Shown piece after piece: positions 1 through 58,338 of a stretch of 58,338 nt of DNA. The stretch is taken from positions 1 through 58,338 of the forward strand of contig JACQDB010000089.1 of the NCBI GenBank assembly GCA_016201275.1. The letters are read 5' to 3'. The DNA is from Acidobacteriota bacterium. Its GTDB lineage: Bacteria > Acidobacteriota > Blastocatellia > UBA7656. Positions within the stretch are counted from its first letter, which is position 1; each line of letters opens with the position of its first letter. The notes beneath the pieces are model-generated. The model saw only the letters and a program-made list of their open reading frames with translations, ran no database searches and was not told the DNA's origin. The translations under genes and the position numbers were made by a program.

Positions 1-201
1 CTGACCGCTGGTAAGGGAAGGGAAGAAAACATAATTCCATGATTCCCGTTGAGCAGCGGTCAGAGACCGCTGGTAAGGGAGGGGAAGAAAACATAATTCC
101 ATGATTCCCGTTGAGCAGCGGTCTCTGACCGCTGGCTTGGCTGTGCGCCGATAGCGCAACAATGAAGCGACCGGCAATTTTCAAACCGGCTGAGTAGATA
201 C
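1..201 (-). repeat. Partial copy of a dispersed hairpin-rich element
   Basis: Two tandem copies of a unit of about 59 bp (3-61 and 65-123) carry the palindromic GACCGCTG...CAGCGGTC ends. On the minus strand, 186-201 reads GTATCTACTCAGCCGG, close to the terminus GTGACTACCCAGCCGG of the element at 48320-48669, and the next ~110 bases also match that element. So this is the right-hand end of a second copy whose other end lies outside the window. 202-281 holds no gene that I can support. Confidence 0.6.
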
Positions 202-281
202 TGCGGCTTGCAGAAAGCGCGTAGCGCGGCAACGACGCTTGAAGGCAAGCGTTGCTGCCGCGTTGAATAAGCCTTTGGCGA

Positions 282-2060
282 TTAATCTTTTTTGAAAGGA
301 TTGAGTTTTTTCAAGCCGCCTTTGACTTTCCCGAAGAGGCCGCCTTTCTTCTCTTTTTTCTTGCCCTCTTTGTTTTCGGCTTCCTGGCGCTCGCGGCGCT
401 TCGCCGGTTCTCTGGCTGCTGTAGTTTGGCGGGTTTCGGCACGCCGCGTCTTTTTATTATTGCGCGCCGTCTCCGGCGGAGCGTCTTGATTAATCGTCGC
501 TCCCGGCGCAGGCGTAGGCGTCGTCTCTATGTCCGGCGTGGCATCCGTAGTCACAGGTTTTGCCGGTGCAGGGGCTGGCGTTTGCGTCACTGCTTCATTC
601 TTTGGTGCAGGCAAAGTCGCTGCGTTTTTGGTGGCAACTGCTTGATTATTGTTGCGGGGTGGGGCGTGGCCGGAGCTGGCAATCAAGGCCAGAGGAATGC
701 TCAACAGCGCCAACCCCATGACCGCGACATAGTGCTTCCAAGTAAGTTTATTAATCCACACAGCAACCGGCGATTTTTTTTCCGGCGTGGCGGCGCTCAA
801 TGAATCTGCTGCCGCCAAGTTAGCGGCTTTGGCTGATAAGTTCAGCGCTTGCGCTTGTCCTTGTCGCAACGCGCCGCCTTGATTTTGTTGATCGCAACGA
901 ACCTCTTGAACCGGCGGCGCGCTGACCTTGCGGGTTTCCTCTTCGGCCAAGCGCGTCGCTTTCAAGTGCGCTTGCGGCGACATTGCATCCGCCGATTGCT
1001 GCGCCTCTTCGGCCCGTTTGGTCTCTTTCAAAATCGCTTTTGCAGGATCGGGCAGGCGCGTCTCTTGCAACGTCGCAGTGGCTTTCAAGGTCTCCGTCGG
1101 CAACGGTTCTTCCGGCGTATCGGAAACAAAATCCAGCGTCGTCACCACAGGTTTTTTGGGCTTGGCGACTTTGACCGGCGCGGCTTGTGCTGGGGTTGGT
1201 TGTCGCACGGTCGCCGCCGCCGAAGGATCCATCAAGCGGGCGGTCGCTGCGCCGACGTTCTTCAACATCACGGCGCGGAATTCATCGGCGGTCTGAAATC
1301 GCGCTTCGGGCTTTTTCGCCAGCGCTCGCATAATCACCTGTTCGAGTGCCAGTGGAATCTCTTTGGTAAAGGTTCGCGGCGGCAACGGCGCATCTTCAAC
1401 CTGACGGCGCATTAATTCATATTCGCTGCTGCTGTCAAACGGCACGCGCCCGGTCAGCATTTCATAAAGCAATATTCCCAATGAATAAATATCGGCACGC
1501 GCATCGGTGGCTTCGCCGCGTATCTGTTCGGGCGACATATATTCAATCGTGCCGATGACATTGCCGGTGCGGGTGATACGGTTGCTGCCCAACACGCGAG
1601 CGATGCCGAAATCCATTACCTTGATTAATCCCGCATCCATCAACATCACGTTCGCCGGTTTCACATCGCGGTGAATGATGCCCAGGCGATGCGCGTGCGC
1701 CATGCCGTCGAGGGCTTGCGCGAATAATTGCACGGCTCTTTGATAAGGCATCGCCCCCGACTGTTTAAGCAAACGCTCGAAGGTGTGTCCCTTGACATAC
1801 TCCATCACCATGAAGAAATCGTTGCCCTGGCGCGCAAAGTTATAGAGAGTGGCGATGTTCGGGTGATTGAGTCTGGCCAAGGTGATGGCTTCGGCGCGAA
1901 AGCGTTCGACGATGCTTTGTTGACGCGCCAATTCGGGGCGCAGCATCTTGATGGCGACTTCGCGTTCCAGCATCAGGTCTATGCCTTTGAAGACTTCGCC
2001 CATGCCGCCTTCACCAAGCTTGTCAATGATTTTGTAATTGCCTACGAGTTGCCCAATCAT
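282..2060 (-). CDS. Membrane-anchored Hanks-type Ser/Thr protein kinase
   Basis: 592 aa. The N-terminal kinase domain (about 9-265) has the Gly loop GEGGMGEV at 16-23, the ATP lysine K38, the catalytic HRDVKPAN with D132 and N137, the DFG at 150-152 and an IGTIEYMSPE activation segment. A Thr- and Ala-rich linker (270-430) repeats the pattern LKxT(K/R)xAEE, possible substrate threonines. A single membrane segment lies at about 444-462, and the tail is Pro- and then Lys/Arg-rich with no recognised sensor domain. The start ATG overlaps the TGA stop of the PP2C gene upstream (ATGA, 2057-2060), so kinase and phosphatase are translationally coupled. Known for the family: such pairs set the phosphorylation of FHA partners. 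Inferred: the FHA protease and PEGA kinase in the same run are partners. The very basic C-terminus is unusual and could bind phosphate-rich envelope polymers or nucleic acid, which is speculation. Confidence 0.93.
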   Translation of the reverse strand: MIGQLVGNYKIIDKLGEGGMGEVFKGIDLMLEREVAIKMLRPELARQQSIVERFRAEAITLARLNHPNIATLYNFARQGNDFFMVMEYVKGHTFERLLKQSGAMPYQRAVQLFAQALDGMAHAHRLGIIHRDVKPANVMLMDAGLIKVMDFGIARVLGSNRITRTGNVIGTIEYMSPEQIRGEATDARADIYSLGILLYEMLTGRVPFDSSSEYELMRRQVEDAPLPPRTFTKEIPLALEQVIMRALAKKPEARFQTADEFRAVMLKNVGAATARLMDPSAAATVRQPTPAQAAPVKVAKPKKPVVTTLDFVSDTPEEPLPTETLKATATLQETRLPDPAKAILKETKRAEEAQQSADAMSPQAHLKATRLAEEETRKVSAPPVQEVRCDQQNQGGALRQGQAQALNLSAKAANLAAADSLSAATPEKKSPVAVWINKLTWKHYVAVMGLALLSIPLALIASSGHAPPRNNNQAVATKNAATLPAPKNEAVTQTPAPAPAKPVTTDATPDIETTPTPAPGATINQDAPPETARNNKKTRRAETRQTTAAREPAKRRERQEAENKEGKKKEKKGGLFGKVKGGLKKLNPFKKD

Positions 2061-2986
2061 TGCCAGACCTCCGCTTCGCGAGTTTCCCGCAGGGGTTTCG
2101 GTTCGTCTGCGTTTTTCGCTTCCAGACTGACGATGCCGACCGTGATGTTATCGTGACCACCGCGTTGTTTGGCCAGCGCGATTAATTTTTCGCAAGCCGT
2201 GTGCGGTTCATTGGCCACCAGAATGTTTTTAATTTCGGCGTCTTCCACTAAATCATACAGGCCATCGGAACACAAAAGAAATTGATCGCCGAGGCGCACC
2301 GGCAGCGGCTGTTTCCAAGTGGTGATCTCGACCGTGGCGTGACTGCCCAGCGCACGCAGGATGATGTTTTTATCGGGATGATGCCGCGCCTGTTGGAGAT
2401 TCAACAGACCGCGCCTGACCATCTGCATGACCGCCGAATGGTCTTCGGTCAACAGATAAATGTCATCGTTTCGCACCAGATATAAACGACTGTCGCCAAC
2501 GTGCGCGGCAAACGCTTTGCCGTCTTTCAAGACCAGCGCCGTGCAAGTGGTTCCCATGCCGTACAGCGTGCGGTCTTTGAAGGCTTCGTCAAAGATCGCG
2601 TGATTGGCTTCGAGTATGGCTTTCTGTAAAGCCTCTTGCACATCGCCGGAGGTTTGATAATAGGTTCGCGGGATGACTTCAACGGCGAGGCGGCTGGCGA
2701 TTTCGCCGCCCGAATGGCCGCCCATACCGTCGGCGACGACAAACAGCATTCCTTTGTCGGATAACAGCGCCGGGTCTGCGGGGGTGATATACCTGCCGCT
2801 GTCTTCGTTGATCTGCCGCTGGCAACCTACGTCGGAAAGGAAGCTGGCGGTCACATCATAGACTAGCGGCGGGCTAGGGGCTGGCGCATCATCAACACTG
2901 GCAGCCGCCTGATTGAGTTGAACGTCCGTGGGCTGAGGCTTATTGATTCGGTTGCGCTGTAAAATTTTCTTCAAGAATGTGAACAT
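2057..2986 (-). CDS. PP2C-family (Stp1-type) protein phosphatase
   Basis: 309 aa. It removes phosphate from Ser/Thr residues placed by Hanks kinases and should be cytoplasmic, as no membrane segment is visible. The metal and catalytic motifs of bacterial PP2C are all present: NEDS at 60-63, VADGMGGH at 84-91, GTTCTALVL at about 145-153, VGDSRLY at 163-169, SDGLYD at 240-245 and HDNITV at 278-283. The first ~45 residues are a basic then Pro-rich leader not needed for the fold. The start has a strong AAGGAGG six bases upstream. Its stop overlaps the downstream kinase start by four bases, so the two are made together. The cluster upstream (PEGA kinase, FHA protease) is on the same strand with short gaps. 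Confidence 0.95.
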   Translation of the reverse strand: MFTFLKKILQRNRINKPQPTDVQLNQAAASVDDAPAPSPPLVYDVTASFLSDVGCQRQINEDSGRYITPADPALLSDKGMLFVVADGMGGHSGGEIASRLAVEVIPRTYYQTSGDVQEALQKAILEANHAIFDEAFKDRTLYGMGTTCTALVLKDGKAFAAHVGDSRLYLVRNDDIYLLTEDHSAVMQMVRRGLLNLQQARHHPDKNIILRALGSHATVEITTWKQPLPVRLGDQFLLCSDGLYDLVEDAEIKNILVANEPHTACEKLIALAKQRGGHDNITVGIVSLEAKNADEPKPLRETREAEVWQ

Positions 2987-3070
2987 ATCTGCCTCCTTAT
3001 TCCTCTACTGTTTCTGTGTTTGTTGATAAACCGATAGCGAATTTCATTTGCCCACGACCCATGACACCTT

Positions 3071-3191
3071 GTTGAGAGGCGGTCTGTGACCGCCGTGCGG
3101 CGGTCACAGACCGCCTCTCAACCCAGCGCACATCTCTGCAAGCACGGCGGTCACAAACCGCCTCTCAACCCAGCGCACACCTCTGCAAGCC
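3071..3191. repeat. Perfect 24-bp palindrome with 47-bp tandem duplication
   Basis: 3071-3094 and 3099-3122 are exact reverse complements around a 4-base loop (GTGC), built on GGCGGTCTGTGACCGCC. The right arm plus CCCAGCGCACA.CTCTGCAAGC is then repeated with a 47-bp period (3099 and 3146). It sits between the PEGA-kinase stop and the PP2C start on the minus strand, so it would form a very stable hairpin in a read-through transcript. There is no U-tract, so it is not a classic terminator. Confidence 0.85.
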
Positions 3192-3200
3192 GCTATAAGG

Positions 3201-4478
3201 CTATTCCTTGCGACTCAAGGTGTAGGTGTAATCTTCCTGGTTTTCGTTCAACAAAAAATCTACTTTCTTATCCTCGAACCCATTTCGCTTCAACACCAGA
3301 TTCACTTTTTCGCCGCTCGCTACTTTAATGTCACAAGGGGTCTGACCAACCAGTGCGCCATTTTGATAAACCTCGGCCTTGCCTTCCAGCGCATTGATCC
3401 GCACGGTCTTGAACGATGACTCCGTGTGACTGGCAGAGTTGCCAGTTTTTTTGCTGGCCGCCGTCGCAACATTCCCATTTGTGTTGACGGGCGGATCAAG
3501 GGGGAGATGAGAAACCACATAGGCCAGTACGGCGATGGCAAGCAAGGCCAGGGCTGAGGCCGTAACCAATTGCCAACTGCGCCTTAGCCAATTCAGCGAG
3601 TCACGGCTGCGTGCCTCTGCTTTGTTGGACTGACTATCTTCAGCCGGAGTTTCGTTGCGTTGCAGTGCGCTTAGGTCTTTGAGAATCTCTTCAGTCGTTT
3701 GATAACGCGCCTCTGGGTTCTTCTTTAGACAGCGTTTGATAATGGCTTCCACGGCTTTGGGCAAAGACGGATTGTAAGTGGAAGGCGAGAGATACTCGCT
3801 CTTCATAATGCTGTCGCAGAGTCGCCCCAAGGTCGTGGCGTTAAATGGCACCTGCCCGGAAACCATTTCGTAGAGCAATACGCCCAACGCCCAGATGTCT
3901 GAGCGGGGGTCTGCTCCGCCGCCTTTGATCTGTTCCGGTGAAAGATACTGAAGCGTGCCAATCACATCGCCGGTCGCCGTCAGTTGCGGTGACGCGTCGG
4001 ACTTGGCGATGCCAAAATCCAATAGCTTCACTTCGCCTCTGGAATTGATTTTGATGTTGTTGGATTTGATGTCGCGGTGAACGATGCCATTTTCGTGCAG
4101 GTAGCCGATGGCTTCGACAACGGCGCGAAAAATGTGCAGCGTTTCTTCGAGCGGCAAGACCCCGCAAGCCCGTATGCGTTCATCTAGGGTTTCGCCATCC
4201 ACATACTCCATGACGATGCAGGGCATACCATTGGCTTCTATGAAATCAAAGAGCGTGGCGATTCGCGGGTGCTGTAGGCGCGCTTGAATCTGCGCTTCGT
4301 TATGAAAGCGCTCGATCAAGCGCGGGTTGCGCTGCGCCTGCGTCATGACTTTCACGGCAACCACTCTGCCGAGTTTGGCGTGAACGGCGCGATAGACTTC
4401 GCCCATACCGCCTGCGCCTAAAAAGTCCAGCATCCGATACTCGCCTACTTTTGCGTTGAGTAATTCTCCGTTTCTCAT
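3201..4478 (-). CDS. Hanks-type Ser/Thr kinase with extracytoplasmic PEGA domain
   Basis: 425 aa from the ATG at 4478, which has GGAGAG five bases upstream; an in-frame GTG two codons earlier is less likely. The kinase domain has a Gly loop GAGGMGEV, the lysine in VVAVKVM, HRDIKSNN (catalytic D136) and LLDFG (D154). KSNN replaces the usual KPxN, but the key Lys and Asn remain. One membrane segment lies near 306-325. The C-terminal ~70 residues (VRINALEGKAEVYQNGALVG onward) match a PEGA domain, a small beta domain seen on surface proteins and kinase tails, so it should face the periplasm or wall. It lies 86 bp downstream of the FHA-protease gene on the same strand and is probably co-transcribed with it. 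PEGA may sense an envelope ligand, which is an inference. Confidence 0.93.
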   Translation of the reverse strand: MRNGELLNAKVGEYRMLDFLGAGGMGEVYRAVHAKLGRVVAVKVMTQAQRNPRLIERFHNEAQIQARLQHPRIATLFDFIEANGMPCIVMEYVDGETLDERIRACGVLPLEETLHIFRAVVEAIGYLHENGIVHRDIKSNNIKINSRGEVKLLDFGIAKSDASPQLTATGDVIGTLQYLSPEQIKGGGADPRSDIWALGVLLYEMVSGQVPFNATTLGRLCDSIMKSEYLSPSTYNPSLPKAVEAIIKRCLKKNPEARYQTTEEILKDLSALQRNETPAEDSQSNKAEARSRDSLNWLRRSWQLVTASALALLAIAVLAYVVSHLPLDPPVNTNGNVATAASKKTGNSASHTESSFKTVRINALEGKAEVYQNGALVGQTPCDIKVASGEKVNLVLKRNGFEDKKVDFLLNENQEDYTYTLSRKE

Positions 4479-4564
4479 AACCACTCTCCGATGTCCCTGG
4501 GCGTTTCGATAACAAGAGGCGACTGCTGAAGTGAAAACCAGCAGCCGCCGTTTGGATTCGGATG

Positions 4565-6355
4565 TTAGGGTTTCACAACCGAAGTGACTTTCATCAGTTC
4601 CATTGCATAGCGAATCGGCACAGCGCCCGACACCTGAAAGCCAGCCCCAGGGATGCCGTAGGTGAACAAGGCAATCACTCGGCCCTGATCGTCAAACACC
4701 GGGCCGCCACTGTTACCGTGACCTGTGGTGTTAATATTCAGTTGGTAGATGTCGCCCATGCTGCTGATGATTTGATCCTTACCGCCGACCCCTTCCTGGT
4801 CACGCAGAATTGTCGAGACCACGCCAACGCTGAGTGTGGGATTCGGCAAGTTGCCTTCCTGGGGCTGCGGGTATCCCCCGTTCGCTTTATATTTGACGAT
4901 GACTGTTTGGTTGGCCTCAATCCCTGGATAGCCAATCACAAACGCCGGAGCGCCGGGTTTAATGGTGTCATAGTTGTCATTCAACTCTACAAATTTAAAT
5001 GTCTCAGGAAGGTTGACCTTGATTAGGGAGATGTCGTGACGATCCGAATCGCGGATGAATTGCGCGTCTATACGCGATTCCGTTTTGGGGAATACCACTT
5101 TGAGATAATCACGTCTGCCCTCTACAGACTTATAGCCTAAGTTAGAGCCGCCGAATTGTTTGGTATCGGAAGGAACCCATAAAATAGGATTGTTGAGGGT
5201 TGCGACCTGGCCATCCTGGCCGGTAATCAATTTGCCACTTTCATCAGCCAGCACCCCTGGGAAAGCTTCTTTCGCAAATGAATAATCCACTTTCCAAGGC
5301 GACGCAACGTGCATATTGGTCAGTACAAAACCGCTGCTGGTGACCACAAAACCGGAACCGGTTGCGGCGGAACCTATCGGCAGTCCTGAGTCATTGGGAT
5401 TACTGGTAAGAAAAGGTTCAACCTTTCTTCCTTGATCGGTATTCACAGCTTTATAGACGGCTATCCATTCCTGTTGCGTATTGATAATGCGTTTTTCCTT
5501 GCCATCTTCACCTTTCGTCCGATTCTGTATCCACAAATGCATGAGCGGATTTCCGGTTCGTGTGTTGATCAAATTCCAGCCGATTTCAATTTTCATGGTG
5601 GCGTCGGTGTAGCTACCGGCAATCTCTGCGGGCGTCATACCGGAAGTGCGCTCTTTGACTGCATCCAGGTTGCTGCCCAGAGTCGCCAACTGGCCGCTGG
5701 TGGATTGGTTCTGCTGCGCCAGGTTGTTCTGCAATTTGGCGGCATCCATACGCGATTTATACAGCAGCCCACCGGCTACCAAAGCGACGACGACAATCAA
5801 CGCAGCGACTCCGGCAAACATATATTTGTGGGTTTCGCCTTTGGCTTCCTTCACCATGCGTTCGACGGTGGCTTTGCCGACTTTGGTGCTGTTGGTCATA
5901 GCGCCCATCTGTGCAGCGGCGTTTTGTGGCAACACGCCTTCGCGGGTTGGCGGCACGACGTTGGTAGCGGCGGTGGCGGCGTCTTCACCGGCTATGCGGG
6001 TCGGGCGCAAAGCGTTTTCGGGGCGCGGTTCGATGTCGAATTGAAATTCGGGGCCACCTGCGCCGAATTGAATCAAGTCGCCGGGCATCACTTTGACTGC
6101 GCCGACGATGCGTTGTTTGTTGACGAAAGTGCCATTGCGGCTGCCCAGATCGGTGATGAGGAATTGCCCGTCGGCGGCGGGGTCGCGGACGATCTTGGCG
6201 TGTTGACGCCCGACCAGATCATCCCGGTCCGGGTCATATTTCACGGTTGAAGAAGGGTCACGTCCGATGACCAATTCGTTAAACAGGTTGAGCGGAAATT
6301 CCTCTACTTGATTTGATTTCGAGCCGTTCAGGTGTCTGAGTACAATGCGTTCCAT
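4565..6355 (-). CDS. FHA-domain, single-pass membrane, trypsin-like serine protease
   Basis: 596 aa from the ATG at 6355, chosen because GGAGGAUAGG lies just upstream; the in-frame ATG at 6370 overlaps that ribosome site. The N-terminus (about 1-110) is an FHA domain with GR, GRQHAKI and NGTFVN signature residues, a phospho-threonine reader. After a linker, a membrane segment (about 178-198) leads to a short coiled stretch and an S1/HtrA-like protease domain. The triad is visible as TNMHVA (H349), RHDISL (D441) and GHGNSGGP (S549). No PDZ domain is seen. The topology implied is cytoplasmic FHA and extracytoplasmic protease, so a kinase signal inside could be coupled to proteolysis outside. 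It heads the minus-strand kinase/phosphatase run. The FHA partner is unknown. Confidence 0.9.
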   Translation of the reverse strand: MERIVLRHLNGSKSNQVEEFPLNLFNELVIGRDPSSTVKYDPDRDDLVGRQHAKIVRDPAADGQFLITDLGSRNGTFVNKQRIVGAVKVMPGDLIQFGAGGPEFQFDIEPRPENALRPTRIAGEDAATAATNVVPPTREGVLPQNAAAQMGAMTNSTKVGKATVERMVKEAKGETHKYMFAGVAALIVVVALVAGGLLYKSRMDAAKLQNNLAQQNQSTSGQLATLGSNLDAVKERTSGMTPAEIAGSYTDATMKIEIGWNLINTRTGNPLMHLWIQNRTKGEDGKEKRIINTQQEWIAVYKAVNTDQGRKVEPFLTSNPNDSGLPIGSAATGSGFVVTSSGFVLTNMHVASPWKVDYSFAKEAFPGVLADESGKLITGQDGQVATLNNPILWVPSDTKQFGGSNLGYKSVEGRRDYLKVVFPKTESRIDAQFIRDSDRHDISLIKVNLPETFKFVELNDNYDTIKPGAPAFVIGYPGIEANQTVIVKYKANGGYPQPQEGNLPNPTLSVGVVSTILRDQEGVGGKDQIISSMGDIYQLNINTTGHGNSGGPVFDDQGRVIALFTYGIPGAGFQVSGAVPIRYAMELMKVTSVVKP

Positions 6356-6361
6356 AGTCCT

Positions 6362-6410
6362 ATCCTCCATAAATAAGTGGTTCGGTTAGCTCCTCGAAAA
6401 CCGGAGGAGC
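6362..6410 (-). promoter_or_regulatory. Leader hairpin upstream of the FHA-protease gene
   Basis: On the minus strand GCTCCTC (6404-6410) pairs exactly with GAGGAGC (6389-6395) across an 8-base loop. The CUCCUCC in this leader is also complementary to the Shine-Dalgarno GGAGG at about 6362-6366, so alternative pairing could mask the ribosome site. The rest of the divergent gap (6411-6666) holds T-rich runs at 6509-6542 and should contain promoters for both directions, but I see no clear -35/-10 pair. Confidence 0.3.
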
Positions 6411-6666
6411 GGATTGGGTGAAAGTTCTGAAGCCGATGCCAAGCCCGTGTGGTTTCACTCTCTTTTCGCCTTCACCCAGTAACGCGAGAAGGGTTCAACG
6501 ATTGGCTCAAATTATTTTTTCTTTTTTCAATTTTTTTTCTGAGCCGTTTTTCGCCGCGTTCCCGCGTTATCAGGTGCAGGCGAAAAGCCCTGATTGATTG
6601 ACAGCGCACAGGGGAAGGCATATGCTCACCGGCAACGTGCGAACTCTCACAAACAGGAGCAATCCG

Positions 6667-7233
6667 ATGTCGTCAACTTCTAAGAATGTTACGCAATTGC
6701 TGGCCGATTGGGGCGGCGGCGACAAGCAGGCGCTGGAACACTTGATGCCGCTGGTGTATCAGGAATTGCATCGGCTCGCTGATTATTACCTGCGCCGCGA
6801 ACGCCAGGGACACACCCTACAGGCAACCGCTTTAATCAATGAAGCCTATTTGAAAATCATTGATCAACGCAGTGTCAACTGGCAGAACCGCGCTCATTTT
6901 TTCGGCGTCGCGGCGCAGATGATGCGGCGCATACTGGTTGACCATGCGCGCAGTCACCTGTACGCCAAACGCGGCGGCGGGGCGCAGAAACTGACCCTTG
7001 ATGAAGCCTTGGCGTTGCCGCAACAGGAACGCGATGTGGATTTGGTGGCGCTCGATGACGCGCTGAAAACGCTGGAAGCGATGGACGCCCAGCAGAGTCG
7101 CATTATTGAACTGCGCTTTTTCGGCGGCCTGACCATAGAAGAGACCGCCGAAGTGTTGAGCCTCTCTCCGGCCACCGTCAAACGCGAATGGCATTGGGCA
7201 AAAGCCTGGCTGTACAACGAAATTAAAAAATGA
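6667..7233 (+). CDS. ECF-type RNA polymerase sigma factor (TIGR02999-like)
   Basis: 188 aa from the ATG at 6667, which has AGGAG seven bases upstream; the frame is open to an earlier ATG at 6598 with a poor site. Region 2 is seen in LVYQELHRLADYYLRRE and region 4 in the stretch containing IIELRFFGGLTIEETAEVL and SPATVKREWHWAKAWL. This pattern belongs to the Sigma70_ECF/TIGR02999 group that is expanded in Acidobacteria and Planctomycetes and is often next to a Ser/Thr kinase. That is the case here, with the kinase gene 150 bp downstream. No anti-sigma factor is adjacent, so control through phosphorylation by the neighbouring kinase is the likely mode, by analogy. The gap to the kinase is a heptamer-repeat hairpin. 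Confidence 0.93.
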   Translation: MSSTSKNVTQLLADWGGGDKQALEHLMPLVYQELHRLADYYLRRERQGHTLQATALINEAYLKIIDQRSVNWQNRAHFFGVAAQMMRRILVDHARSHLYAKRGGGAQKLTLDEALALPQQERDVDLVALDDALKTLEAMDAQQSRIIELRFFGGLTIEETAEVLSLSPATVKREWHWAKAWLYNEIKK

Positions 7234-7234
7234 A

Positions 7235-7379
7235 TTAGTCCTCCGTCCTCCGTCCTTAGTCCTTAGCAAGGTTTTGAACCGACGGCTAAAACCGCAGAGT
7301 CCGTACCTTGAAACCGGCTCCTGTAGCCGGTTTCAAGGCTTTGCTGAAACTAAGGACTAAGGATGGAGGACTAGGGACT
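7235..7379. repeat. Heptamer-type intergenic hairpin between sigma factor and kinase
   Basis: The left arm (7235-7266), made of TTAGTCC/TCCTCCG units, pairs with the right arm (7350-7379) of CTAAGGA/GGACTAG units. An inner exact 13-bp hairpin (CCTTGAAACCGGC and its complement, about 7305-7337) sits inside. The element fills the whole gap from the sigma stop (7233) to five bases before the kinase ATG (7384) and supplies the GGAGG upstream of that ATG. It is one of six such hairpins in the window. Confidence 0.75.
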
Positions 7380-7383
7380 GCAC

Positions 7384-10014
7384 ATGGAAAATTACCATCG
7401 CGTTAAAGAGTTGTTTCAAACGGCGATTGATTTATCGGGCGAAGCGCGGGCGGTATTTTTGGCCGAAGCCTGCGCCGGAGATACGACCTTGCTGATGGCG
7501 GTCGAGCGTTTGCTTGCCGCCAGCGATGAAGCCGAAAGTTTTATCGAAGAACCGGCTTTTAACCTCGCTGATAATTTCATCACGCAAAAAGATACTGCCG
7601 CCGAACCTGTAGAAGGCAGCTTCATCGGCCATTATCGCGTCATTCGGGAAATCGCTCACGGCGGCATGGGCGCGGTCTATCTGGCGATGCGCGCCGATGA
7701 CCAGTACAAAAAGCGCGTCGCCATCAAAGTCATACGCGGCGGTGCCAACAATGATTATTTACGTCGTCGCTTTCTGAGCGAACGCCAGATACTGGCAAGC
7801 CTCGATCATCCCTACATCGCCAAGCTGCTTGATGGCGGCACCACTGAAGACGGCTCGCCGTATCTGGTGATGGATTACATCGAAGGCGAAGCCATAGACG
7901 AATACTGCGACAATCACAAATTATCAACAGCCGAGCGCCTGCAACTGTTTCGTCAGGTCTGCGCGGCGGTGCATTACGCGCATCAAAATCTGGTCATACA
8001 TCGTGACCTCAAACCGGGCAACATACTGGTCACCGCCGATGGCACGCCGCGCCTGCTGGATTTCGGCATCGCCAAATTGCTCAATCCTGAGCTTGCCGGA
8101 CAGACGCTGGATATGACGGCGGGGCCTTTGGGGCCGATGACGCCGGAATACGCCAGCCCCGAACAGGTGCGCGGCGAAAGCCTGACGACTTCGAGCGACA
8201 TTTATTCGCTGGGCGTCGTGCTGTATGAATTGTTGACTGGCCATCGCCCTTATAAATTCGGCAGTCGTGTGCCGCACGTCATCGCGCAAATCATCTGCGA
8301 ACAGGAACCGGAAAGACCCAGCACGGTTATCAATCGCATCGAAACCAATCCTTACGGGATAAGCGACACGGACATCACCATCTCGCCGGAAATCGTCAGC
8401 CGCACCCGCGAAGGCCAGATTGAAAAGTTGCGCCGTCGTTTGCGCGGCGACCTCGACAACATCGTGTTGATGGCGATGCGAAAAGAGCCGCAGCGCCGCT
8501 ATGCTTCGGTTGAACAATTCGCCGAAGACTTGCGCCGCCATCTCTATGGATTGCCCTGCATCGCTCGCAAGGCTACGCTTTCGTATCGAACATCGAAGTT
8601 CATCAAGCGTAACAAAGTAGCGGTCGCCGCCGGTGTGTTAATCGCCTTGAGCTTGATTGGCGGCGTCATCACGACGTTGTGGGAAGCGCACAACGCCAGT
8701 TTGCAGAAGGCCAAAGCCGAACAGCGCTTCAACGATGTGCGTGCGCTGGCCAATGCCTTTATGTTCGATATACATGACAAAATCGAAACCCTGCCGGGTT
8801 CCACGCCAGCGCGTCAGTTACTGGTCAACAAAGCCCTGCAATATCTGGATAAGCTGGCGCGAGAAGCGGGCGGGGATACGACTTTGCAAAGGGAACTGGC
8901 GACCGCCTATATGAAGGTCGGCGATATTCAAGGCAACCCGGTGGTGGCCAATCTTGGTGATATGAATGGAGCGCTGGCGAGTTATCAAAAGGCTCTGCAA
9001 ATTCGGCAGGCGCTGCCAACGGCTTCGGCCCATCAGCTTGATGCCGAAATCGAATTGGCGAATAACTATGATCGCGTCGGTGATATGGTTTTGATTGATC
9101 ACGATTTGAATGCGACGACCGAGAATTATCAACAGGCGCTTGCCATACGCGAACGACTGGCTGCACAACAACCGAATAACACGCAGGTTCGTTTTGATTT
9201 GTCTTTGAGTTATTCCAACCTTGGCGACGTGCTTTCAGAAGACGGCAAGCCGCAGGCCGCTTTAGAGCAATACAGCAAAGCTCGCACGATGCGCGAACCG
9301 CTGTTGGCGCAAGAACCGCTGAACGCGACATATCGCCGCAGCATAGCGATTCTCTATCAACGCATCGCCACCAATATGTATTATCTGGGCGATAAAGCCG
9401 GAGCCATTGCCACGTCGCGCCAATCGCTTGTGAAGATGGAAGCGTTGGCGAAGGATTATCCGCAAAACGCCAAAGCGCAACGCGAAGTGGCGTTCGCTTA
9501 CAATAATCTGGGCGATTTGCTGTGGTATAACGATGACTTGAAGGACGCTATGGAAAATTATCAAATCGGCTTGCGTATGCGTGAAGCCTTGTTGCAGACT
9601 GACCCGACCAATATGCAGGCGCAACGCGATGTCGCCATCAGCTATGGCAATTATGGTTATACGCTGGCGCAGAAGGGCGATGAAAAAGGTCTGGAGCTGT
9701 ACCGCAGGAGTGTAGAAATTACGGAAGGTTTGTTGACCGTCAATCCCGATATGGCCAATGCGATGCGCGATGTCGCCGTCACCTACAGCTATTTCGGCGA
9801 GGTTTACGGACTGCTGGCGGCGCGTAAAGAATTGCCCGTAGCCAAGCGCCTCGCCTATTATGAACAGGCGCTGGCCTACAATGAGCGCAGTATCAAAATC
9901 TGGGTGGAGATGCGCGACCGTGGCATATTGAAAAGCCGCGACCGCAACACGGCGGATAAAATCACTGCCAGCCTCGCCGCTTATCACAGCGAGATGGAAA
10001 AATTGAAGAAGTGA
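7384..10014 (+). CDS. Ser/Thr protein kinase with C-terminal TPR repeats
   Basis: 876 aa. A ~75-residue N-terminal helical region precedes the kinase domain (about 84-389), with K115, HRDLKPGN (D208, N213) and LLDFG (D226). The Gly loop reads AHGGMGAV, with the first Gly replaced by Ala-His, which occurs in active kinases of this group. A membrane segment lies at 411-432. The rest, about 450-870, is a chain of TPR-type helical repeats (patterns such as LATAYMKVGDIQG, LSLSYSNLGDVLS, VAFAYNNLGDLLW and VAVTYSYFGEVYG), predicted outside the membrane or as a docking arm. The layout matches kinases that pair with TIGR02999 ECF sigma factors, and the sigma gene is directly upstream. Inferred role: the TPR end senses a signal and the kinase modifies the sigma factor. 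Confidence 0.94.
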   Translation: MENYHRVKELFQTAIDLSGEARAVFLAEACAGDTTLLMAVERLLAASDEAESFIEEPAFNLADNFITQKDTAAEPVEGSFIGHYRVIREIAHGGMGAVYLAMRADDQYKKRVAIKVIRGGANNDYLRRRFLSERQILASLDHPYIAKLLDGGTTEDGSPYLVMDYIEGEAIDEYCDNHKLSTAERLQLFRQVCAAVHYAHQNLVIHRDLKPGNILVTADGTPRLLDFGIAKLLNPELAGQTLDMTAGPLGPMTPEYASPEQVRGESLTTSSDIYSLGVVLYELLTGHRPYKFGSRVPHVIAQIICEQEPERPSTVINRIETNPYGISDTDITISPEIVSRTREGQIEKLRRRLRGDLDNIVLMAMRKEPQRRYASVEQFAEDLRRHLYGLPCIARKATLSYRTSKFIKRNKVAVAAGVLIALSLIGGVITTLWEAHNASLQKAKAEQRFNDVRALANAFMFDIHDKIETLPGSTPARQLLVNKALQYLDKLAREAGGDTTLQRELATAYMKVGDIQGNPVVANLGDMNGALASYQKALQIRQALPTASAHQLDAEIELANNYDRVGDMVLIDHDLNATTENYQQALAIRERLAAQQPNNTQVRFDLSLSYSNLGDVLSEDGKPQAALEQYSKARTMREPLLAQEPLNATYRRSIAILYQRIATNMYYLGDKAGAIATSRQSLVKMEALAKDYPQNAKAQREVAFAYNNLGDLLWYNDDLKDAMENYQIGLRMREALLQTDPTNMQAQRDVAISYGNYGYTLAQKGDEKGLELYRRSVEITEGLLTVNPDMANAMRDVAVTYSYFGEVYGLLAARKELPVAKRLAYYEQALAYNERSIKIWVEMRDRGILKSRDRNTADKITASLAAYHSEMEKLKK

Positions 10015-10120
10015 AGTTGGCAAGTTTCAGGCCGCTCTTGTTTACGAGCCAAGCCTTGAAAGTGGCTGTGGTAGCCGGTTTCAGGGTTTTGATGAACAAC
10101 CGATAGACCACAGAAAGTGA

Positions 10121-10552
10121 ATGCAGATGAACGACGTACAGACCGATAACCCGGTATTGCTATACGATGGCGTGTGCGGCTTTTGCAACAAAGGCGTGCA
10201 GATGATTCTCGCGCACGACGCGGGCGGCAACTTGAAATTCGCGCCCTTGCAGAGCCAGTACGGCGAAGCGGTAATCGCTCGGCATCAGTTGACGAACATT
10301 GATTCCGTCGTTTTTGTGGAGTCATCAGCGGGCGCTGAACGGGTGTTTATTCGCTCGAACGCGGCGTTACAGCTTGCCCGTTATCTGGGCGGCTGGTGGA
10401 AACTGCTGCTGGTGTTTTATGTCGTGCCGCGTCCGGTGCGGGATTTTTTCTATGACCTGTTTGCCAAATATCGCTATCGGTTTTTCGGCAAATACGATAG
10501 CTGCCTGTTGCCTACGCCCGAAATGCGCGCCCGTTTTCTGGATATGGCGTGA
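10121..10552 (+). CDS. DCC-family (DUF393) thiol-disulfide oxidoreductase-like protein
   Basis: 143 aa. The family mark is at the N-terminus: LLYDGVCGFCNKGVQ, a thioredoxin-like CxxC (residues 19-22) after an Asp-Gly. DUF393/DCC proteins have a thioredoxin-like start and a hydrophobic, Trp/Tyr-rich C-terminal half, seen here as WWKLLLVFYVVPRPVRDFFY. The substrate is not known for the family in general. A second ATG two codons in (10127) is possible, as neither has a strong ribosome site. It follows the TPR kinase by 106 bp and precedes a DUF2071 gene; the three may share a transcript but no functional link is evident. Confidence 0.88.
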   Translation: MQMNDVQTDNPVLLYDGVCGFCNKGVQMILAHDAGGNLKFAPLQSQYGEAVIARHQLTNIDSVVFVESSAGAERVFIRSNAALQLARYLGGWWKLLLVFYVVPRPVRDFFYDLFAKYRYRFFGKYDSCLLPTPEMRARFLDMA

Positions 10553-10650
10553 AGATGTTTCGATAGCGGTACGCCAAACTCCGCATCCCTTTTTCAAGGA
10601 AAACATTTGCTGAAAAGCTCTCGTCAAAATCCTTCTCAACCCTCATCACT

Positions 10651-11382
10651 ATGACGCAAACGAAAAAATTTCTCACTGCCGAATGGCGCTATCTGGCGAT
10701 GCTCAATTATGAGATTGAACCGGCGGTGCTGCGCCCTCGCGTTCCTTACGGCACGGAGTTGGACACCTGGAATGGCAAAACTTTTGTCAGCCTTGTCGGG
10801 TTCATGTTTTTGAAGACCAGAGTTTTAGGAATACCGATTCCTTTTCATCAGAATTTTGAAGAGGTGAATCTACGCTTTTATGTGCGTCACAAAGCTGTTG
10901 ACGGTTGGCGGCGCGGCGTCGTCTTCATCAAAGAGTTAGTGCCGCGTTGGGCTATCGCTACGGTGGCGCGCGTCGTCTATAACGAAAACTATGAAGCGCT
11001 GCCGATGCGTCAACGGCTGGAGGTGGAAGGCGGCGAGTTGAAGCCCGATGGCGCGGTCGAATACGGCTGGCGTTATCAAGGTGACTGGAATTATCTGCGG
11101 GTTCAGACCACAGGCGCAGCGCAATCGTTAAGCGCAGGATCGGAAGAAGAATTTATCACCGAACATTATTGGGGCTATGCGGCGCAAACGGATGGCGGCT
11201 GTATGCAGTATCAAGTTGAACATCCGCCGTGGCGCGTCTGGCAGGTGCGCGACCATTCGTTGCATTGCCAAGTCGCGGCGTTATACGGCGAGCCGTTTGT
11301 TGCGGCCTTGAGCAGCCAAGCGAGTTCGGCGTTTCTGGCCGATGGCTCGCCCATCATCGTGCGCCAAGGCCAGCGTTTATAG
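10651..11382 (+). CDS. DUF2071 (YqjF-type) family protein
   Basis: 243 aa. The pattern WRYLAMLNYEIEPAVLRPRVP, then TFVSLVGFMFLKTRV, then FEEVNLRFYVRHK and the tail PHxxWRVWQ-like region fit the DUF2071/YqjF family of predicted single-domain cytoplasmic proteins. The biochemical role of this family is not established. It lies 98 bp after the DCC-family gene on the same strand; the two occur together in other genomes in my recollection, which is weak evidence for a shared task. No signal peptide or membrane helix is apparent. Confidence 0.85.
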   Translation: MTQTKKFLTAEWRYLAMLNYEIEPAVLRPRVPYGTELDTWNGKTFVSLVGFMFLKTRVLGIPIPFHQNFEEVNLRFYVRHKAVDGWRRGVVFIKELVPRWAIATVARVVYNENYEALPMRQRLEVEGGELKPDGAVEYGWRYQGDWNYLRVQTTGAAQSLSAGSEEEFITEHYWGYAAQTDGGCMQYQVEHPPWRVWQVRDHSLHCQVAALYGEPFVAALSSQASSAFLADGSPIIVRQGQRL

Positions 11383-11511
11383 GCGAATTTGCTAATAATT
11401 ATCGGCGAATTTGCCAACAATACGCGGAGTCGTAAAAATTTTCCCAGCGAATTTCTGGCGAAAACTTGCACCCCCAAGGTGATTTCGCTAGTATTGGAAT
11501 TTCGTTTTGAC

Positions 11512-11587
11512 GACTCGTTCGTCTAGGGGCCTAGGACACCGCCCTTTCACGGCGGTAACACGGGTTCAAATCCCGTACGAGTCGCCA
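11512..11587 (+). tRNA. tRNA-Glu (anticodon UUC)
   Basis: A complete cloverleaf: acceptor stem GACTCGT/ACGAGTC, discriminator G (11584) and genomically encoded CCA (11585-11587). The anticodon stem is CCGCC/GGCGG around CTTTCAC with anticodon TTC at 11546-11548. The T-arm is CGGGT TCAAATC CCG. It reads GAA/GAG Glu codons. Confidence 0.98.
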
Positions 11588-11607
11588 CTATTTTCGGTGG
11601 CACTGAT

Positions 11608-11647
11608 AACCGCGTCAACGCTGAATGGCTTTGACGCGGTTTCTGTT
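11608..11647 (+). terminator. Rho-independent-like terminator after tRNA-Glu
   Basis: AACCGCGTCAA (11608-11618) and TTGACGCGGTT (11631-11641) pair exactly around a 12-base loop, followed by a short T-rich tail (TTCTGTTT). The position 21 bp after the tRNA CCA fits termination of the tRNA transcript. Confidence 0.75.
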
Positions 11648-11727
11648 TGGTGAAGCCAAACTCGCAAAACCTCTTTTCCGCCGGTTCTGTGATCGGCGCT
11701 TGGTTGCGTGCTTCCGTTTTCGTTGAC

Positions 11728-11849
11728 GAGAGTGGGCGAAGAAACCATAGCGGCACAGCAATGAACCTCGCTACCAGAACCGCCAGGGCTTTCCCAATTT
11801 TTTTGTCGGGGTTTATCGCTGTGCCTCTATGGTTTCTTCGCGCTCTCCG
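11728..11849. repeat. Inverted repeat with ~38-bp arms after the tRNA
   Basis: GCGAAGAAACCATAG plus CGGCACAGC (about 11735-11760) returns in reverse complement at 11811-11845 with few mismatches, and GAGAG/CTCTC extend the pairing outward. The ~45-bp centre holds a T7 run. No gene is supported in 11648-11954; the palindrome may be a decayed mobile element next to the tRNA, though no duplicated tRNA 3' end is visible. Confidence 0.6.
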
Positions 11850-11954
11850 AAAACGGCATGACGGCGGTGAGTTTTGGGCGATGTGTCGCTTCAGCGGACG
11901 CTTGCGAAGTTGCTCAAAGCGCCGCCGCGCCTTATCATGGCAAGCCTCTGACCG

Positions 11955-12857
11955 ATGCGAAAAGCGTTCCTGAAAAATCATCGAGACCTTTCCCTACAAG
12001 GTACTCGTCCGCTTGTCATTGCTCACCGAGGCGCTTCAGGCTTGGCACCGGAAAACACGCTGGCAGCCTTTCAACTAGCGCTGGCGATGGGGGTGCAGGG
12101 CGTAGAGTTAGACGTGCATCTGTCCGCCGACGGCAAACCTATGGTCATTCACGACCATCGCCTCAAGCGCACTACCGATGGCGTCGGGCAGGTGGCCAGG
12201 CTTAACGCGAAAGAGTTGCAATCCCTGGATGCAGGTAGTTGGTTTGCGCGTCGGTTGGCGCTCAGACCGCGCGCACGCCGGACGCTCGCAGCCTTGATAG
12301 CGACGAATCCCAGTTTGCAGCATTGGCTAGGCAAGGACGATTGTGCAAATGGCAAAGGCCAATTCGATTTTTCCGGTGAGCGAGTGCCGACGCTTGAAGA
12401 AGTTTTTGCGTTGCTGGCGACGGCGCGCCTGCCGCGCATCTACGTCGAATTGAAAGGCGAGGCGGCGCATAAAAATGCTTTGCTGGAAGCGACCGTGGCG
12501 CTCATTCATCAATGCGGATTGTCCAGCGCGGTAACGCTGCTTTCTTTCGACCATCGCATCATCGGCGAGGCCAAACGACTCGCGCCGGAGCTTCGCAGCG
12601 CCGCTACGTTTCCGGCGACGAGCCATGCGCTGGCCACCTCGCGTTCGATGCTCAAAGCTCTGCAACAAGCGGCGGCGGACGAAGCGGCGCTGCATTTCGG
12701 CCTGGCCACCCGGCGCACGGTTGCGGCTTTGCACGACCACGGGTACGCGGTTTCGGTGTGGACGGCGAACAGCAAAATGGTGCTGCGTAAATTAATCGCC
12801 AGCGGTGTGGATGCGATCATGACGAATTTCCCCAATCGGTTGCTGGAATTGTTATGA
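11955..12857 (+). CDS. Glycerophosphodiester phosphodiesterase family protein
   Basis: 300 aa. It should hydrolyse glycerophosphodiesters to glycerol-3-phosphate and an alcohol. The GDPD barrel motifs are clear: VIAHRGASGLAPENT (H24, R25, E34, N35), VELDVHLSADGKPMVIHDH (E51, D53, H66) and late VSVWTAN and GVDAIMTNFP. H24 and H66 would be the acid/base pair and E51/D53 metal ligands. No signal peptide is seen, so a cytoplasmic enzyme is likely. A stretch of ~45 residues around 95-140 (Arg-rich, then WLGKDDCANGKG) is an insertion compared with short GDPDs. The ribosome site is weak and an upstream start is not excluded. It is followed after 40 bp by an AraC-type regulator. Confidence 0.92.
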   Translation: MRKAFLKNHRDLSLQGTRPLVIAHRGASGLAPENTLAAFQLALAMGVQGVELDVHLSADGKPMVIHDHRLKRTTDGVGQVARLNAKELQSLDAGSWFARRLALRPRARRTLAALIATNPSLQHWLGKDDCANGKGQFDFSGERVPTLEEVFALLATARLPRIYVELKGEAAHKNALLEATVALIHQCGLSSAVTLLSFDHRIIGEAKRLAPELRSAATFPATSHALATSRSMLKALQQAAADEAALHFGLATRRTVAALHDHGYAVSVWTANSKMVLRKLIASGVDAIMTNFPNRLLELL

Positions 12858-12897
12858 ACCAAGCGCGGCGCGCTCCAACCGCAAGGTGGAATGACCA

Positions 12898-13749
12898 ATG
12901 ATGCAGGAGATTCACAGAATCGTTTCCCGCGCGCAATTCGCGGTGCGTCACACGGCGGCTCTGCATTGCGAGTTTGCCGCGCATTCGCATACCTCTTATA
13001 CGGTGACCGCTGTGCTTGGCGGAAGCCTGTTCACCACCATCGGCGCTAGTGATTATCAGGTGTCGGAAGGGCACATCGCGCTCACCAACATTGGCGAAAA
13101 CCATGCGGCGGTCGTCGCTGAAGGTGAATTTCTGTCGGTGAGCATCACCCCGATTTTCGTAGATGAAATGGTCAGTGAAATCGGCTTGACGCGCACGGCT
13201 GCCGAAATCGTCTTTCGTGCCAGCGTGGTCAAAGATGAGGTTATTACGGCAACGGCGCGTTTGCTTGCCAGTGAAATCGGGCAGGAAAAATTAGGCCACA
13301 CGCAGATGCTCGAAGCTTTGGTGCGGCAACTGGTGATTCATCTATTGCGCCGACATCTGACGGTTCGCAAAGCGTCGCAGATCGAATTATCGCGTGCCGG
13401 TTTTGTGGATCGGCGTTTGCGTCGCGCCATTGAATTCATGCATGACAATTTCGGGCGTGAACTGGCGTTGGCAGAGATCGCCGCCGCCGCTTATCTGTCG
13501 GAGTTTCATTTCGCCAGACTCTTCAAACAGATTACCGGCTTGACGCCGCACGTTTATCTGGCGAATCTGCGGCTTGAACGAGCGCGAAAATTATTGACGG
13601 AAACGCCAATCCCGATTATCGAAATCGCCGCTATGGTGGGCTATCAAAGCCACAGTCACTTCACCAAAATTTTCAAATCCGTGACCGGCTTAACGCCTCG
13701 CGCCTATCGCGACAGTCAGTCGTCACTAGCTCGACTTTGTACCAGTTGA
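12898..13749 (+). CDS. AraC-family transcriptional regulator
   Basis: 283 aa. The C-terminal ~100 residues are a double helix-turn-helix of the AraC/XylS type: RRAIEFMHDNFGRELALAEI, then YLSEFHFARLFKQITGLTPH and IIEIAAMVGYQSHSHFTKIF followed by GLTPRAYR. The N-terminal ~150 residues resemble a cupin-like effector domain (HCEFAAHSHTSYTVTAVLGG). Such proteins activate nearby genes on ligand binding; the ligand is unknown. The start at 12898 has AAGGTGGA eight bases upstream, with an alternative ATG at 12901. After the canonical end (AYR) the last ~13 residues are unusual, because the coding sequence runs into the left inverted repeat (13727-13742) of the neighbouring element, which seems to supply the present stop. 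Confidence 0.92.
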   Translation: MMQEIHRIVSRAQFAVRHTAALHCEFAAHSHTSYTVTAVLGGSLFTTIGASDYQVSEGHIALTNIGENHAAVVAEGEFLSVSITPIFVDEMVSEIGLTRTAAEIVFRASVVKDEVITATARLLASEIGQEKLGHTQMLEALVRQLVIHLLRRHLTVRKASQIELSRAGFVDRRLRRAIEFMHDNFGRELALAEIAAAAYLSEFHFARLFKQITGLTPHVYLANLRLERARKLLTETPIPIIEIAAMVGYQSHSHFTKIFKSVTGLTPRAYRDSQSSLARLCTS

Positions 13750-14269
13750 GATTGGCCAGCACCAATCCAGAGTTTACGTAGCGGTTCGCGCAGGGAAGTA
13801 GTGAACCTCGCCTCAAAAAATTGAGGTTCAATAATTCCAGGAGTGAAAGTAAAAAGCGGATTCAATCAGGATGATTCGCCTCTGAAAAATCTAGCAACGG
13901 AGAACCGAGGCCGTTAGGCCATTCACCTGAACCCCGCCAACGGCAGTTGGGGGATACTTAAAGCCCAACCTACACACCAAGCAAGCAAAGTTTTTTGCAA
14001 TCCCGCCAACGGCAGTTGGGGGATGGTTAAAGCCCAGCCTACAGAGCAAGCAAAGTTTTTTGCAATTCCGCCAACGGCAGTTGGGGGATGGTTAAAGTCC
14101 AACCTTGCCCGATGCCCAAGGCTGAACTTTAACCATCCCCCGATTTCCATCGGGGGGATTCGTTTATCTTTAGCAGCGTTTTGTAGGTTGAACTTTAAGT
14201 ATCCACCGATTTCCATCGGTGGGATTAGCAAGGCTGGTTCGCCGCCGAAAAGTGTACCAAGTCGAGCTA
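13727..14269. repeat. 543-bp repeat element with 16-bp inverted ends and internal tandem units
   Basis: TAGCTCGACTTTGTAC at 13727-13742 and its near-exact complement at 14254-14269 (15 of 16) bound the region. Inside are three tandem units starting CCGCCAACGGCAGTTGGGGG at 13933, 14002 and 14067-14068 (periods 69 and 65-66), then two inverted units centred on CCGATTTCCATCGG (about 14139 and 14206). GTTGGGGGATGGTTAAAGT and its complement pair across the middle. No protein gene is supported here. The left end overlaps the 3' end of the AraC gene. No target duplication is visible. Confidence 0.65.
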
Positions 14270-14356
14270 AGGATTGTGGACGAAATAATCTGCAACCTTG
14301 TACGGGGCATTGAAATATCACTCATGTTGTACAGGTTCTTTCAGTCACAATCCTGA
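14268..14356. repeat. Copy 1 of the TAAGGATTGTGG palindromic family
   Basis: Starts TAAGGATTGTGGA, continues with AAATAATCTGCAA and ends CACAATCCTGA, giving inverted ends. The TGTACGGG core is shared with the copies at 18560-18727 and 28131-28241. It abuts or overlaps by two bases the element to its left. Confidence 0.6.
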
Positions 14357-14363
14357 AAAGAAA

Positions 14364-14422
14364 GGTAGCGGCTCAATCAGGAGAGTTGGAGTTTGGCGTT
14401 CCCACTACCTTGAGCCACCACC
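14364..14422. repeat. Short derivative of the GGTAGTGG element
   Basis: Ends are GGTAGCGGCTCAA (14364) and TTGAGCCACCACC (14410-14422), near-exact inverted repeats, with GGAGTTTGGCGTTCC inside. These match the termini and arm of the 248-bp element at 32603-32850, so this looks like an internally deleted relative. No clean target duplication. Confidence 0.55.
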
Positions 14423-14509
14423 GAAGGGCGCAGGATGATGGAGCAATGACTAATTAAATTTGACTGCATCGCGGTCGGTAGTTGATAATCACAGCGAGGA
14501 AAAATACTG

Positions 14510-14863
14510 ATGCCCGAACAGGAAACTATCTTTCATAAAATTGCTTCTGGAGATGCCCAGGCGGATATTGTTTATCAGGATGATTTGGTCATCGCCTTTA
14601 ACGATGCCAATCCGCAAGCGCCCACTCATATTTTATTGATCCCGCGCAATGATGAACTCGAATCGCTTAATGATGCGTCGAAATCTGACGAAGGCATTCT
14701 AGGACATTTGTTGTTTGCCGCTGCCAAAGTCGCCAATCAAGTTGGCATCGCCGAAGACGGCTATCGCATCGTCATCAACACCGGCGCGGCGGCGGGACAG
14801 AGCGTCGCTTATCTGCACGTTCACCTGCTTGGTGGGCGCGATATGACTTGGCCTGCGGGTTAA
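14510..14863 (+). CDS. HIT-family (HINT-like) nucleotide hydrolase with altered triad
   Basis: 117 aa, full length for a HINT protein. The start has GAGGA nine bases upstream. The fold is recognisable from IFHKIASGDAQADIVYQDD, AFNDANPQAPTHILLIPR, GYRIVINTGAAAGQSV and the C-terminal LLGGRDMTWPAG. The triad region reads YLHVHLL (residues 101-107) where HINT proteins have His-x-His-x-His; the first His is Tyr because of TAT instead of CAT or CAC. The middle His (H103, the nucleophile position) and last His (H105) remain, so some activity is possible. Family role: removal of AMP from phosphoramidates and acyl-adenylates in the cytosol. A terminator follows at 14905. Confidence 0.93.
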   Translation: MPEQETIFHKIASGDAQADIVYQDDLVIAFNDANPQAPTHILLIPRNDELESLNDASKSDEGILGHLLFAAAKVANQVGIAEDGYRIVINTGAAAGQSVAYLHVHLLGGRDMTWPAG

Positions 14864-14904
14864 GCGGTTTTCAATTCGATGAGCTTTCACAGGCGAGATT
14901 TTCA

Positions 14905-14928
14905 GGCAGGGGCAACCCTGCCTTTATT
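14905..14928 (+). terminator. Rho-independent terminator of the HIT gene
   Basis: GGCAGGG (14905-14911), loop GCAA, CCCTGCC (14916-14922), then TTTATTATT. Perfect 7-bp GC-rich stem 41 bp after the stop codon. Confidence 0.85.
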
Positions 14929-15119
14929 ATTCATCGAGTGAATTGAATCGTCGCTTTGCTTCTTTACCACACCGCTTGGCTTATCGAACTCGCCAGGCAA
15001 TCCCGCCAACGGCTGACTTCACCTACAACGCCATCGCCAACCTCTTATAGGTACTTTTGCTCGATTCGTTGACACGCCTGCGAGCGGTTTTCGCGTGCGG
15101 GTACGAGCGCCCCTCGGTT

Positions 15120-16532
15120 TTATTTTGGTCGGCCAAGCACAGCGCGCAGGGCGTTTTGGCCGCGGCGCGAAAAGTCTATGGATTCGCCTAAAATGCGCGC
15201 TGCTTCCTGCGGCGCATGAAAGCCTGTGGAGTTTTCTGCTTCGACGAAATCCAGATAAAACTGAGCGCGCCGTTGAAAATCCTGAGCGTTGGCCAGTTCG
15301 GCGTCCGCCTTGCCTGCTGCCTTTGCCGTTTTCAAATCGTTGATCAAATCCATCAACGCATCCATAGCAAGGTTGCGAAGTTTATAGGTGCGCTCCTGTA
15401 TGATGTCCACACGGGCTTTCAATTCTTCTTCCGGCCACTTGTGACAGGTTTGACAGGCTAGGCTGATATTCAATAGCGGCGAGCGCACATGATGGTCGCT
15501 GATTTTCAATGCGCCCACACGTTTGTAGGGCATATGGCAATCGGCGCAGGCGACCCCTGAGCGTGCGTGTATGCCTTGATTCCACATCTCGAATTCCGGG
15601 TGCTGGGCTTTCAACACCGGCGCGCCGGTGTCGGCGTGCGTCCAGTCTTTCTGCTTCACTTCATCGTAATAAGCCATAATGTCGTCCACCTTCAAGCCTT
15701 TGGCCCACGGATAGACGAGGCGTTTTTCCGCGCCCTTGAAATAGTATTCAACGTGGCATTGCCCGCACACATACGAGCGCATTTCTTGTCGCGTAGCCAT
15801 CTTGTTCACGTCGTAATTCTGCACCCCTTGCGACGCCTTCAACGCCTGCATCCCTTCCATGAATGCCGGTCGGGTGATGCGTAATTGCATGGTCGAGGGG
15901 TCGTGACAATCTATGCAGGCGACCGGATGCGACACCAGCTTGCGCGCCTCCGTATAAGGCATCTGATTCATCTGTTCAAAGCCCTTGGTCAAATCGCCGT
16001 TGCCGAGTTTTTTATAAGCCACATAAATCGAAGCATGGCATTGCATACAGGTGCCAGGTTGTTTGACGACCTGCTGGCGTTCGGTGAAGGTCTGGTCATC
16101 GAGCATAAACGCATGGCCGCGCTCTTCGCGAAAATCTTTAGCGAAGGCATAGCCCGCCCACATGGTTTTCAAGCGCGGGTCGGCTTCGAGTTTCGATTGC
16201 GCGACGATAGAGCGCGGGTCGGCCTCTGTAGGCGTGTGCGGCAAGGCTTCGCTGCCGCCGAAATGGGTGCGCGTCTGATCCACCGTGCGTTTATAGCCAT
16301 CGTATTGCAGCGGGAAATTCTTGCCCCAGATTTCTGGGTCTTCGGTGTCCTCGTTCAATTCGACGACGCGATAAAAAGGATTTTTGGCTTCCTGTTTGCG
16401 CTCGAAAATATTGACCAGCAAAGCGGCGGCGGCCAGCGCTCCGACCGTGGCAATCAAGGCCGTCAATAGCACGAAGCGGCGTGTGCTCCAGTTGCGAATC
16501 GTTGGTTGGTTTTCGTTTTTTGGTTCACTCAT
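15120..16532 (-). CDS. Ammonia-forming cytochrome c nitrite reductase, pentaheme NrfA
   Basis: 470 aa. It reduces nitrite to ammonium with six electrons in the periplasm. An N-terminal membrane segment or uncleaved signal lies at about 19-41. Five heme motifs are present: CMQCH (162-166), CIDCH (206-210), CGQCH (256-260), CADCH (329-333) and CQTCH (360-364). The active-site stretches WAGYAFAKDFREERGH, CGQCHVEYYF and LKAQHPEFEMW match NrfA. The first heme is CxxCH, not the CxxCK of the E. coli enzyme; this variant is known from Campylobacter. A ~100-residue C-terminal helical region follows the last heme, as in NrfA dimers. Only 16 bp separate it from nrfH upstream, so the two form an operon. 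I see no FNR site. Confidence 0.96.
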   Translation of the reverse strand: MSEPKNENQPTIRNWSTRRFVLLTALIATVGALAAAALLVNIFERKQEAKNPFYRVVELNEDTEDPEIWGKNFPLQYDGYKRTVDQTRTHFGGSEALPHTPTEADPRSIVAQSKLEADPRLKTMWAGYAFAKDFREERGHAFMLDDQTFTERQQVVKQPGTCMQCHASIYVAYKKLGNGDLTKGFEQMNQMPYTEARKLVSHPVACIDCHDPSTMQLRITRPAFMEGMQALKASQGVQNYDVNKMATRQEMRSYVCGQCHVEYYFKGAEKRLVYPWAKGLKVDDIMAYYDEVKQKDWTHADTGAPVLKAQHPEFEMWNQGIHARSGVACADCHMPYKRVGALKISDHHVRSPLLNISLACQTCHKWPEEELKARVDIIQERTYKLRNLAMDALMDLINDLKTAKAAGKADAELANAQDFQRRAQFYLDFVEAENSTGFHAPQEAARILGESIDFSRRGQNALRAVLGRPK

Positions 16533-16548
16533 AATTGTTTTCTAAACT

Positions 16549-17007
16549 TCAGTGAAGATGTCCGACATTGCGATGGCAACGCAGGCATGAGGTTTCGTTG
16601 TCGCGCTTGTCGGCGTGCCATCCTTCGATGGCGTCCACGACTTCCTGATGACATTTGCGACAGGCTTTTTCGGTGACTTGGCGATTGTGTTCTTTGATTT
16701 GAATCGGCTCATGAAAACGCCCTGTCGTGAAGGCGAACGAATGCCAGAAACCGTTGGACGCTTTGGTAGCATACTTGGCCAACAAACCGGGCGGCGTGTG
16801 ACAATCGTTGCAGGTAGCGACAGCGCGATGACTGGATTTTTCCCAACCCGCCAGTTGCTCTTGCATGACATGACAGTTGGCGCACGATTGCGGATCGTTG
16901 AGCATATAGGAATAGCCCTTGGCATAAATGAAGGTGTAAGAACCCAGTCCTACGGCGAGTCCTATAGAGACGCCAAGCACGATGCTTTGTACGGTGCGTT
17001 TATTCAT
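16549..17007 (-). CDS. NrfH, membrane tetraheme quinol dehydrogenase subunit
   Basis: 152 aa. A single N-terminal membrane anchor (about 8-30) carries a small domain with four heme motifs: CANCHVM, CNDCH, CRKCH and CLRCH. The Met after the first motif (CxxCHxM) is the expected ligand of heme 1 in NrfH. Known role: it takes electrons from menaquinol and passes them to NrfA. Length and gene order (nrfH then nrfA, 16 bp apart) match the two-gene nrf operon type that lacks nrfBCD. Its start is followed upstream by a 750-bp gap with repeats but no gene. Confidence 0.96.
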   Translation of the reverse strand: MNKRTVQSIVLGVSIGLAVGLGSYTFIYAKGYSYMLNDPQSCANCHVMQEQLAGWEKSSHRAVATCNDCHTPPGLLAKYATKASNGFWHSFAFTTGRFHEPIQIKEHNRQVTEKACRKCHQEVVDAIEGWHADKRDNETSCLRCHRNVGHLH

Positions 17008-17257
17008 GCAGCTAGTTGGCGTCGGTGTGCGAAATTATCCGCAGCAACAAAAAGAAATATCCCCTATCGTAAAAATTAGCCCACAGAGATTGTGAAAAAA
17101 TGCTCAACGCAAGCGAGCCTTTTTTGATAGAGCAAGCAATGTGCCGGTAGAGAGTTTGGAAGGGAAGGGGAAAGAGGCAAAAGTAAAAAGGCAACATTGA
17201 AATAGCAGGGTGAGGAGTTTGCCGGAGCGCTGTATTCATTATCGTTGGTGAACCAAT

Positions 17258-17362
17258 TATATGCGCGGCACACCAAGATTCGGTATGAGCGCCGCGACGC
17301 GAGGAACATTCAGGCGGTTCGCCAAGTTTCATCTCCCGAATCTTGGGGGGCCGCGCATATAG
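17258..17362. repeat. Inverted repeat with ~26-bp arms
   Basis: ATATGCGCGGCACACCAAG plus ATTCGG on the left returns as CCGAAT plus CTTGGGGGGCCGCGCATAT on the right, with a centre of about 53 bp. The ends contain ATATGCGCGG. No target duplication is evident. Apart from this and the element at 17745, nothing is seen in 17008-17945. Confidence 0.6.
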
Positions 17363-17744
17363 TAGCGATTGCAAGGAGCCGGAGAGGTCTGGCGGCTTAT
17401 TTTTTGTGCGTTGGTTGGGGCGACATTGTCAACAATTTTGCGCTGCAAAAGTCCTGCTTGATATATCCCTGTCGCGGCACATAGTTTGGGATTTCACTTT
17501 TCCCTTTACCCGATAAGGCGATGGGAATACAGGGGTGAATAGAGCCATCAAAGCGGCTTAAAATTTTTTGAAAAATTCTGCTAATTTAATTTTTATTAGC
17601 TAATGAAATTGCCGGTTGGTTTCACTAGGGCAATGCGAAGACAGATTCCTCACTACGTTCAACTTTGACGTTGCTTCCTGAGACGGGAAGCTTGGCGGGT
17701 TTTCCCGGGCGCTGGGCGCAGCATTTACCATGACAGCAGCTATT

Positions 17745-17845
17745 TAGAGGTGTCGCAGAAATGGATGTTTTGTCCAGATATTGTGTGCGATGGTTTGACT
17801 ATCTACAATATATGGAGGGTTGCTGGAATTCTGCGACACGCTCTA
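17745..17845. mobile_element. 101-bp MITE-like element, copy 1
   Basis: Ends TAGAGGTGTCGCAGAA and TTCTGCGACACGCTCTA are inverted repeats. The inside (CCAGATATTGTGTGCGATGG and a GATGGTTTGACTATC palindrome) closely matches the copy at 51026-51127. Ends in TA suggest a TA target, as for IS630/Tc1-type MITEs; this is an inference. No protein is encoded. Confidence 0.65.
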
Positions 17846-17945
17846 TTTACTTCCGGACGTTGACGGCACACGCCATCTTCCGGGCGCTGGAGATTTCTGC
17901 ACGAGCGCCAACTGCCGGACGAATAACGATTCACACCACCTCAGG

Positions 17946-18543
17946 AGGTACGCAGATTCAGGCTGTCACGCTACAGCAATCGGGCGGTGTGCCGACCAAT
18001 CGCATCGCCACCGTCAACACCGTAAACTACAGCTATGATGCAGCGGGCAACCTCACCAATGATGGAGCGCACGCCTATAGCTATGACGCAGAAAATCGTC
18101 TTGCCAGCGTGGATGGCGGCAGCGCCGGACAGTACAGCTACGACCACCGAAACTGGCGGGTGAAGAAGGTAGTGGGTTCAGCCAGTACCCACTATGTATG
18201 GGAAGGCGCGCAGGTGATTGCCGAGCATAACGGCAGCACCGGCGCAGTGCAGGTCGAGTATGTTTATGCCGGTAGCCGACTGGTGGCGAAGGAAACCGGC
18301 GGCAGCCGACAATATGTTCTCAGCGATAGATTGAGCGTGAGAATGATTCTTGATGCGAGCGGCAATATGATTGGGCGGCAAGGGCACTTGCCGTTTGGGG
18401 AAGACTTCGCCGAGAGCGGCAGTCAACACAAGCATCACTTCACCAGCTATGAGCGCGACGCCGAGAGCGGCCTCGATTATGCGGTCAATCGTTTCTACGC
18501 ATCCAGTATCGGAAGATTTCTGCAGGCTGACCCCTATGGTTGA
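17946..18543 (+). pseudogene. RHS repeat protein, C-terminal core remnant
   Basis: The frame translates to a typical RHS/YD-repeat core: YSYDAAGNLTNDGAHAYSYD, AENRLASVDG, QYVLSDRLSVRMILDASGN, and the end of the RHS core GLDYAVNRFYASSIGRFLQ followed by ADPYG and a stop. Full RHS proteins exceed 1000 aa; only about 190 residues are here. Nothing upstream of about 17946 continues the RHS pattern, and the open frame before it comes from the MITE at 17745. The stop directly follows the DPxG border where a variable toxin tip normally begins, so both the barrel-forming N-terminus and the toxin are missing. Most likely a non-functional fragment left by recombination, or a donor cassette for a full RHS gene elsewhere. 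Confidence 0.8.
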
Positions 18544-18559
18544 GACTAACATCTCGCAC

Positions 18560-18727
18560 CCTTTTGAGCCACTACCATAAAGTGCAGCCCTGTACGAGCG
18601 ACCCTGCGGTGGTCGTCCCTTCTTGAAATCCATTAGCTTTCAATGAGGGTCACCCTCCGCAGGGTCGCTCGTACAAGGCATTGGAAAATCACTCAAGTGT
18701 TGCAGATTATTTTTTCCACAATCCTTA
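18560..18727. repeat. Copy 2 of the TAAGGATTGTGG palindromic family
   Basis: Read on the minus strand it begins TAAGGATTGTGGA and AAATAATCTGCAA and carries a long hairpin, CTTGTACGAGCGACCCTGC paired with GCAGGGTCGCTCGTACAGG. Its first three bases (TAA, 18725-18727) are the stop codon of the SNase-like gene. The same arrangement is seen at 28239-28241. Confidence 0.7.
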
Positions 18728-19678
18728 CGGAGCTTTCATCACTGTGGAGGCGAAACATCTGCCGCAGGCAACGTGACCGGAACTGCGTGCCTGTGACAGC
18801 GACATGACCTGATGCTTCTTGCCTAACAATTCACATCCCGCCTTGTGATACATCTTGTCTTCTACATAGACCATAGGCTCGGAAGGCGAGAGGTTGGGAG
18901 CGCCGGAAGTGGTGGGTAAATTCGGGCCAATATCCGTAGGCGACAACGGCGATAGGCGACCGGGTTTATTGGGCGTCGTCGCGGACGGTGAAGTTGCCGA
19001 AGGCGGCGGCGTGGCGGCGGCGGTTGTTGAAGAAGCGCCATCCATGCCCCACAAGCCGCGCATGGCGGTCATGCCTTCGCGTTCATAGCTGCGAAAATCT
19101 TCGACCATCTTGAACGGCTCGCTGACCTGCGCGAAGGCGTGTCCTTGACGCAGCAACTCGGCATTGAACAAAGTGCCGTCCATCGTATAGATATAGGCAA
19201 GAGTCTGACCGCTGGCGTCTTTGTTATCTTTGGCGGCAAACGCCGGATCATATTCCAACCGCACCTCACGATTGAGCAAAGCTTTTTCGGTAAAGTTCAA
19301 AGCATTTTTGCCATGCGTGGCATAGGTCTCGACGGGCTTTTTGCCGTCCGGCGTTTCCACGCCGATCATATGCACAGTGCCTATGCCTTCCACTTCGATG
19401 GTGTCGCCGCGCAACACTCGCGTGACCTTTGCCGAAAGCGGCAGGGCGGCGGCTGGCGCTTGCAGTTTGGCGCGCGATGATTCTTCGCTTTTAGCTTTGT
19501 TGTCTTCGGCCTTGAGCGCATCGGTGCGATTGATGAAGCGGGCGCTGGCAAAGCCCAAAACGAACCCTCCTATCAAGGCGATGCCTACAAATAATGCGAC
19601 GCGCTCTTTTTCTATGCCGACTTGCCAGCGCGGCGCAACCTCGGCTTCTGCGGATTCCGGTCGTTTAAACGATAACAT
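18725..19678 (-). CDS. Membrane-anchored SNase-fold protein with C-terminal Cys motif, probably non-catalytic
   Basis: 317 aa. Residues 27-47 form a membrane anchor. Residues ~80-205 match the staphylococcal nuclease fold: KVTRVLRGDTIEVEG, VHMIGVETPDG, LAYIYTMDGTLFNAELLRQG, AMRGLW. D92 fits the metal Asp, but the two catalytic arginines are absent: H103 stands where Arg35 would be and Q158 where Arg87 would be, and the catalytic Glu is Asp (D111). A Ser/Pro-rich linker leads to a C-terminal module (YHKAGCELLGKKHQVMSLSQ, then GHVACGRC) seen at the end of other exported nucleases. The protein may bind rather than cut nucleic acid. Its TAA stop belongs to a repeat element. Confidence 0.85.
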   Translation of the reverse strand: MLSFKRPESAEAEVAPRWQVGIEKERVALFVGIALIGGFVLGFASARFINRTDALKAEDNKAKSEESSRAKLQAPAAALPLSAKVTRVLRGDTIEVEGIGTVHMIGVETPDGKKPVETYATHGKNALNFTEKALLNREVRLEYDPAFAAKDNKDASGQTLAYIYTMDGTLFNAELLRQGHAFAQVSEPFKMVEDFRSYEREGMTAMRGLWGMDGASSTTAAATPPPSATSPSATTPNKPGRLSPLSPTDIGPNLPTTSGAPNLSPSEPMVYVEDKMYHKAGCELLGKKHQVMSLSQARSSGHVACGRCFASTVMKAP

Positions 19679-19915
19679 AGGATTTACTCACTACTACCCA
19701 GAGGAATTCAGACAACAAAATTGTCTCACTGCCGGAAGCCCCGGTCAACGCTTTGGTCAAGCTTAACGCCACGCCACGCCGGGGCTTGCGGAAACCCTGG
19801 CCAGCCTGGTCAGCCTGTGCTTCCTGTACTGCCGGTCAGTTTTTCCTGTGCGGCTGTGGGGATGATGAGTTGCGGCTTTTTCAGGTTCATCAATTTTCTG
19901 CGCCTAGCTTTGCCG

Positions 19916-22762
19916 TCAATGCACCAGTGCCGCGACATCCAGAACATAGACCGTCTGTTCGGCTGTCACCACCAACAAGCGTTTGCCATCCTGACTGAAA
20001 GCGGCCAACGACACAGGGCTTGAGAACATAAATTGATCGCGCTTTTCCGTAGTCGTCACATCATACAGCGTCAATTGCCCATTCTCGTTTTCCACACATA
20101 ATAGCTTACTGGCTTTGCTTAACGTGGCGTGGCTGCCGAAGACTTTGCCTTTCGCTGCGCCGGTCGCCAGCGCATAAACCAGCACGCGGTTTTCGCTGTC
20201 GGTAATCACCAGCCAATCGCCCACCGCCGCCGCACTCTTGATGCGGAACGAACCTTTGCCGGTTTCCAGCAACATACGCCCTTTGACCTCGCCGGTTCGC
20301 GCATCGAGGATTTGCAAATAATAATCGCCCTCTTTCTCTTTCATCGCGGCGAGTTGTTGGCTGAGTGCGGCATCGTTTTTGATTTCCGCCTGCGCGTGCT
20401 TTGCCACCAGCGCCCAGATCAGCACCATAGATTCGTCACGCGGATTCACCCATACTTCGGGAGCCTCTTGGGGAAAGGCTTTCGTCCACAGCGTGCGAAA
20501 CGATTGCACCAGGCGCATTTCCAACACCACATCTTTATCCCAAGCGGCATTTTTTTTGGCAGGCATGGTCAGCAGCGCAAACGCTCCGAATTGTCTGGCG
20601 TGATACTCATCCTTGATTTCCGCGCCGCCAAAGGTTTGGCGAGCCAACGGATTCAAGCGTCCGATCTGGCGTTCGCTGCCTTCCATTTTGGGAAAGTCGG
20701 CAAAGAAATTACCGTCCGCCGCAAAGTAGCCGCCGCGAAATCCGCGTATGTGAAAGATGCGCTCGCCGTTGTGTAAATCCCACACCGCGCCACGCCGGCG
20801 CTCGGAGGCGGCTAACCATTGGAAGTCCGGCGACACCGTAACCGAGCGCAATTTTCCGAAAGGATTTCTAGGCAAGCTGAGGCTGGCACGCGCTTCGTTG
20901 CTTTCGACGCCGTACAACACCAACTCGCCGTTGGTTCGCTCGGCGACAAAAATATCTTCATAGAGGTCAATCGCTGGAAGTTTATTGACTTTGAAAATCT
21001 GTTTTTTGGCCATATCGAAAACCCCTACGGCATATTTTTGAAAAGGCCGCACCAACAGATAACTGCCTTTGGTGACGGCGTTCATCTGACCCTCAAAGAG
21101 CGGCGTTTGCTCAAGCGTTTCGCCGCTCGGCAAGGCGATCAGCGCGGACTTTTGTGGGCTTTCCTGATTGTAAGCGACCAGGCGATCCGCGCCGATAAAG
21201 GCAAAGCCTCCGGCGATTAATTTTTTCGTTGCGCCTTTCAAAGACAACGGCGTGCGCGTCTGGGTGTTAAAAGCGACGACCGTGTTTTCGGTGACCAAGG
21301 TCGCCATCATGCTGATGGACAGGCTCTTTTGTCCGGCAACAAAATATTTGCCATCCGTAGAAAAACCCATCTTGATCCAATTCACTTCTTCATCGGCGAG
21401 GTCATCCTCGCGCAGCAGCGCACGCAGGCTCAACACCAGCAGGTCGAAAAGATTGGGCGTATAAAAAGATTTTTTCTGAAAAATCTGCGCGCCGGTCTCT
21501 ACGTCATAAAGATTCAAATTCAGTTCGGTGTCCAGACAGGCCAGCGTTCGGGCGTCGGGCGAGAGCAGCGTCTGCACACATTTTTTTCGTATCACCAACT
21601 CCCGTGCGGTCTTCAATTTCTGTTCGGCGATGCTCCACATTTCGACGCGCAGGTTGGCATTGTAAAAGCTGATGGTTTGCGAATCGGGAGTAAATTGCGC
21701 GTCGTTGGCTTCGATGGCGCGTATGTGGAACAACAAAGCAAAGGGTTGCCGCGATAAAACATTGATGCCCGAATCATCTTGCGCCAACACATACTTGCCA
21801 TCGGGACTGAATCGCAGGTGTTTGATTTCGCTTCTGAGCGGCGGCTCTAGCGTCAACTTGGACAACACGCCGTGCAGGGCTTCGCGCTTGCCCGCGCCGG
21901 TGTAGTTGACCACCAGCGCCTGCCACTTTTGAAAATCGGCAGACGCCGAAGCTTGGCGCGCTTCTATGCAGGAGGCGGGCAAAGCCGCCGCGCCTTTCAT
22001 CATTTCGCGCAGTCGTTTGGCTTCCGGCTTGGTCGCGCCAAACAGATCAGAAAAAAAGTTGCCGGTCTTGCCTTTGGTTTCCGCCAGCCGGTCAAATAAT
22101 CTGACGTGCGCTTGCGGGTCATAACCGGCGGCGGCCAGCGCAAACAGACCAATTTGATCGGCGACAATTTGATCCTTGTCTTCGTGTCGTTCGCCTTTGC
22201 CCAGAGCGTCGGGTTTACGAGCGGCGTTTTCGACCAGTTGATTATATTGTGCAAAGATGTCGCGGCGGTCTGTGACGCTGGTGACGCCCAGGACTTCGCG
22301 CATCAAACGAGTCATCTCAATGGCTTGTTGGCGAGCGATCAAATGCCCAGTTTCGTGCGCGATGACGCCTGCCATTTCATCTTCGCTCTGCGCGAAAGCT
22401 ACCAGTTTGCGCGACACATAGATGCGTCCGCCGGGCAACACGAAGGCATTGGCTTCGGGAAGTTCGACGAGAAAAAATTGAAACTTCAAATCGTTGGGCG
22501 GCAGGTGCTTGATAATGCGTTCGCCTATACGTTTGAGGTAATCGGTAATCTCCGGGTCGTCCAGGACGCGGAAATTTCTTTGCAGATGTTCGGCAATCGC
22601 CTCGCCCAACTCCACTTCCTGTTTTTGCGTGAAGATGTTCAAGCCCGGCGCTTGCGTAAGCAAGGTAGGCGGTTGACAAGGTTGTTGCGCCTGCAACGCC
22701 GGAGCCAACCACGCAACGAGCAATAGCAGGAGAGTGGAAAAGAAAATTTTTTTGTGCATCAT
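19916..22762 (-). CDS. Secreted M48-like metalloprotease-fold protein with long beta-propeller-like C-terminus
   Basis: 948 aa. A signal peptide (KKIFFSTLLLLLVAWLAPAL) is followed by an M48/BepA-like region: FVLPGGRIYVSRKLV and AGVIAHETGH with the HExxH zinc motif at H136, E137, H140. The expected third ligand, Glu in a pattern ExxAD, is Gln here (Q198 in DQIVAD, codon CAA), with Asp at 197. From about 280 to the end, WD40-like strands recur (LRFSPDGKYVLAQDDSGINV, MGFSTDGKYFVAGQKS, VTVSPDFQWLAAS, AAFSQDGKRLLVVTAEQ). Known: M48 exopeptidases act in envelope protein quality control. The gene stands alone, with ~230 bp without a gene on its 3' side. Confidence 0.87.
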   Translation of the reverse strand: MMHKKIFFSTLLLLLVAWLAPALQAQQPCQPPTLLTQAPGLNIFTQKQEVELGEAIAEHLQRNFRVLDDPEITDYLKRIGERIIKHLPPNDLKFQFFLVELPEANAFVLPGGRIYVSRKLVAFAQSEDEMAGVIAHETGHLIARQQAIEMTRLMREVLGVTSVTDRRDIFAQYNQLVENAARKPDALGKGERHEDKDQIVADQIGLFALAAAGYDPQAHVRLFDRLAETKGKTGNFFSDLFGATKPEAKRLREMMKGAAALPASCIEARQASASADFQKWQALVVNYTGAGKREALHGVLSKLTLEPPLRSEIKHLRFSPDGKYVLAQDDSGINVLSRQPFALLFHIRAIEANDAQFTPDSQTISFYNANLRVEMWSIAEQKLKTARELVIRKKCVQTLLSPDARTLACLDTELNLNLYDVETGAQIFQKKSFYTPNLFDLLVLSLRALLREDDLADEEVNWIKMGFSTDGKYFVAGQKSLSISMMATLVTENTVVAFNTQTRTPLSLKGATKKLIAGGFAFIGADRLVAYNQESPQKSALIALPSGETLEQTPLFEGQMNAVTKGSYLLVRPFQKYAVGVFDMAKKQIFKVNKLPAIDLYEDIFVAERTNGELVLYGVESNEARASLSLPRNPFGKLRSVTVSPDFQWLAASERRRGAVWDLHNGERIFHIRGFRGGYFAADGNFFADFPKMEGSERQIGRLNPLARQTFGGAEIKDEYHARQFGAFALLTMPAKKNAAWDKDVVLEMRLVQSFRTLWTKAFPQEAPEVWVNPRDESMVLIWALVAKHAQAEIKNDAALSQQLAAMKEKEGDYYLQILDARTGEVKGRMLLETGKGSFRIKSAAAVGDWLVITDSENRVLVYALATGAAKGKVFGSHATLSKASKLLCVENENGQLTLYDVTTTEKRDQFMFSSPVSLAAFSQDGKRLLVVTAEQTVYVLDVAALVH

Positions 22763-22995
22763 AAGTTTCCCAAAAGTTCAACGCAGCCTTGCCAGTAAGT
22801 TGCCGGGAAGAAAAAACGCCCGGTTTTATTGAGGATTTGGTAATGCTAAAAAAGTATTGCTGAAGTCTTAGCGATTGACCGCTTGTGTAACTCCGTAGGC
22901 GCTAAGACGGCGAAATTGATCACCGCTTGCGCTTACTGGTTTAGCCCTGCCGGAGATTTTCTCTTCCCGGCAAGCCGGAAACTGTCTTTGGCAAA

Positions 22996-23157
22996 ATGCG
23001 GCGCGATCAAGTGAGCCAATCGTCAGGGGGCGACGCTTCGCATATCATTCGCTCAGGCGAACAACGGTTGACGCTGGGCTACTGGTTTGAAATTGAAAAC
23101 GCTTGTTTGAAAACGGCGCTTGAGCTACAGCAACGCGAACGTCCTTCGGCGCAGTGA
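22996..23157 (+). CDS. Small hypothetical ORF upstream of ndk
   Basis: 53 codons with an ATG start and no clear ribosome site. The product is hydrophilic with a central GYWFEIEN and a helical, Glu/Gln-rich end. It is not recognised. The surrounding gap (22763-23310) otherwise holds only a 9-bp inverted repeat (GTCTTAGCG at 22866, partner at 22899) and sequence without features. It may not be expressed. Confidence 0.22.
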   Translation: MRRDQVSQSSGGDASHIIRSGEQRLTLGYWFEIENACLKTALELQQRERPSAQ

Positions 23158-23310
23158 AGTCTAACCCGGCGCGAAGATTATGCCCGGCGCGAAGAATTTC
23201 ATGCAATCAAAAAATCAACTGTTGCCAACGCGCCACCTTGTCTTGTCGTTTCGGCAGGCGGTCGGCTATGATTTGCGGTTCTGAATTTCAATTTACAGGA
23301 GACAACAGAA

Positions 23311-23775
23311 GTGGAAAGAACTTTAGTATTACTCAAGCCCGACGCCATTCAAAGAGGCTTGGCGGGGCGCATCATCTCCCGATTTGAAGATAAAGGCTTG
23401 AAGATCGTCGGCCTGAAATTCATGTCCTTGAGTGATGAGATTCTCAATGAACATTACAGCCATATTGTCGCCAAACCTTTTTATGGCGGCGTCAAAACCT
23501 TTATGCAATCCGCGCCGGTGATTGCCTTGTGCCTGGAAGGCGTAGATTGCGTCGAGACGGTGCTGGCGATGTGCGGCATCACCAAAGCGCGTGCCGCTAC
23601 GCCGGGGACGATTCGCGGCGACTGGGCGATGAGTATGCAGGCCAATCTGGTGCATCGTTCGGACAATCTGGAAGCCGCCAAGGTCGAGGTCAAGCGCTTC
23701 TTTGCGGCAGACGAATTATTCGATTATGCGTCGGCCCTCACCCCGGCCATCTATTCGGCAGACGAACTCCAATAA
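23311..23775 (+). CDS. ndk: Nucleoside diphosphate kinase
   Basis: 154 aa. It transfers the gamma phosphate of ATP to NDPs by a phospho-histidine intermediate. The start is GTG with AGGAG nine to ten bases upstream. Visible: ERTLVLLKPDAIQRGLAGRI (K9), HYSHIVAKPFYGG, RAATPGTIRGDW (R102) and the catalytic ANLVHRSD with H115. The active-site loop has Arg in place of the common Gly or Ala after the His (HRSD for HGSD), and Asn in place of the following Ser. C-terminal extension of about 12 residues relative to the shortest bacterial enzymes. A perfect 16-bp stem terminator follows, so it is monocistronic. Confidence 0.97.
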   Translation: MERTLVLLKPDAIQRGLAGRIISRFEDKGLKIVGLKFMSLSDEILNEHYSHIVAKPFYGGVKTFMQSAPVIALCLEGVDCVETVLAMCGITKARAATPGTIRGDWAMSMQANLVHRSDNLEAAKVEVKRFFAADELFDYASALTPAIYSADELQ

Positions 23776-23787
23776 GCCGCCTTGGCG

Positions 23788-23840
23788 GTCTCCGTTTTCC
23801 GCCGCTTGAGGTAGCGCCGGGCGGAAAACGGAGACTTTCT
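23788..23840 (+). terminator. Terminator of ndk
   Basis: GTCTCCGTTTTCCGCC (23788-23803) and GGCGGAAAACGGAGAC (23820-23835) are exact complements, followed by TTTCT. It starts 13 bases after the ndk stop. The rest of the gap to 24290 shows only a small hairpin (GCCCG..CGGGC near 24190) and no gene. Confidence 0.8.
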
Positions 23841-24290
23841 ACCGAGCAACTTTGCTCACCTTTTCTCCGGCGGCGCAGGGCAATTCAAGAACAGCGCCGG
23901 TCATCTCTGCCGAAATCCTCCCGTCGAAGATGATGGCATCAAGCACGCCTCGTTGCCGTGAGCCATCGGTCTATTGACGAAATCGGCTTTGCGCCATAGT
24001 ATTGAGCCATCTTTGTTGTACAGATTTCCAGGTAACTACAGTTTGTTAGAGTAAGAAAATGTGCCACGGCGAATGGCAGGTTCGCCGGTTAGCGATAAAG
24101 TTTTCCGTTTCGCTTTTAGTACTCGCTCGAAGGTAATAAACAGGCATTTTCATGCACTCGATTTTTTACCATAGCAGTTCAACTATTGCCCGCCAATAAC
24201 GGGCGTAATGAGTGGGTGTAATCAACCGTAGCCGAGTGTCCGGCATTCGGTGTCGGAAGATTGCAAGGCACCCAATCCTTAGGAGGCAAA

Positions 24291-27200
24291 ATGAAACCAG
24301 GAAGAACAAGGAGCCGAGGCTTTTGGAAAACGCGGGTCAAACCGGCGTTGAGCGCGCTCCTGATGATGTTGATGTTGTACGGCAGTGTGGTGGCGCAGAC
24401 CGGTACCTCGTCGGTGCGCGGCACGGTTCTCGACCCCGATAAAAAAGCTATGGTCGGCGCAACCGTTACGTTGACCAGTGTGGACACCAATGTGGTACGC
24501 ACCAAAGTGACCAATGAAAACGGCACTTTTGTCTTTGACCTGATTCCGCCAGGCAATTACAAACTACAGGCCGAAGCTCAAGGCTTCAAGAAAGTCGTGG
24601 TGGATTCGGTGCGCGCCCTGGTGGATAAACCGACGGCCCTGGAGGTGCAATTGGAAATCGGCCAACTCACGGAATCGGTGTCGGTATCCGCGGATTCCGC
24701 TGAAGTACGGCTCAACACTCAAGACGCTACTATTGGCAATAACTTTGTCGCCAAACAGATTACGCAATTGCCTTTGGAAAGCCGCAATGTCGTGGACTTG
24801 TTGAGTTTGCAACCGGGGGTAACGCGAGAGGGGTACGTCTCCGGGTCGCGCTCTGATCAATCGAATATCACGCTTGATGGCATAGATGTCAACGAACAAC
24901 AGACCGGCCTCGACCCGATTGCTCAAGCCGCGGGCGAGGATAAGGCGTTCTCCAGCGTGTTGCGCGTCACGCCCGATTCGGTCGAAGAGTTCCGCGTTAC
25001 CACCACCAACCCGAACGCTTCGCAAGGTCGGTCATCGGGAGCGCAGGTCTCTTTGATCACCAAAGGCGGTACCAATCAATTTCACGGCGGGGTTTACGAA
25101 TTCCATCGCAACACCGTCACCAGCGCCAACGACTTCTTTAACAATCGCGTCGGCAATCCGACGCCGAAACTGCTCCGCAATTTATTTGGCGGCACCTTTG
25201 GCGGCCCCATCAAGCAGGACAAACTGTTCTTCTTTTTTACCTATGAAGGACGTCGCGACGCCAGCGAAGTCAGCGTTGTTCGCAATGTGCCGCTGGCCTC
25301 GCTTGGGCAAGGGCAGATACGCTATCCCAATACTTCGGGCGGCATCACCACGTTGAACGCCGCGCAACTCAACAGCCTCTTTCCGGCGGGCGTCAACCCG
25401 GCGGGGTTAGCGGCCTTGGCCGAGGCGGCCAGAAAATATCCGGCCAACGATTTCACCCTTGGCGACAGTCGCGCCGACCAGTTGTTGAACACTGCCGGAT
25501 TCCGCTTCAACGCTTCCACCCCGCTCCGATGGAACACCTCGCTGGTCAAATTCGATTACAACCTCAGCGACAAGCAACAGCTTTTCCTGCGCGGCAATTA
25601 CCAGCAGGATAATATTGCCAGCGCGCCACAGTTTCCCGATACTATCAGGCCGAACTTCTGGAATCATCCGATAGGTATTGCGGTCGGCCATACCTGGACG
25701 TTGAGCAATAACCTGATCAACAAATTTACCTATGGCTTGACCCGCGAGGCGTTCTCGTCGCAGGGTGATTCGGCGGAAAATTTTATCTCGTTCCGCTTCG
25801 TCTTCACGCCGAAACTGTTTCAGCGCACCAACAGCCGCACTACGCCGGTGCAGAACTTTGTGGATGATGTATCGTGGGTTAAAAACAGCCACACTATCCA
25901 ATTCGGCACCAACATTCGCTTGGTCAGCAACACCCGCATCTCCGGCACCAACTCCTTTGACAGTGCAGTGGCCAACCCGTCGTTTTATGATGCTTCGGGA
26001 GCCGTCTTATCCAGGCCTATCAACGACATTGCGCCGGGCTTCAGTTCGCCAGTGCGAACCGCTGTGTCGGCGGTGATCGGGCGCTTTTCGCAATACGCCG
26101 CGAACTTCAACTTTGACCGCAGCGGCAAGGTCTTGCCGGTTGGACAAGGGGTGGGACGAACCTTTGCAACTCAAGAATATGACTGGTACGGGCAGGACAT
26201 TTTCAAGATCACACAGAATCTGACCGTGACCTATGGAATGCGCTACAGCCTGAGCCGTCCGGTTTATGAAAGCAGCGGCTTGCAAGTCAAACCAACCACC
26301 AGCCTCTCCAAATATTTTGATGCCAGAGTCGCTGGCGCGGCGGCAGGCAAGCCGGTCAATACGCCCATCACTATTGATCTGGCAGGGCCGGCAAATGGTC
26401 GTCCGGGGTATTACAATTGGGACAAGAATAATTTCCAACCGCGCATCGCCATTGCCTGGTCGCCGAGTTTCAAAAATGCCTTCCTCTCGACGCTATTCGG
26501 CAAGGATGGAAAATCAGTGTTGCGCGGCGGCTTTGCCATCACCAACGATCACATCGGTCAGCAACTCGCTGTGCAGTTCGATTTGAACAGCACGCTGGGA
26601 TTTTCTTCGTCGCAGGAGATCGCCGCCAATACCTATAACGCCTCGACGCGACCCGCACCGCGCTTCACCGGTTTTGGTCAGGACATTCGCGCCTTGCCCA
26701 ACATTTCGGTGCCAAGCTCGTTGACTTTCCCGTTGATTACGCCTGCGGATGAAGCGCAACGCATCGAATCGTCGCTGGATGACAACATCAAAACGCCGAT
26801 CAACTATAGCTGGAACCTCTCCTACAGCCGCGAGTTTAAGGGGGGCCTGACCTTTGAAGCCTCGTATGTCGGACGGCGTGCGCGAAAACTTCTGCTCACC
26901 AGAGACATCATGCATTTGAACAATCTGGTGGACACGAAATCTGGAGTGGACTGGTACACAGCGGCGCATCAACTCGCCGATCTGCGCTCCGCCAACACGC
27001 CGATTGAGCGCATCCGTCCGATAGCCTATTTCGAGAACCTCTTCCCGAATCTGGGCAGCAACTTGCTCGATGATCCGTCGCTGTCGCCCACTCAGGCGGT
27101 ATATACCTTGGTCGCCAGAGAAGGCGTTGGCGGGTTTGACATTCTCGATTGGACCTATGTGCAAACCCTCCTTGACGACCTCTCTGCGGTTGGGCGCAAT

Positions 27201-28046
27201 GCCTTTTTCCATCCGCAGTACGCGGCGCTGGCAGCCTTCAGCACGCTGGGCGAGTCCGATTATCATGGCGGCTCGTTGTCCATACGGGAACGCTTTCGCA
27301 ATCAACTGACGCTGGATTTCAACTACACTTTGTCGAAATCCTTTGATAACGCTTCAGGGTTGCAAACCAGTAACCCTTACGGTGCGGCTTTCGTCCTCAA
27401 TCCCTTAGACCTGAGACAGAACCGTGCCGTGTCGGATTTCGACATCCGCCATATCATCAACGTCAATGCGATATGGGAACTGCCAGTTGGTAAAGGGCGA
27501 AAATTCCTGAGCAACCTGTCCGGCGTGGCCGAAGCCTTCTTCGGCGGCTGGCAATTGTCGGGTATTTATCGCTGGAATACCGGCGCTCCTGCCGCCACTC
27601 CGTTTGACGCCGCGCAATGGGCGACCAACTGGGAGGTGCAGAGCAACGGTGTCAGACTGCGGGATATTAAAGCCAGTCCGACCAAGCAGGGCGCTTCACC
27701 GAACCTCTTCAGCGACCCCAAAGCGGCTTATCAAAGTTTCCGCAACGCTCTGGCGGGTGAAGTCGGCGACCGCAATATCTTCCGCATCCCCAGCTATGTC
27801 ACACTAGATATGGGATTGGGCAAAACCTTCACCATGCCGTACAACGACAATCACAAGCTGCAATTCCGCTGGGAAGTCTTCAACGTCACCAACACCCAAC
27901 GGCTCGGCACCTTGCTGGTTAGCCGCGAAGGTTTGGGCTTGAGTCAAGACCCCGATTTGAGTACCCCGCCGCCGGTCTTTGGTAACTTCACCGGCATACA
28001 GGGTTCACCTCGCGTCATGCAGTTTGGCTTGCGCTACAATTTCTAG
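24291..28046 (+). CDS. TonB-dependent receptor, Oar-like, with carboxypeptidase-regulatory N-terminal domain
   Basis: 1251 aa from the ATG at 24291, placed by AGGAGG seven bases upstream; the frame is open 30 bases earlier. A signal segment ([17 protein letters not shown]) is followed by a CarboxypepD-reg-like domain (about 30-110: [36 protein letters not shown]), then a plug region with [18 protein letters not shown] and [16 protein letters not shown], then a long outer-membrane barrel ending in the aromatic QFGLRYNF. This matches the Oar/SusC-distant receptor class expanded in Acidobacteria. Substrate unknown; polymers or peptides are usual guesses. No SusD partner or TonB gene is adjacent. 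A very strong terminator follows. Confidence 0.95.
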
Positions 28047-28061
28047 TTCCGCTGGCACAAC

Positions 28062-28109
28062 AAAAACCACAAGAGGCCGGAGAGCAATCTCCGGCCTCTT
28101 GTGGTTTTT
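28062..28109 (+). terminator. Strong Rho-independent terminator of the TonB receptor gene
   Basis: A perfect 17-bp stem (CCACAAGAGGCCGGAGA at 28067-28083 with its complement at 28088-28104), loop GCAA, flanked by AAAAA and TTTTT. The symmetry would also let it work on the minus strand, where the BACON protease gene ends just beyond. Confidence 0.95.
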
Positions 28110-28130
28110 GCTGAGTCAGCCTGCTGGAGG

Positions 28131-28241
28131 CTTGTGGATGAAATCAGCTGCAAAACGTGAGTGAGTTTCCCAGGCCCTGTACGGGCGATCACCGCAGGGT
28201 CGCCCGTACAGGATTGCACTTGATTTACTCCACCATCCTTA
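28131..28241. repeat. Copy 3 of the TAAGGATTGTGG palindromic family
   Basis: On the minus strand it starts TAAGGATGGTGGA, has CCTGTACGGGCGACC paired with a complementary GATCGCCCGTACAGG, and ends TTTCATCCACAAG. Inverted ends TGTGGA..AAATCA..TGCAA are visible on both sides. TAA (28239-28241) is the stop codon of the BACON protease gene. Confidence 0.7.
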
Positions 28242-31200
28242 CGGACGTGCCGCCTGATTGACCGTAAAGCTTAATCCGGCAACGGTGATGGTGCCGCTGC
28301 GCGAGGCGCGATTTGGATTGCTGGCGACTTGATAAATAACCAGACCGCTGCCCGTGCCGCTCGCCCCGGAAGAGATTGTCAACCAGTTGACATTACTGAC
28401 CGCCGTCCACGGGCAACCGGCGGTCGCCGTAACATTCACCGAGCCGCTGATCGCGCCAAAACTTACATTTTTAGCGGTCGGCGAAATTGCATACGAACAA
28501 GTGAGTGTCGCTGCCGCCTGCGTCACCGTGAAACTCTGTCCAGCAATCGTCAGCGTACCGCTGCGCGCATTGGTTGAAGCATTGGCCGTGACCGCATAAT
28601 TTACCGTGCCGTTGCCTGTGCCACTCGCGCCCACAGAGATTGTCAACCAGTTGACATTGCTGGTCGCCGTCCAGTTGCAGCCTGCATCTGCTGTGACCGT
28701 CACGGTATTGCTGCCGCCACTTGCGGCAAACGCTTGGCTGGTTGGCGAAATCGCATAGCTGCACCCTGGCGTCGCTGCCGCCTGCGTCACCGTGAAGGTC
28801 TGTCCGGCAATCGTCAGCGTACCGCTGCGCGCACTGGTTGAAGCATTGGCCGTGACCGCATAATTTACCGTGCCGTTGCCTGTGCCACTCGCGCCCGCAG
28901 AGATTGTCAACCAGTTGGCATTACTGATCGCTGTCCAATTGCAACTCGCAGGCGCGGTAACATTGACGTTGCCGAGGCCGCTGCTGGCGGCAAAGGATTG
29001 ATTGGTGGGCGCAATGGCATAGGTGCAAACCGTTCCCGCGCCAGCTTGATTAAGGGTGTGCGGCAGTCCGCCGATAAATATCGTAGCGCTGCGCGCCGCG
29101 CCGGCATTGGCCTGCACCGTGTAGTTTAATTTTTTGGTTCCGGTGCTGCTGCCATTGGCGGTGATGGTCACCCAGCCCGGCACATTCGTCGTTGACCAGG
29201 CGCAATTAATCGGCGCGTCAACCCGCACCGTCAACGTGCCGCCGCTGATGGGAAACGAGGCGCTGGCCGGAGTCAGCAGCGTCACACAACTGGAGGCCGC
29301 CTGTGTCACCGTGAAAGTTTGTCCGGCAATCGTCATCGTCCCACTGCGCGTGTTGGCGTTGGGATTGTTAGCCACCGCATAATTGACCGTGCCGTTGCCC
29401 GTGCCGCTCGCGCCGGAAGTAATGCTGATCCAGCCATCGTTACTGGTCGCTGTCCAGTTGCAACCCACAGGCGAAGTCACCGCGACGCTGCTGGAACCGC
29501 CGCCTGCGGCAAACGCCTGGCTGGTTGGCGAAAGCGCATAACTGCACGCCGGTTGCGCGCCATCCTGATTGACAGTGAAGGTTTGCCCGGCAATCGTCAC
29601 GGTGCCTGAGCGCGCACTGGTCGAAGGGTTGGCGGCGACCGCATAATTCACTGTGCCGTTGCCTGTGCCGCTCGCGCCGGAAGTCACCGTTATCCAACCA
29701 ACATTGCTGATTGCCGTCCAGGTGCAACCGGCTTGCGTGGTGACGTTGACGCTGCCGCTGCCGCCTGCTGCCACGATATTTTGACTGGTCGGGGTGATTG
29801 AGTACGTGCAGGAGACCGCGCCCGCTTGATTGACAGTAAAGGTTTGGCCGCCGATGTTGAGCGTGCCAGAGCGCGCCCCTGCGGGGTTGGCGGCGACGGT
29901 GAAACTGGCGGTGCCATTGCCGGAAGCGCCTGCCGCAGAGGTGACGCTGATCCACGAAGCGTTGCTGAAAACGCCCCAACTGCACGCCGATGTAGTGGTC
30001 ACATTGACCGCGCCGTTGCCGCCTGCCGCCGCAAACGCTTGGCTGGTTTGATTGAGCGCAAAGCTACAGACCGTCTGATTTGCCAACGCATTCGCTACGT
30101 TGATTCTGCCGCCTGAGACAAGCAATCCGGCGAAGGCCGCCAGGGGGTCAACCGTGTTGATCAAGCTCGCTTTCAAAGAGGCGGGTGACAGATTGGGATT
30201 CAAACCAACCAACAGCGCCGCCGCTCCCGCGACGTGCGGCGTGGCCATAGAAGTGCCGCTGATGGTCGCATAAGTATTATTGGGAAAGGTCGAGATAATG
30301 CTGGAACCGGGCGCGGCTACATCCACGCTGGTCGCTCCCCAGTTGGAAAATCCTGAGCGCGTATCGGTGCTGGTCGAAGAAGCAACGGCGATAATGCTCG
30401 GCGAATTGTAGCTTGCCGGGTAGCTCGGATTGACATCTATATCGCGGTTGTCGTTGCCCGCCGCAAAGACATTCAAGACCCCTGCGTTGCCTGCCGCATC
30501 AATGGCGTCCTTGAGCGCCTGGTCATAACTTCCGGCTTCCGGCGCGCCGCCCCAACTGTTGCTGGTGACGCGAATATTGATGCCGCGATTCTTCATCATG
30601 GTGACGTAATTGAACGCCGCTATGACGGTGGCCGCTGTCGAATTGCCGTCGCTTGCGTGCGTTTTCAAAGCCATTAACTTGACGTTCCAGTTGACCCCGA
30701 CAACGCCCAGGCTGTTGTTGCCAACTGCGCCGATGGTTCCGGTGGTGTGAGTGCCGTGATTGTTATCATCGAGCGGGTTGGCATCGTGGTTGATGAAATC
30801 GTAGCCGTAATAATCATCCACGAAACCGTTGCCATCATCGTCTATGCCGTTGTTAGGAATTTCGCCGGGATTGTGCCACATATTGGCGGCAAGGTCTTGA
30901 TGATTGTAATCCACGCCGGTGTCTATGTCGGCAACCACTACCGCCGCATTGCCTGTGGTGGTATCCCATGCCGTCGGCATATGAATTTTCGTCATGCCAT
31001 ACATCGAGCCGTATTGCGGGTCGTTGGGAAAGGTATCAAAAATGTGATAGGTAAAATTGGGCTGCGCCAGCACGCAGTCACGCAGCTTGCGATACTGCGC
31101 CACGCCCTCTTCGACGCTGAGATCGGCGGGCAATTGAACCAACTGCCAGCCGATGGAATCGAAATTGGTGAGGACACGAGCGCCGGTCTGAGTGTGCGCG

Positions 31201-31361
31201 GCCTGCGTCTGTGGCGCGTAAGGGCCGTCTTGAAATTTGACCAGTAATTGCCCTTCGATAAAGTTTCGCGCCGTGGCACCGCTTTGCGCGAAGGCTGGAG
31301 CAAAGACTTGAAACCATGCCAGAGTCAATAAAATCGTCAATAAAAACAAGGTCTTTTTCAT
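28239..31361 (-). CDS. Exported subtilisin-like (S8) protease with seven BACON domains
   Basis: 1040 aa from the ATG at 31361; an in-frame start 21 codons earlier would put a non-signal leader before the signal peptide [16 protein letters not shown]. After a propeptide-like region comes an S8 domain with the triad in [17 protein letters not shown] (Asp), [12 protein letters not shown] (His) and [13 protein letters not shown] (Ser), plus oxyanion Asn in FAAGNDNRD. The C-terminal half is seven ~85-residue BACON modules, each with CxW(T/S) and a closing FTVNQA or FTVTQA. BACON domains are thought to bind carbohydrate or mucin-like material, so the protease may be held on a surface polymer. Neighbouring modules are nearly identical in DNA. 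The stop codon is inside a repeat. Confidence 0.95.
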
Positions 31362-31695
31362 ATTGATATTCTCTCTAAGGGGGGTATGCGAACCGATGGG
31401 GAGCCAGCCAAAGCCGTAAGCCAATCTATCATGGAAAGCGGTAGCCAGCCAGCGTTGATTTTTTCAGCCAGCGGCTTCCGCTAGGTTGGCAGAGCAAGGG
31501 GTTGGGAAAACATCGTCGGAGAAGATTTCACCGGCCTGTATGAATTGACACAGCAGCGCCGCAACTTCGCCTTGCCGAGGCCGAAGCCGATACCCATTAC
31601 GTTGGGCGCGCCTGTGCGTTATGACAAAGCCGCCTGCAATAGGCGCAGCGGCGGCTTTGCAACAGCACGTCGCTTGTCTGTAGGGCATCAAGAGT

Positions 31696-31853
31696 CAGGG
31701 GGCATCAGAGAAAAAGAAGAAACCACAGATGAACACCGATGAACACAGATAAGAAAAGCCGCAAACGTCGGGTTTTTTCTGGCCTCAGTGTTCATCGGTG
31801 CTCATTTGTGGTTCCCTTTCTCCCTTCTTTGATGAGAACGGTATGCCCCCCTG
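31696..31853. mobile_element. 158-bp MITE with 10-bp target duplication
   Basis: Ends CAGGGGGCAT (31696) and ATGCCCCCCTG (31843-31853) are inverted repeats, one base different in the G run. The flanks are identical CATCAAGAGT (31686-31695 and 31854-31863), a 10-bp target duplication. The inside is a long imperfect hairpin made from the ACAGATGAACACCGATGAAC motif, which I recall as a widespread bacterial repeat. No ORF. The remainder of 31362-31967 shows no gene. Confidence 0.85.
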
Positions 31854-31967
31854 CATCAAGAGTTCATTTAGCCGTAGCTCAGGTCGTAGCAGACGTTTTG
31901 CTTTTTATGATGAAAAAGTGGATGATCTACAGTTCTAAAAATTTTTTGATACAAAGGCAAGATCGCA

Positions 31968-32471
31968 ATGGCACAGCAAAATACTTTCGATGTGGTTTCC
32001 AAGGTTGATATGGCGGAAATGAAGAACGCCGTCAATCAGGCGATGAAAGAGATCAGTCAGCGCTTCGATTTCAAAGGCACCAACTCAAGCATTGAACTCG
32101 ATGAGAAGGAGCATAAACTGACACTGGCGACAGCCAGCGAGTTCACCTTGAAACAACTCAACGACGTGCTGCAACAAAAGATTGTCAAGCGCAACATCTC
32201 GCTCAAGGCGCTCTCTTACGGCAAAATCGAACCGGCGGCCAAAGACAGCGTGCGCCAAGTCGTCACCTTGCAACAAGGCATTCCTACCGAAAAGGCGAAA
32301 GAGATCGTCAAGTACATCAAGGACTCCAAGCTTCGCGTGCAAGCCTCCATCAATGGCGATTTCGTGCGCGTCGCTGGCAAAGACCGCGACACTTTGCAAG
32401 AGGTCATCGCTGTACTGAAAGAGAAAGATTTCGGCATAGATATGCAGTTCACCAACTACCGCTCAAATTAA
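31968..32471 (+). CDS. yajQ: YajQ-family nucleotide-binding protein
   Basis: 167 aa, the usual length. The whole sequence fits the family: FDVVSKVDMAEMKNAVNQA, ISQRFDFKGTNSSIELDEKE, KRNISLKALSYGKIEPA and KLRVQASINGDFVRVAGKDR, KDFGIDMQFTNYR. YajQ homologues form two ferredoxin-like domains; some bind cyclic di-GMP and act with a transcription factor, others were reported to bind RNA. Which applies here cannot be told from sequence. Cytosolic. It stands alone: repeats lie on both sides and neither neighbour is co-directional within 400 bp. Confidence 0.95.
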   Translation: MAQQNTFDVVSKVDMAEMKNAVNQAMKEISQRFDFKGTNSSIELDEKEHKLTLATASEFTLKQLNDVLQQKIVKRNISLKALSYGKIEPAAKDSVRQVVTLQQGIPTEKAKEIVKYIKDSKLRVQASINGDFVRVAGKDRDTLQEVIAVLKEKDFGIDMQFTNYRSN

Positions 32472-32523
32472 TAGCTCGACGCCTGGGGCGTGGCCGTGTC
32501 GCCGCCGCTCGCTGCCTTCTGTT

Positions 32524-32568
32524 GTCTATATATTGTAGTCCGATGATTCATTGGCGCAATATATAGAC
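32524..32568. repeat. Perfect 12-bp AT-rich hairpin
   Basis: GTCTATATATTG (32524-32535) and CAATATATAGAC (32557-32568) are exact complements around a 21-base loop. It lies 52 bp after yajQ and 34 bp before the 248-bp element. The loop start (TAGTCCGATG) vaguely resembles the core of the 17745/51026 MITE. Not a typical terminator, as the stem is AT-rich and no T run follows. Confidence 0.6.
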
Positions 32569-32602
32569 GCAGCAACTCTCAAAAAGTCCCCCATAAATCG
32601 TC

Positions 32603-32850
32603 GGTAGTGGCTCAATCGAGAGAGATAGAGTTTGGAGTTCCGCCTTCAGGCTAATGGCATGAAGTGAAGCGGCATAGATGTAGCGCAGGCGGTCTAGCCT
32701 GCGGCGGACTTGGTTGTAGAAGCGCACGAAATCCAAGTCTTAGCTTGCTGCTGTCAGCCGCAGACTAGACCGTCTGCGCTACAACTTAACGCCATTGGTC
32801 TGAAGGCGGAACTCCAAACTTTTCTTTTCTCTCCTCCTTGACCCACTACC
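32603..32850. mobile_element. 248-bp MITE with 8-bp target duplication
   Basis: Inverted ends GGTAGTGGCTCAA and TTGACCCACTACC (12 of 13 match). Both flanks read AAATCGTC (32595-32602 and 32851-32858), an exact 8-bp duplication. Inside are two nested palindromes: an outer arm AGTTTGGAGTTCCGCCTTCA, shared with the hairpin at 53586, and an inner GTAGCGCAGGCGGTCTAG with its complement. No protein is encoded. Confidence 0.88.
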
Positions 32851-32889
32851 AAATCGTCAAGTTAAGCGCCAATCGAATCAAGCGAGAGT

Positions 32890-33261
32890 TCAAGATTTTT
32901 CAGGCGGGTCGGCAGCCTGTAACCAGGCAATATATTGTTGCCGATCTTTTTGCGCTACCTGCTGTCTGGTGGTTTCGTCCAGGTCGAGGAAATCCAGTTG
33001 ATGGAAAGCATTCGGATATTCCGCCCAGGCCAATACATCACGAAAATCAAGCTTTGCAACAGTGGCAAAATAAGACAACTGATCTACGTCCCCGGCGCTG
33101 AGTTTGAGCAGCGCCAGTTGCACACGCGCTTGCCCAATGGCGTCGGGGCTTTGATCGGCAAAGCCTATGATACGGAATACGGTCGCCCACTGAGGCGCGG
33201 GAAAAAGTTGCTGGACTTTGCTGCGTACCAATTCTTGGGAAGGGGTGAAATCGTCAGACAT
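32890..33261 (-). CDS. Hypothetical acidic helical protein next to a Uma2 gene
   Basis: 123 aa from the ATG at 33261 (a GTG three codons earlier is possible). Not recognised. It is soluble, with no signal peptide, and predicted largely helical; features are FTPSQELVRSKVQQLFPAPQ, ALLKLSAGDVDQLSYFATVA, FRDVLAWAEYP and a Gln/Arg-rich C-terminus. It starts 58 bp after the Uma2-type gene on the same strand, so the two may be co-transcribed. I would not assign a function. Confidence 0.65.
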   Translation of the reverse strand: MSDDFTPSQELVRSKVQQLFPAPQWATVFRIIGFADQSPDAIGQARVQLALLKLSAGDVDQLSYFATVAKLDFRDVLAWAEYPNAFHQLDFLDLDETTRQQVAQKDRQQYIAWLQAADPPEKS

Positions 33262-33319
33262 GGGCAACACTCTTGCAGAGAATTTTTAGTGGCTGGGCAA
33301 GGCGCGTGCAGGGAAGCAC

Positions 33320-34084
33320 TCAGCCGCGTTTTTTGAGGCGCTTGATTTCGGCACGTAGCGTCGCCAGTTCGCTGTGCGCTTGCGCTAATTTTGCTTCGGC
33401 CTGTTGCCGCGCTAAGGCTTGCGCCTGAGCGGTTGCTTCGGCCTGTTGCCGCGCTAAGGCTTGCGTCTGGGCGGTCGCTTCGGCTTGCTGGCGGGCTTGG
33501 CGCTCGTCTGCGGAGGTGAGCAGAAATTGTTTGGTTTTCGGATTGTAGAGCCGCAGGGTTGCGCCCGTATCCACCAACTCCAAGCCTAATTCCTTGCTCA
33601 TCACGCGCCCGTTGCTGACCAGCACTTCGAGGTATTGCCCGTGGCTCAGGCGATAAGCATTCAGCGGTTTGCTTTTCTTGGGATATTCCGGGTCGAAGAC
33701 AAAATATTCTTTGACGCCGAGTTCGGCATACAACTCCATCTTCTTGCCGAAATCTTCTTTGCGGGTTTTGCGCGAGGACAATTCGATGACGACAACGGGC
33801 GCTTGGCCTTCTTCCCAAATTTTGTAGATGCGCCGTTCGAGCGTTTTCTCGACGCCGCGCACCACAAAGACATCCGGCGAAATGGTTTTCTCCGGCGCGC
33901 CTTCAACGTAGTACATCATCATATTGCCGGAGACATAGACATCGGGCTTTTGCTCGAAGAAGTTTTCCAGTTGGAAAATTAATTCTGTCATCAGCCGACG
34001 ATGGACAGGCGTTTCCCCCATAGGCTTTCCGTCGCTTTCCGGATACTCGACCGACTCGCTATAATTTTCTTTGAGCGAACTCAT
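33320..34084 (-). CDS. Uma2-family (DUF820) PD-(D/E)XK protein with coiled-coil tail
   Basis: 254 aa from the ATG at 34084; an in-frame start at 34111 is also possible. The core has TPVHRRLMTELIFQLENFF, SPDVFVVRGVEK (catalytic Asp), VVVIELSS.KT (Glu) and YAELGVKEYFVFDPEY, the Uma2/DUF820 nuclease-like pattern. This family is abundant in cyanobacteria and found in Acidobacteria and Chloroflexi; its in vivo role is unsettled. After the core, a 14-residue unit (RQQAEATAQxQALA) is repeated about 2.5 times in a coiled coil, with matching 42-bp DNA repeats. The gene begins 33 bp after the phosphatase gene on the same strand. Confidence 0.88.
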   Translation of the reverse strand: MSSLKENYSESVEYPESDGKPMGETPVHRRLMTELIFQLENFFEQKPDVYVSGNMMMYYVEGAPEKTISPDVFVVRGVEKTLERRIYKIWEEGQAPVVVIELSSRKTRKEDFGKKMELYAELGVKEYFVFDPEYPKKSKPLNAYRLSHGQYLEVLVSNGRVMSKELGLELVDTGATLRLYNPKTKQFLLTSADERQARQQAEATAQTQALARQQAEATAQAQALARQQAEAKLAQAHSELATLRAEIKRLKKRG

Positions 34085-34117
34085 AAATCTTTGCGCTGCG
34101 CCCTTCACCAAAATCGC

Positions 34118-35836
34118 TTACGCCGTGCGTTTGACAATCATCACCGTCATATCGTCAACGGTCGCCGCTGTGCCGACGAAGCGCGCTAAGGCCTCGTCAA
34201 TGCGGTCGCGTATGCCTGAAGCGGAACGATGCAGATGGTTCTTCACCACTTCAATCAAGCGCTCTTCGCCGAACTCTTCATCTTCGAGATTCACCGATTC
34301 GGTAATGCCATCGCTGTAAATCACCAGCACATCGCCCGCCTGGAACTGGACTTTGTCTTCGTCGTAAGTGATCTCCGGCATCAAGCCTACCGGCAAGCCG
34401 CCTTTATCGAGTTTGACCATTTCGCCGTTGGCGCGCATCAACAGCGGCGTGTTGTGACCGCCGTTGGAATAGGTCAACTCGCCGGTCGTCGGCTCAAGCA
34501 CGGAATAGAACAAGGTCAGATATTTATTCGATGGCGAATTTTCATAGATGTAGCAATTGATTTCGCACATCACTTCGCTGATCGAAGCGTTGGTCTGTGC
34601 CTGGGCGCGCACCGCCGCATGAACCGAAGACATCAACAGTGCCGCGCCCGTGCCTTTGCCCGACACATCGCCCACGGCCAGCGCCAGTTTGCCATCGCGG
34701 CGCGGAATGTAATCGTAATAATCGCCGCCGATTTCCCGACACGGAAACGAGACCGCCGTCATATCCCAGCCTGCGAGTTTGGGTGGCGACACCGGTTGCA
34801 AGCGCATCTGAATTTCCGAAGCGACCTTCAACTCTTCTTCCATGCGGCGTTTTTCCAGGCGTTCTTCGAGCAAGCGTTCGTGTTCAATTTTAATCGAAGC
34901 GACCGAAGCAATCGTCGTCAACACTTTCAGGTCTTCTTCTTTGAAGCGATTGTGAAACGGATTGTCCACATAGACCATGCCAAAGGTCTCTTCGCCGGAG
35001 GCCAGCGGCACCGCCATCACCGAGCGTATGTTACTCAGCACCACCGATTGTTGTGCTTGAAAGCGCGGGTCGTGCATGGCGTCAGAGGTGAGAATCGGCA
35101 CGCCTTCTTCCAGCACTTTGTTGGTGATGGAACGCGAGATTTGAATCTGCGAGGGCGATTGCCCGCCGTCATCGAGGGTCGCGCCACGGGCAATTTTGCA
35201 ATTCAATTCATTGCCTTCTTTCAAAAACAGAAAGCCGCGCTCGGCGTCCGTGGCCTGTAGAATTAAATCAATCGTCATCTTCAAGGTATCTTCCAGCGAG
35301 GTGCGCGGCAGCAGGGCGATGCCGACTTGCGAGACGATGCTCAACAGGTCGCGGCCCGGCGATTGCGGCGCGAGCATGGTTTTGACGCCGGTTGACGAGC
35401 GCACTTCGCCGGCGATGGAGCCGGATTGAATGGACGAGATGAGTTCGGAGGTCGAGCGCGCCGCCATGCGTGTGGTAATGGTATCGGCAGGCAGATTGCC
35501 GCTTAAATCCGAAAGATAGACGGTCGCGCCGGAGATCGCCGATTGTTCGCCTGCCGCGTATTCGATTTCGGTTTCGCCTATGCGCACGATGTCGCCGACG
35601 CGAATCCGCAACGCGCCGGAAACTTTTTGACCGTTGAGATAAGTGCCATTGGCGCTGCCATTGTCAACCAGGAGCATCTGTTCATTTTCGCGCCGCAATT
35701 CGGCGTGCAGGCGCGAGGCGAAGGGGTCGCTCAAGCAGATGTCGTTGCGCGACGAGCGCCCGATGGTTAAACGGGTTTTGTCCATCTTGATCGTTGATGG
35801 CTCGTAATCTTTGGGGCGTACAATAAAGGTGTGCAT
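34118..35836 (-). CDS. FHA-GAF-SpoIIE (PP2C-type) phosphatase
   Basis: 572 aa. An N-terminal FHA domain (about 1-100: LTIGRSSRNDICLSDPFASR, NGSANGTYLNG) is followed by a GAF domain (about 165-325) and a SpoIIE/RsbU-type phosphatase domain (345-570) with EIGGDYYDYI, LALAVGDVSGKGTGAALLMS and VLVIYSDGITESVN. SpoIIE/RsbU phosphatases usually act on anti-anti-sigma proteins; with FHA it should dock on phospho-threonine proteins. No STAS protein or anti-sigma kinase is adjacent, so its substrate is open. A short helix (LEERLEKRRMEEELKVASEI) links GAF and phosphatase, typical of signal-transmitting coiled coils. It is the last signalling gene of the minus-strand run. Confidence 0.93.
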   Translation of the reverse strand: MHTFIVRPKDYEPSTIKMDKTRLTIGRSSRNDICLSDPFASRLHAELRRENEQMLLVDNGSANGTYLNGQKVSGALRIRVGDIVRIGETEIEYAAGEQSAISGATVYLSDLSGNLPADTITTRMAARSTSELISSIQSGSIAGEVRSSTGVKTMLAPQSPGRDLLSIVSQVGIALLPRTSLEDTLKMTIDLILQATDAERGFLFLKEGNELNCKIARGATLDDGGQSPSQIQISRSITNKVLEEGVPILTSDAMHDPRFQAQQSVVLSNIRSVMAVPLASGEETFGMVYVDNPFHNRFKEEDLKVLTTIASVASIKIEHERLLEERLEKRRMEEELKVASEIQMRLQPVSPPKLAGWDMTAVSFPCREIGGDYYDYIPRRDGKLALAVGDVSGKGTGAALLMSSVHAAVRAQAQTNASISEVMCEINCYIYENSPSNKYLTLFYSVLEPTTGELTYSNGGHNTPLLMRANGEMVKLDKGGLPVGLMPEITYDEDKVQFQAGDVLVIYSDGITESVNLEDEEFGEERLIEVVKNHLHRSASGIRDRIDEALARFVGTAATVDDMTVMIVKRTA

Positions 35837-35967
35837 AATGATTCAAAAAAATAAAAGGCAACAGGTTCTAAAAAGCGATGCGTAAAGGCGGAGAGCCGTC
35901 TGGCTTGAACTGCGCTAGGTCAATTCTACGGCACTTCACTTTTGCCTTTTGCCTTTTGCCTGGCGGT

Positions 35968-36705
35968 TCACCGCGACATCACGACAATCGTACCGGCCAG
36001 TTTGTCGTGCCATCCTTGCTGGCGTGGGTCCCACAACATCCACAAAAAGCCTAGAAAAAATACCAGCATAGACAACGGATAGCCGATCAGATGACGAATC
36101 GCCGCGCCCCACATGGTGAAGCGTTTGCCGTCGGCGCGAGTGATTTGAATGCCGAGGATTCGCATCCCTGCGCTCTGACCGTTCAAGCCTGCCAGCACCA
36201 CGAAATTGAGAATGAGCAGCAACAGCGTTAAGCCCGCGACGATGAACAAATCCTGATTGGAATCCACCACTGAACGCCTGCCGATGGCCGAAATGGCAAA
36301 GGTGAAAACCATCAGCGCAATCAGGGTGATCAAAAAATCGAACATCCACGCGCCGTAGCGCAAACCGAATCCCGCCTGTTCATACACTCCTATGAAGGCG
36401 TGGGTCGCTGGCGCATACTTACGTGCGGAGGCCGGAATCATGGGCGTCGGTTTGACTGCCGGACGTGCTGGGGTCGTCAAGCGCGCCGCTTCGTTAGACG
36501 CTGTACCAGCGCTGCCGTTGCGTTCCATTGCCGGTGCGCGTTCGGCAGTCGCGGCGCGATTCATCTTTTCCACCACTTCATGAACCGGCTTGGCGGCGGA
36601 TGCGGATTGCGCCTCGACGACATTGCGACGACCTTTGCCACATTGCGGACAAAACTTTGACCGCTCACTGTATTGCTTGCCACAGTATGGACAGAACTTT
36701 GACAT
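35968..36705 (-). CDS. Zinc-ribbon RDD-domain membrane protein
   Basis: 245 aa from the ATG at 36705. An N-terminal zinc ribbon (FCPYCGKQYSERSKFCPQCG) is followed by a Ala/Pro-rich linker and an RDD domain: GFGLRYGAWMFDFLITLIAL, a second hydrophobic helix (FIVAGLTLLLLILNFVVLAG), GMRILGIQI and a last segment YPLSMLVFFLGFLWMLWD. RDD proteins have conserved Arg and Asp residues in membrane helices; some transport ions, but most are uncharacterised. It lies between the FHA-kinase gene and the FHA-phosphatase gene in the same direction, so it may be a membrane partner of the system. The gap to the kinase gene is filled by a hairpin repeat. Confidence 0.88.
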   Translation of the reverse strand: MSKFCPYCGKQYSERSKFCPQCGKGRRNVVEAQSASAAKPVHEVVEKMNRAATAERAPAMERNGSAGTASNEAARLTTPARPAVKPTPMIPASARKYAPATHAFIGVYEQAGFGLRYGAWMFDFLITLIALMVFTFAISAIGRRSVVDSNQDLFIVAGLTLLLLILNFVVLAGLNGQSAGMRILGIQITRADGKRFTMWGAAIRHLIGYPLSMLVFFLGFLWMLWDPRQQGWHDKLAGTIVVMSR

Positions 36706-36716
36706 AATCAATAGTC

Positions 36717-36805
36717 TATAGTCATTAGTCCCTAGTCATTAGTCAAGGGCAGGCAAGCGCCTGGCTCGCCAACGCAGGACTAAGAACTAGGGACTAATGG
36801 CTATA
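36717..36805. repeat. Heptamer-type hairpin spanning the kinase/RDD gap
   Basis: TATAGTCATTAGTCCCTAGT (36717-36736) pairs with 36786-36805 with one mismatch. The right arm runs over the kinase stop codon (36801-36803), and the left arm ends 12 bases before the RDD start. Inner GC-rich stem near GGCAAGCGCCTGGCTCGCC. It would be transcribed within the operon. Confidence 0.75.
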
Positions 36806-38279
36806 CCAGCATAAAGCGCAACAAGGTGCCGCCGAGTTTCAATTCATCGCCTGCGGTCAGCACGCGCGGCGATTTGGTGTTGAGGCGAATCGAGCCGCCA
36901 TTGACCGAGTTGACCACCGTGCCGTTGACCGATCCCAAATCTTCAACCAGAAATTGCTCACCGGAGCGATAGATGCGGGCGTGGCGACGCGAGACTTTGG
37001 TTTCCGGGTCAAACATGGTCAGGTCAATTTCCGGGAAGATGCCGGTGTGCGGGTCTTGCCGTCCCAATAACACGCTGTCTTTATCAATCAAAAAGGGCTT
37101 GACCATGTCCGAGGTTCCCATGACGACCAGTTGTGCAGAGACGCGCATACCGGCGGCACCGCCGGAATTGGGTGCGGCGCTGCCCACCATAGGTTGACGC
37201 GCTCCGCAATGGGCGCAGAAAACATCATCAATGCCGATCTTGTCGCCGCAATGGCCGCAAAACACCCAGCCCGAAGCCGGTGCGGGAGCGGCGCTGCCCG
37301 GCGTGCCGACGCCTTTGGAATCTTTCACCTTGGGCGCGCCGTTGGCGTTGTTTGGCACTTCGCGTTTTGGTGGGTCATTGGTCGAGCGCCCTGCTTCTAC
37401 GGGTTTTACGGCGCTCAAATTGGCGCTGTGATCCTGTAGGTCGCGCATAAATTGCAGCGCCGATTCAGGGCGGTCTTCCGGCGTATGCGCTACCGATGTG
37501 ACCAACAAGTGTTCCATCTCCGGCGAGATGTTGGGATTGAGTTGGCGCGGCAAAGGGTTCTTGCTGAAATCGAAAATCAGCAGCGGATTATCCTGCGGGT
37601 CGGAACCCGTCATCATATGAAACATGGTCGCGCCAAGTGAATAAATATCGGAGCGCGGTTCCACTTTTCCGGCGAACAATTCGGGCGGCGCATAGCCCAT
37701 CGTGCCGATGGCGGTGACGCCTTTTTCCGTAGGCCGGACGATGCGGGCGATGCCAAAATCCACCAGCATGACGCGCCCCGTTTTGTCATCAATCATGAGG
37801 TTGGCGGGTTTGAGGTCGCGGTAAATAATCGGCGGTTTCTGCGAATGTATGTAGTGCAGCACATCGGCAATTTGAATCGCCCATTTGGTCACTGTCGCTT
37901 CATCCACAGTGCCGCCGCGCACGCGCATCTGTTCGGCCAGATCGCCGCCGCCAATCCAGCGCATCACCAGGTAGTACCTGCCGCCTTCGATGAAATAATC
38001 GAAGACCGTAGGAATGGACGGGTGATCGAGTTGCGCCAGCACTTCGGCTTCGCGCTTGAAATCTTCGACCGCTTTGGCGCGTTGCGATTGATCGGCGAAT
38101 AATTCGATCATCTCTTTGACGGCGCACAAGCGGTCAGCGAGGCGTTTATCGCGGGCTTGATAGACGCTGCCCATACCGCCGCCGCCGACGCGCCGCACGA
38201 TGGAGTAGCGGTCAAGCAACAGCGTTCCCGGCTCTAGCTGAACCCCAGCCGATTTTCTTGATTTTTTCTGGTCAGACAT
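36801..38279 (-). CDS. Ser/Thr kinase with zinc ribbon and C-terminal FHA domain
   Basis: 492 aa, no membrane segment. The kinase domain (about 20-285) has VGGGGMGSVY, ATP lysine K55, IIYRDLKPAN (Tyr for the first His of HRD, D145 kept) and LVDFG (D164). A disordered region leads to a zinc ribbon (FCGHCGDKIGIDDVFCAHCG) and then an FHA domain: LLGRQDPHTGIFPEIDL, SRRHARIYRSGEQF, GSVNGTVVN. YRD in place of HRD is common in this kinase group. The FHA signature TGIFPEIDL also occurs in the FHA protein upstream (SGIFPDVDL), so the two may read similar phosphothreonines. Soluble kinase with its own reader domain, possibly self-docking after autophosphorylation. Confidence 0.93.
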   Translation of the reverse strand: MSDQKKSRKSAGVQLEPGTLLLDRYSIVRRVGGGGMGSVYQARDKRLADRLCAVKEMIELFADQSQRAKAVEDFKREAEVLAQLDHPSIPTVFDYFIEGGRYYLVMRWIGGGDLAEQMRVRGGTVDEATVTKWAIQIADVLHYIHSQKPPIIYRDLKPANLMIDDKTGRVMLVDFGIARIVRPTEKGVTAIGTMGYAPPELFAGKVEPRSDIYSLGATMFHMMTGSDPQDNPLLIFDFSKNPLPRQLNPNISPEMEHLLVTSVAHTPEDRPESALQFMRDLQDHSANLSAVKPVEAGRSTNDPPKREVPNNANGAPKVKDSKGVGTPGSAAPAPASGWVFCGHCGDKIGIDDVFCAHCGARQPMVGSAAPNSGGAAGMRVSAQLVVMGTSDMVKPFLIDKDSVLLGRQDPHTGIFPEIDLTMFDPETKVSRRHARIYRSGEQFLVEDLGSVNGTVVNSVNGGSIRLNTKSPRVLTAGDELKLGGTLLRFMLV

Positions 38280-38459
38280 ATGGGCTACGGATTTCGATAG
38301 ATGCGCTTGCTCGGATCAAGTAGAGGCGCGCTCCGCTGCTCGGGTACGCTCACCCGGCTCCAGAGTTGGTTCTCTTCCTGATCATCGCGGCTGCGGTGGA
38401 ACCCTCGGTACAAATCTGCTCTCCCGATCCTCGAATCTGGTGATGCAAACTCGCTTTGC

Positions 38460-39272
38460 TTACTTCAAAACCTGAAACTTCAAAAATGTTTTGCCAATGA
38501 TCACTTCGTCGCCGTGTTGCAGAACGTGGCGTTTACCGGGCAACAGGCGGCGGCCTCGATTGATAAAGGTGCCATTGGTTGAACCCAGGTCTTCAATTAA
38601 AAACTGTCCGTTGTGTTTGATGATGCGCGCATGGCGGCGCGAAATTTTGGCTTCCGGGTCGTCTTCATCCAGATCAACATCAGGGAAAATGCCGCTGTCG
38701 GCATCCCAGCGCCCGATGCTGGTTTCAATACCGGTGACGGAAAATTCGCGTCCGACTCTGCCGCCTCTTTCAATAATCAGGCGAGCGTTGACATCGGCGT
38801 GGCTGCTGGCCGCAGGGTTTTTCTCTTCGGCTTTGAAGGCTTCCGTGCGCCCTCTGGCCGACAGCGCATAGGTTTGTGCCTGCGGTTTTTTCTCACCTGA
38901 AGCTTCGGTCGCGCCATTGCTGTAGGCCATCTGTTTGTCGCTCGGCAAGGGCGCGAGCGGTTGGTCAGCGGCAGGGCGCTTGTCGTTTTGACGGGCTGGC
39001 ATCGCCGGTTTGGGCATACTCGTAGAGGTCGTGAAAGAAGGCGGCGACGGGATAAACGATTCCTGGGTGTTGGACGCCAGCGGCGCGGCGATATTGGCTT
39101 CCGGTGGAATGCTGTGTTCCGGCACGGCGCTGGGCGGTTGATACAGCGAATGCCCCGACTCGTTGCGTGCGTAGGTAACCGGTGGTGCCGACAAGTCCAG
39201 TTTCATTCCACACTCGTCGCAATATTCGCTCCCATCAAGGTTATTCGTCCCGCAATTATTACAACTAATCAT
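38460..39272 (-). CDS. Zinc-ribbon FHA-domain protein
   Basis: 270 aa from the ATG at 39272, supported by GGAGG ten bases upstream; the longer frame adds 21 unlikely residues. The N-terminal zinc ribbon (CNNCGTNNLDGSEYCDECG) is followed by ~120 residues of low-complexity Pro/Ser sequence and a C-terminal FHA domain: SIGRWDADSGIFPDVDLDED, SRRHARIIKHNGQF, GSTNGTFIN. It has no enzymatic domain and should be an adaptor or substrate in the phospho-signalling run. The next gene on the strand is the FHA kinase, 180 bp downstream; the gap (38280-38459) shows no feature. Confidence 0.9.
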   Translation of the reverse strand: MISCNNCGTNNLDGSEYCDECGMKLDLSAPPVTYARNESGHSLYQPPSAVPEHSIPPEANIAAPLASNTQESFIPSPPSFTTSTSMPKPAMPARQNDKRPAADQPLAPLPSDKQMAYSNGATEASGEKKPQAQTYALSARGRTEAFKAEEKNPAASSHADVNARLIIERGGRVGREFSVTGIETSIGRWDADSGIFPDVDLDEDDPEAKISRRHARIIKHNGQFLIEDLGSTNGTFINRGRRLLPGKRHVLQHGDEVIIGKTFLKFQVLK

Positions 39273-39701
39273 AAGGTCGGACCTCCGAGCTTTTCCTCTG
39301 GAGTTGGTTTCATCAGCCCCCCGATTATAGCGCACACCTGCAACGGTATCAATAAACCAACTTGCGGTTTTGCACTTTGCAAATTCCTAGATTCTCAGAT
39401 TGCGAATCAGATGTCCACTGTTTATATCCACCCTCGGTCCACACCCGTGATGGTTGCTTCTTCTTCCCTGCTTCCTTTGCCGTCGTCAAGGGTCTGCATT
39501 CTTCACCTAAGCCGTGCTTCGTTACATGATTTTTGTTGCGCCAGACCAATTCTTTCTAGAAAAAATTGGCAGCGGGATGGGCTAATTATAAAGGCGAATC
39601 ACAGATGTCTGGGCAATCTTTGTTGCAGCAGTAAAGAAGTCCTTGCGGCAATACAATCCGTAAAACCGGGCGGATGGATAGCCGGTATGAAAGGCTGGCA
39701 T
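39273..39701. other. Gap without identified gene
   Basis: Only short overlapping open frames are present and none looks coding. 39349-39600 is less GC-rich than the flanks. It probably holds the promoter of the minus-strand FHA/kinase operon, but no clear -35/-10 pair is visible. Confidence 0.4.
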
Positions 39702-39739
39702 GAAAGAAGCGCGTGGGAATCAATTCACGCGCTTCTTTC
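39702..39739. terminator. Perfect 14-bp hairpin downstream of the dipeptidase gene
   Basis: GAAAGAAGCGCGTG (39702-39715) pairs exactly with CACGCGCTTCTTTC (39726-39739), loop 10 bases, 21 bp after the minus-strand stop at 39761. No U tract follows on either strand, so termination is likely but unproven. Confidence 0.5.
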
Positions 39740-39760
39740 ATCTGTCCTATAGCATAGTGA

Positions 39761-41131
39761 TTACAACCTGCTGATCTGGTCGAAATAACTGACAAACATT
39801 TTCATGCCGCCTGAGGCCTGTCGCCAGTCGAAGTTTTCGTTCTTCGCGTGATAGCCATGCTCCGGTAACGACAAACCTAAAAAGGTAATCGGCGCGTGCA
39901 GATATTTTTTCATCGTTACCACTGCGCCAATCGAACCGCCTTCGCGGGTGAACGCCGGTTTGCTGCCAAAGGCGAACTGCATAGCGGCAATTGCTGCGTC
40001 GGCGTACTTGCCGGAAAATTCGCCGCTGTAAGGTTCAAGCGCCCCTGCGAATTCGACTTTAATATCCGGGTTTTTCGTCTTCACGAAATCGCGCACCAGT
40101 TTGAATAATTCTTTCGGTTTCTGGTCTGGCACTAAACGACAACTGATTTTGGCCTGCGCCTGATATGGCACGATGGTCTTGACGCCCGGCCCTTGATAGC
40201 CGCCGGTGATGCCGTGAACTTCAAAGGTCGGCAAGGCCATCACCGCTTTTAACACGCTCGCTTCATCGTCAAAGCGCAGCGCTTTCAATTCGTGCGCCTT
40301 GCGAAAACCTTGCGCCGTGAAACCGGAATCGAGAAAACTCTTCAACTCCTGACGGGTCGCTTGTCGCACCGTATCGTAGAAGCCTTTGATCTTCACCTTG
40401 CCAGTGGTCGCGTCGTAACATTCGGAAATCACTTTGCAGAGTTCGCCAATCGGATTGCGCGCCGCCCCGCCCGTCAGTCCCGAATGCACATCTTTCGCGC
40501 CGGTCTGCAAGGTCAAAGTTAAAAGCATCATGCCGCGCAAGCCATACGGCACGGCGGGTTTTGCGCGTGAAATCCAAATCGTATCACTGACCAAAACCGA
40601 AGCAGTTTGCAAACGCTTGACGTTGGGTTTGACGAAGTGTTCAAAATTCGGGCTGCCGATCTCTTCTTCGAGTTCCCAGATAAAATTGATGTTGAGCGGG
40701 ATGCCGTTTTCGACGGCGTAGCGTGCGCCCAGCATGGCCGCAAGCGCCGGGCCTTTGTCGTCTGTGGTGCCGCGTCCTTCGTAACGCCCGTTGTTTTTAT
40801 AAAAGGTGAACGGCGCTTTGTGCCATTCTTCGGGGTTGGCGGGTTGCACGTCCAAGTGATTGTAAATCGTCACCGTAGGATTTTTCGGGGCGGTTTCAAT
40901 GCGCCCGAAAACCACCGGATAACCGGGCGTTTCGACGATTTCGGTTGTTGCGCCGAGAGCTTCGAGATACTGTTTTGCCAGTTCAGCGCCGCGCCGTATA
41001 TCGCCTTGACGTTCCGGCTCCATGCTGATGGTGGGGATTTCGACGAAGTCGCCGAGTTTATTTTCAAATTCATTGCGTGACGTTTTGATGTAAGCGTCCA
41101 GTCCTTTGAAAGATTGGGCGGTTTCTGCCAT
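39761..41131 (-). CDS. M20-family metallopeptidase (dipeptidase-like)
   Basis: 456 aa. It should cleave dipeptides or short peptides in the cytosol with a two-zinc site. Visible: [18 protein letters not shown] (H92, D94), [14 protein letters not shown] (bridging Asp near 124), [12 protein letters not shown] (catalytic and metal Glu) and the late [12 protein letters not shown] (His ligand). [10 protein letters not shown] and the dimerisation-domain region [20 protein letters not shown] are also typical. The start has AGAGGA nine bases upstream. No signal peptide. It is divergent from korA, 240 bp away, and its 3' side has a terminator-like hairpin, so it is a single-gene unit. Confidence 0.94.
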
Positions 41132-41371
41132 GTTGATTTCCTCTCTTTGCGGGCTTGATGATATTGATATTTGGCGCGGTCATTATGAAGAGGCGGCTTT
41201 TGCGGTGTCAAGCACAGCCAGCAGCCGTGGGCGTATTCTCTTTACGCTCCATATTCTTTTGTGTAGAATTTCGGTTTCGGACAGAAGTTCGTTGGCTACA
41301 CAAGTCGCTATGGCCTCGCGCACTCCCCAACGGCTTTCATCTTACATCATAAAACATCAGGACGGGCATCT

Positions 41372-43237
41372 ATGAGTTCGACAACTATACTCAATAATGT
41401 AGAAGAGCGTCACATTGAAGAGCTTGATGCAGTGACCATACGCTTTGCCGGCGACTCCGGCGACGGTATGCAGCTTACAGGCACGCAGTTCACAAACACG
41501 TCGGCGGTGTTGGGCAATGACATTTCGACGCTGCCGGATTTTCCCGCTGAAATACGCGCGCCCGCCGGTTCCTTGCCGGGCGTCTCCGGCTTTCAGTTGA
41601 ACTTTTCCAATCACGACATACGCACGCCTGGCGATGCGCCCAATGTTTTAGTGGCGATGAATCCGGCAGCCCTCAAAGTCAATCTTGCCGACCTTGATGC
41701 CGGTGGTATTCTCATCGTCAACACCGATGCCTTCAATGAAAACAATTTGAAGAAGGCCGGTTATGCCATCAACCCGCTCGACGACGACAGCCTTAGCGGC
41801 TATCGCCTGTTCAAGATTCCCATCACCACAGCCAACCGCGCCGCCCTGCGCGACGAAGTGAAAATCTCTTCCAAAGAGATTGACCGCTGCAAAAATTTCT
41901 GGGCTTTGGGCTTGATGTACTGGCTCTATGATAGACCGCTAGACTCAACCTTGAATTGGATTGAAGCGAAGTTCAAAAAGAATGCCGAACTCGTCAAGGC
42001 CAACATCACGGCTTTGAAAGCGGGCTTCGCATATGCCGAAGCCGCCGAATTATTCACCACCCATTATCGCGTCAAGCGCGCCGCCATCGCGCCCGGCAAA
42101 TATCGCAACATCACCGGCAACGAAGCCACCGCTTTAGGTTGCATAGCCGCTTCGGTGTTGGCCGAAAAGCCGCTCTTTTACGCCAGCTACCCGATTACGC
42201 CAGCCTCCGACATTCTGCACGCCTTGTCGTCGTATAAAAATTTCGGCGTCAAAACCTTTCAAGCCGAAGACGAAATCGCCGCCATGTGTGCAGCCATAGG
42301 CGCAGCGTTCGCCGGTCAATTGGGACTGACGGGAACCAGCGGCCCCGGCCTCGCTTTGAAATCCGAAGCGTTAGGATTAGCCGTGATGACCGAATTGCCT
42401 GTCGTCGTGATTGACGTACAACGCGGCGGCCCGTCAACCGGCTTGCCGACCAAGACCGAGCAGGCCGATTTGTTGCAGGCGATGTTTGGCCGCAACGGTG
42501 AATGCCCTGTTGCGATAGTTGCTCCGGCAACGGCGTCCGATTGTTTCGCTATGGCTATCGAAGCCTTTCGCATCGCCACCAAGCACATGGTTCCGGTCAT
42601 CTATTTGTCGGACGGTTATCTGGCCAATGGCGCGGAACCTTGGCTGTTGCCCAAACTTGATGAGTTGCCGAAATTTGAAGTCAAGTATCACACCGAAGCG
42701 GCAGGCTTTCAGCCTTATGCGCGGGATGGGGAAACTCTGGCGCGACCTTGGGGCATACCCGGAACCCCCGGCCTTGAGCATCGCATCGGCGGCATTGAAA
42801 AACAGGACATCACCGGCAATGTCTCTTACGATGCCGAAAACCATATGCACATGGTCAAGACACGACAAGAGAAAGTTGACCGCATCGCCAACGACATTCC
42901 AGACCTTGAAGTGTTTGGCGAAGCGGAAGGCCGCTTGCTGGTCTTGGGCTGGGGTTCGACCTGCGGCTCGATTACTTCGGCGGTCGAAGAGATGCAGCAA
43001 CAAGGCTACTCCGTTTCGAGCGCCCACCTGCGTCACCTGAATCCGTTTCCGAAAAATCTCGGCGAATTGCTGGGGAAATTTGACCGCGTGCTGGTTCCTG
43101 AATTGAATATGGGACAACTGGCCATGCTGCTGCGCGCCAGATATTTGATACCGGCCATCTCGTTCCCGAAGGTCAAAGGCAAGCCCTTCAAGATCAGCGA
43201 ACTCACGGCCAAGATGAAAGAAGTCTATGAAGATTAG
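41372..43237 (+). CDS. korA: 2-oxoglutarate:ferredoxin oxidoreductase, alpha subunit (gamma-alpha fusion)
   Basis: 621 aa. The N-terminal third is the gamma domain ([40 protein letters not shown]), followed by the pyrimidine-binding alpha domain ([70 protein letters not shown]). With the beta subunit downstream it converts 2-oxoglutarate, CoA and oxidised ferredoxin to succinyl-CoA, CO2 and reduced ferredoxin. Substrate choice between 2-oxoglutarate and other 2-oxoacids is inferred from the Kor-like two-subunit form and from sucC two genes away. The intergenic repeat at 43250 separates it from korB. Confidence 0.93.
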
Positions 43238-43249
43238 TTCCTGGTTTTT

Positions 43250-43361
43250 GGTTATTCGTTACTGCTTATCTGGTTACTGGTTGACTGCCGAAAAATTAAG
43301 CAGCGAACCACGAATAACCAGTACCCAATAGCAAATAACCCGTAACCAGTAACGAATAACC
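43250..43361. repeat. TTACTGG-type intergenic hairpin between korA and korB
   Basis: GGTTATTCGTTACTG (43250-43264) pairs exactly with 43347-43361, and further GGTTACTGG/CCAGTAACC copies lie inside. It spans the gap from 13 bases after the korA stop to 12 bases before the korB start. A separate GAGGA site serves korB. Confidence 0.75.
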
Positions 43362-43372
43362 AAAGAGGAATT

Positions 43373-44428
43373 ATGAGCGCAAATATAGAAAATACCAACG
43401 GCGGCAATGGTGATGCCGCGCCTGTCAAACTCACCCGCAAAGATTATGTGTCGGATCAGGAGGTGCGCTGGTGTCCGGGATGCGGCGATTACGCGATTCT
43501 GGCGCAAGTGCAAAAGGTCATGCCGGAACTTGGCATCAAACGCGAAAACACCGTCTTTGTTTCCGGCATCGGTTGTTCGAGCCGCTTTCCGTATTACATG
43601 AACACCTACGGCTTTCACTCGATTCACGGGCGCGCTCCGGCGGTCGCCACCGGCATCAAGGCCTCGAATCCAGAGCTTTCCGTGTGGGTCATCACTGGCG
43701 ATGGCGATGCGTTGTCTATCGGCGGCAATCATTTGATTCACGCTATACGACGCAACCTGGACATCAACATACTGCTGTTCAACAATCGCATTTATGGATT
43801 GACCAAAGGGCAATACTCGCCGACTTCGGAATTCGGCAAGAAGACCAAATCCACGCCCTTCGGCGTCATTGATTATCCTTTGAATCCGTTGTCGGTGGCG
43901 TTGGCTGCCGAATCCACTTTCGTAGCCCGTTCGGTGGATACCTTCACCACGCATTTGCAGGAGATGGTCGAACGCGCCATGCGTCACAAAGGCGTATCGT
44001 TTGTCGAGATTTATCAGAACTGCAACATCTTCAATGACCATGCGTTCGATATGTTCACCGAGCGCGCCGTCAAAGATGACCGCACCATCAGCCTGGAACA
44101 CGGCAAGCCGCTGGTGTTTGGTAAAGAGAAAAATCGCGGCGTCAAGATGCGTAGCGATATGCACCTTGAAGTCGTCGAGTTGAACGACACAACTACCGAA
44201 GCCGACTTGATTGTGCATAACGAAAAAGCGCCCGATTCCTACTTGGCTTATATGCTGTCGCGCATGGAGTACCCGGATTACCCTGTGCCGATTGGCGTCT
44301 TCCGCGATGTTGAAAAGCCTACGTATGAAGATTTGCTGGAGAGCCAAATCGAATCGGCCATCGCCAAACTCGGCCCCGGCAGTCTGGAAAAACTGATCAA
44401 CAGCGGCGACACCTGGGTTATTGAATAA
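43373..44428 (+). CDS. korB: 2-oxoglutarate:ferredoxin oxidoreductase, beta subunit
   Basis: 351 aa. It carries the thiamine pyrophosphate site (VITGDGDALSIGGNHLIHAI, LLFNNRIYGLTKGQYSPTS) and the four cysteines of the proximal 4Fe-4S cluster in WCPGCGDY, GIGCSSRFPYY and YQNCNIFND. There is no extra ferredoxin domain. GAGGA lies five to six bases before the ATG. It is the partner of korA 135 bp upstream. C-terminal ~90 residues are charged and close the usual length. The enzyme gives this organism a ferredoxin-linked step in the TCA cycle, reversible in principle. Confidence 0.94.
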   Translation: MSANIENTNGGNGDAAPVKLTRKDYVSDQEVRWCPGCGDYAILAQVQKVMPELGIKRENTVFVSGIGCSSRFPYYMNTYGFHSIHGRAPAVATGIKASNPELSVWVITGDGDALSIGGNHLIHAIRRNLDINILLFNNRIYGLTKGQYSPTSEFGKKTKSTPFGVIDYPLNPLSVALAAESTFVARSVDTFTTHLQEMVERAMRHKGVSFVEIYQNCNIFNDHAFDMFTERAVKDDRTISLEHGKPLVFGKEKNRGVKMRSDMHLEVVELNDTTTEADLIVHNEKAPDSYLAYMLSRMEYPDYPVPIGVFRDVEKPTYEDLLESQIESAIAKLGPGSLEKLINSGDTWVIE

Positions 44429-44448
44429 TCTACAGTCAGGCAGTCTGA

Positions 44449-44528
44449 AGTCCGGTGTCTGGTGTCTCTGGTTATCGGCTTTGCCTTAATCAGGAATTGG
44501 CTGAGTGTGAGACGCCAGACACCGGACT
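44449..44528. repeat. Heptamer-type hairpin after korB
   Basis: AGTCCGGTGTCTGGTGTCTC (44449-44468) pairs with 44509-44528 at 19 of 20 positions. Units GTCCGGT/GTCTGGT are 7 bp long. GGACTAGGGACGCAGGACTA follows the right arm. Located between the korB stop and the next gene. Confidence 0.7.
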
Positions 44529-44640
44529 AGGGACGCAGGACTAAAGTAAGGTATAGTGTAGTTCCATGCAGCAGAACGTATCTGGTTTATCCGAACCACG
44601 AACCCCCAAAATTCAGCACCGAGCAGGAGTATTGGCAGTA

Positions 44641-46914
44641 ATGAAACTCTATAGTCTGTTCCTCGTCCTCACCCTTTGCGTGCTTCCACTGTCCGGCCTT
44701 GCAAGGGCGGCCAATAGCGATTCCCGCGAAACCGTTTCCTCGGCTTCTCCGGCAAAAGATGAAGTGCGGCGCTGGGAAGTGACTGGCCCGTTTGGCGGCG
44801 ATGTACGCTCGATGGTGGTCGCGCCCGATAATCCCGATTGGTTGTATCTGGGCACCAGCGACGGCCAACTCTTTCGCTCGACCGATGGCGCGGCGACCTG
44901 GCAACGCCTCAAACCCGGCATTGGCAAACGCGGCCTCTCGATTGACAACATCGTTTTTGATCCGACCAATACGCAGGTGATGTATGCCGCCGCTTGGGAT
45001 GTGGATTCCAATATGAGCAAAGAGATGGGCGTCTTCAAAAGCGAAGACGGCGGCACCAACTGGAAACTACTCAAAGACACCAAAGGCTTGTACGTGCAAT
45101 CCATCACCATCGCCGCTACGAATCCCCAGTTTCTATTGGCAGGCGCAAAGAACGGCGTCTATCGCTCGACCAACGGCGGCGCGGATTGGGAGCGCATTCC
45201 TACCGAGGCTTATCCAGACATTCGCAATGTCAACTCCGTAGCCGTTGATCCGCGCAATACCGATTTTATTTACGCGGGAACCAACCATCTGCCTTGGCAG
45301 ACGCACGATGGCGGCAAGACCTGGACGCGCAATGTCAAAGGCATCATTGACGATTCCGACATCATGGGCATCACCGTCAATCAGACCAATCCGAAACTGG
45401 TTTACGTCAATGCTTGTAGCGGCATCTATCGCACTACGAGCGCAGGCGAAAACTGGGCGAAAGTTCCCGGCATACCGTTCAGCGCCCGTCGTACTTATGC
45501 TTTGCTGCCGCACCCTAGCGACCCGAATATTATTTTTGCCGGAACCAGCGAAGGCTTGTGGCGCACCAAAGATGGCGGCAAACGCTGGATGCTGCTCACC
45601 TCAAAAACTACGGTGATTCGCTCGGTGGTTATTCATCCCGATAAACCCAAGCGCGTGATGATTGCCACCGATGATTACGGCGTGCAGATTTCCGATGACC
45701 TCGGCGATAACTTCACAGCCGCCAACAATGGCTTCATCAATCGCCATATATTGGCCTTCATGTCCGATACGGCAGAACGTGGGCGCGTCTTGGCAAGCGT
45801 TTTTCACGACAGCAGTGCCGGTAGCGTTTTTGCTTCCAACGATGGCGGCGAGACCTGGGAGCCGTCTTCAAAAGGCTTGGGCGTGCGCGATGTGTTCACC
45901 TTTCATCAATCCGCCGAAAATCCTGCGGTGATTTACGCCGGAACCAACGCCGGCGTCTATCGCTCGAATGATCGCGGCGCGACTTGGGCTTTCGTCGGCC
46001 TCGAAGCAGTGAAGATCGAAAAGCCGGTAAAGAGACCGACGCGCCGACGGGCAGGCAAAAAACACGCAATGATTATCGTGCCAAGCGCCGATCACGCGGC
46101 GTCGAGTCTGCCTTCAACCCGTGGCGCGTTCGGACGTTATCAAAGCGTCGCGGTGCAGAAAAAATCATCTGGCAAAAAGCCGTTGCCCAAAAGGCCGGTG
46201 AAAAAACCGCTGGAGCCGTTGACGGAAACGCCTATGGGGCCGCCGCTGTTGACCTTGACCAAACAGGTTGATGCGCTGGCGGAATTCATCAACGCCGAAG
46301 GCCAGCGCGTGCTGTTGGCCGCCGCCAGCGATGGCTTGTACAAAACGCTTGATGAAGCGCGCGGCTGGGAAAAAATCGCCATCAGCGATTACGACTACAA
46401 CGGGCGCGTCTTTTCGATTTCGACGCATAAGAGTGTTCCCGGCAAAATCTACATCGGCACCAAACAGGGGGTATATGTTTCGACCGATTTCGCCGCGACC
46501 TGGACCTATTTGGACAAAGGGCCTACGGATGCGACGGTCAAAGCCATCGCCCAAGCCGTCAACGACCCGGACAATATTTTGATTGGGACGAATCAATTTG
46601 TTTTTCGTTCGACCAACGGTGGACGCACCTGGATTAAAAAAGGCGGCGGCTTACCGGCGGGCGATTACACCTCGGTTGCCATCAATCCGTATAACGCCGA
46701 AGAGATGATGGTCGCCGAATATTCCAAAGGCGGCATCTATCGCTCCCGCGACAAAGGCATTTCGTGGGAAAAGATTGACAGCGAATTACCGAGCAGTCGC
46801 GTGTGGGCGTTGATGTTCGACCCCTTCGAGCGCGACAAAATGTACGCCGGGAGTTTTTCCAGCGGCGTTTATATTTTAACCATTCAAAAAGGAGCAACCG
46901 CCAGCGGTCAATAG
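44641..46914 (+). CDS. Exported BNR/Asp-box repeat (VPS10-like propeller) protein
   Basis: 757 aa from the ATG at 44641, chosen because it begins a clean signal peptide (MKLYSLFLVLTLCVLPLSGL) after an AGGAG; the frame is open 25 codons earlier. At least ten Asp-box motifs (SxDGGxTW type) are visible: STDGAATWQRL, SEDGGTNWKLL, STNGGADWERI, HDGGKTWTRN, SNDGGETWEPS, SNDRGATWAFV, STNGGRTWIKK and SRDKGISWEKI. They build two sortilin-like propeller halves. Between them (about 485-550) is a Lys/Arg- and Pro-rich linker (RPTRRRAGKK, KKPLPKRPVKKP) unlike the rest. Function unknown; such propellers bind proteins or glycans outside the cell. No sialidase residues could be recognised. Confidence 0.9.
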   Translation: MKLYSLFLVLTLCVLPLSGLARAANSDSRETVSSASPAKDEVRRWEVTGPFGGDVRSMVVAPDNPDWLYLGTSDGQLFRSTDGAATWQRLKPGIGKRGLSIDNIVFDPTNTQVMYAAAWDVDSNMSKEMGVFKSEDGGTNWKLLKDTKGLYVQSITIAATNPQFLLAGAKNGVYRSTNGGADWERIPTEAYPDIRNVNSVAVDPRNTDFIYAGTNHLPWQTHDGGKTWTRNVKGIIDDSDIMGITVNQTNPKLVYVNACSGIYRTTSAGENWAKVPGIPFSARRTYALLPHPSDPNIIFAGTSEGLWRTKDGGKRWMLLTSKTTVIRSVVIHPDKPKRVMIATDDYGVQISDDLGDNFTAANNGFINRHILAFMSDTAERGRVLASVFHDSSAGSVFASNDGGETWEPSSKGLGVRDVFTFHQSAENPAVIYAGTNAGVYRSNDRGATWAFVGLEAVKIEKPVKRPTRRRAGKKHAMIIVPSADHAASSLPSTRGAFGRYQSVAVQKKSSGKKPLPKRPVKKPLEPLTETPMGPPLLTLTKQVDALAEFINAEGQRVLLAAASDGLYKTLDEARGWEKIAISDYDYNGRVFSISTHKSVPGKIYIGTKQGVYVSTDFAATWTYLDKGPTDATVKAIAQAVNDPDNILIGTNQFVFRSTNGGRTWIKKGGGLPAGDYTSVAINPYNAEEMMVAEYSKGGIYRSRDKGISWEKIDSELPSSRVWALMFDPFERDKMYAGSFSSGVYILTIQKGATASGQ

Positions 46915-46919
46915 CAGGC

Positions 46920-47032
46920 AGTCCTTAGTCCTTGGTCATTAGTCCTTCATTGGGGATTGGTAATATCAAGCGCCAATGATTAAGGCTCAAGACTGGAGAG
47001 CTAAGGACTAAGGACTAAGGACTAAGGACTAG
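46920..47032. repeat. Heptamer tandem-repeat hairpin upstream of sucC
   Basis: Four tandem CTAAGGA units plus CTAG (47001-47032) pair with AGTCCTT-type units at 46920-46947. Inner stem CATTGG/CCAATG. The last AAGGA lies six bases before the sucC ATG, so the repeat itself provides the ribosome site. Confidence 0.8.
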
Positions 47033-47034
47033 AT

Positions 47035-48195
47035 ATGAAAATACACGAATATCAAGGCAAAGCAATTTTAGCGAAGTATGGCGTCACTGTGCCGCGCGGC
47101 GAGATGGTCGAAAGCGTGGAAGCGGCAAAAGCGGCGGCGGAAAAGTTGGGGCTTCCGGTGGTCGTCAAAGCGCAGATACACGCCGGTGGGCGCGGCAAAG
47201 GAGGCGGCGTTAAACTCGCTCGCACGATGGATGAGGTGGACAAGATCGCCAGTGAAATTTTAGGGATGCAACTGGTCACGCATCAGACCGGGCCGGAAGG
47301 CCGCGAAGTCAAGACCTTGCTTATCGAAGAAGGCTTGAAGATCAAACAGGAATTTTATTTAGGCATCGTGCTTGATCGCGCCATCTCGCAACTCGTCTTT
47401 ATGGCCTCGTCCGCCGGTGGCATGGATATTGAAGAGGTTGCCGCCAACGAGCCGGAAAAGATTTTGAAAGAGGCGATTGATCCGGCGGTTGGCCTCACCG
47501 CTTTTCAGGCGCGCAAACTCGCTTTCGGCATCGGCTTGCCTAACGAAGTCATCAACAAAGCGGTGAAATTCATGCTGGCATTGTATAAAGCGTTCGTTGA
47601 ATCGGATGCCTCGCTTGCAGAGATCAACCCGTTTTTATTGACCGAAGACGGCGAGTTGTACGCTCTGGACGCGAAGTTGAATTTCGATGACAACGCCATG
47701 TTCCGTCATCAAGATTACGAGCAACTGCGTGATTTGAACGAAGAGGAGCCGCTGGAAATCGAAGCCTCGAAGTTCGATTTGAACTACATCAAGTTGGACG
47801 GCAATATCGCCTGCATGGTCAATGGCGCAGGCTTGGCGATGGCGACCATGGACATTATTAAACTGGCGGGCGGCGAACCGGCGAACTTTCTGGACGTAGG
47901 CGGCGGCGCTTCACAAGAGCGCGTCGAAAACGCTTTCCGCATTCTGTTGATGGACCCGAATGTGAAGGCGGTGTTGATTAATATTTTCGGCGGCATCGTT
48001 CGCACCGATATGGTCGCAAGCGGCGTCGTCGCGGCGGCGAAAAACATCGGCATAGAGGTGCCTGTGGTAGTGAGGCTCGAAGGCACTAACGTCGAGCAAG
48101 GCCGCAAAGTGATCGAAGAATCGGGTTTGAATTTCACTACAGCATCCGGCATGAAAGACGCTGCCGAAAAAGTCGTAGCGCTCGCCAATGCGTAA
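47035..48195 (+). CDS. sucC: Succinate-CoA ligase (ADP/GDP-forming), beta subunit
   Basis: 386 aa, full length. ATP-grasp domain at the N-terminus ([40 protein letters not shown]) and the ligase domain with [36 protein letters not shown] and [14 protein letters not shown]. It links succinyl-CoA to NTP formation. The alpha subunit sucD, usually directly downstream, is not in this window; instead an insertion-broken HicB-like gene follows. korAB upstream would supply succinyl-CoA. The ribosome site AAGGA is part of the heptamer repeat. A hairpin terminator follows at 48210. Confidence 0.97.
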
Positions 48196-48209
48196 ACCGC
48201 AAATCGAAA

Positions 48210-48253
48210 GGCCAGCCGTTGCATGAGAGTTCATGCGACTGCTGGTCATTTTC
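48210..48253 (+). terminator. Terminator-like hairpin of sucC
   Basis: GGCCAGC..TTGCATGA, loop GAGT, TCATGCGA..GCTGGTC followed by ATTTTCG. Stem has two small bulges or mismatches; it begins 15 bases after the sucC stop. Confidence 0.6.
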
Positions 48254-48270
48254 GTGTAGTTTTGAAAATC

Positions 48271-48889
48271 ATGCCCAAAAAGATTCGCCAGCTATTCATT
48301 GAATGGTCAGAAGAAGACCGTGACTACCCAGCCGGTTTGAACATTGCCGGTCGCTTCGTTGTTGCGCCTCTGGCGCAACAACGAAGCCAGCGGTCTCTGA
48401 CCGCTGCTCAACGGGAATCAGGGGATTATATTTTCTTGCCGGTCGCTTCGTTTTTGCGCCAGAGGCGCAGCGGAGATTAGCCCGTGGTGGAGCCACGGGA
48501 AGACGCAAACGGCTTGACGGTCGCGCTCTGAAGGAGCGCCGGAGGCTGGCGGCGTCACCTCTCCTGCGCCCTTTCAGGGCGCGCCGCGTTTGCCCGACTT
48601 GATTCCAGTGCCTACAGCACTGGCTAATTTCCTACACCCCTTGCGGGGCAAAGAGGGCTGGGTAGTTACAGAAGACCACTGTTATATCGGTCGTTGTCCG
48701 AGCCTGATGCTTGGCGGAGTTTATGGAGACGACGAAGTAAAAGTTTATGCGGAGTTATGCAAAGTCGTAGATGAATGGATTCGCACGTTGAAAGCCGATG
48801 GCCAACCTTTGCCGGAGCCTACATTGAAGTATGCCGATAAAAAGCAAAATCGAAGTCATCCAATCCAGTATTACCGAGTTGCACGTTGA
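48271..48889 (+). pseudogene. HicB-like antitoxin-family gene split by a 350-bp insertion
   Basis: 48271-48319 encodes MPKKIRQLFIEWSEED and 48678-48889 continues in the correct frame with HCYIGRCPSLMLGGVYGDDE and WIRTLKADGQPLPEP. Removing the insertion and one 8-bp duplication restores an 86-codon ORF whose pattern (GRCPSLMLGGVYGDDEVKVY, LPEP end) resembles HicB-like proteins that regulate or neutralise HicA RNases. No hicA is adjacent. The insertion supplies an in-frame stop-free left part, so an altered left peptide could be made, and a new ATG at 48590 could start the right part, but the original protein is lost. The 3' end overlaps the macrodomain gene by 59 bp in another frame. The HicB assignment is moderate. 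Confidence 0.7.
48320..48669. mobile_element. 350-bp non-coding insertion element with 8-bp target duplication
   Basis: Ends GTGACTACCCAGCC (48320-48333) and GGCTGGGTAGTTAC (48656-48669) are inverted repeats at 13 of 14 positions. The flanks are identical AGAAGACC (48312-48319 and 48670-48677). The inside is a series of short hairpins (TTGCGCC..TGGCGCAA, CCCGTGG..CCACGGG, GCGCC..GGCGC, CCAGTGC..GCACTGG, CCCTTGCGGGG). The left ~110 bp match the element at 1-201. No transposase; it must rely on one elsewhere. Confidence 0.9.
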
Positions 48890-49358
48890 TGCCATCGTCA
48901 ACGCCGCGAATCACACCCTGCTCGGCGGCGGCGGTGTGGATGGCGCGATTCATCGGGCGGCGGGACCCGAATTGCTTGCCGAATGTCGCCTGCTTGGTGG
49001 TTGCAAAACCGGTCAAGCGAAAATTACCAGAGGCTATAAACTGCCCGCCAAGTTTGTGATTCACACGGTTGGTCCCGTTTGGCACGGCGGAAGTCATGGC
49101 GAAGCTGACTTGCTGGCGTCTTGTTATCAAGAGAGCTTGAAACTTGCCGTTGCCAATAAAATCGAAACCATAGCCTTTCCGGCGATCAGTTGTGGCGCGT
49201 ACTCCTACCCGATTCCACAGGCCGCAAAGATTGCTGTAAACGCAGCCGCAAATTTTTTGGCGACCGATTCCTCCATTCAAAAAGTCTATCTCAGCTGTCG
49301 GGAACAGCAGGTTTTTCAGGCGTATCAACAAGCTTTGAGCCGCTTGAACCGGAGGTGA
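48831..49358 (+). CDS. Macrodomain protein (O-acetyl-ADP-ribose deacetylase, YmdB-like)
   Basis: 175 aa, single macrodomain. Visible: IEVIQSSITELHVDAIVNAA, NHTLLGGGGVDGAIHRAAGP (ADP-ribose loop), GCKTGQAKITRGYKLPAKFV, IHTVGPVWHGG and ETIAFPAISCGAYSYP. Family activity: removal of acetyl groups from O-acetyl-ADP-ribose or of ADP-ribose from acidic residues, in the cytosol. The N-terminus overlaps the 3' end of the broken HicB-like gene, so the two were probably once coupled. No ADP-ribosyltransferase gene (DarT type) is nearby, so an antitoxin role is not supported. Confidence 0.95.
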   Translation: MPIKSKIEVIQSSITELHVDAIVNAANHTLLGGGGVDGAIHRAAGPELLAECRLLGGCKTGQAKITRGYKLPAKFVIHTVGPVWHGGSHGEADLLASCYQESLKLAVANKIETIAFPAISCGAYSYPIPQAAKIAVNAAANFLATDSSIQKVYLSCREQQVFQAYQQALSRLNRR

Positions 49359-49497
49359 TGTTTCCCTCTCAGTTTATTCGGCGCGGCGGTGCTACCAATT
49401 TTCCCTGCTTTCCCAAATAGAGAGGCGAACGGTTGGTGTGAAAATTTTTTATCGGTTTTCTGGTAAGCGACGCGGGTTCGCCATTTTTCTACCCAAG

Positions 49498-50988
49498 ATG
49501 AAATTCGCAAAGCCCCTGTGTTATGTCTTGCTGGTTCTCGTTTTGTGCAGTGCGGGAATTCCTATTGGCGAACCGCAAATTCGCGCCTCTGCCCTTGTCG
49601 TTCAAAGCCCTGCGCCAGCGGTTCGCGTCACGCTTGAACCGGTGGTATCGGGACTTGTCGAGCCGGTGTTGGTGACACACGCGGGTGATAGCAGTCGCCG
49701 TATTTTTATTCTCGAACGCCGTGGCGTGATCAAGGTTCTGCAATACGGCGAATCGCAGCCGAGCGTTTTTTTGGACATCACGGATCGAGCGCGCTTTGAC
49801 AATCTGGGCGGTTTGTTAGGATTGGCTTTTCACCCGCAATATCGCACCAACGGGCGCTTCTTTATTCTCTATCTGCGACGCGACGAGACCATCATCGCCG
49901 CCGAATTTCGCGTCAGCGACAGCAATCCAAATGTTGCCGACCCTAGCAGCGAAAAATATCTTCTGACGGAGCCGAAACTTTTGAACGGGCATATGGGCGG
50001 CACTGTCGAATTCGGCCCGGATGGCTATCTCTACATCAGTCTCGGCGATGGCAGCCCCGGCAGCGACACACTCAACAACGCACAGAATCTCGATTCGTTG
50101 CTGGGCAAAATCCTGCGCCTAGACGTTGACCACACCAGTGACGGCAAGAATTATGCTTCGCCTGGCAGCAATCCATTTTATGGCGCGACGCTGGGGCGCG
50201 ATGAAATTTACGCTTACGGATTTCGCAATCCTTACCGCTTTTCGTTTGATAAAACGACCGGGCAATTGTATGTCGGCGATGTCGGCGAGCGCGTCAAAGA
50301 AGAGATTGATGTGGTTACAGCGGGCGGCAATTATGGCTGGCGGGTGATGGAAGGAACGCGCTGCACTAATTTTGAAACGGCGCTGTGCAGCACGCTGCGT
50401 GCGCTGCCGCCATTGATTGAATACGATCACGCTGATGGCGGCTGCGCGGTAACTGGCGGTTATGTGTACCGAGGCGCACGCGCCACCTTTCCGCTGGGCG
50501 CGTATATTTACGGCGATTTGTGCAGCGGCAAAGTCTTCATGTATAACAACGGCCAGACGCAATTTGTGATGAATAGCGTGTCGTTTCTCTCTTCTTTCGG
50601 AAGCGATGAAGATGGCGAGTTGTATGCTGTGGGCATCATCAATGGCAGCGTGTATCGCATCGTTTTGCAAGACCCCGATGATCCGCAAGTGCAACTGCTT
50701 GCGCCCAATCAAAAGATGAAACTCAAGGGCAATAAAATTTTTGACATCACCTGGAACACCACCGGCGTTGGCATCTATCGCCACGATATTCAATGGTCGA
50801 AAGATGGTGGTACGACTTGGGAGGATGTGGTCGGCGGCTTGCCCGGCGCGACGCGCAGCTATACCTGGACGGTTCCGAATATCAAAACTACAGCGGCGCG
50901 CATTCGCGTTATCTCTTACGGCAATCGCACCACCGGGCAGGATGAAAGCGACGAGGATTTTATCATCAAACCGCGCAGTACGAATTAG
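49498..50988 (+). CDS. Exported PQQ-type glucose/sorbosone dehydrogenase with C-terminal beta domain
   Basis: 496 aa from the ATG at 49498, which starts a signal peptide (KPLCYVLLVLVLCSAGIPIG); a GTG at 49438 would add 20 residues. The body is a soluble aldose dehydrogenase propeller: RIFILERRGVIKVL, LGLAFHPQYRTNGRFFI, HMGGTVEFGPDGYLYISLGD, YAYGFRNPYRFSFDKTTGQL, NYGWRVMEG and GGCAVTGGYVYRG. Members oxidise sugars with PQQ in the periplasm. The last ~95 residues (LLAPNQKMKLKGNKIFDITW, DIQWSKDGGTTWEDV, YTWTVPN) form a separate Ig-like domain found on secreted proteins. No PQQ synthesis genes are near. Confidence 0.9.
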   Translation: MKFAKPLCYVLLVLVLCSAGIPIGEPQIRASALVVQSPAPAVRVTLEPVVSGLVEPVLVTHAGDSSRRIFILERRGVIKVLQYGESQPSVFLDITDRARFDNLGGLLGLAFHPQYRTNGRFFILYLRRDETIIAAEFRVSDSNPNVADPSSEKYLLTEPKLLNGHMGGTVEFGPDGYLYISLGDGSPGSDTLNNAQNLDSLLGKILRLDVDHTSDGKNYASPGSNPFYGATLGRDEIYAYGFRNPYRFSFDKTTGQLYVGDVGERVKEEIDVVTAGGNYGWRVMEGTRCTNFETALCSTLRALPPLIEYDHADGGCAVTGGYVYRGARATFPLGAYIYGDLCSGKVFMYNNGQTQFVMNSVSFLSSFGSDEDGELYAVGIINGSVYRIVLQDPDDPQVQLLAPNQKMKLKGNKIFDITWNTTGVGIYRHDIQWSKDGGTTWEDVVGGLPGATRSYTWTVPNIKTTAARIRVISYGNRTTGQDESDEDFIIKPRSTN

Positions 50989-51025
50989 CCGTTAAGGGCA
51001 GGGGAAGAAAATATAACCCCATAAC

Positions 51026-51127
51026 TAGAGCGCGGCGCAGGAATGGATTTTCTATCCAGATATTGTAGGCGATGGTTTAACCATCCACAACATATAGGCG
51101 ATTTCTGGAATTCTGCGACACCCTCTA
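51026..51127. mobile_element. 102-bp MITE-like element, copy 2
   Basis: Bounded by TAGAG and CTCTA; right end TTCTGCGACACCCTCTA matches copy 1 at 17745, the left end is more diverged. Inside is the exact palindrome GATGGTTTAACCATC (51071-51085) and CCAGATATTGTAGGCGATGG shared with copy 1. Just left of it, 51000-51020 resembles GGGAAGAAAA of the 1-201 element. Confidence 0.65.
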
Positions 51128-51181
51128 GTTACTGGTTACTGGTTAGCGCTGCTAAGAACCAGTAACCAAGAACCAGTAACC
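51127..51181. repeat. TTACTGG-type hairpin in a convergent gap
   Basis: AGTTACTGGTTACTGGTT (51127-51144) pairs with AACCAGTAACC copies at 51157-51181; unit TTACTGG is 7 bp and tandem. It lies between two genes that face each other and could stop or protect both transcripts. Confidence 0.7.
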
Positions 51182-51188
51182 AAGAAGT

Positions 51189-53546
51189 TTATTTCACATC
51201 GAAAAGTTGCACGTCTTCGAGCAGCCAACTGCTGCCGGTTCGATGCAGGATGAAGACGGCGCTGCCGCTTTGCTCGCGCCCCGAAGCGGTGACTTTTAAT
51301 TTTACGTCCAGCGCTACACGGTTGGCGTCAATCGTATCTACGCGGCCAATCTCCGTAGCCCAGGCCGTAGGCGGCGTGAGCGTCAAGCCCTGCACAAATT
51401 TCTTCAAATGCGTTTTGCTGATGGCGGTATAAAGTCGCTCCGACGACGGTTGTTTGATCAGCGTGTCGAGTTGCGCGATGAAGGTTTTGACCGATTCATC
51501 AATCGGAGTTGTGGAACTCGCAGCGCGTTCGGCTTTCACCACGGCGTCGCGTGCCGCGTATTGCGCGGGCGCTTCTTCGGCTTCGACAACGGCGCGGCGC
51601 AAATTGGCTAACGCCTCGCCGGTTTGATTTTTTGCTAAAGCGATTTGCCCCAACGTCAGGTGCGCCCAGGCGAGCGCCGAAACCGGCGGCGGCACAATGT
51701 TCAAAGCGGCGTTGGCTTCGCGGGTGGCTTCATCGGTTTTGTTCTGTGCCGCTAAACTTCTGGCCAGCCAGGCGTGGATCGTGGCGTTATGCGGATTGCT
51801 CGCGGTCGCCTCGCGGAATTTATTTTCGGCGGCAGCGAATTCGCCTTTGTTGAAGGCCGTGACGCCTTCATTGAAAGCGGTCTGCGCCCAGACTTTGACG
51901 GGCTTGGCATCGTTGTCATAGTTGGTTTGCAGTAGTAATTTATCGGGATCAACTTCGATAGAGGTGATTTTTTCCGCTGTCGGAATTTCAAATGAAGTGA
52001 GGTTTTCGGAAGGCACTGTGACCTTTGTGGTCAAGGGCTTGGCCGAAGCCGTGATGGCGACGACATTGACGGTGACATCGCCGGTTCCCAGATTGCGTAT
52101 GTTGACGATTTGCGTATTCGGTTTATCCGATGCTTGCGGAATGCCTATGACGATGTCGGGTTCGGTGATGTTGTCCACCCATTGTTGAAAAAGTTTTTCT
52201 ATGCCGGGGTCGGCTTTGGTCAATGCCTGACGCAAGTCGTGCAGGTTGACGATGCGCGTTGGATCGCCGGTAAACAGCGACCGCACCGCTGTCAAGAATT
52301 TATCGCGCCCCATAGTTTCGGCAAATAAACGCAAGACCAGCGGCCCTTTGGCAAGCACCGCCGCCGCATAGGTAGGCATCAACAAAGTTTGAAAGTCGAG
52401 TTCGGCATCGCGTTTGGCTTGCGCTACCGGCGTGTAGGCCCAGCGCATACGATTGAAGGCTTCGTTGCCAGCGTCTTTGCCGAAGCGCTCTTCAAAATAG
52501 AGAGCGGCGAAATAACGCGGCAGCGAATCGCGCAGCAAAGCGTAGCTCAAGGCCGGTTGGCCGGGGCGGTCTGGCTGCGCGGTGCGCGACTCCTGGCCGC
52601 GAAGTTTGACACGCCCATCGGTCCAGAGGCGTGCCAGAGCGTCGGCCAATACTTCTATGGTGTTGGCGCTCAAGACATCGCGGCGCAAGGTCTGTTCATT
52701 GATGACTAGCGCGCCCGGCACGGCGATATTTGCGGCGCGAGTGGACGAGATGATGCGGAAGGTTGCGCCCGCAGTTGGCGCGCCTAAAGTTTTGGTTAAG
52801 AAGTCCACGACCTTGCCCGCTTCATCGAGCAGGCGATTGAGATTTTCTTGCACAGGAGTTTTCGCGTCGGCGGATTGCAATCCGGTCTGCGCGTAGATTT
52901 CCAGTTTCACGCCGCCGTGTTCCGCCATCAACGGTTGAGCGAAAGTCGAAGCGACAAAGAAGGGCAGAGAGTTTAGCGACTGCTCAAAGGTTTGATTTGC
53001 CGCATCGCCTTTGGCATTGCCCGATGAAGCGACGCGCAAGGCGCTGTTGGTGACGGTTAAGGTGAACGGCGCGGTGATTGCCCCGGTCAAGGCGAAGCCC
53101 GTCGAAGGCATAGGCATCCACACGCTGTCGGGCATCAACAGCACTTCGGTTGTAGAGATCGCCATTAGTCCGGTGGCTTCGGGAACCTCTAGCCGATAGC
53201 TGATTTCGAGAGTCGCTTTGCCGCCCGCTGCCAGCGCTGCCTGCGGCGTGATGGCCACTTGACTGAGCGTGTTGGTGCGGCGGTCGTCGCTGACTTCAAC
53301 TTGTGCTGAGGAATTGTTGAAGCTTGCGGCGCTGACCTTCGCCAGTTTGGTCAAACGAAAATAGAGCTTCGGCTTGGGCGCTTGGCTCAGGTTTGACAGG
53401 TCAAGCGTAGCGCGCACCTCGATGGCGTTTGCCGTCGCGTCAACGCGAGCGTTGATGGTGTAGCGATTGACTTCGATTTCCTGTGCCGCCGCACCGATGG
53501 CGCAAAGCAGCGTGATAAAGAGAGCGAGAGAGAATTTCTTGAGCAT
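51189..53546 (-). CDS. Secreted M1-aminopeptidase-like pseudo-enzyme with TPR-like tail
   Basis: 785 aa. Signal peptide MLKKFSLALFITLLCAIGAA. Residues 25-200 look like the N-terminal beta saddle of M1 peptidases. In the catalytic region, FRIISSTRAANIAVPGALVI stands where GxMEN-containing sequence is expected, and VLADALARLWTD (299-310) aligns with the HExxH helix, but H, E and H are D302, A303 and R306. No zinc site remains. Residues ~560-680 contain three TPR-like units (AFNEGVTAFNKGEFAAAENK, ATIHAWLARSLAAQNKTDEA, AWAHLTLGQIALAKNQTGEA). The C-terminus is a SnoaL/NTF2-like or DUF4440-type segment ending in SSWLLEDVQLFDV. Probably a non-catalytic binding or scaffold protein of the envelope. 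Confidence 0.8.
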   Translation of the reverse strand: MLKKFSLALFITLLCAIGAAAQEIEVNRYTINARVDATANAIEVRATLDLSNLSQAPKPKLYFRLTKLAKVSAASFNNSSAQVEVSDDRRTNTLSQVAITPQAALAAGGKATLEISYRLEVPEATGLMAISTTEVLLMPDSVWMPMPSTGFALTGAITAPFTLTVTNSALRVASSGNAKGDAANQTFEQSLNSLPFFVASTFAQPLMAEHGGVKLEIYAQTGLQSADAKTPVQENLNRLLDEAGKVVDFLTKTLGAPTAGATFRIISSTRAANIAVPGALVINEQTLRRDVLSANTIEVLADALARLWTDGRVKLRGQESRTAQPDRPGQPALSYALLRDSLPRYFAALYFEERFGKDAGNEAFNRMRWAYTPVAQAKRDAELDFQTLLMPTYAAAVLAKGPLVLRLFAETMGRDKFLTAVRSLFTGDPTRIVNLHDLRQALTKADPGIEKLFQQWVDNITEPDIVIGIPQASDKPNTQIVNIRNLGTGDVTVNVVAITASAKPLTTKVTVPSENLTSFEIPTAEKITSIEVDPDKLLLQTNYDNDAKPVKVWAQTAFNEGVTAFNKGEFAAAENKFREATASNPHNATIHAWLARSLAAQNKTDEATREANAALNIVPPPVSALAWAHLTLGQIALAKNQTGEALANLRRAVVEAEEAPAQYAARDAVVKAERAASSTTPIDESVKTFIAQLDTLIKQPSSERLYTAISKTHLKKFVQGLTLTPPTAWATEIGRVDTIDANRVALDVKLKVTASGREQSGSAVFILHRTGSSWLLEDVQLFDVK

Positions 53547-53585
53547 TCGAGCAAGAATCCTTTTACGATAGATGTAAGAAAAAGA

Positions 53586-53657
53586 AGTTTGGAGTTCCGC
53601 CTTCAGGCGGCTTGGTTCACAGCCTCAATCTGCCGCTTGAAGGCGGAACTCCAAACT
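53586..53657. repeat. 26-bp arm hairpin of the GGAGTTCCGCC family
   Basis: AGTTTGGAGTTCCGCCTTCA plus GGCGGC (53586-53611) pairs with 53632-53657 except at one or two positions. The arm is shared with the element at 32603. It separates kdsA from the downstream M1-like gene. Confidence 0.75.
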
Positions 53658-53690
53658 CCGCTTCTTAACGAAAGAGTTTTTAATCTTTGG

Positions 53691-54521
53691 TTAAACTTCA
53701 TCGCGCACAAGCTGATGAAGCGCTTGTAATTTTTCCAGCAACGGCGCGAGGCGTTCAAGCGGCAAACTGTTCGGCCCGTCCGACAAAGCCGCTGCCGGAT
53801 TGTCATGCACTTCCATGAAAATTCCATCCACGCCGCAAGCCACACCGGCACGCGCCATATACTCGATGTATTGCGAATCGCCGCCGCTGGCGTTGCCCAA
53901 TCCGCCGGGACGTTGCAGGCTGTGGGTTATATCATAGACCAATGGATAACCGAAACTTCGCATAATCGGGAAGCCGCGAAAATCTACCACCAGTGTGTTG
54001 TAGCCGAAACTCGCGCCGCGTTCGGTAATAAAAACGCGCTCGTTATTTTGCGAAGTGACTTTGGCAATGGCGTTCTGCATATCGTGCGGCGCAAGGAATT
54101 GACCTTTCTTAATATTGACAGCGCGACCGCTACGCGCCGCTGCGGTAATCAAATCGGTTTGCCTGGAAAGAAAGGCCGGGATTTGCAACACGTCACAGAC
54201 ATCAGCCACCGCCTGCACCTGCGACACCTCGTGAATGTCCGTGAGTACCGGCAGATGAAACTGGCTTTTGATTTTCGCCAGCACCCGCAAGCCTTCGTCC
54301 ATACCGGGGCCGCGATAGGCATTTGCCGATGTGCGATTGGCTTTGTCGAACGAGGCTTTGAAGATGTAGGGAATCTTCAAGCGAGTGGTGATGGTGCTGA
54401 TGGCTTCCGCCATCTTCAGCGCGTGGGTTTCGTTTTCGACCACGCAGGGACCAGCGATTAAAAAGAACTCGCGCCCACCGGCTTCGACATGGCCTATGTG
54501 AAAAGATTTTACTGATTGCAT
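53691..54521 (-). CDS. kdsA: 3-deoxy-8-phosphooctulonate (KDO-8-P) synthase
   Basis: 276 aa from the ATG at 54521, fitting the family length; a frame-open start at 54599 would add 26 residues that do not resemble KdsA. It joins arabinose-5-phosphate and PEP for lipopolysaccharide core synthesis. Seen: FFLIAGPCVVENETHALKMA with Cys26, YIFKASFDKANRTS, PVLTDIHE, QIPAFLSRQTDLI, NIKKGQFLAPHDM, RGASFGYNTLVVDFRGFP, DITHSLQRPGG and DGIFMEVHDNP. Cys in the GPC motif marks the metal-dependent class, whereas the E. coli type has Asn. Its presence implies a Gram-negative outer membrane. It follows the radical SAM gene by 93 bp. Confidence 0.96.
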   Translation of the reverse strand: MQSVKSFHIGHVEAGGREFFLIAGPCVVENETHALKMAEAISTITTRLKIPYIFKASFDKANRTSANAYRGPGMDEGLRVLAKIKSQFHLPVLTDIHEVSQVQAVADVCDVLQIPAFLSRQTDLITAAARSGRAVNIKKGQFLAPHDMQNAIAKVTSQNNERVFITERGASFGYNTLVVDFRGFPIMRSFGYPLVYDITHSLQRPGGLGNASGGDSQYIEYMARAGVACGVDGIFMEVHDNPAAALSDGPNSLPLERLAPLLEKLQALHQLVRDEV

Positions 54522-54614
54522 AGCGAAGCGATATTCTACACTTCGGCGCGGCTTATTCAAAAGCTTGAACGAAACGGGAAGGCGCTGGACCTCTTTCATG
54601 AGGTGGATGAAGCG

Positions 54615-56453
54615 TTAATCGCCCACTGCCGCAACTTCGCGGTGATAAGTGAGCGCCACGGGCGGCTTCATCCAATCCAATTGCTCTTTGGCGTTTTCGG
54701 GAACATTGCGCGGGTCGCAAACGCCGCAACGTATGCAAGGGTCTATCGCCGGGCAAGGCTTGGTGATCGTTTCCGCCATCGCCCGCCGGTACTCTTTCTT
54801 CATGAACTCTGTGGTTAAACCTATATCCACTATGTCCCACGGCAAAGGCTCATCAAGCGACCGACGACGCAAAGCGTAATCCATCCAACCGCGCATGGCT
54901 TGTCGCCAGTTGCCGGTGCGATCTACTTCTAAAATAAATTCCGACACCCGACGATCACCCAATGAAATCAAGGCTTGAAGCTGCGCGACTCTTGAAGACA
55001 TGGCTCGCACTTCGACATTCGGCACCGACTTCAAAGCGCGTGTGATGTATTTGATTTTCTGGTCAAGCTCTTTCTCTGATTGAATCGGTTCCCACTGAAA
55101 AGGCGTCTGCGGCTTCGGCACAAAGGCATTCAACGACACGATGACCGAGCCTACGCGTCCGCGTGGTCTGGCGATTTCAATCATGCGGTCGCGTATGCGT
55201 TTGGTCAGTTCAACTATGGCTTCGATGTCTTCGTGTTCTTCGGTCGGCAAGCCAATCATCATGTAAAGTTTCAGATTGAAGATGCCGCGTTCCAAAATCA
55301 TCTCGGCGATTCGAACGACTTCCTCGTTGGTCAAATTTTTATTGATGACGCGGCGCAAACGATCAGAGCCGGTTTCCGGCGCAATGGCGATTTGCTGATC
55401 GTTTCTTCTGACCAGCGCATCAAGCAACTCAGGCGAGATTTGATCTAAGCGAAGCGACGAAACCGAAACCTGATAATCAAGTTTTTCCAAACCGTCCAAG
55501 AGTTCATGAATTTCGGGATGGTCGCAAACCGCAGTGGCTACTAGGCCGATTTTATCGGTGTGTTTTCGCATGGCAGCGGCGCGCTGTAAAAGTTTTGCGG
55601 CGGAAAAAACACGCGGCGCAAGGTACGAATAACCGGCCCAACAGAAACGACAGCCCATCGAACAACCACGCGATATTTCCATCAGGTAACGTCCACTCAT
55701 CTCGGTGTTGGCTGTAAGAATTTCGCTGGCGGGAATGAAGGCGTCATCGAATTGGCCGTTGCCTTCTTGCTTTCGCATAGGATTTCGCATAGTGAAGACG
55801 CGACGCGGTGCGCCATGCGTCGGTTGAATTTCTCCCATGCTGCCGTCTTCGTGATAATGCACGTCGTAAAACTTCGGCACATAAAAACCGGGTTCTTGCG
55901 CCAGCCTTAACAACAGGTCTTCACGCGACTGGCATTCGTTCATCACTTTGATTAAAGCAGGAACCAGCACTTCGCCTTCGCCTACACAAACCACGTCAAC
56001 GAAGTCTGCGACTGGTTCGGGATTTAAAAACGCCGCCGCGCCGCCCATCACCACCAGCGGATGCCATTCATTGCGCTCTGTTGATTTGACCGGCAGCTTG
56101 GCCAGCCGCAGCAATTTCGGTAGGTTCAAATAATCGGTTTCAAACGAAACCGAAATCGCCAGAATATCGAAATCGGCAATCGGCGTTTCCGTTTCCAGCG
56201 ACAACAGCGGCGTGCGAGTGCGCTCGAACTCTGTTTCAAGGTCGGCGTCAGGAACGAACACTCTTTCGCAATTAATGTTGTGGTAGGAATTGAATAATTG
56301 ATAGACCGATTGAAAGCCCAGATTCGACATCCCTATGTAATAGGTATTCGGATAAGCCAGCGCGATGTCGAGGCCGGTTCCCTTGGGGTTTTGATAAACC
56401 AGGCCGGTCTCTGATTGACGGATTTTTTTGTAGCGTTCTTTAATTTTTTGCAT
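54615..56453 (-). CDS. B12-binding radical SAM protein (TIGR03960-like)
   Basis: 612 aa. The N-terminal ~200 residues are a cobalamin-binding-like fold (ALAYPNTYYIGMSNLGFQSV, VVMGGAAAFLNPEPVADF). The radical SAM core has the cluster motif CSMGCRFC in EISRGCSMGCRFCWAGYSY, with later strands PETGSDRLRRVINKNLT and LKLYMMIGLPTEEHED. Near the C-terminus CPAIDPCIRCGVC suggests a second Fe-S cluster. The family (first half of the TIGR03960/TIGR03936 proteins) is widespread and in some genomes fused to a DUF2344 tRNA-modification-like domain, which is absent here. The substrate is unknown. It lies 21 bp downstream of the HAD gene and upstream of kdsA on the same strand. Confidence 0.92.
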   Translation of the reverse strand: MQKIKERYKKIRQSETGLVYQNPKGTGLDIALAYPNTYYIGMSNLGFQSVYQLFNSYHNINCERVFVPDADLETEFERTRTPLLSLETETPIADFDILAISVSFETDYLNLPKLLRLAKLPVKSTERNEWHPLVVMGGAAAFLNPEPVADFVDVVCVGEGEVLVPALIKVMNECQSREDLLLRLAQEPGFYVPKFYDVHYHEDGSMGEIQPTHGAPRRVFTMRNPMRKQEGNGQFDDAFIPASEILTANTEMSGRYLMEISRGCSMGCRFCWAGYSYLAPRVFSAAKLLQRAAAMRKHTDKIGLVATAVCDHPEIHELLDGLEKLDYQVSVSSLRLDQISPELLDALVRRNDQQIAIAPETGSDRLRRVINKNLTNEEVVRIAEMILERGIFNLKLYMMIGLPTEEHEDIEAIVELTKRIRDRMIEIARPRGRVGSVIVSLNAFVPKPQTPFQWEPIQSEKELDQKIKYITRALKSVPNVEVRAMSSRVAQLQALISLGDRRVSEFILEVDRTGNWRQAMRGWMDYALRRRSLDEPLPWDIVDIGLTTEFMKKEYRRAMAETITKPCPAIDPCIRCGVCDPRNVPENAKEQLDWMKPPVALTYHREVAAVGD

Positions 56454-56474
56454 TTACTTCTTGTTCAAAAACAG

Positions 56475-57182
56475 TCAAACGAAAATAGTCAATAAGTCGC
56501 TGATGGATTCGGCCATCACATCCGGGCCTTGGCGTTCCAGTTCAGCACGCGGCATAGGCCCCCAGGCGGCGGCTATGGTTGTCACTCCGGCGGCGCGACC
56601 GGCAACGATGTCATGAAACGAATCGCCCACGTAAGCAGCGGCAGCGGCATTCACCTGCAAGCGTTCCAGCGCCGCCAGAAGGGGTTCCGGCGCAGGCTTA
56701 TGACGCACCGTGTCTTCCATAAAAATTGCTTCGTCAATCAAGCCGTCCAGGGCGCATAATTGCAAACCGCGTTGCGCTAACTCTCGACCCTTGGAAGTCA
56801 CCACGCCGATAGCATAACCGCGTGCGCGTAATGTGCCGATGACCGGCGCGGTGTGCGCGAAGGGCTTGGCCAGCGCATCGTGATTGGCAATATTGTAGGC
56901 GCGATATGTCAGCAGCAATTGCTCAACCAGATGCGTATGTGGTTCGTCGCCATACGCATCTGTTGGCGGTATGATGGCCAGCGCTGCTGCCGCTTCCGCA
57001 TGGATTAAGAGTTGATGCATGGCTTGACGCAGCGGAATGCCGAAGGTCGCCAGAATATTTTCACGCGAGTGGGTGATGCCACAGACGCTCTGCCAGGTGT
57101 GGTCAAAGCAGCGCAGAATCAAATCCGTCGTGTCAATGAGCGTGCCGTCCAAATCAAATAATATGGCTTGCGTTTTCTTCAT
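56475..57182 (-). CDS. HAD-superfamily phosphatase (phosphoglycolate phosphatase-like)
   Basis: 235 aa from the ATG at 57182. HAD motifs: ILFDLDGTLIDTTDL (nucleophile Asp and acid/base Asp), GVVTSKGRELAQRG (motif II), HKPAPEPLLAALERL (motif III Lys) and YVGDSFHDIVAGRAAG (motif IV). The helical cap lies between motifs I and II. Close relatives include Gph and PpaX, which act on phosphoglycolate or pyrophosphate; the substrate cannot be fixed from sequence. It heads the minus-strand run HAD, radical SAM, kdsA and M1-like. Confidence 0.92.
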   Translation of the reverse strand: MKKTQAILFDLDGTLIDTTDLILRCFDHTWQSVCGITHSRENILATFGIPLRQAMHQLLIHAEAAAALAIIPPTDAYGDEPHTHLVEQLLLTYRAYNIANHDALAKPFAHTAPVIGTLRARGYAIGVVTSKGRELAQRGLQLCALDGLIDEAIFMEDTVRHKPAPEPLLAALERLQVNAAAAAYVGDSFHDIVAGRAAGVTTIAAAWGPMPRAELERQGPDVMAESISDLLTIFV

Positions 57183-58157
57183 CAAGGTCAGTGCCGGTTA
57201 TGCGTCTCGCAAAGACCAACGATTATATTGATACGACCTTGAATAAGCAACGTCACAACCGTCTGCAAATTTATCTGCCTATGGCGGCGACTCTCGAAGC
57301 CCTGACCGCACGGCAGTGGAGAAGCCCGACACGCGTCACGAGCTTGTCTCACTTTGTAGAAGAGTTGGCCAGGTCGAGGAAGAAAAGCACCGCCGTACCA
57401 ATGCAGCCGCAGAGCCGCGACGAAAACTCCTAATCAATGGCTTCGTGCCTATTTTTAGAAAGGCTTCAGTTGTACTTGACGTTGAAATGTCCAAGCGTAA
57501 ATAAATGAATTCATTGAAAGAGTAAGTGGATAGTGTATATCAGGTGGATACTAAGTTGGCACATAGTTGTGAATTTAGTATCCGCCTCTTGGTGAAACCG
57601 GAAGGCGATTGGGATTGGCCGGTGCCGGAGCAAAAAAAAAATCGCCCTCTTGGTAGGAGGTTTAGGTTGTGAAAGCAAGTCTTTCGTATAATTTATGTAA
57701 GATGCTGGCACGTCATGTGCATTGGCAGAGGCGAACTTTAAATAGCTGTGTGTAGATAAAAGGCTGGAATTTATTTTGCTATTTTGTAGTTGCTTTTCCG
57801 AGGTCGTCAGTTTATTATTACGCACTCTTGCTATATAGAAGTATCTGTAGAAGTACCTAAAGTGAGTAAGCAACCAAGGCAACAAATCAAACGATTATTG
57901 TTTTAGATATGCCGGAATTCTCAAAGACCTAATAACTTTGGATACAGAACGAACGCCGTAAGACATACGGTCGCATAAAAATAAGTTCCGCTTGAATTAG
58001 GTGTCGTTCCCTGATAACTCAATGCGGTTGCGAAAGCTCTTAACTTTTCGAGGTTAAGAAATGTCATTTTGATTAGAGTCTCAGCTATCTGTCCGGTAAA
58101 GCTAGGCCGGGCGCACGAATTTTTGAAATTCCCAAATACTTTGGAGAGGGATAAACG
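57183..58157. other. AT-rich gap and probable long leader of the terminal gene
   Basis: No convincing gene. GGTGGATACTAA (57543) and TTAGTATCCGCC (57575) form an inverted repeat; there is a run of ten A at about 57632-57641. Nearer the gene are CTTAAC..GTTAAG (58039-58056) and CCGGTAAAGCTAGGCCGG (58093-58110), which could fold in a 5' leader of at least 100 bases. Composition is AT-richer than the rest of the window. Confidence 0.4.
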
Positions 58158-58338
58158 ATGAAAATGAAAAGAGCGGTAATGATGGCAGTGCTGGTAGTGG
58201 CAGTGGCAGCGCTGGCGGTGCCGATGGCGAGTTGGAAGACTCGTGCGGCCAGCGGCGGCAGCGCCTCGGCTACGACGCCGACGGCAAAGGCCGTGCCGGC
58301 CGTGGCAGCCAGTGCCAGTCAGCCTAAAGTCGTTGCGA
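58158..58338 (+). CDS. Exported protein, N-terminal 60 codons (runs off the window)
   Basis: The ATG at 58158 follows GGAGAGGG by nine bases. The product begins MKMKRAVMMAVLVVAVAALA, a signal peptide, then a Thr/Ser/Ala/Pro-rich region (ASGGSASATTPTAKAVPAVA) typical of a linker. The 3' end is outside the window so the domain is unknown. It is preceded by a long AT-rich leader. Confidence 0.8.
   Translation, partial: MKMKRAVMMAVLVVAVAALAVPMASWKTRAASGGSASATTPTAKAVPAVAASASQPKVVA

Follow-up and report, generated by a model that had tools for sequence, protein, structure and literature searches.

The window analysed here, a whole contig of 58,338 nucleotides from the 6.8 Mb genome of an Acidobacteriota bacterium of the class Blastocatellia, contains four co-directional genes on the minus strand. 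Read from position 6355 to 282, they encode an FHA-transmembrane-trypsin protease, a first membrane kinase (K1), a PP2C phosphatase, and a second membrane kinase (K2). The genes lie as an earlier note had described them from the letters alone, and Pfam confirmed the domains. Because the window is the whole contig, the operon reaches the contig end just past K2. The features of the locus are the following:

4565..6355, minus strand: FHA-TM-trypsin (HtrA-like) protease P0001, with Pfam FHA and Trypsin_2; likely start ATG 6355, the ORF opening at 6370
6062..6271, minus strand: FHA domain, residues 34-103 (Pfam PF00498, E=7e-16, well over the cut-off)
5942..6001, minus strand: disordered cytoplasmic linker of the protease with two conserved T-R sites, T124-R125 (5996-6001) and T142-R143 (5942-5947); AF2 pLDDT <50
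5759..5821, minus strand: single transmembrane helix of the protease (AF2 and hydropathy)
4667..5359, minus strand: trypsin-like domain with the triad H354/D446/S554 and no PDZ (Pfam Trypsin_2, E=2.6e-16)
3201..4478, minus strand: K1, membrane Ser/Thr kinase with C-terminal PEGA (3246-3407) and a TM helix (3510-3572); the ORF extends to 4484
3078..3115, no strand: REP-like palindrome of the dispersed type, two facing copies in the K1-PP2C gap
2057..2986, minus strand: PP2C phosphatase of the Stp1/IreP family (NF033484, 245 bits, above the curated cut-off of 230)
282..2060, minus strand: K2, membrane Ser/Thr kinase, with the kinase domain at 1290-2036 and a TM helix at 669-731
930..1061, minus strand: T-R motifs of the K2 juxtamembrane linker, QETRL (1056-1061), KATRL (951-956), and EETRK (930-935)

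ATG 6355 is the most likely start of the protease: it has a GGAGG upstream and opens the conserved N-terminus MERIVL. This boundary, already chosen in the earlier note, is a better predicted start than the ORF opening at 6370. For K1, ATG 4478 is the probable start. The PP2C and K2 genes overlap by four bases (ATGA), just as had been noticed before. Both kinases match the Pfam Pkinase family at E<1e-56, and their catalytic motifs are conserved in the alignments of K1 and of K2. The PEGA domain of K1 scores 22.8 bits against a Pfam cut-off of 20.8. Pfam detected no PASTA repeats in K1 or K2, and the PASTA-kinase profile NF033483 gave 324 and 362 bits for the two kinases, below its cut-off of 450. 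The phosphatase also matches Pfam PP2C_2 (E=2.4e-16). The home genome encodes 39 kinases and carries two close paralogs of K2 on another contig, C24.

The AF2 model of the protease shows an FHA sandwich (residues 8-114, pLDDT of about 82) followed by the disordered linker, a short conserved helix (GKATVER), the TM helix (181-204), a coil, and the trypsin fold; the model is weak around the protease active site. In the alignment, the catalytic residues His354, Asp446, and Ser554 and the oxyanion Gly552 are invariant in all 26 orthologs, and hydropathy places one TM helix between the FHA and protease domains in the 26 orthologs, so that the single membrane helix and the complete His-Asp-Ser triad described earlier both hold. 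Lys and Arg residues are more numerous on the FHA side of the helix in 21 of the 26 orthologs, tied in four and fewer in one, with means of 4.6 on the FHA side and 2.7 on the protease side. FHA is therefore predicted to be cytoplasmic and the protease extracytoplasmic, which supports, as a prediction, the earlier view that the two domains face opposite sides of the membrane. The FHA signature residues R37, H57, and N79 are kept in 26 of 26 orthologs. The Ser of the SxxH signature in FHA domains usually contacts phosphate; it is replaced by Gly in 19 of the 26, including the protein in the window (Gly54), which calls for caution in reading this domain as a phosphothreonine reader. The same FHA type sits on an apparent β-propeller instead of a protease in two relatives within the class.

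The trypsin part resembles HtrA1/HtrA2, Mycobacterium tuberculosis HtrA, and DegS with a fold match of Z of about 18, the one feature that would favour an ordinary envelope quality-control HtrA protease lying beside a kinase/phosphatase operon by chance. We consider this explanation very improbable. The protease is fused to FHA, Pfam found no PDZ domain in it, and the chain stops after the protease domain; the HtrA/Do family profile TIGR02037 scores 46 bits, far from its cut-off of 416. The GarA/OdhI profile NF041660 likewise reaches 27.6 bits against a cut-off of 200, and the protein carries a TM helix and a protease. The distribution of the genes, described below, also speaks against a chance neighbour.

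Near-complete homologs of the FHA-protease occur in about 28 of 162 Blastocatellia genomes. Outside the class it is sporadic, a sample of 396 genomes from the phylum adding two more; four further loci (L010-L013) were absent from the class matches. Of 29 loci, the window counted, 25 have PP2C and K2 downstream of the protease in the same orientation, which bears out the conserved linkage on which the earlier note had staked its proposal. The four exceptions are a contig end (L061), a PP2C remnant (L062), a K2 lying upstream (L017), and a degraded locus (L065). In the distant genome G488, just the protease and K2 are found, adjacent to each other. Pairwise distances among the protease, PP2C, and K2 correlate with r=0.82-0.85.

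For co-occurrence, genomes were picked by the presence or absence of the protease. K2 was found at E<=1e-75 in 10 of 10 genomes with the protease and in 1 of 20 without it (Fisher p=3.7e-7, a value that overstates independence because the genomes are related). Several of the protease-lacking genomes share a family or genus with carriers (G159, G160, and several of genus g40). The single genome with a K2-like kinase and no protease, G149, has no strict T-R motif (defined below) in its linkers. Gain and loss of the protease and K2 thus clearly go together. An ordinary HtrA protease would be expected to persist without K2 or PP2C, but no protease lacking any K2 or PP2C was seen among the ten carrier genomes tested. 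The conserved order and the co-occurrence rule out chance clustering.

K1 is the dispensable member. It is absent from seven loci, so PEGA is accessory. Most K2 orthologs have other sequences (ALDQ, TGDC) in place of the basic C-terminus. The suggestion that PEGA and the basic kinase tail may supply the outside signal is not supported as a general rule.

The genes that recur next to the cassette encode kinases, PP2C, and ECF sigma factors. These neighbours speak against a control module for defence or secretion, such as a PD-T4-6-like kinase or the threonine-phosphorylation type of T6SS, even though the PADLOC kinase models score both kinases, with many models matching. Those matches reflect generic kinase homology, and we set a defence system aside; the match to a defence-protease model is weak, and the cassette is conserved within the class, unlike patchy defence islands. 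A defence or secretion role appears extremely improbable.

Three features of these loci were not in the earlier note: a T-R motif shared by the protease and K2, a fifth exported gene, and a fusion of the kinase with the fifth protein. The gene for the exported repeat protein directly follows K2 in 17 of the loci compared; in L059 and the degraded L065 it lies at a greater distance. In the home genome, it is found away from the operon, on C24 between the two K2 paralogs. The protein has a signal peptide, one or two helical repeats of ~55 residues, and a variable C-terminal part, consisting of either TPR plus a PH/GRAM-like domain or another domain. Neither Pfam nor NCBIfam gave a family above threshold, and Foldseek returned no match at E<=0.001 with a weak model (pLDDT 61). 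In two loci (L012 and G407), the outer tail of K2 itself ends in the second of these C-terminal domains, a fusion which supports a periplasmic location of the K2 tail and a partnership between K2 and the fifth protein. In another locus (L069), a single protein has the order kinase-FHA-FHA, directly linking a kinase to the FHA type of the protease.

The linkers between the cytoplasmic folded domains and the TM helices vary freely, but the protease linkers retain two T-R sites, [KR][PA]TR[ILMV] and P[PA]TR (T124 and T142 in the window), whose threonines are near-invariant in the alignment (25/26 and 26/26). In K2, between one and four T-R copies lie in the linker; most read K[EAS]TR[LIV], and their positions do not align. 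TR dipeptides number 52 in the protease linkers, with 10.7 expected, and 39 in the K2 linkers, with 7.2 expected (0 of 2000 shuffles reached either count), compared with 1 in the K1 linkers, with 1.7 expected. The strict motif [KR]xTR[LIVM] is present in 24 of 26 proteases and 19 of 31 K2-class kinases; elsewhere it occurs in 3 of 351 other proteins, none of 18 K1, none of 23 PP2C, and 1 of 22 other kinases. This census covers the retrieved loci, whose sequences are related, inflating both the motif and the co-occurrence statistics. The shuffles, the K1 control, and the 351 background proteins rule out an artefact of composition. Nor is the motif a general trait of kinases in this genome: among the 29 readable ones, K2 is the only kinase that repeats it, and its two close paralogs on C24 have no motif.

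From the sequences, [KR]xTR[LIVM] is the best candidate for a phosphosite or FHA-docking site. The activation loop of K2 has a Thr followed by Arg in 18 of 20 orthologs, as opposed to 3 of 19 for K1. An Arg after the activation-loop Thr is common in bacterial kinases, so this shared context is only a hint. The motif is missing from the K2 linker in G001 and G007 (one family), L013, and G407, although their proteases keep it. Docking on K2 thus cannot be universal, and the copies in the protease are the more fundamental, since they are kept where K2 has none.

The T-R motifs could instead be phosphate-independent docking or membrane-proximal elements, with FHA binding an unrelated phosphoprotein and the linkage reflecting co-expression of envelope genes. 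The loss of the FHA Ser in most orthologs, the K2 proteins devoid of the motif, and the closeness of the first protease copy to the FHA domain, some 10 residues away, are all in keeping with this explanation. We nevertheless regard it as distinctly unlikely, as the threonines are near-invariant amid otherwise variable linkers, the same motif is found in K2 and not in K1, and the K2 activation loop has the same T-R context.

Building on the cassette, its intact active sites, the single TM helix, the shared motif, the co-occurrence, and the kinase/fifth-protein fusion, all of which can be read from the sequences, we propose, as somewhat more than an even prospect, a transmembrane unit for phospho-signalling, vertically maintained, that would control an HtrA-like periplasmic protease via K2, FHA, and PP2C. 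The outer tail of K2 probably touches the exported fifth protein. K2 would autophosphorylate and phosphorylate the Thr of [KR]xTR[LIVM] in its own juxtamembrane linker, and it would also phosphorylate T124 and T142 in the FHA-protease linker. The FHA domain may then dock in trans on phosphothreonine of K2, whereby the protease would be recruited and clustered; alternatively, the contact may be in cis, to the linker of the same protein, as seen for GarA. Docking would shift the position or the oligomeric state of this single-pass protein and thus alter trypsin activity across the membrane. PP2C would reset the phosphothreonine state, and K1 with PEGA may serve as an accessory input in most but not all loci. 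We infer from the sequences the phosphorylation of the motif, FHA docking, the direction of protease control, the substrates, and kinase control of protease activity itself, which the earlier note had also predicted.

A stricter version of this mechanism is tentative and, in our judgement, falls a little short of an even chance. It would be a dedicated inside-out system with a KxTRL phospho-code, written by K2, erased by PP2C, and read by FHA, in which the kinase directly gates a periplasmic PDZ-less HtrA-like protease and the exported repeat protein is a partner or substrate of the kinase. Feedback proteolysis, which we rate as unlikely, would reverse the direction: FHA would tether the protease to active kinases, where it would trim the tails of K1 and K2 or the fifth protein, with kinase signalling as the output instead of general envelope proteolysis. 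Protease and kinase tails are predicted to lie on one side of the membrane and come from a single operon, the K2 tails vary and look disordered over a considerable length, and a fifth-protein domain is found on the K2 tail in two loci. However, the kinase tails show no conserved cleavage site, and the protease is the invariant part with K1 being optional.

The docking step of the proposed signalling unit has precedents. PknG and GarA dock via a disordered autophosphorylated segment with several Thr sites (PMC8546545), and the phosphorylated disordered juxtamembrane domain of StkP from Streptococcus pneumoniae recruits partners (PMC12077195); StkP, however, is a PASTA kinase, and no FHA-protease partner is described there. 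As in PknG-GarA/OdhI, K2 has several Thr sites in a disordered segment, and Thr sites beside FHA could allow self-binding, but the motif is [KR]xTR[LIVM] instead of ETTS, and the predicted output is extracytoplasmic proteolysis, in contrast to the soluble metabolic regulators GarA/OdhI. The envelope cluster of actinobacteria consists of fhaA-fhaB-pstP-rodA-pbpA-pknA-pknB. Like that cluster, our locus combines membrane STPKs, a Stp/PstP-type PP2C, and an FHA protein in one operon with a presumed envelope output. It differs in that the FHA protein is itself the transmembrane protease, the kinases have PEGA or disordered tails instead of PASTA, and there is no RodA/PBP. The juxtamembrane domain of PknB recruits FhaA (PMC6180346), a recruitment resembling the one proposed here for K2. 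The protease is a membrane-anchored trypsin-fold enzyme predicted to face the periplasm like DegS and HtrA (Do), including Rv1223, the HtrA of M. tuberculosis, but it has no PDZ and bears an N-terminal cytosolic FHA, which suggests control from inside and not by peptides of misfolded periplasmic proteins.

The components, namely FHA, a Stp-type PP2C, PknB-like kinases, and the HtrA fold, are ordinary. By analogy, the unit would work like known STPK-FHA systems, without belonging to the GarA/OdhI, PASTA-kinase, or HtrA families. Searches of the open-access literature turned up no account of an FHA-gated transmembrane protease, of this cassette, or of Blastocatellia kinases, in agreement with the earlier impression that no such defined system had been described.

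The locus points to an undescribed phosphorylation control of envelope proteolysis. DegS and other known HtrA proteases anchored in the membrane receive their switching signal, peptides of misfolded proteins, at the outer face; for a protease wired to kinases through FHA, the switch would lie in the cytoplasm. Specific residues to probe are given by the shared T-R motif, and through the unit a function becomes tractable for the many kinases of these bacteria, which are apparently little studied there.

FHA proteins with the transmembrane helix and FHA subtype of the cassette protease are also encoded in two loci of class relatives (Blastocatellia), at 5102-7324 in L066 and 7378-9573 in L070. 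Inspection by eye suggests that an NHL-like beta-propeller replaces the protease in both proteins. Their linkers lack the T-R motif, and no kinase of the cassette type adjoins the FHA-TM gene in either locus.

Within the cassette, a REP-like palindrome (GGCGGTCTGTGACCGCC) that is dispersed in the genome occurs twice at 3078-3115 of the window, with the copies facing each other. The genome contains 138 matches to this palindrome at one mismatch or fewer, and the reversed control gave none. The C-termini of the second membrane kinase, K2 (282-360 in the window), and its orthologs show two recurrent types of outer end, one basic and amphipathic (G[IF]F.KK...) and the other ending in ...ALDQ or LLDQ.

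Elsewhere, BACON repeats lie in series on a subtilase (28239-31424, minus strand), and a second phospho-signalling locus was identified.

Second phospho-signalling locus (34118-39335, minus strand)
FHA-GAF-SpoIIE phosphatase
zinc ribbon-RDD protein
kinase-zinc ribbon-FHA protein
zinc ribbon-FHA protein

Divergent from the FHA-protease cassette, the plus strand encodes a TPR-tailed kinase and an ECF sigma factor (6598-10014). A gene belonging to this ECF sigma cluster was found again near the cassette in 12 of 33 loci.
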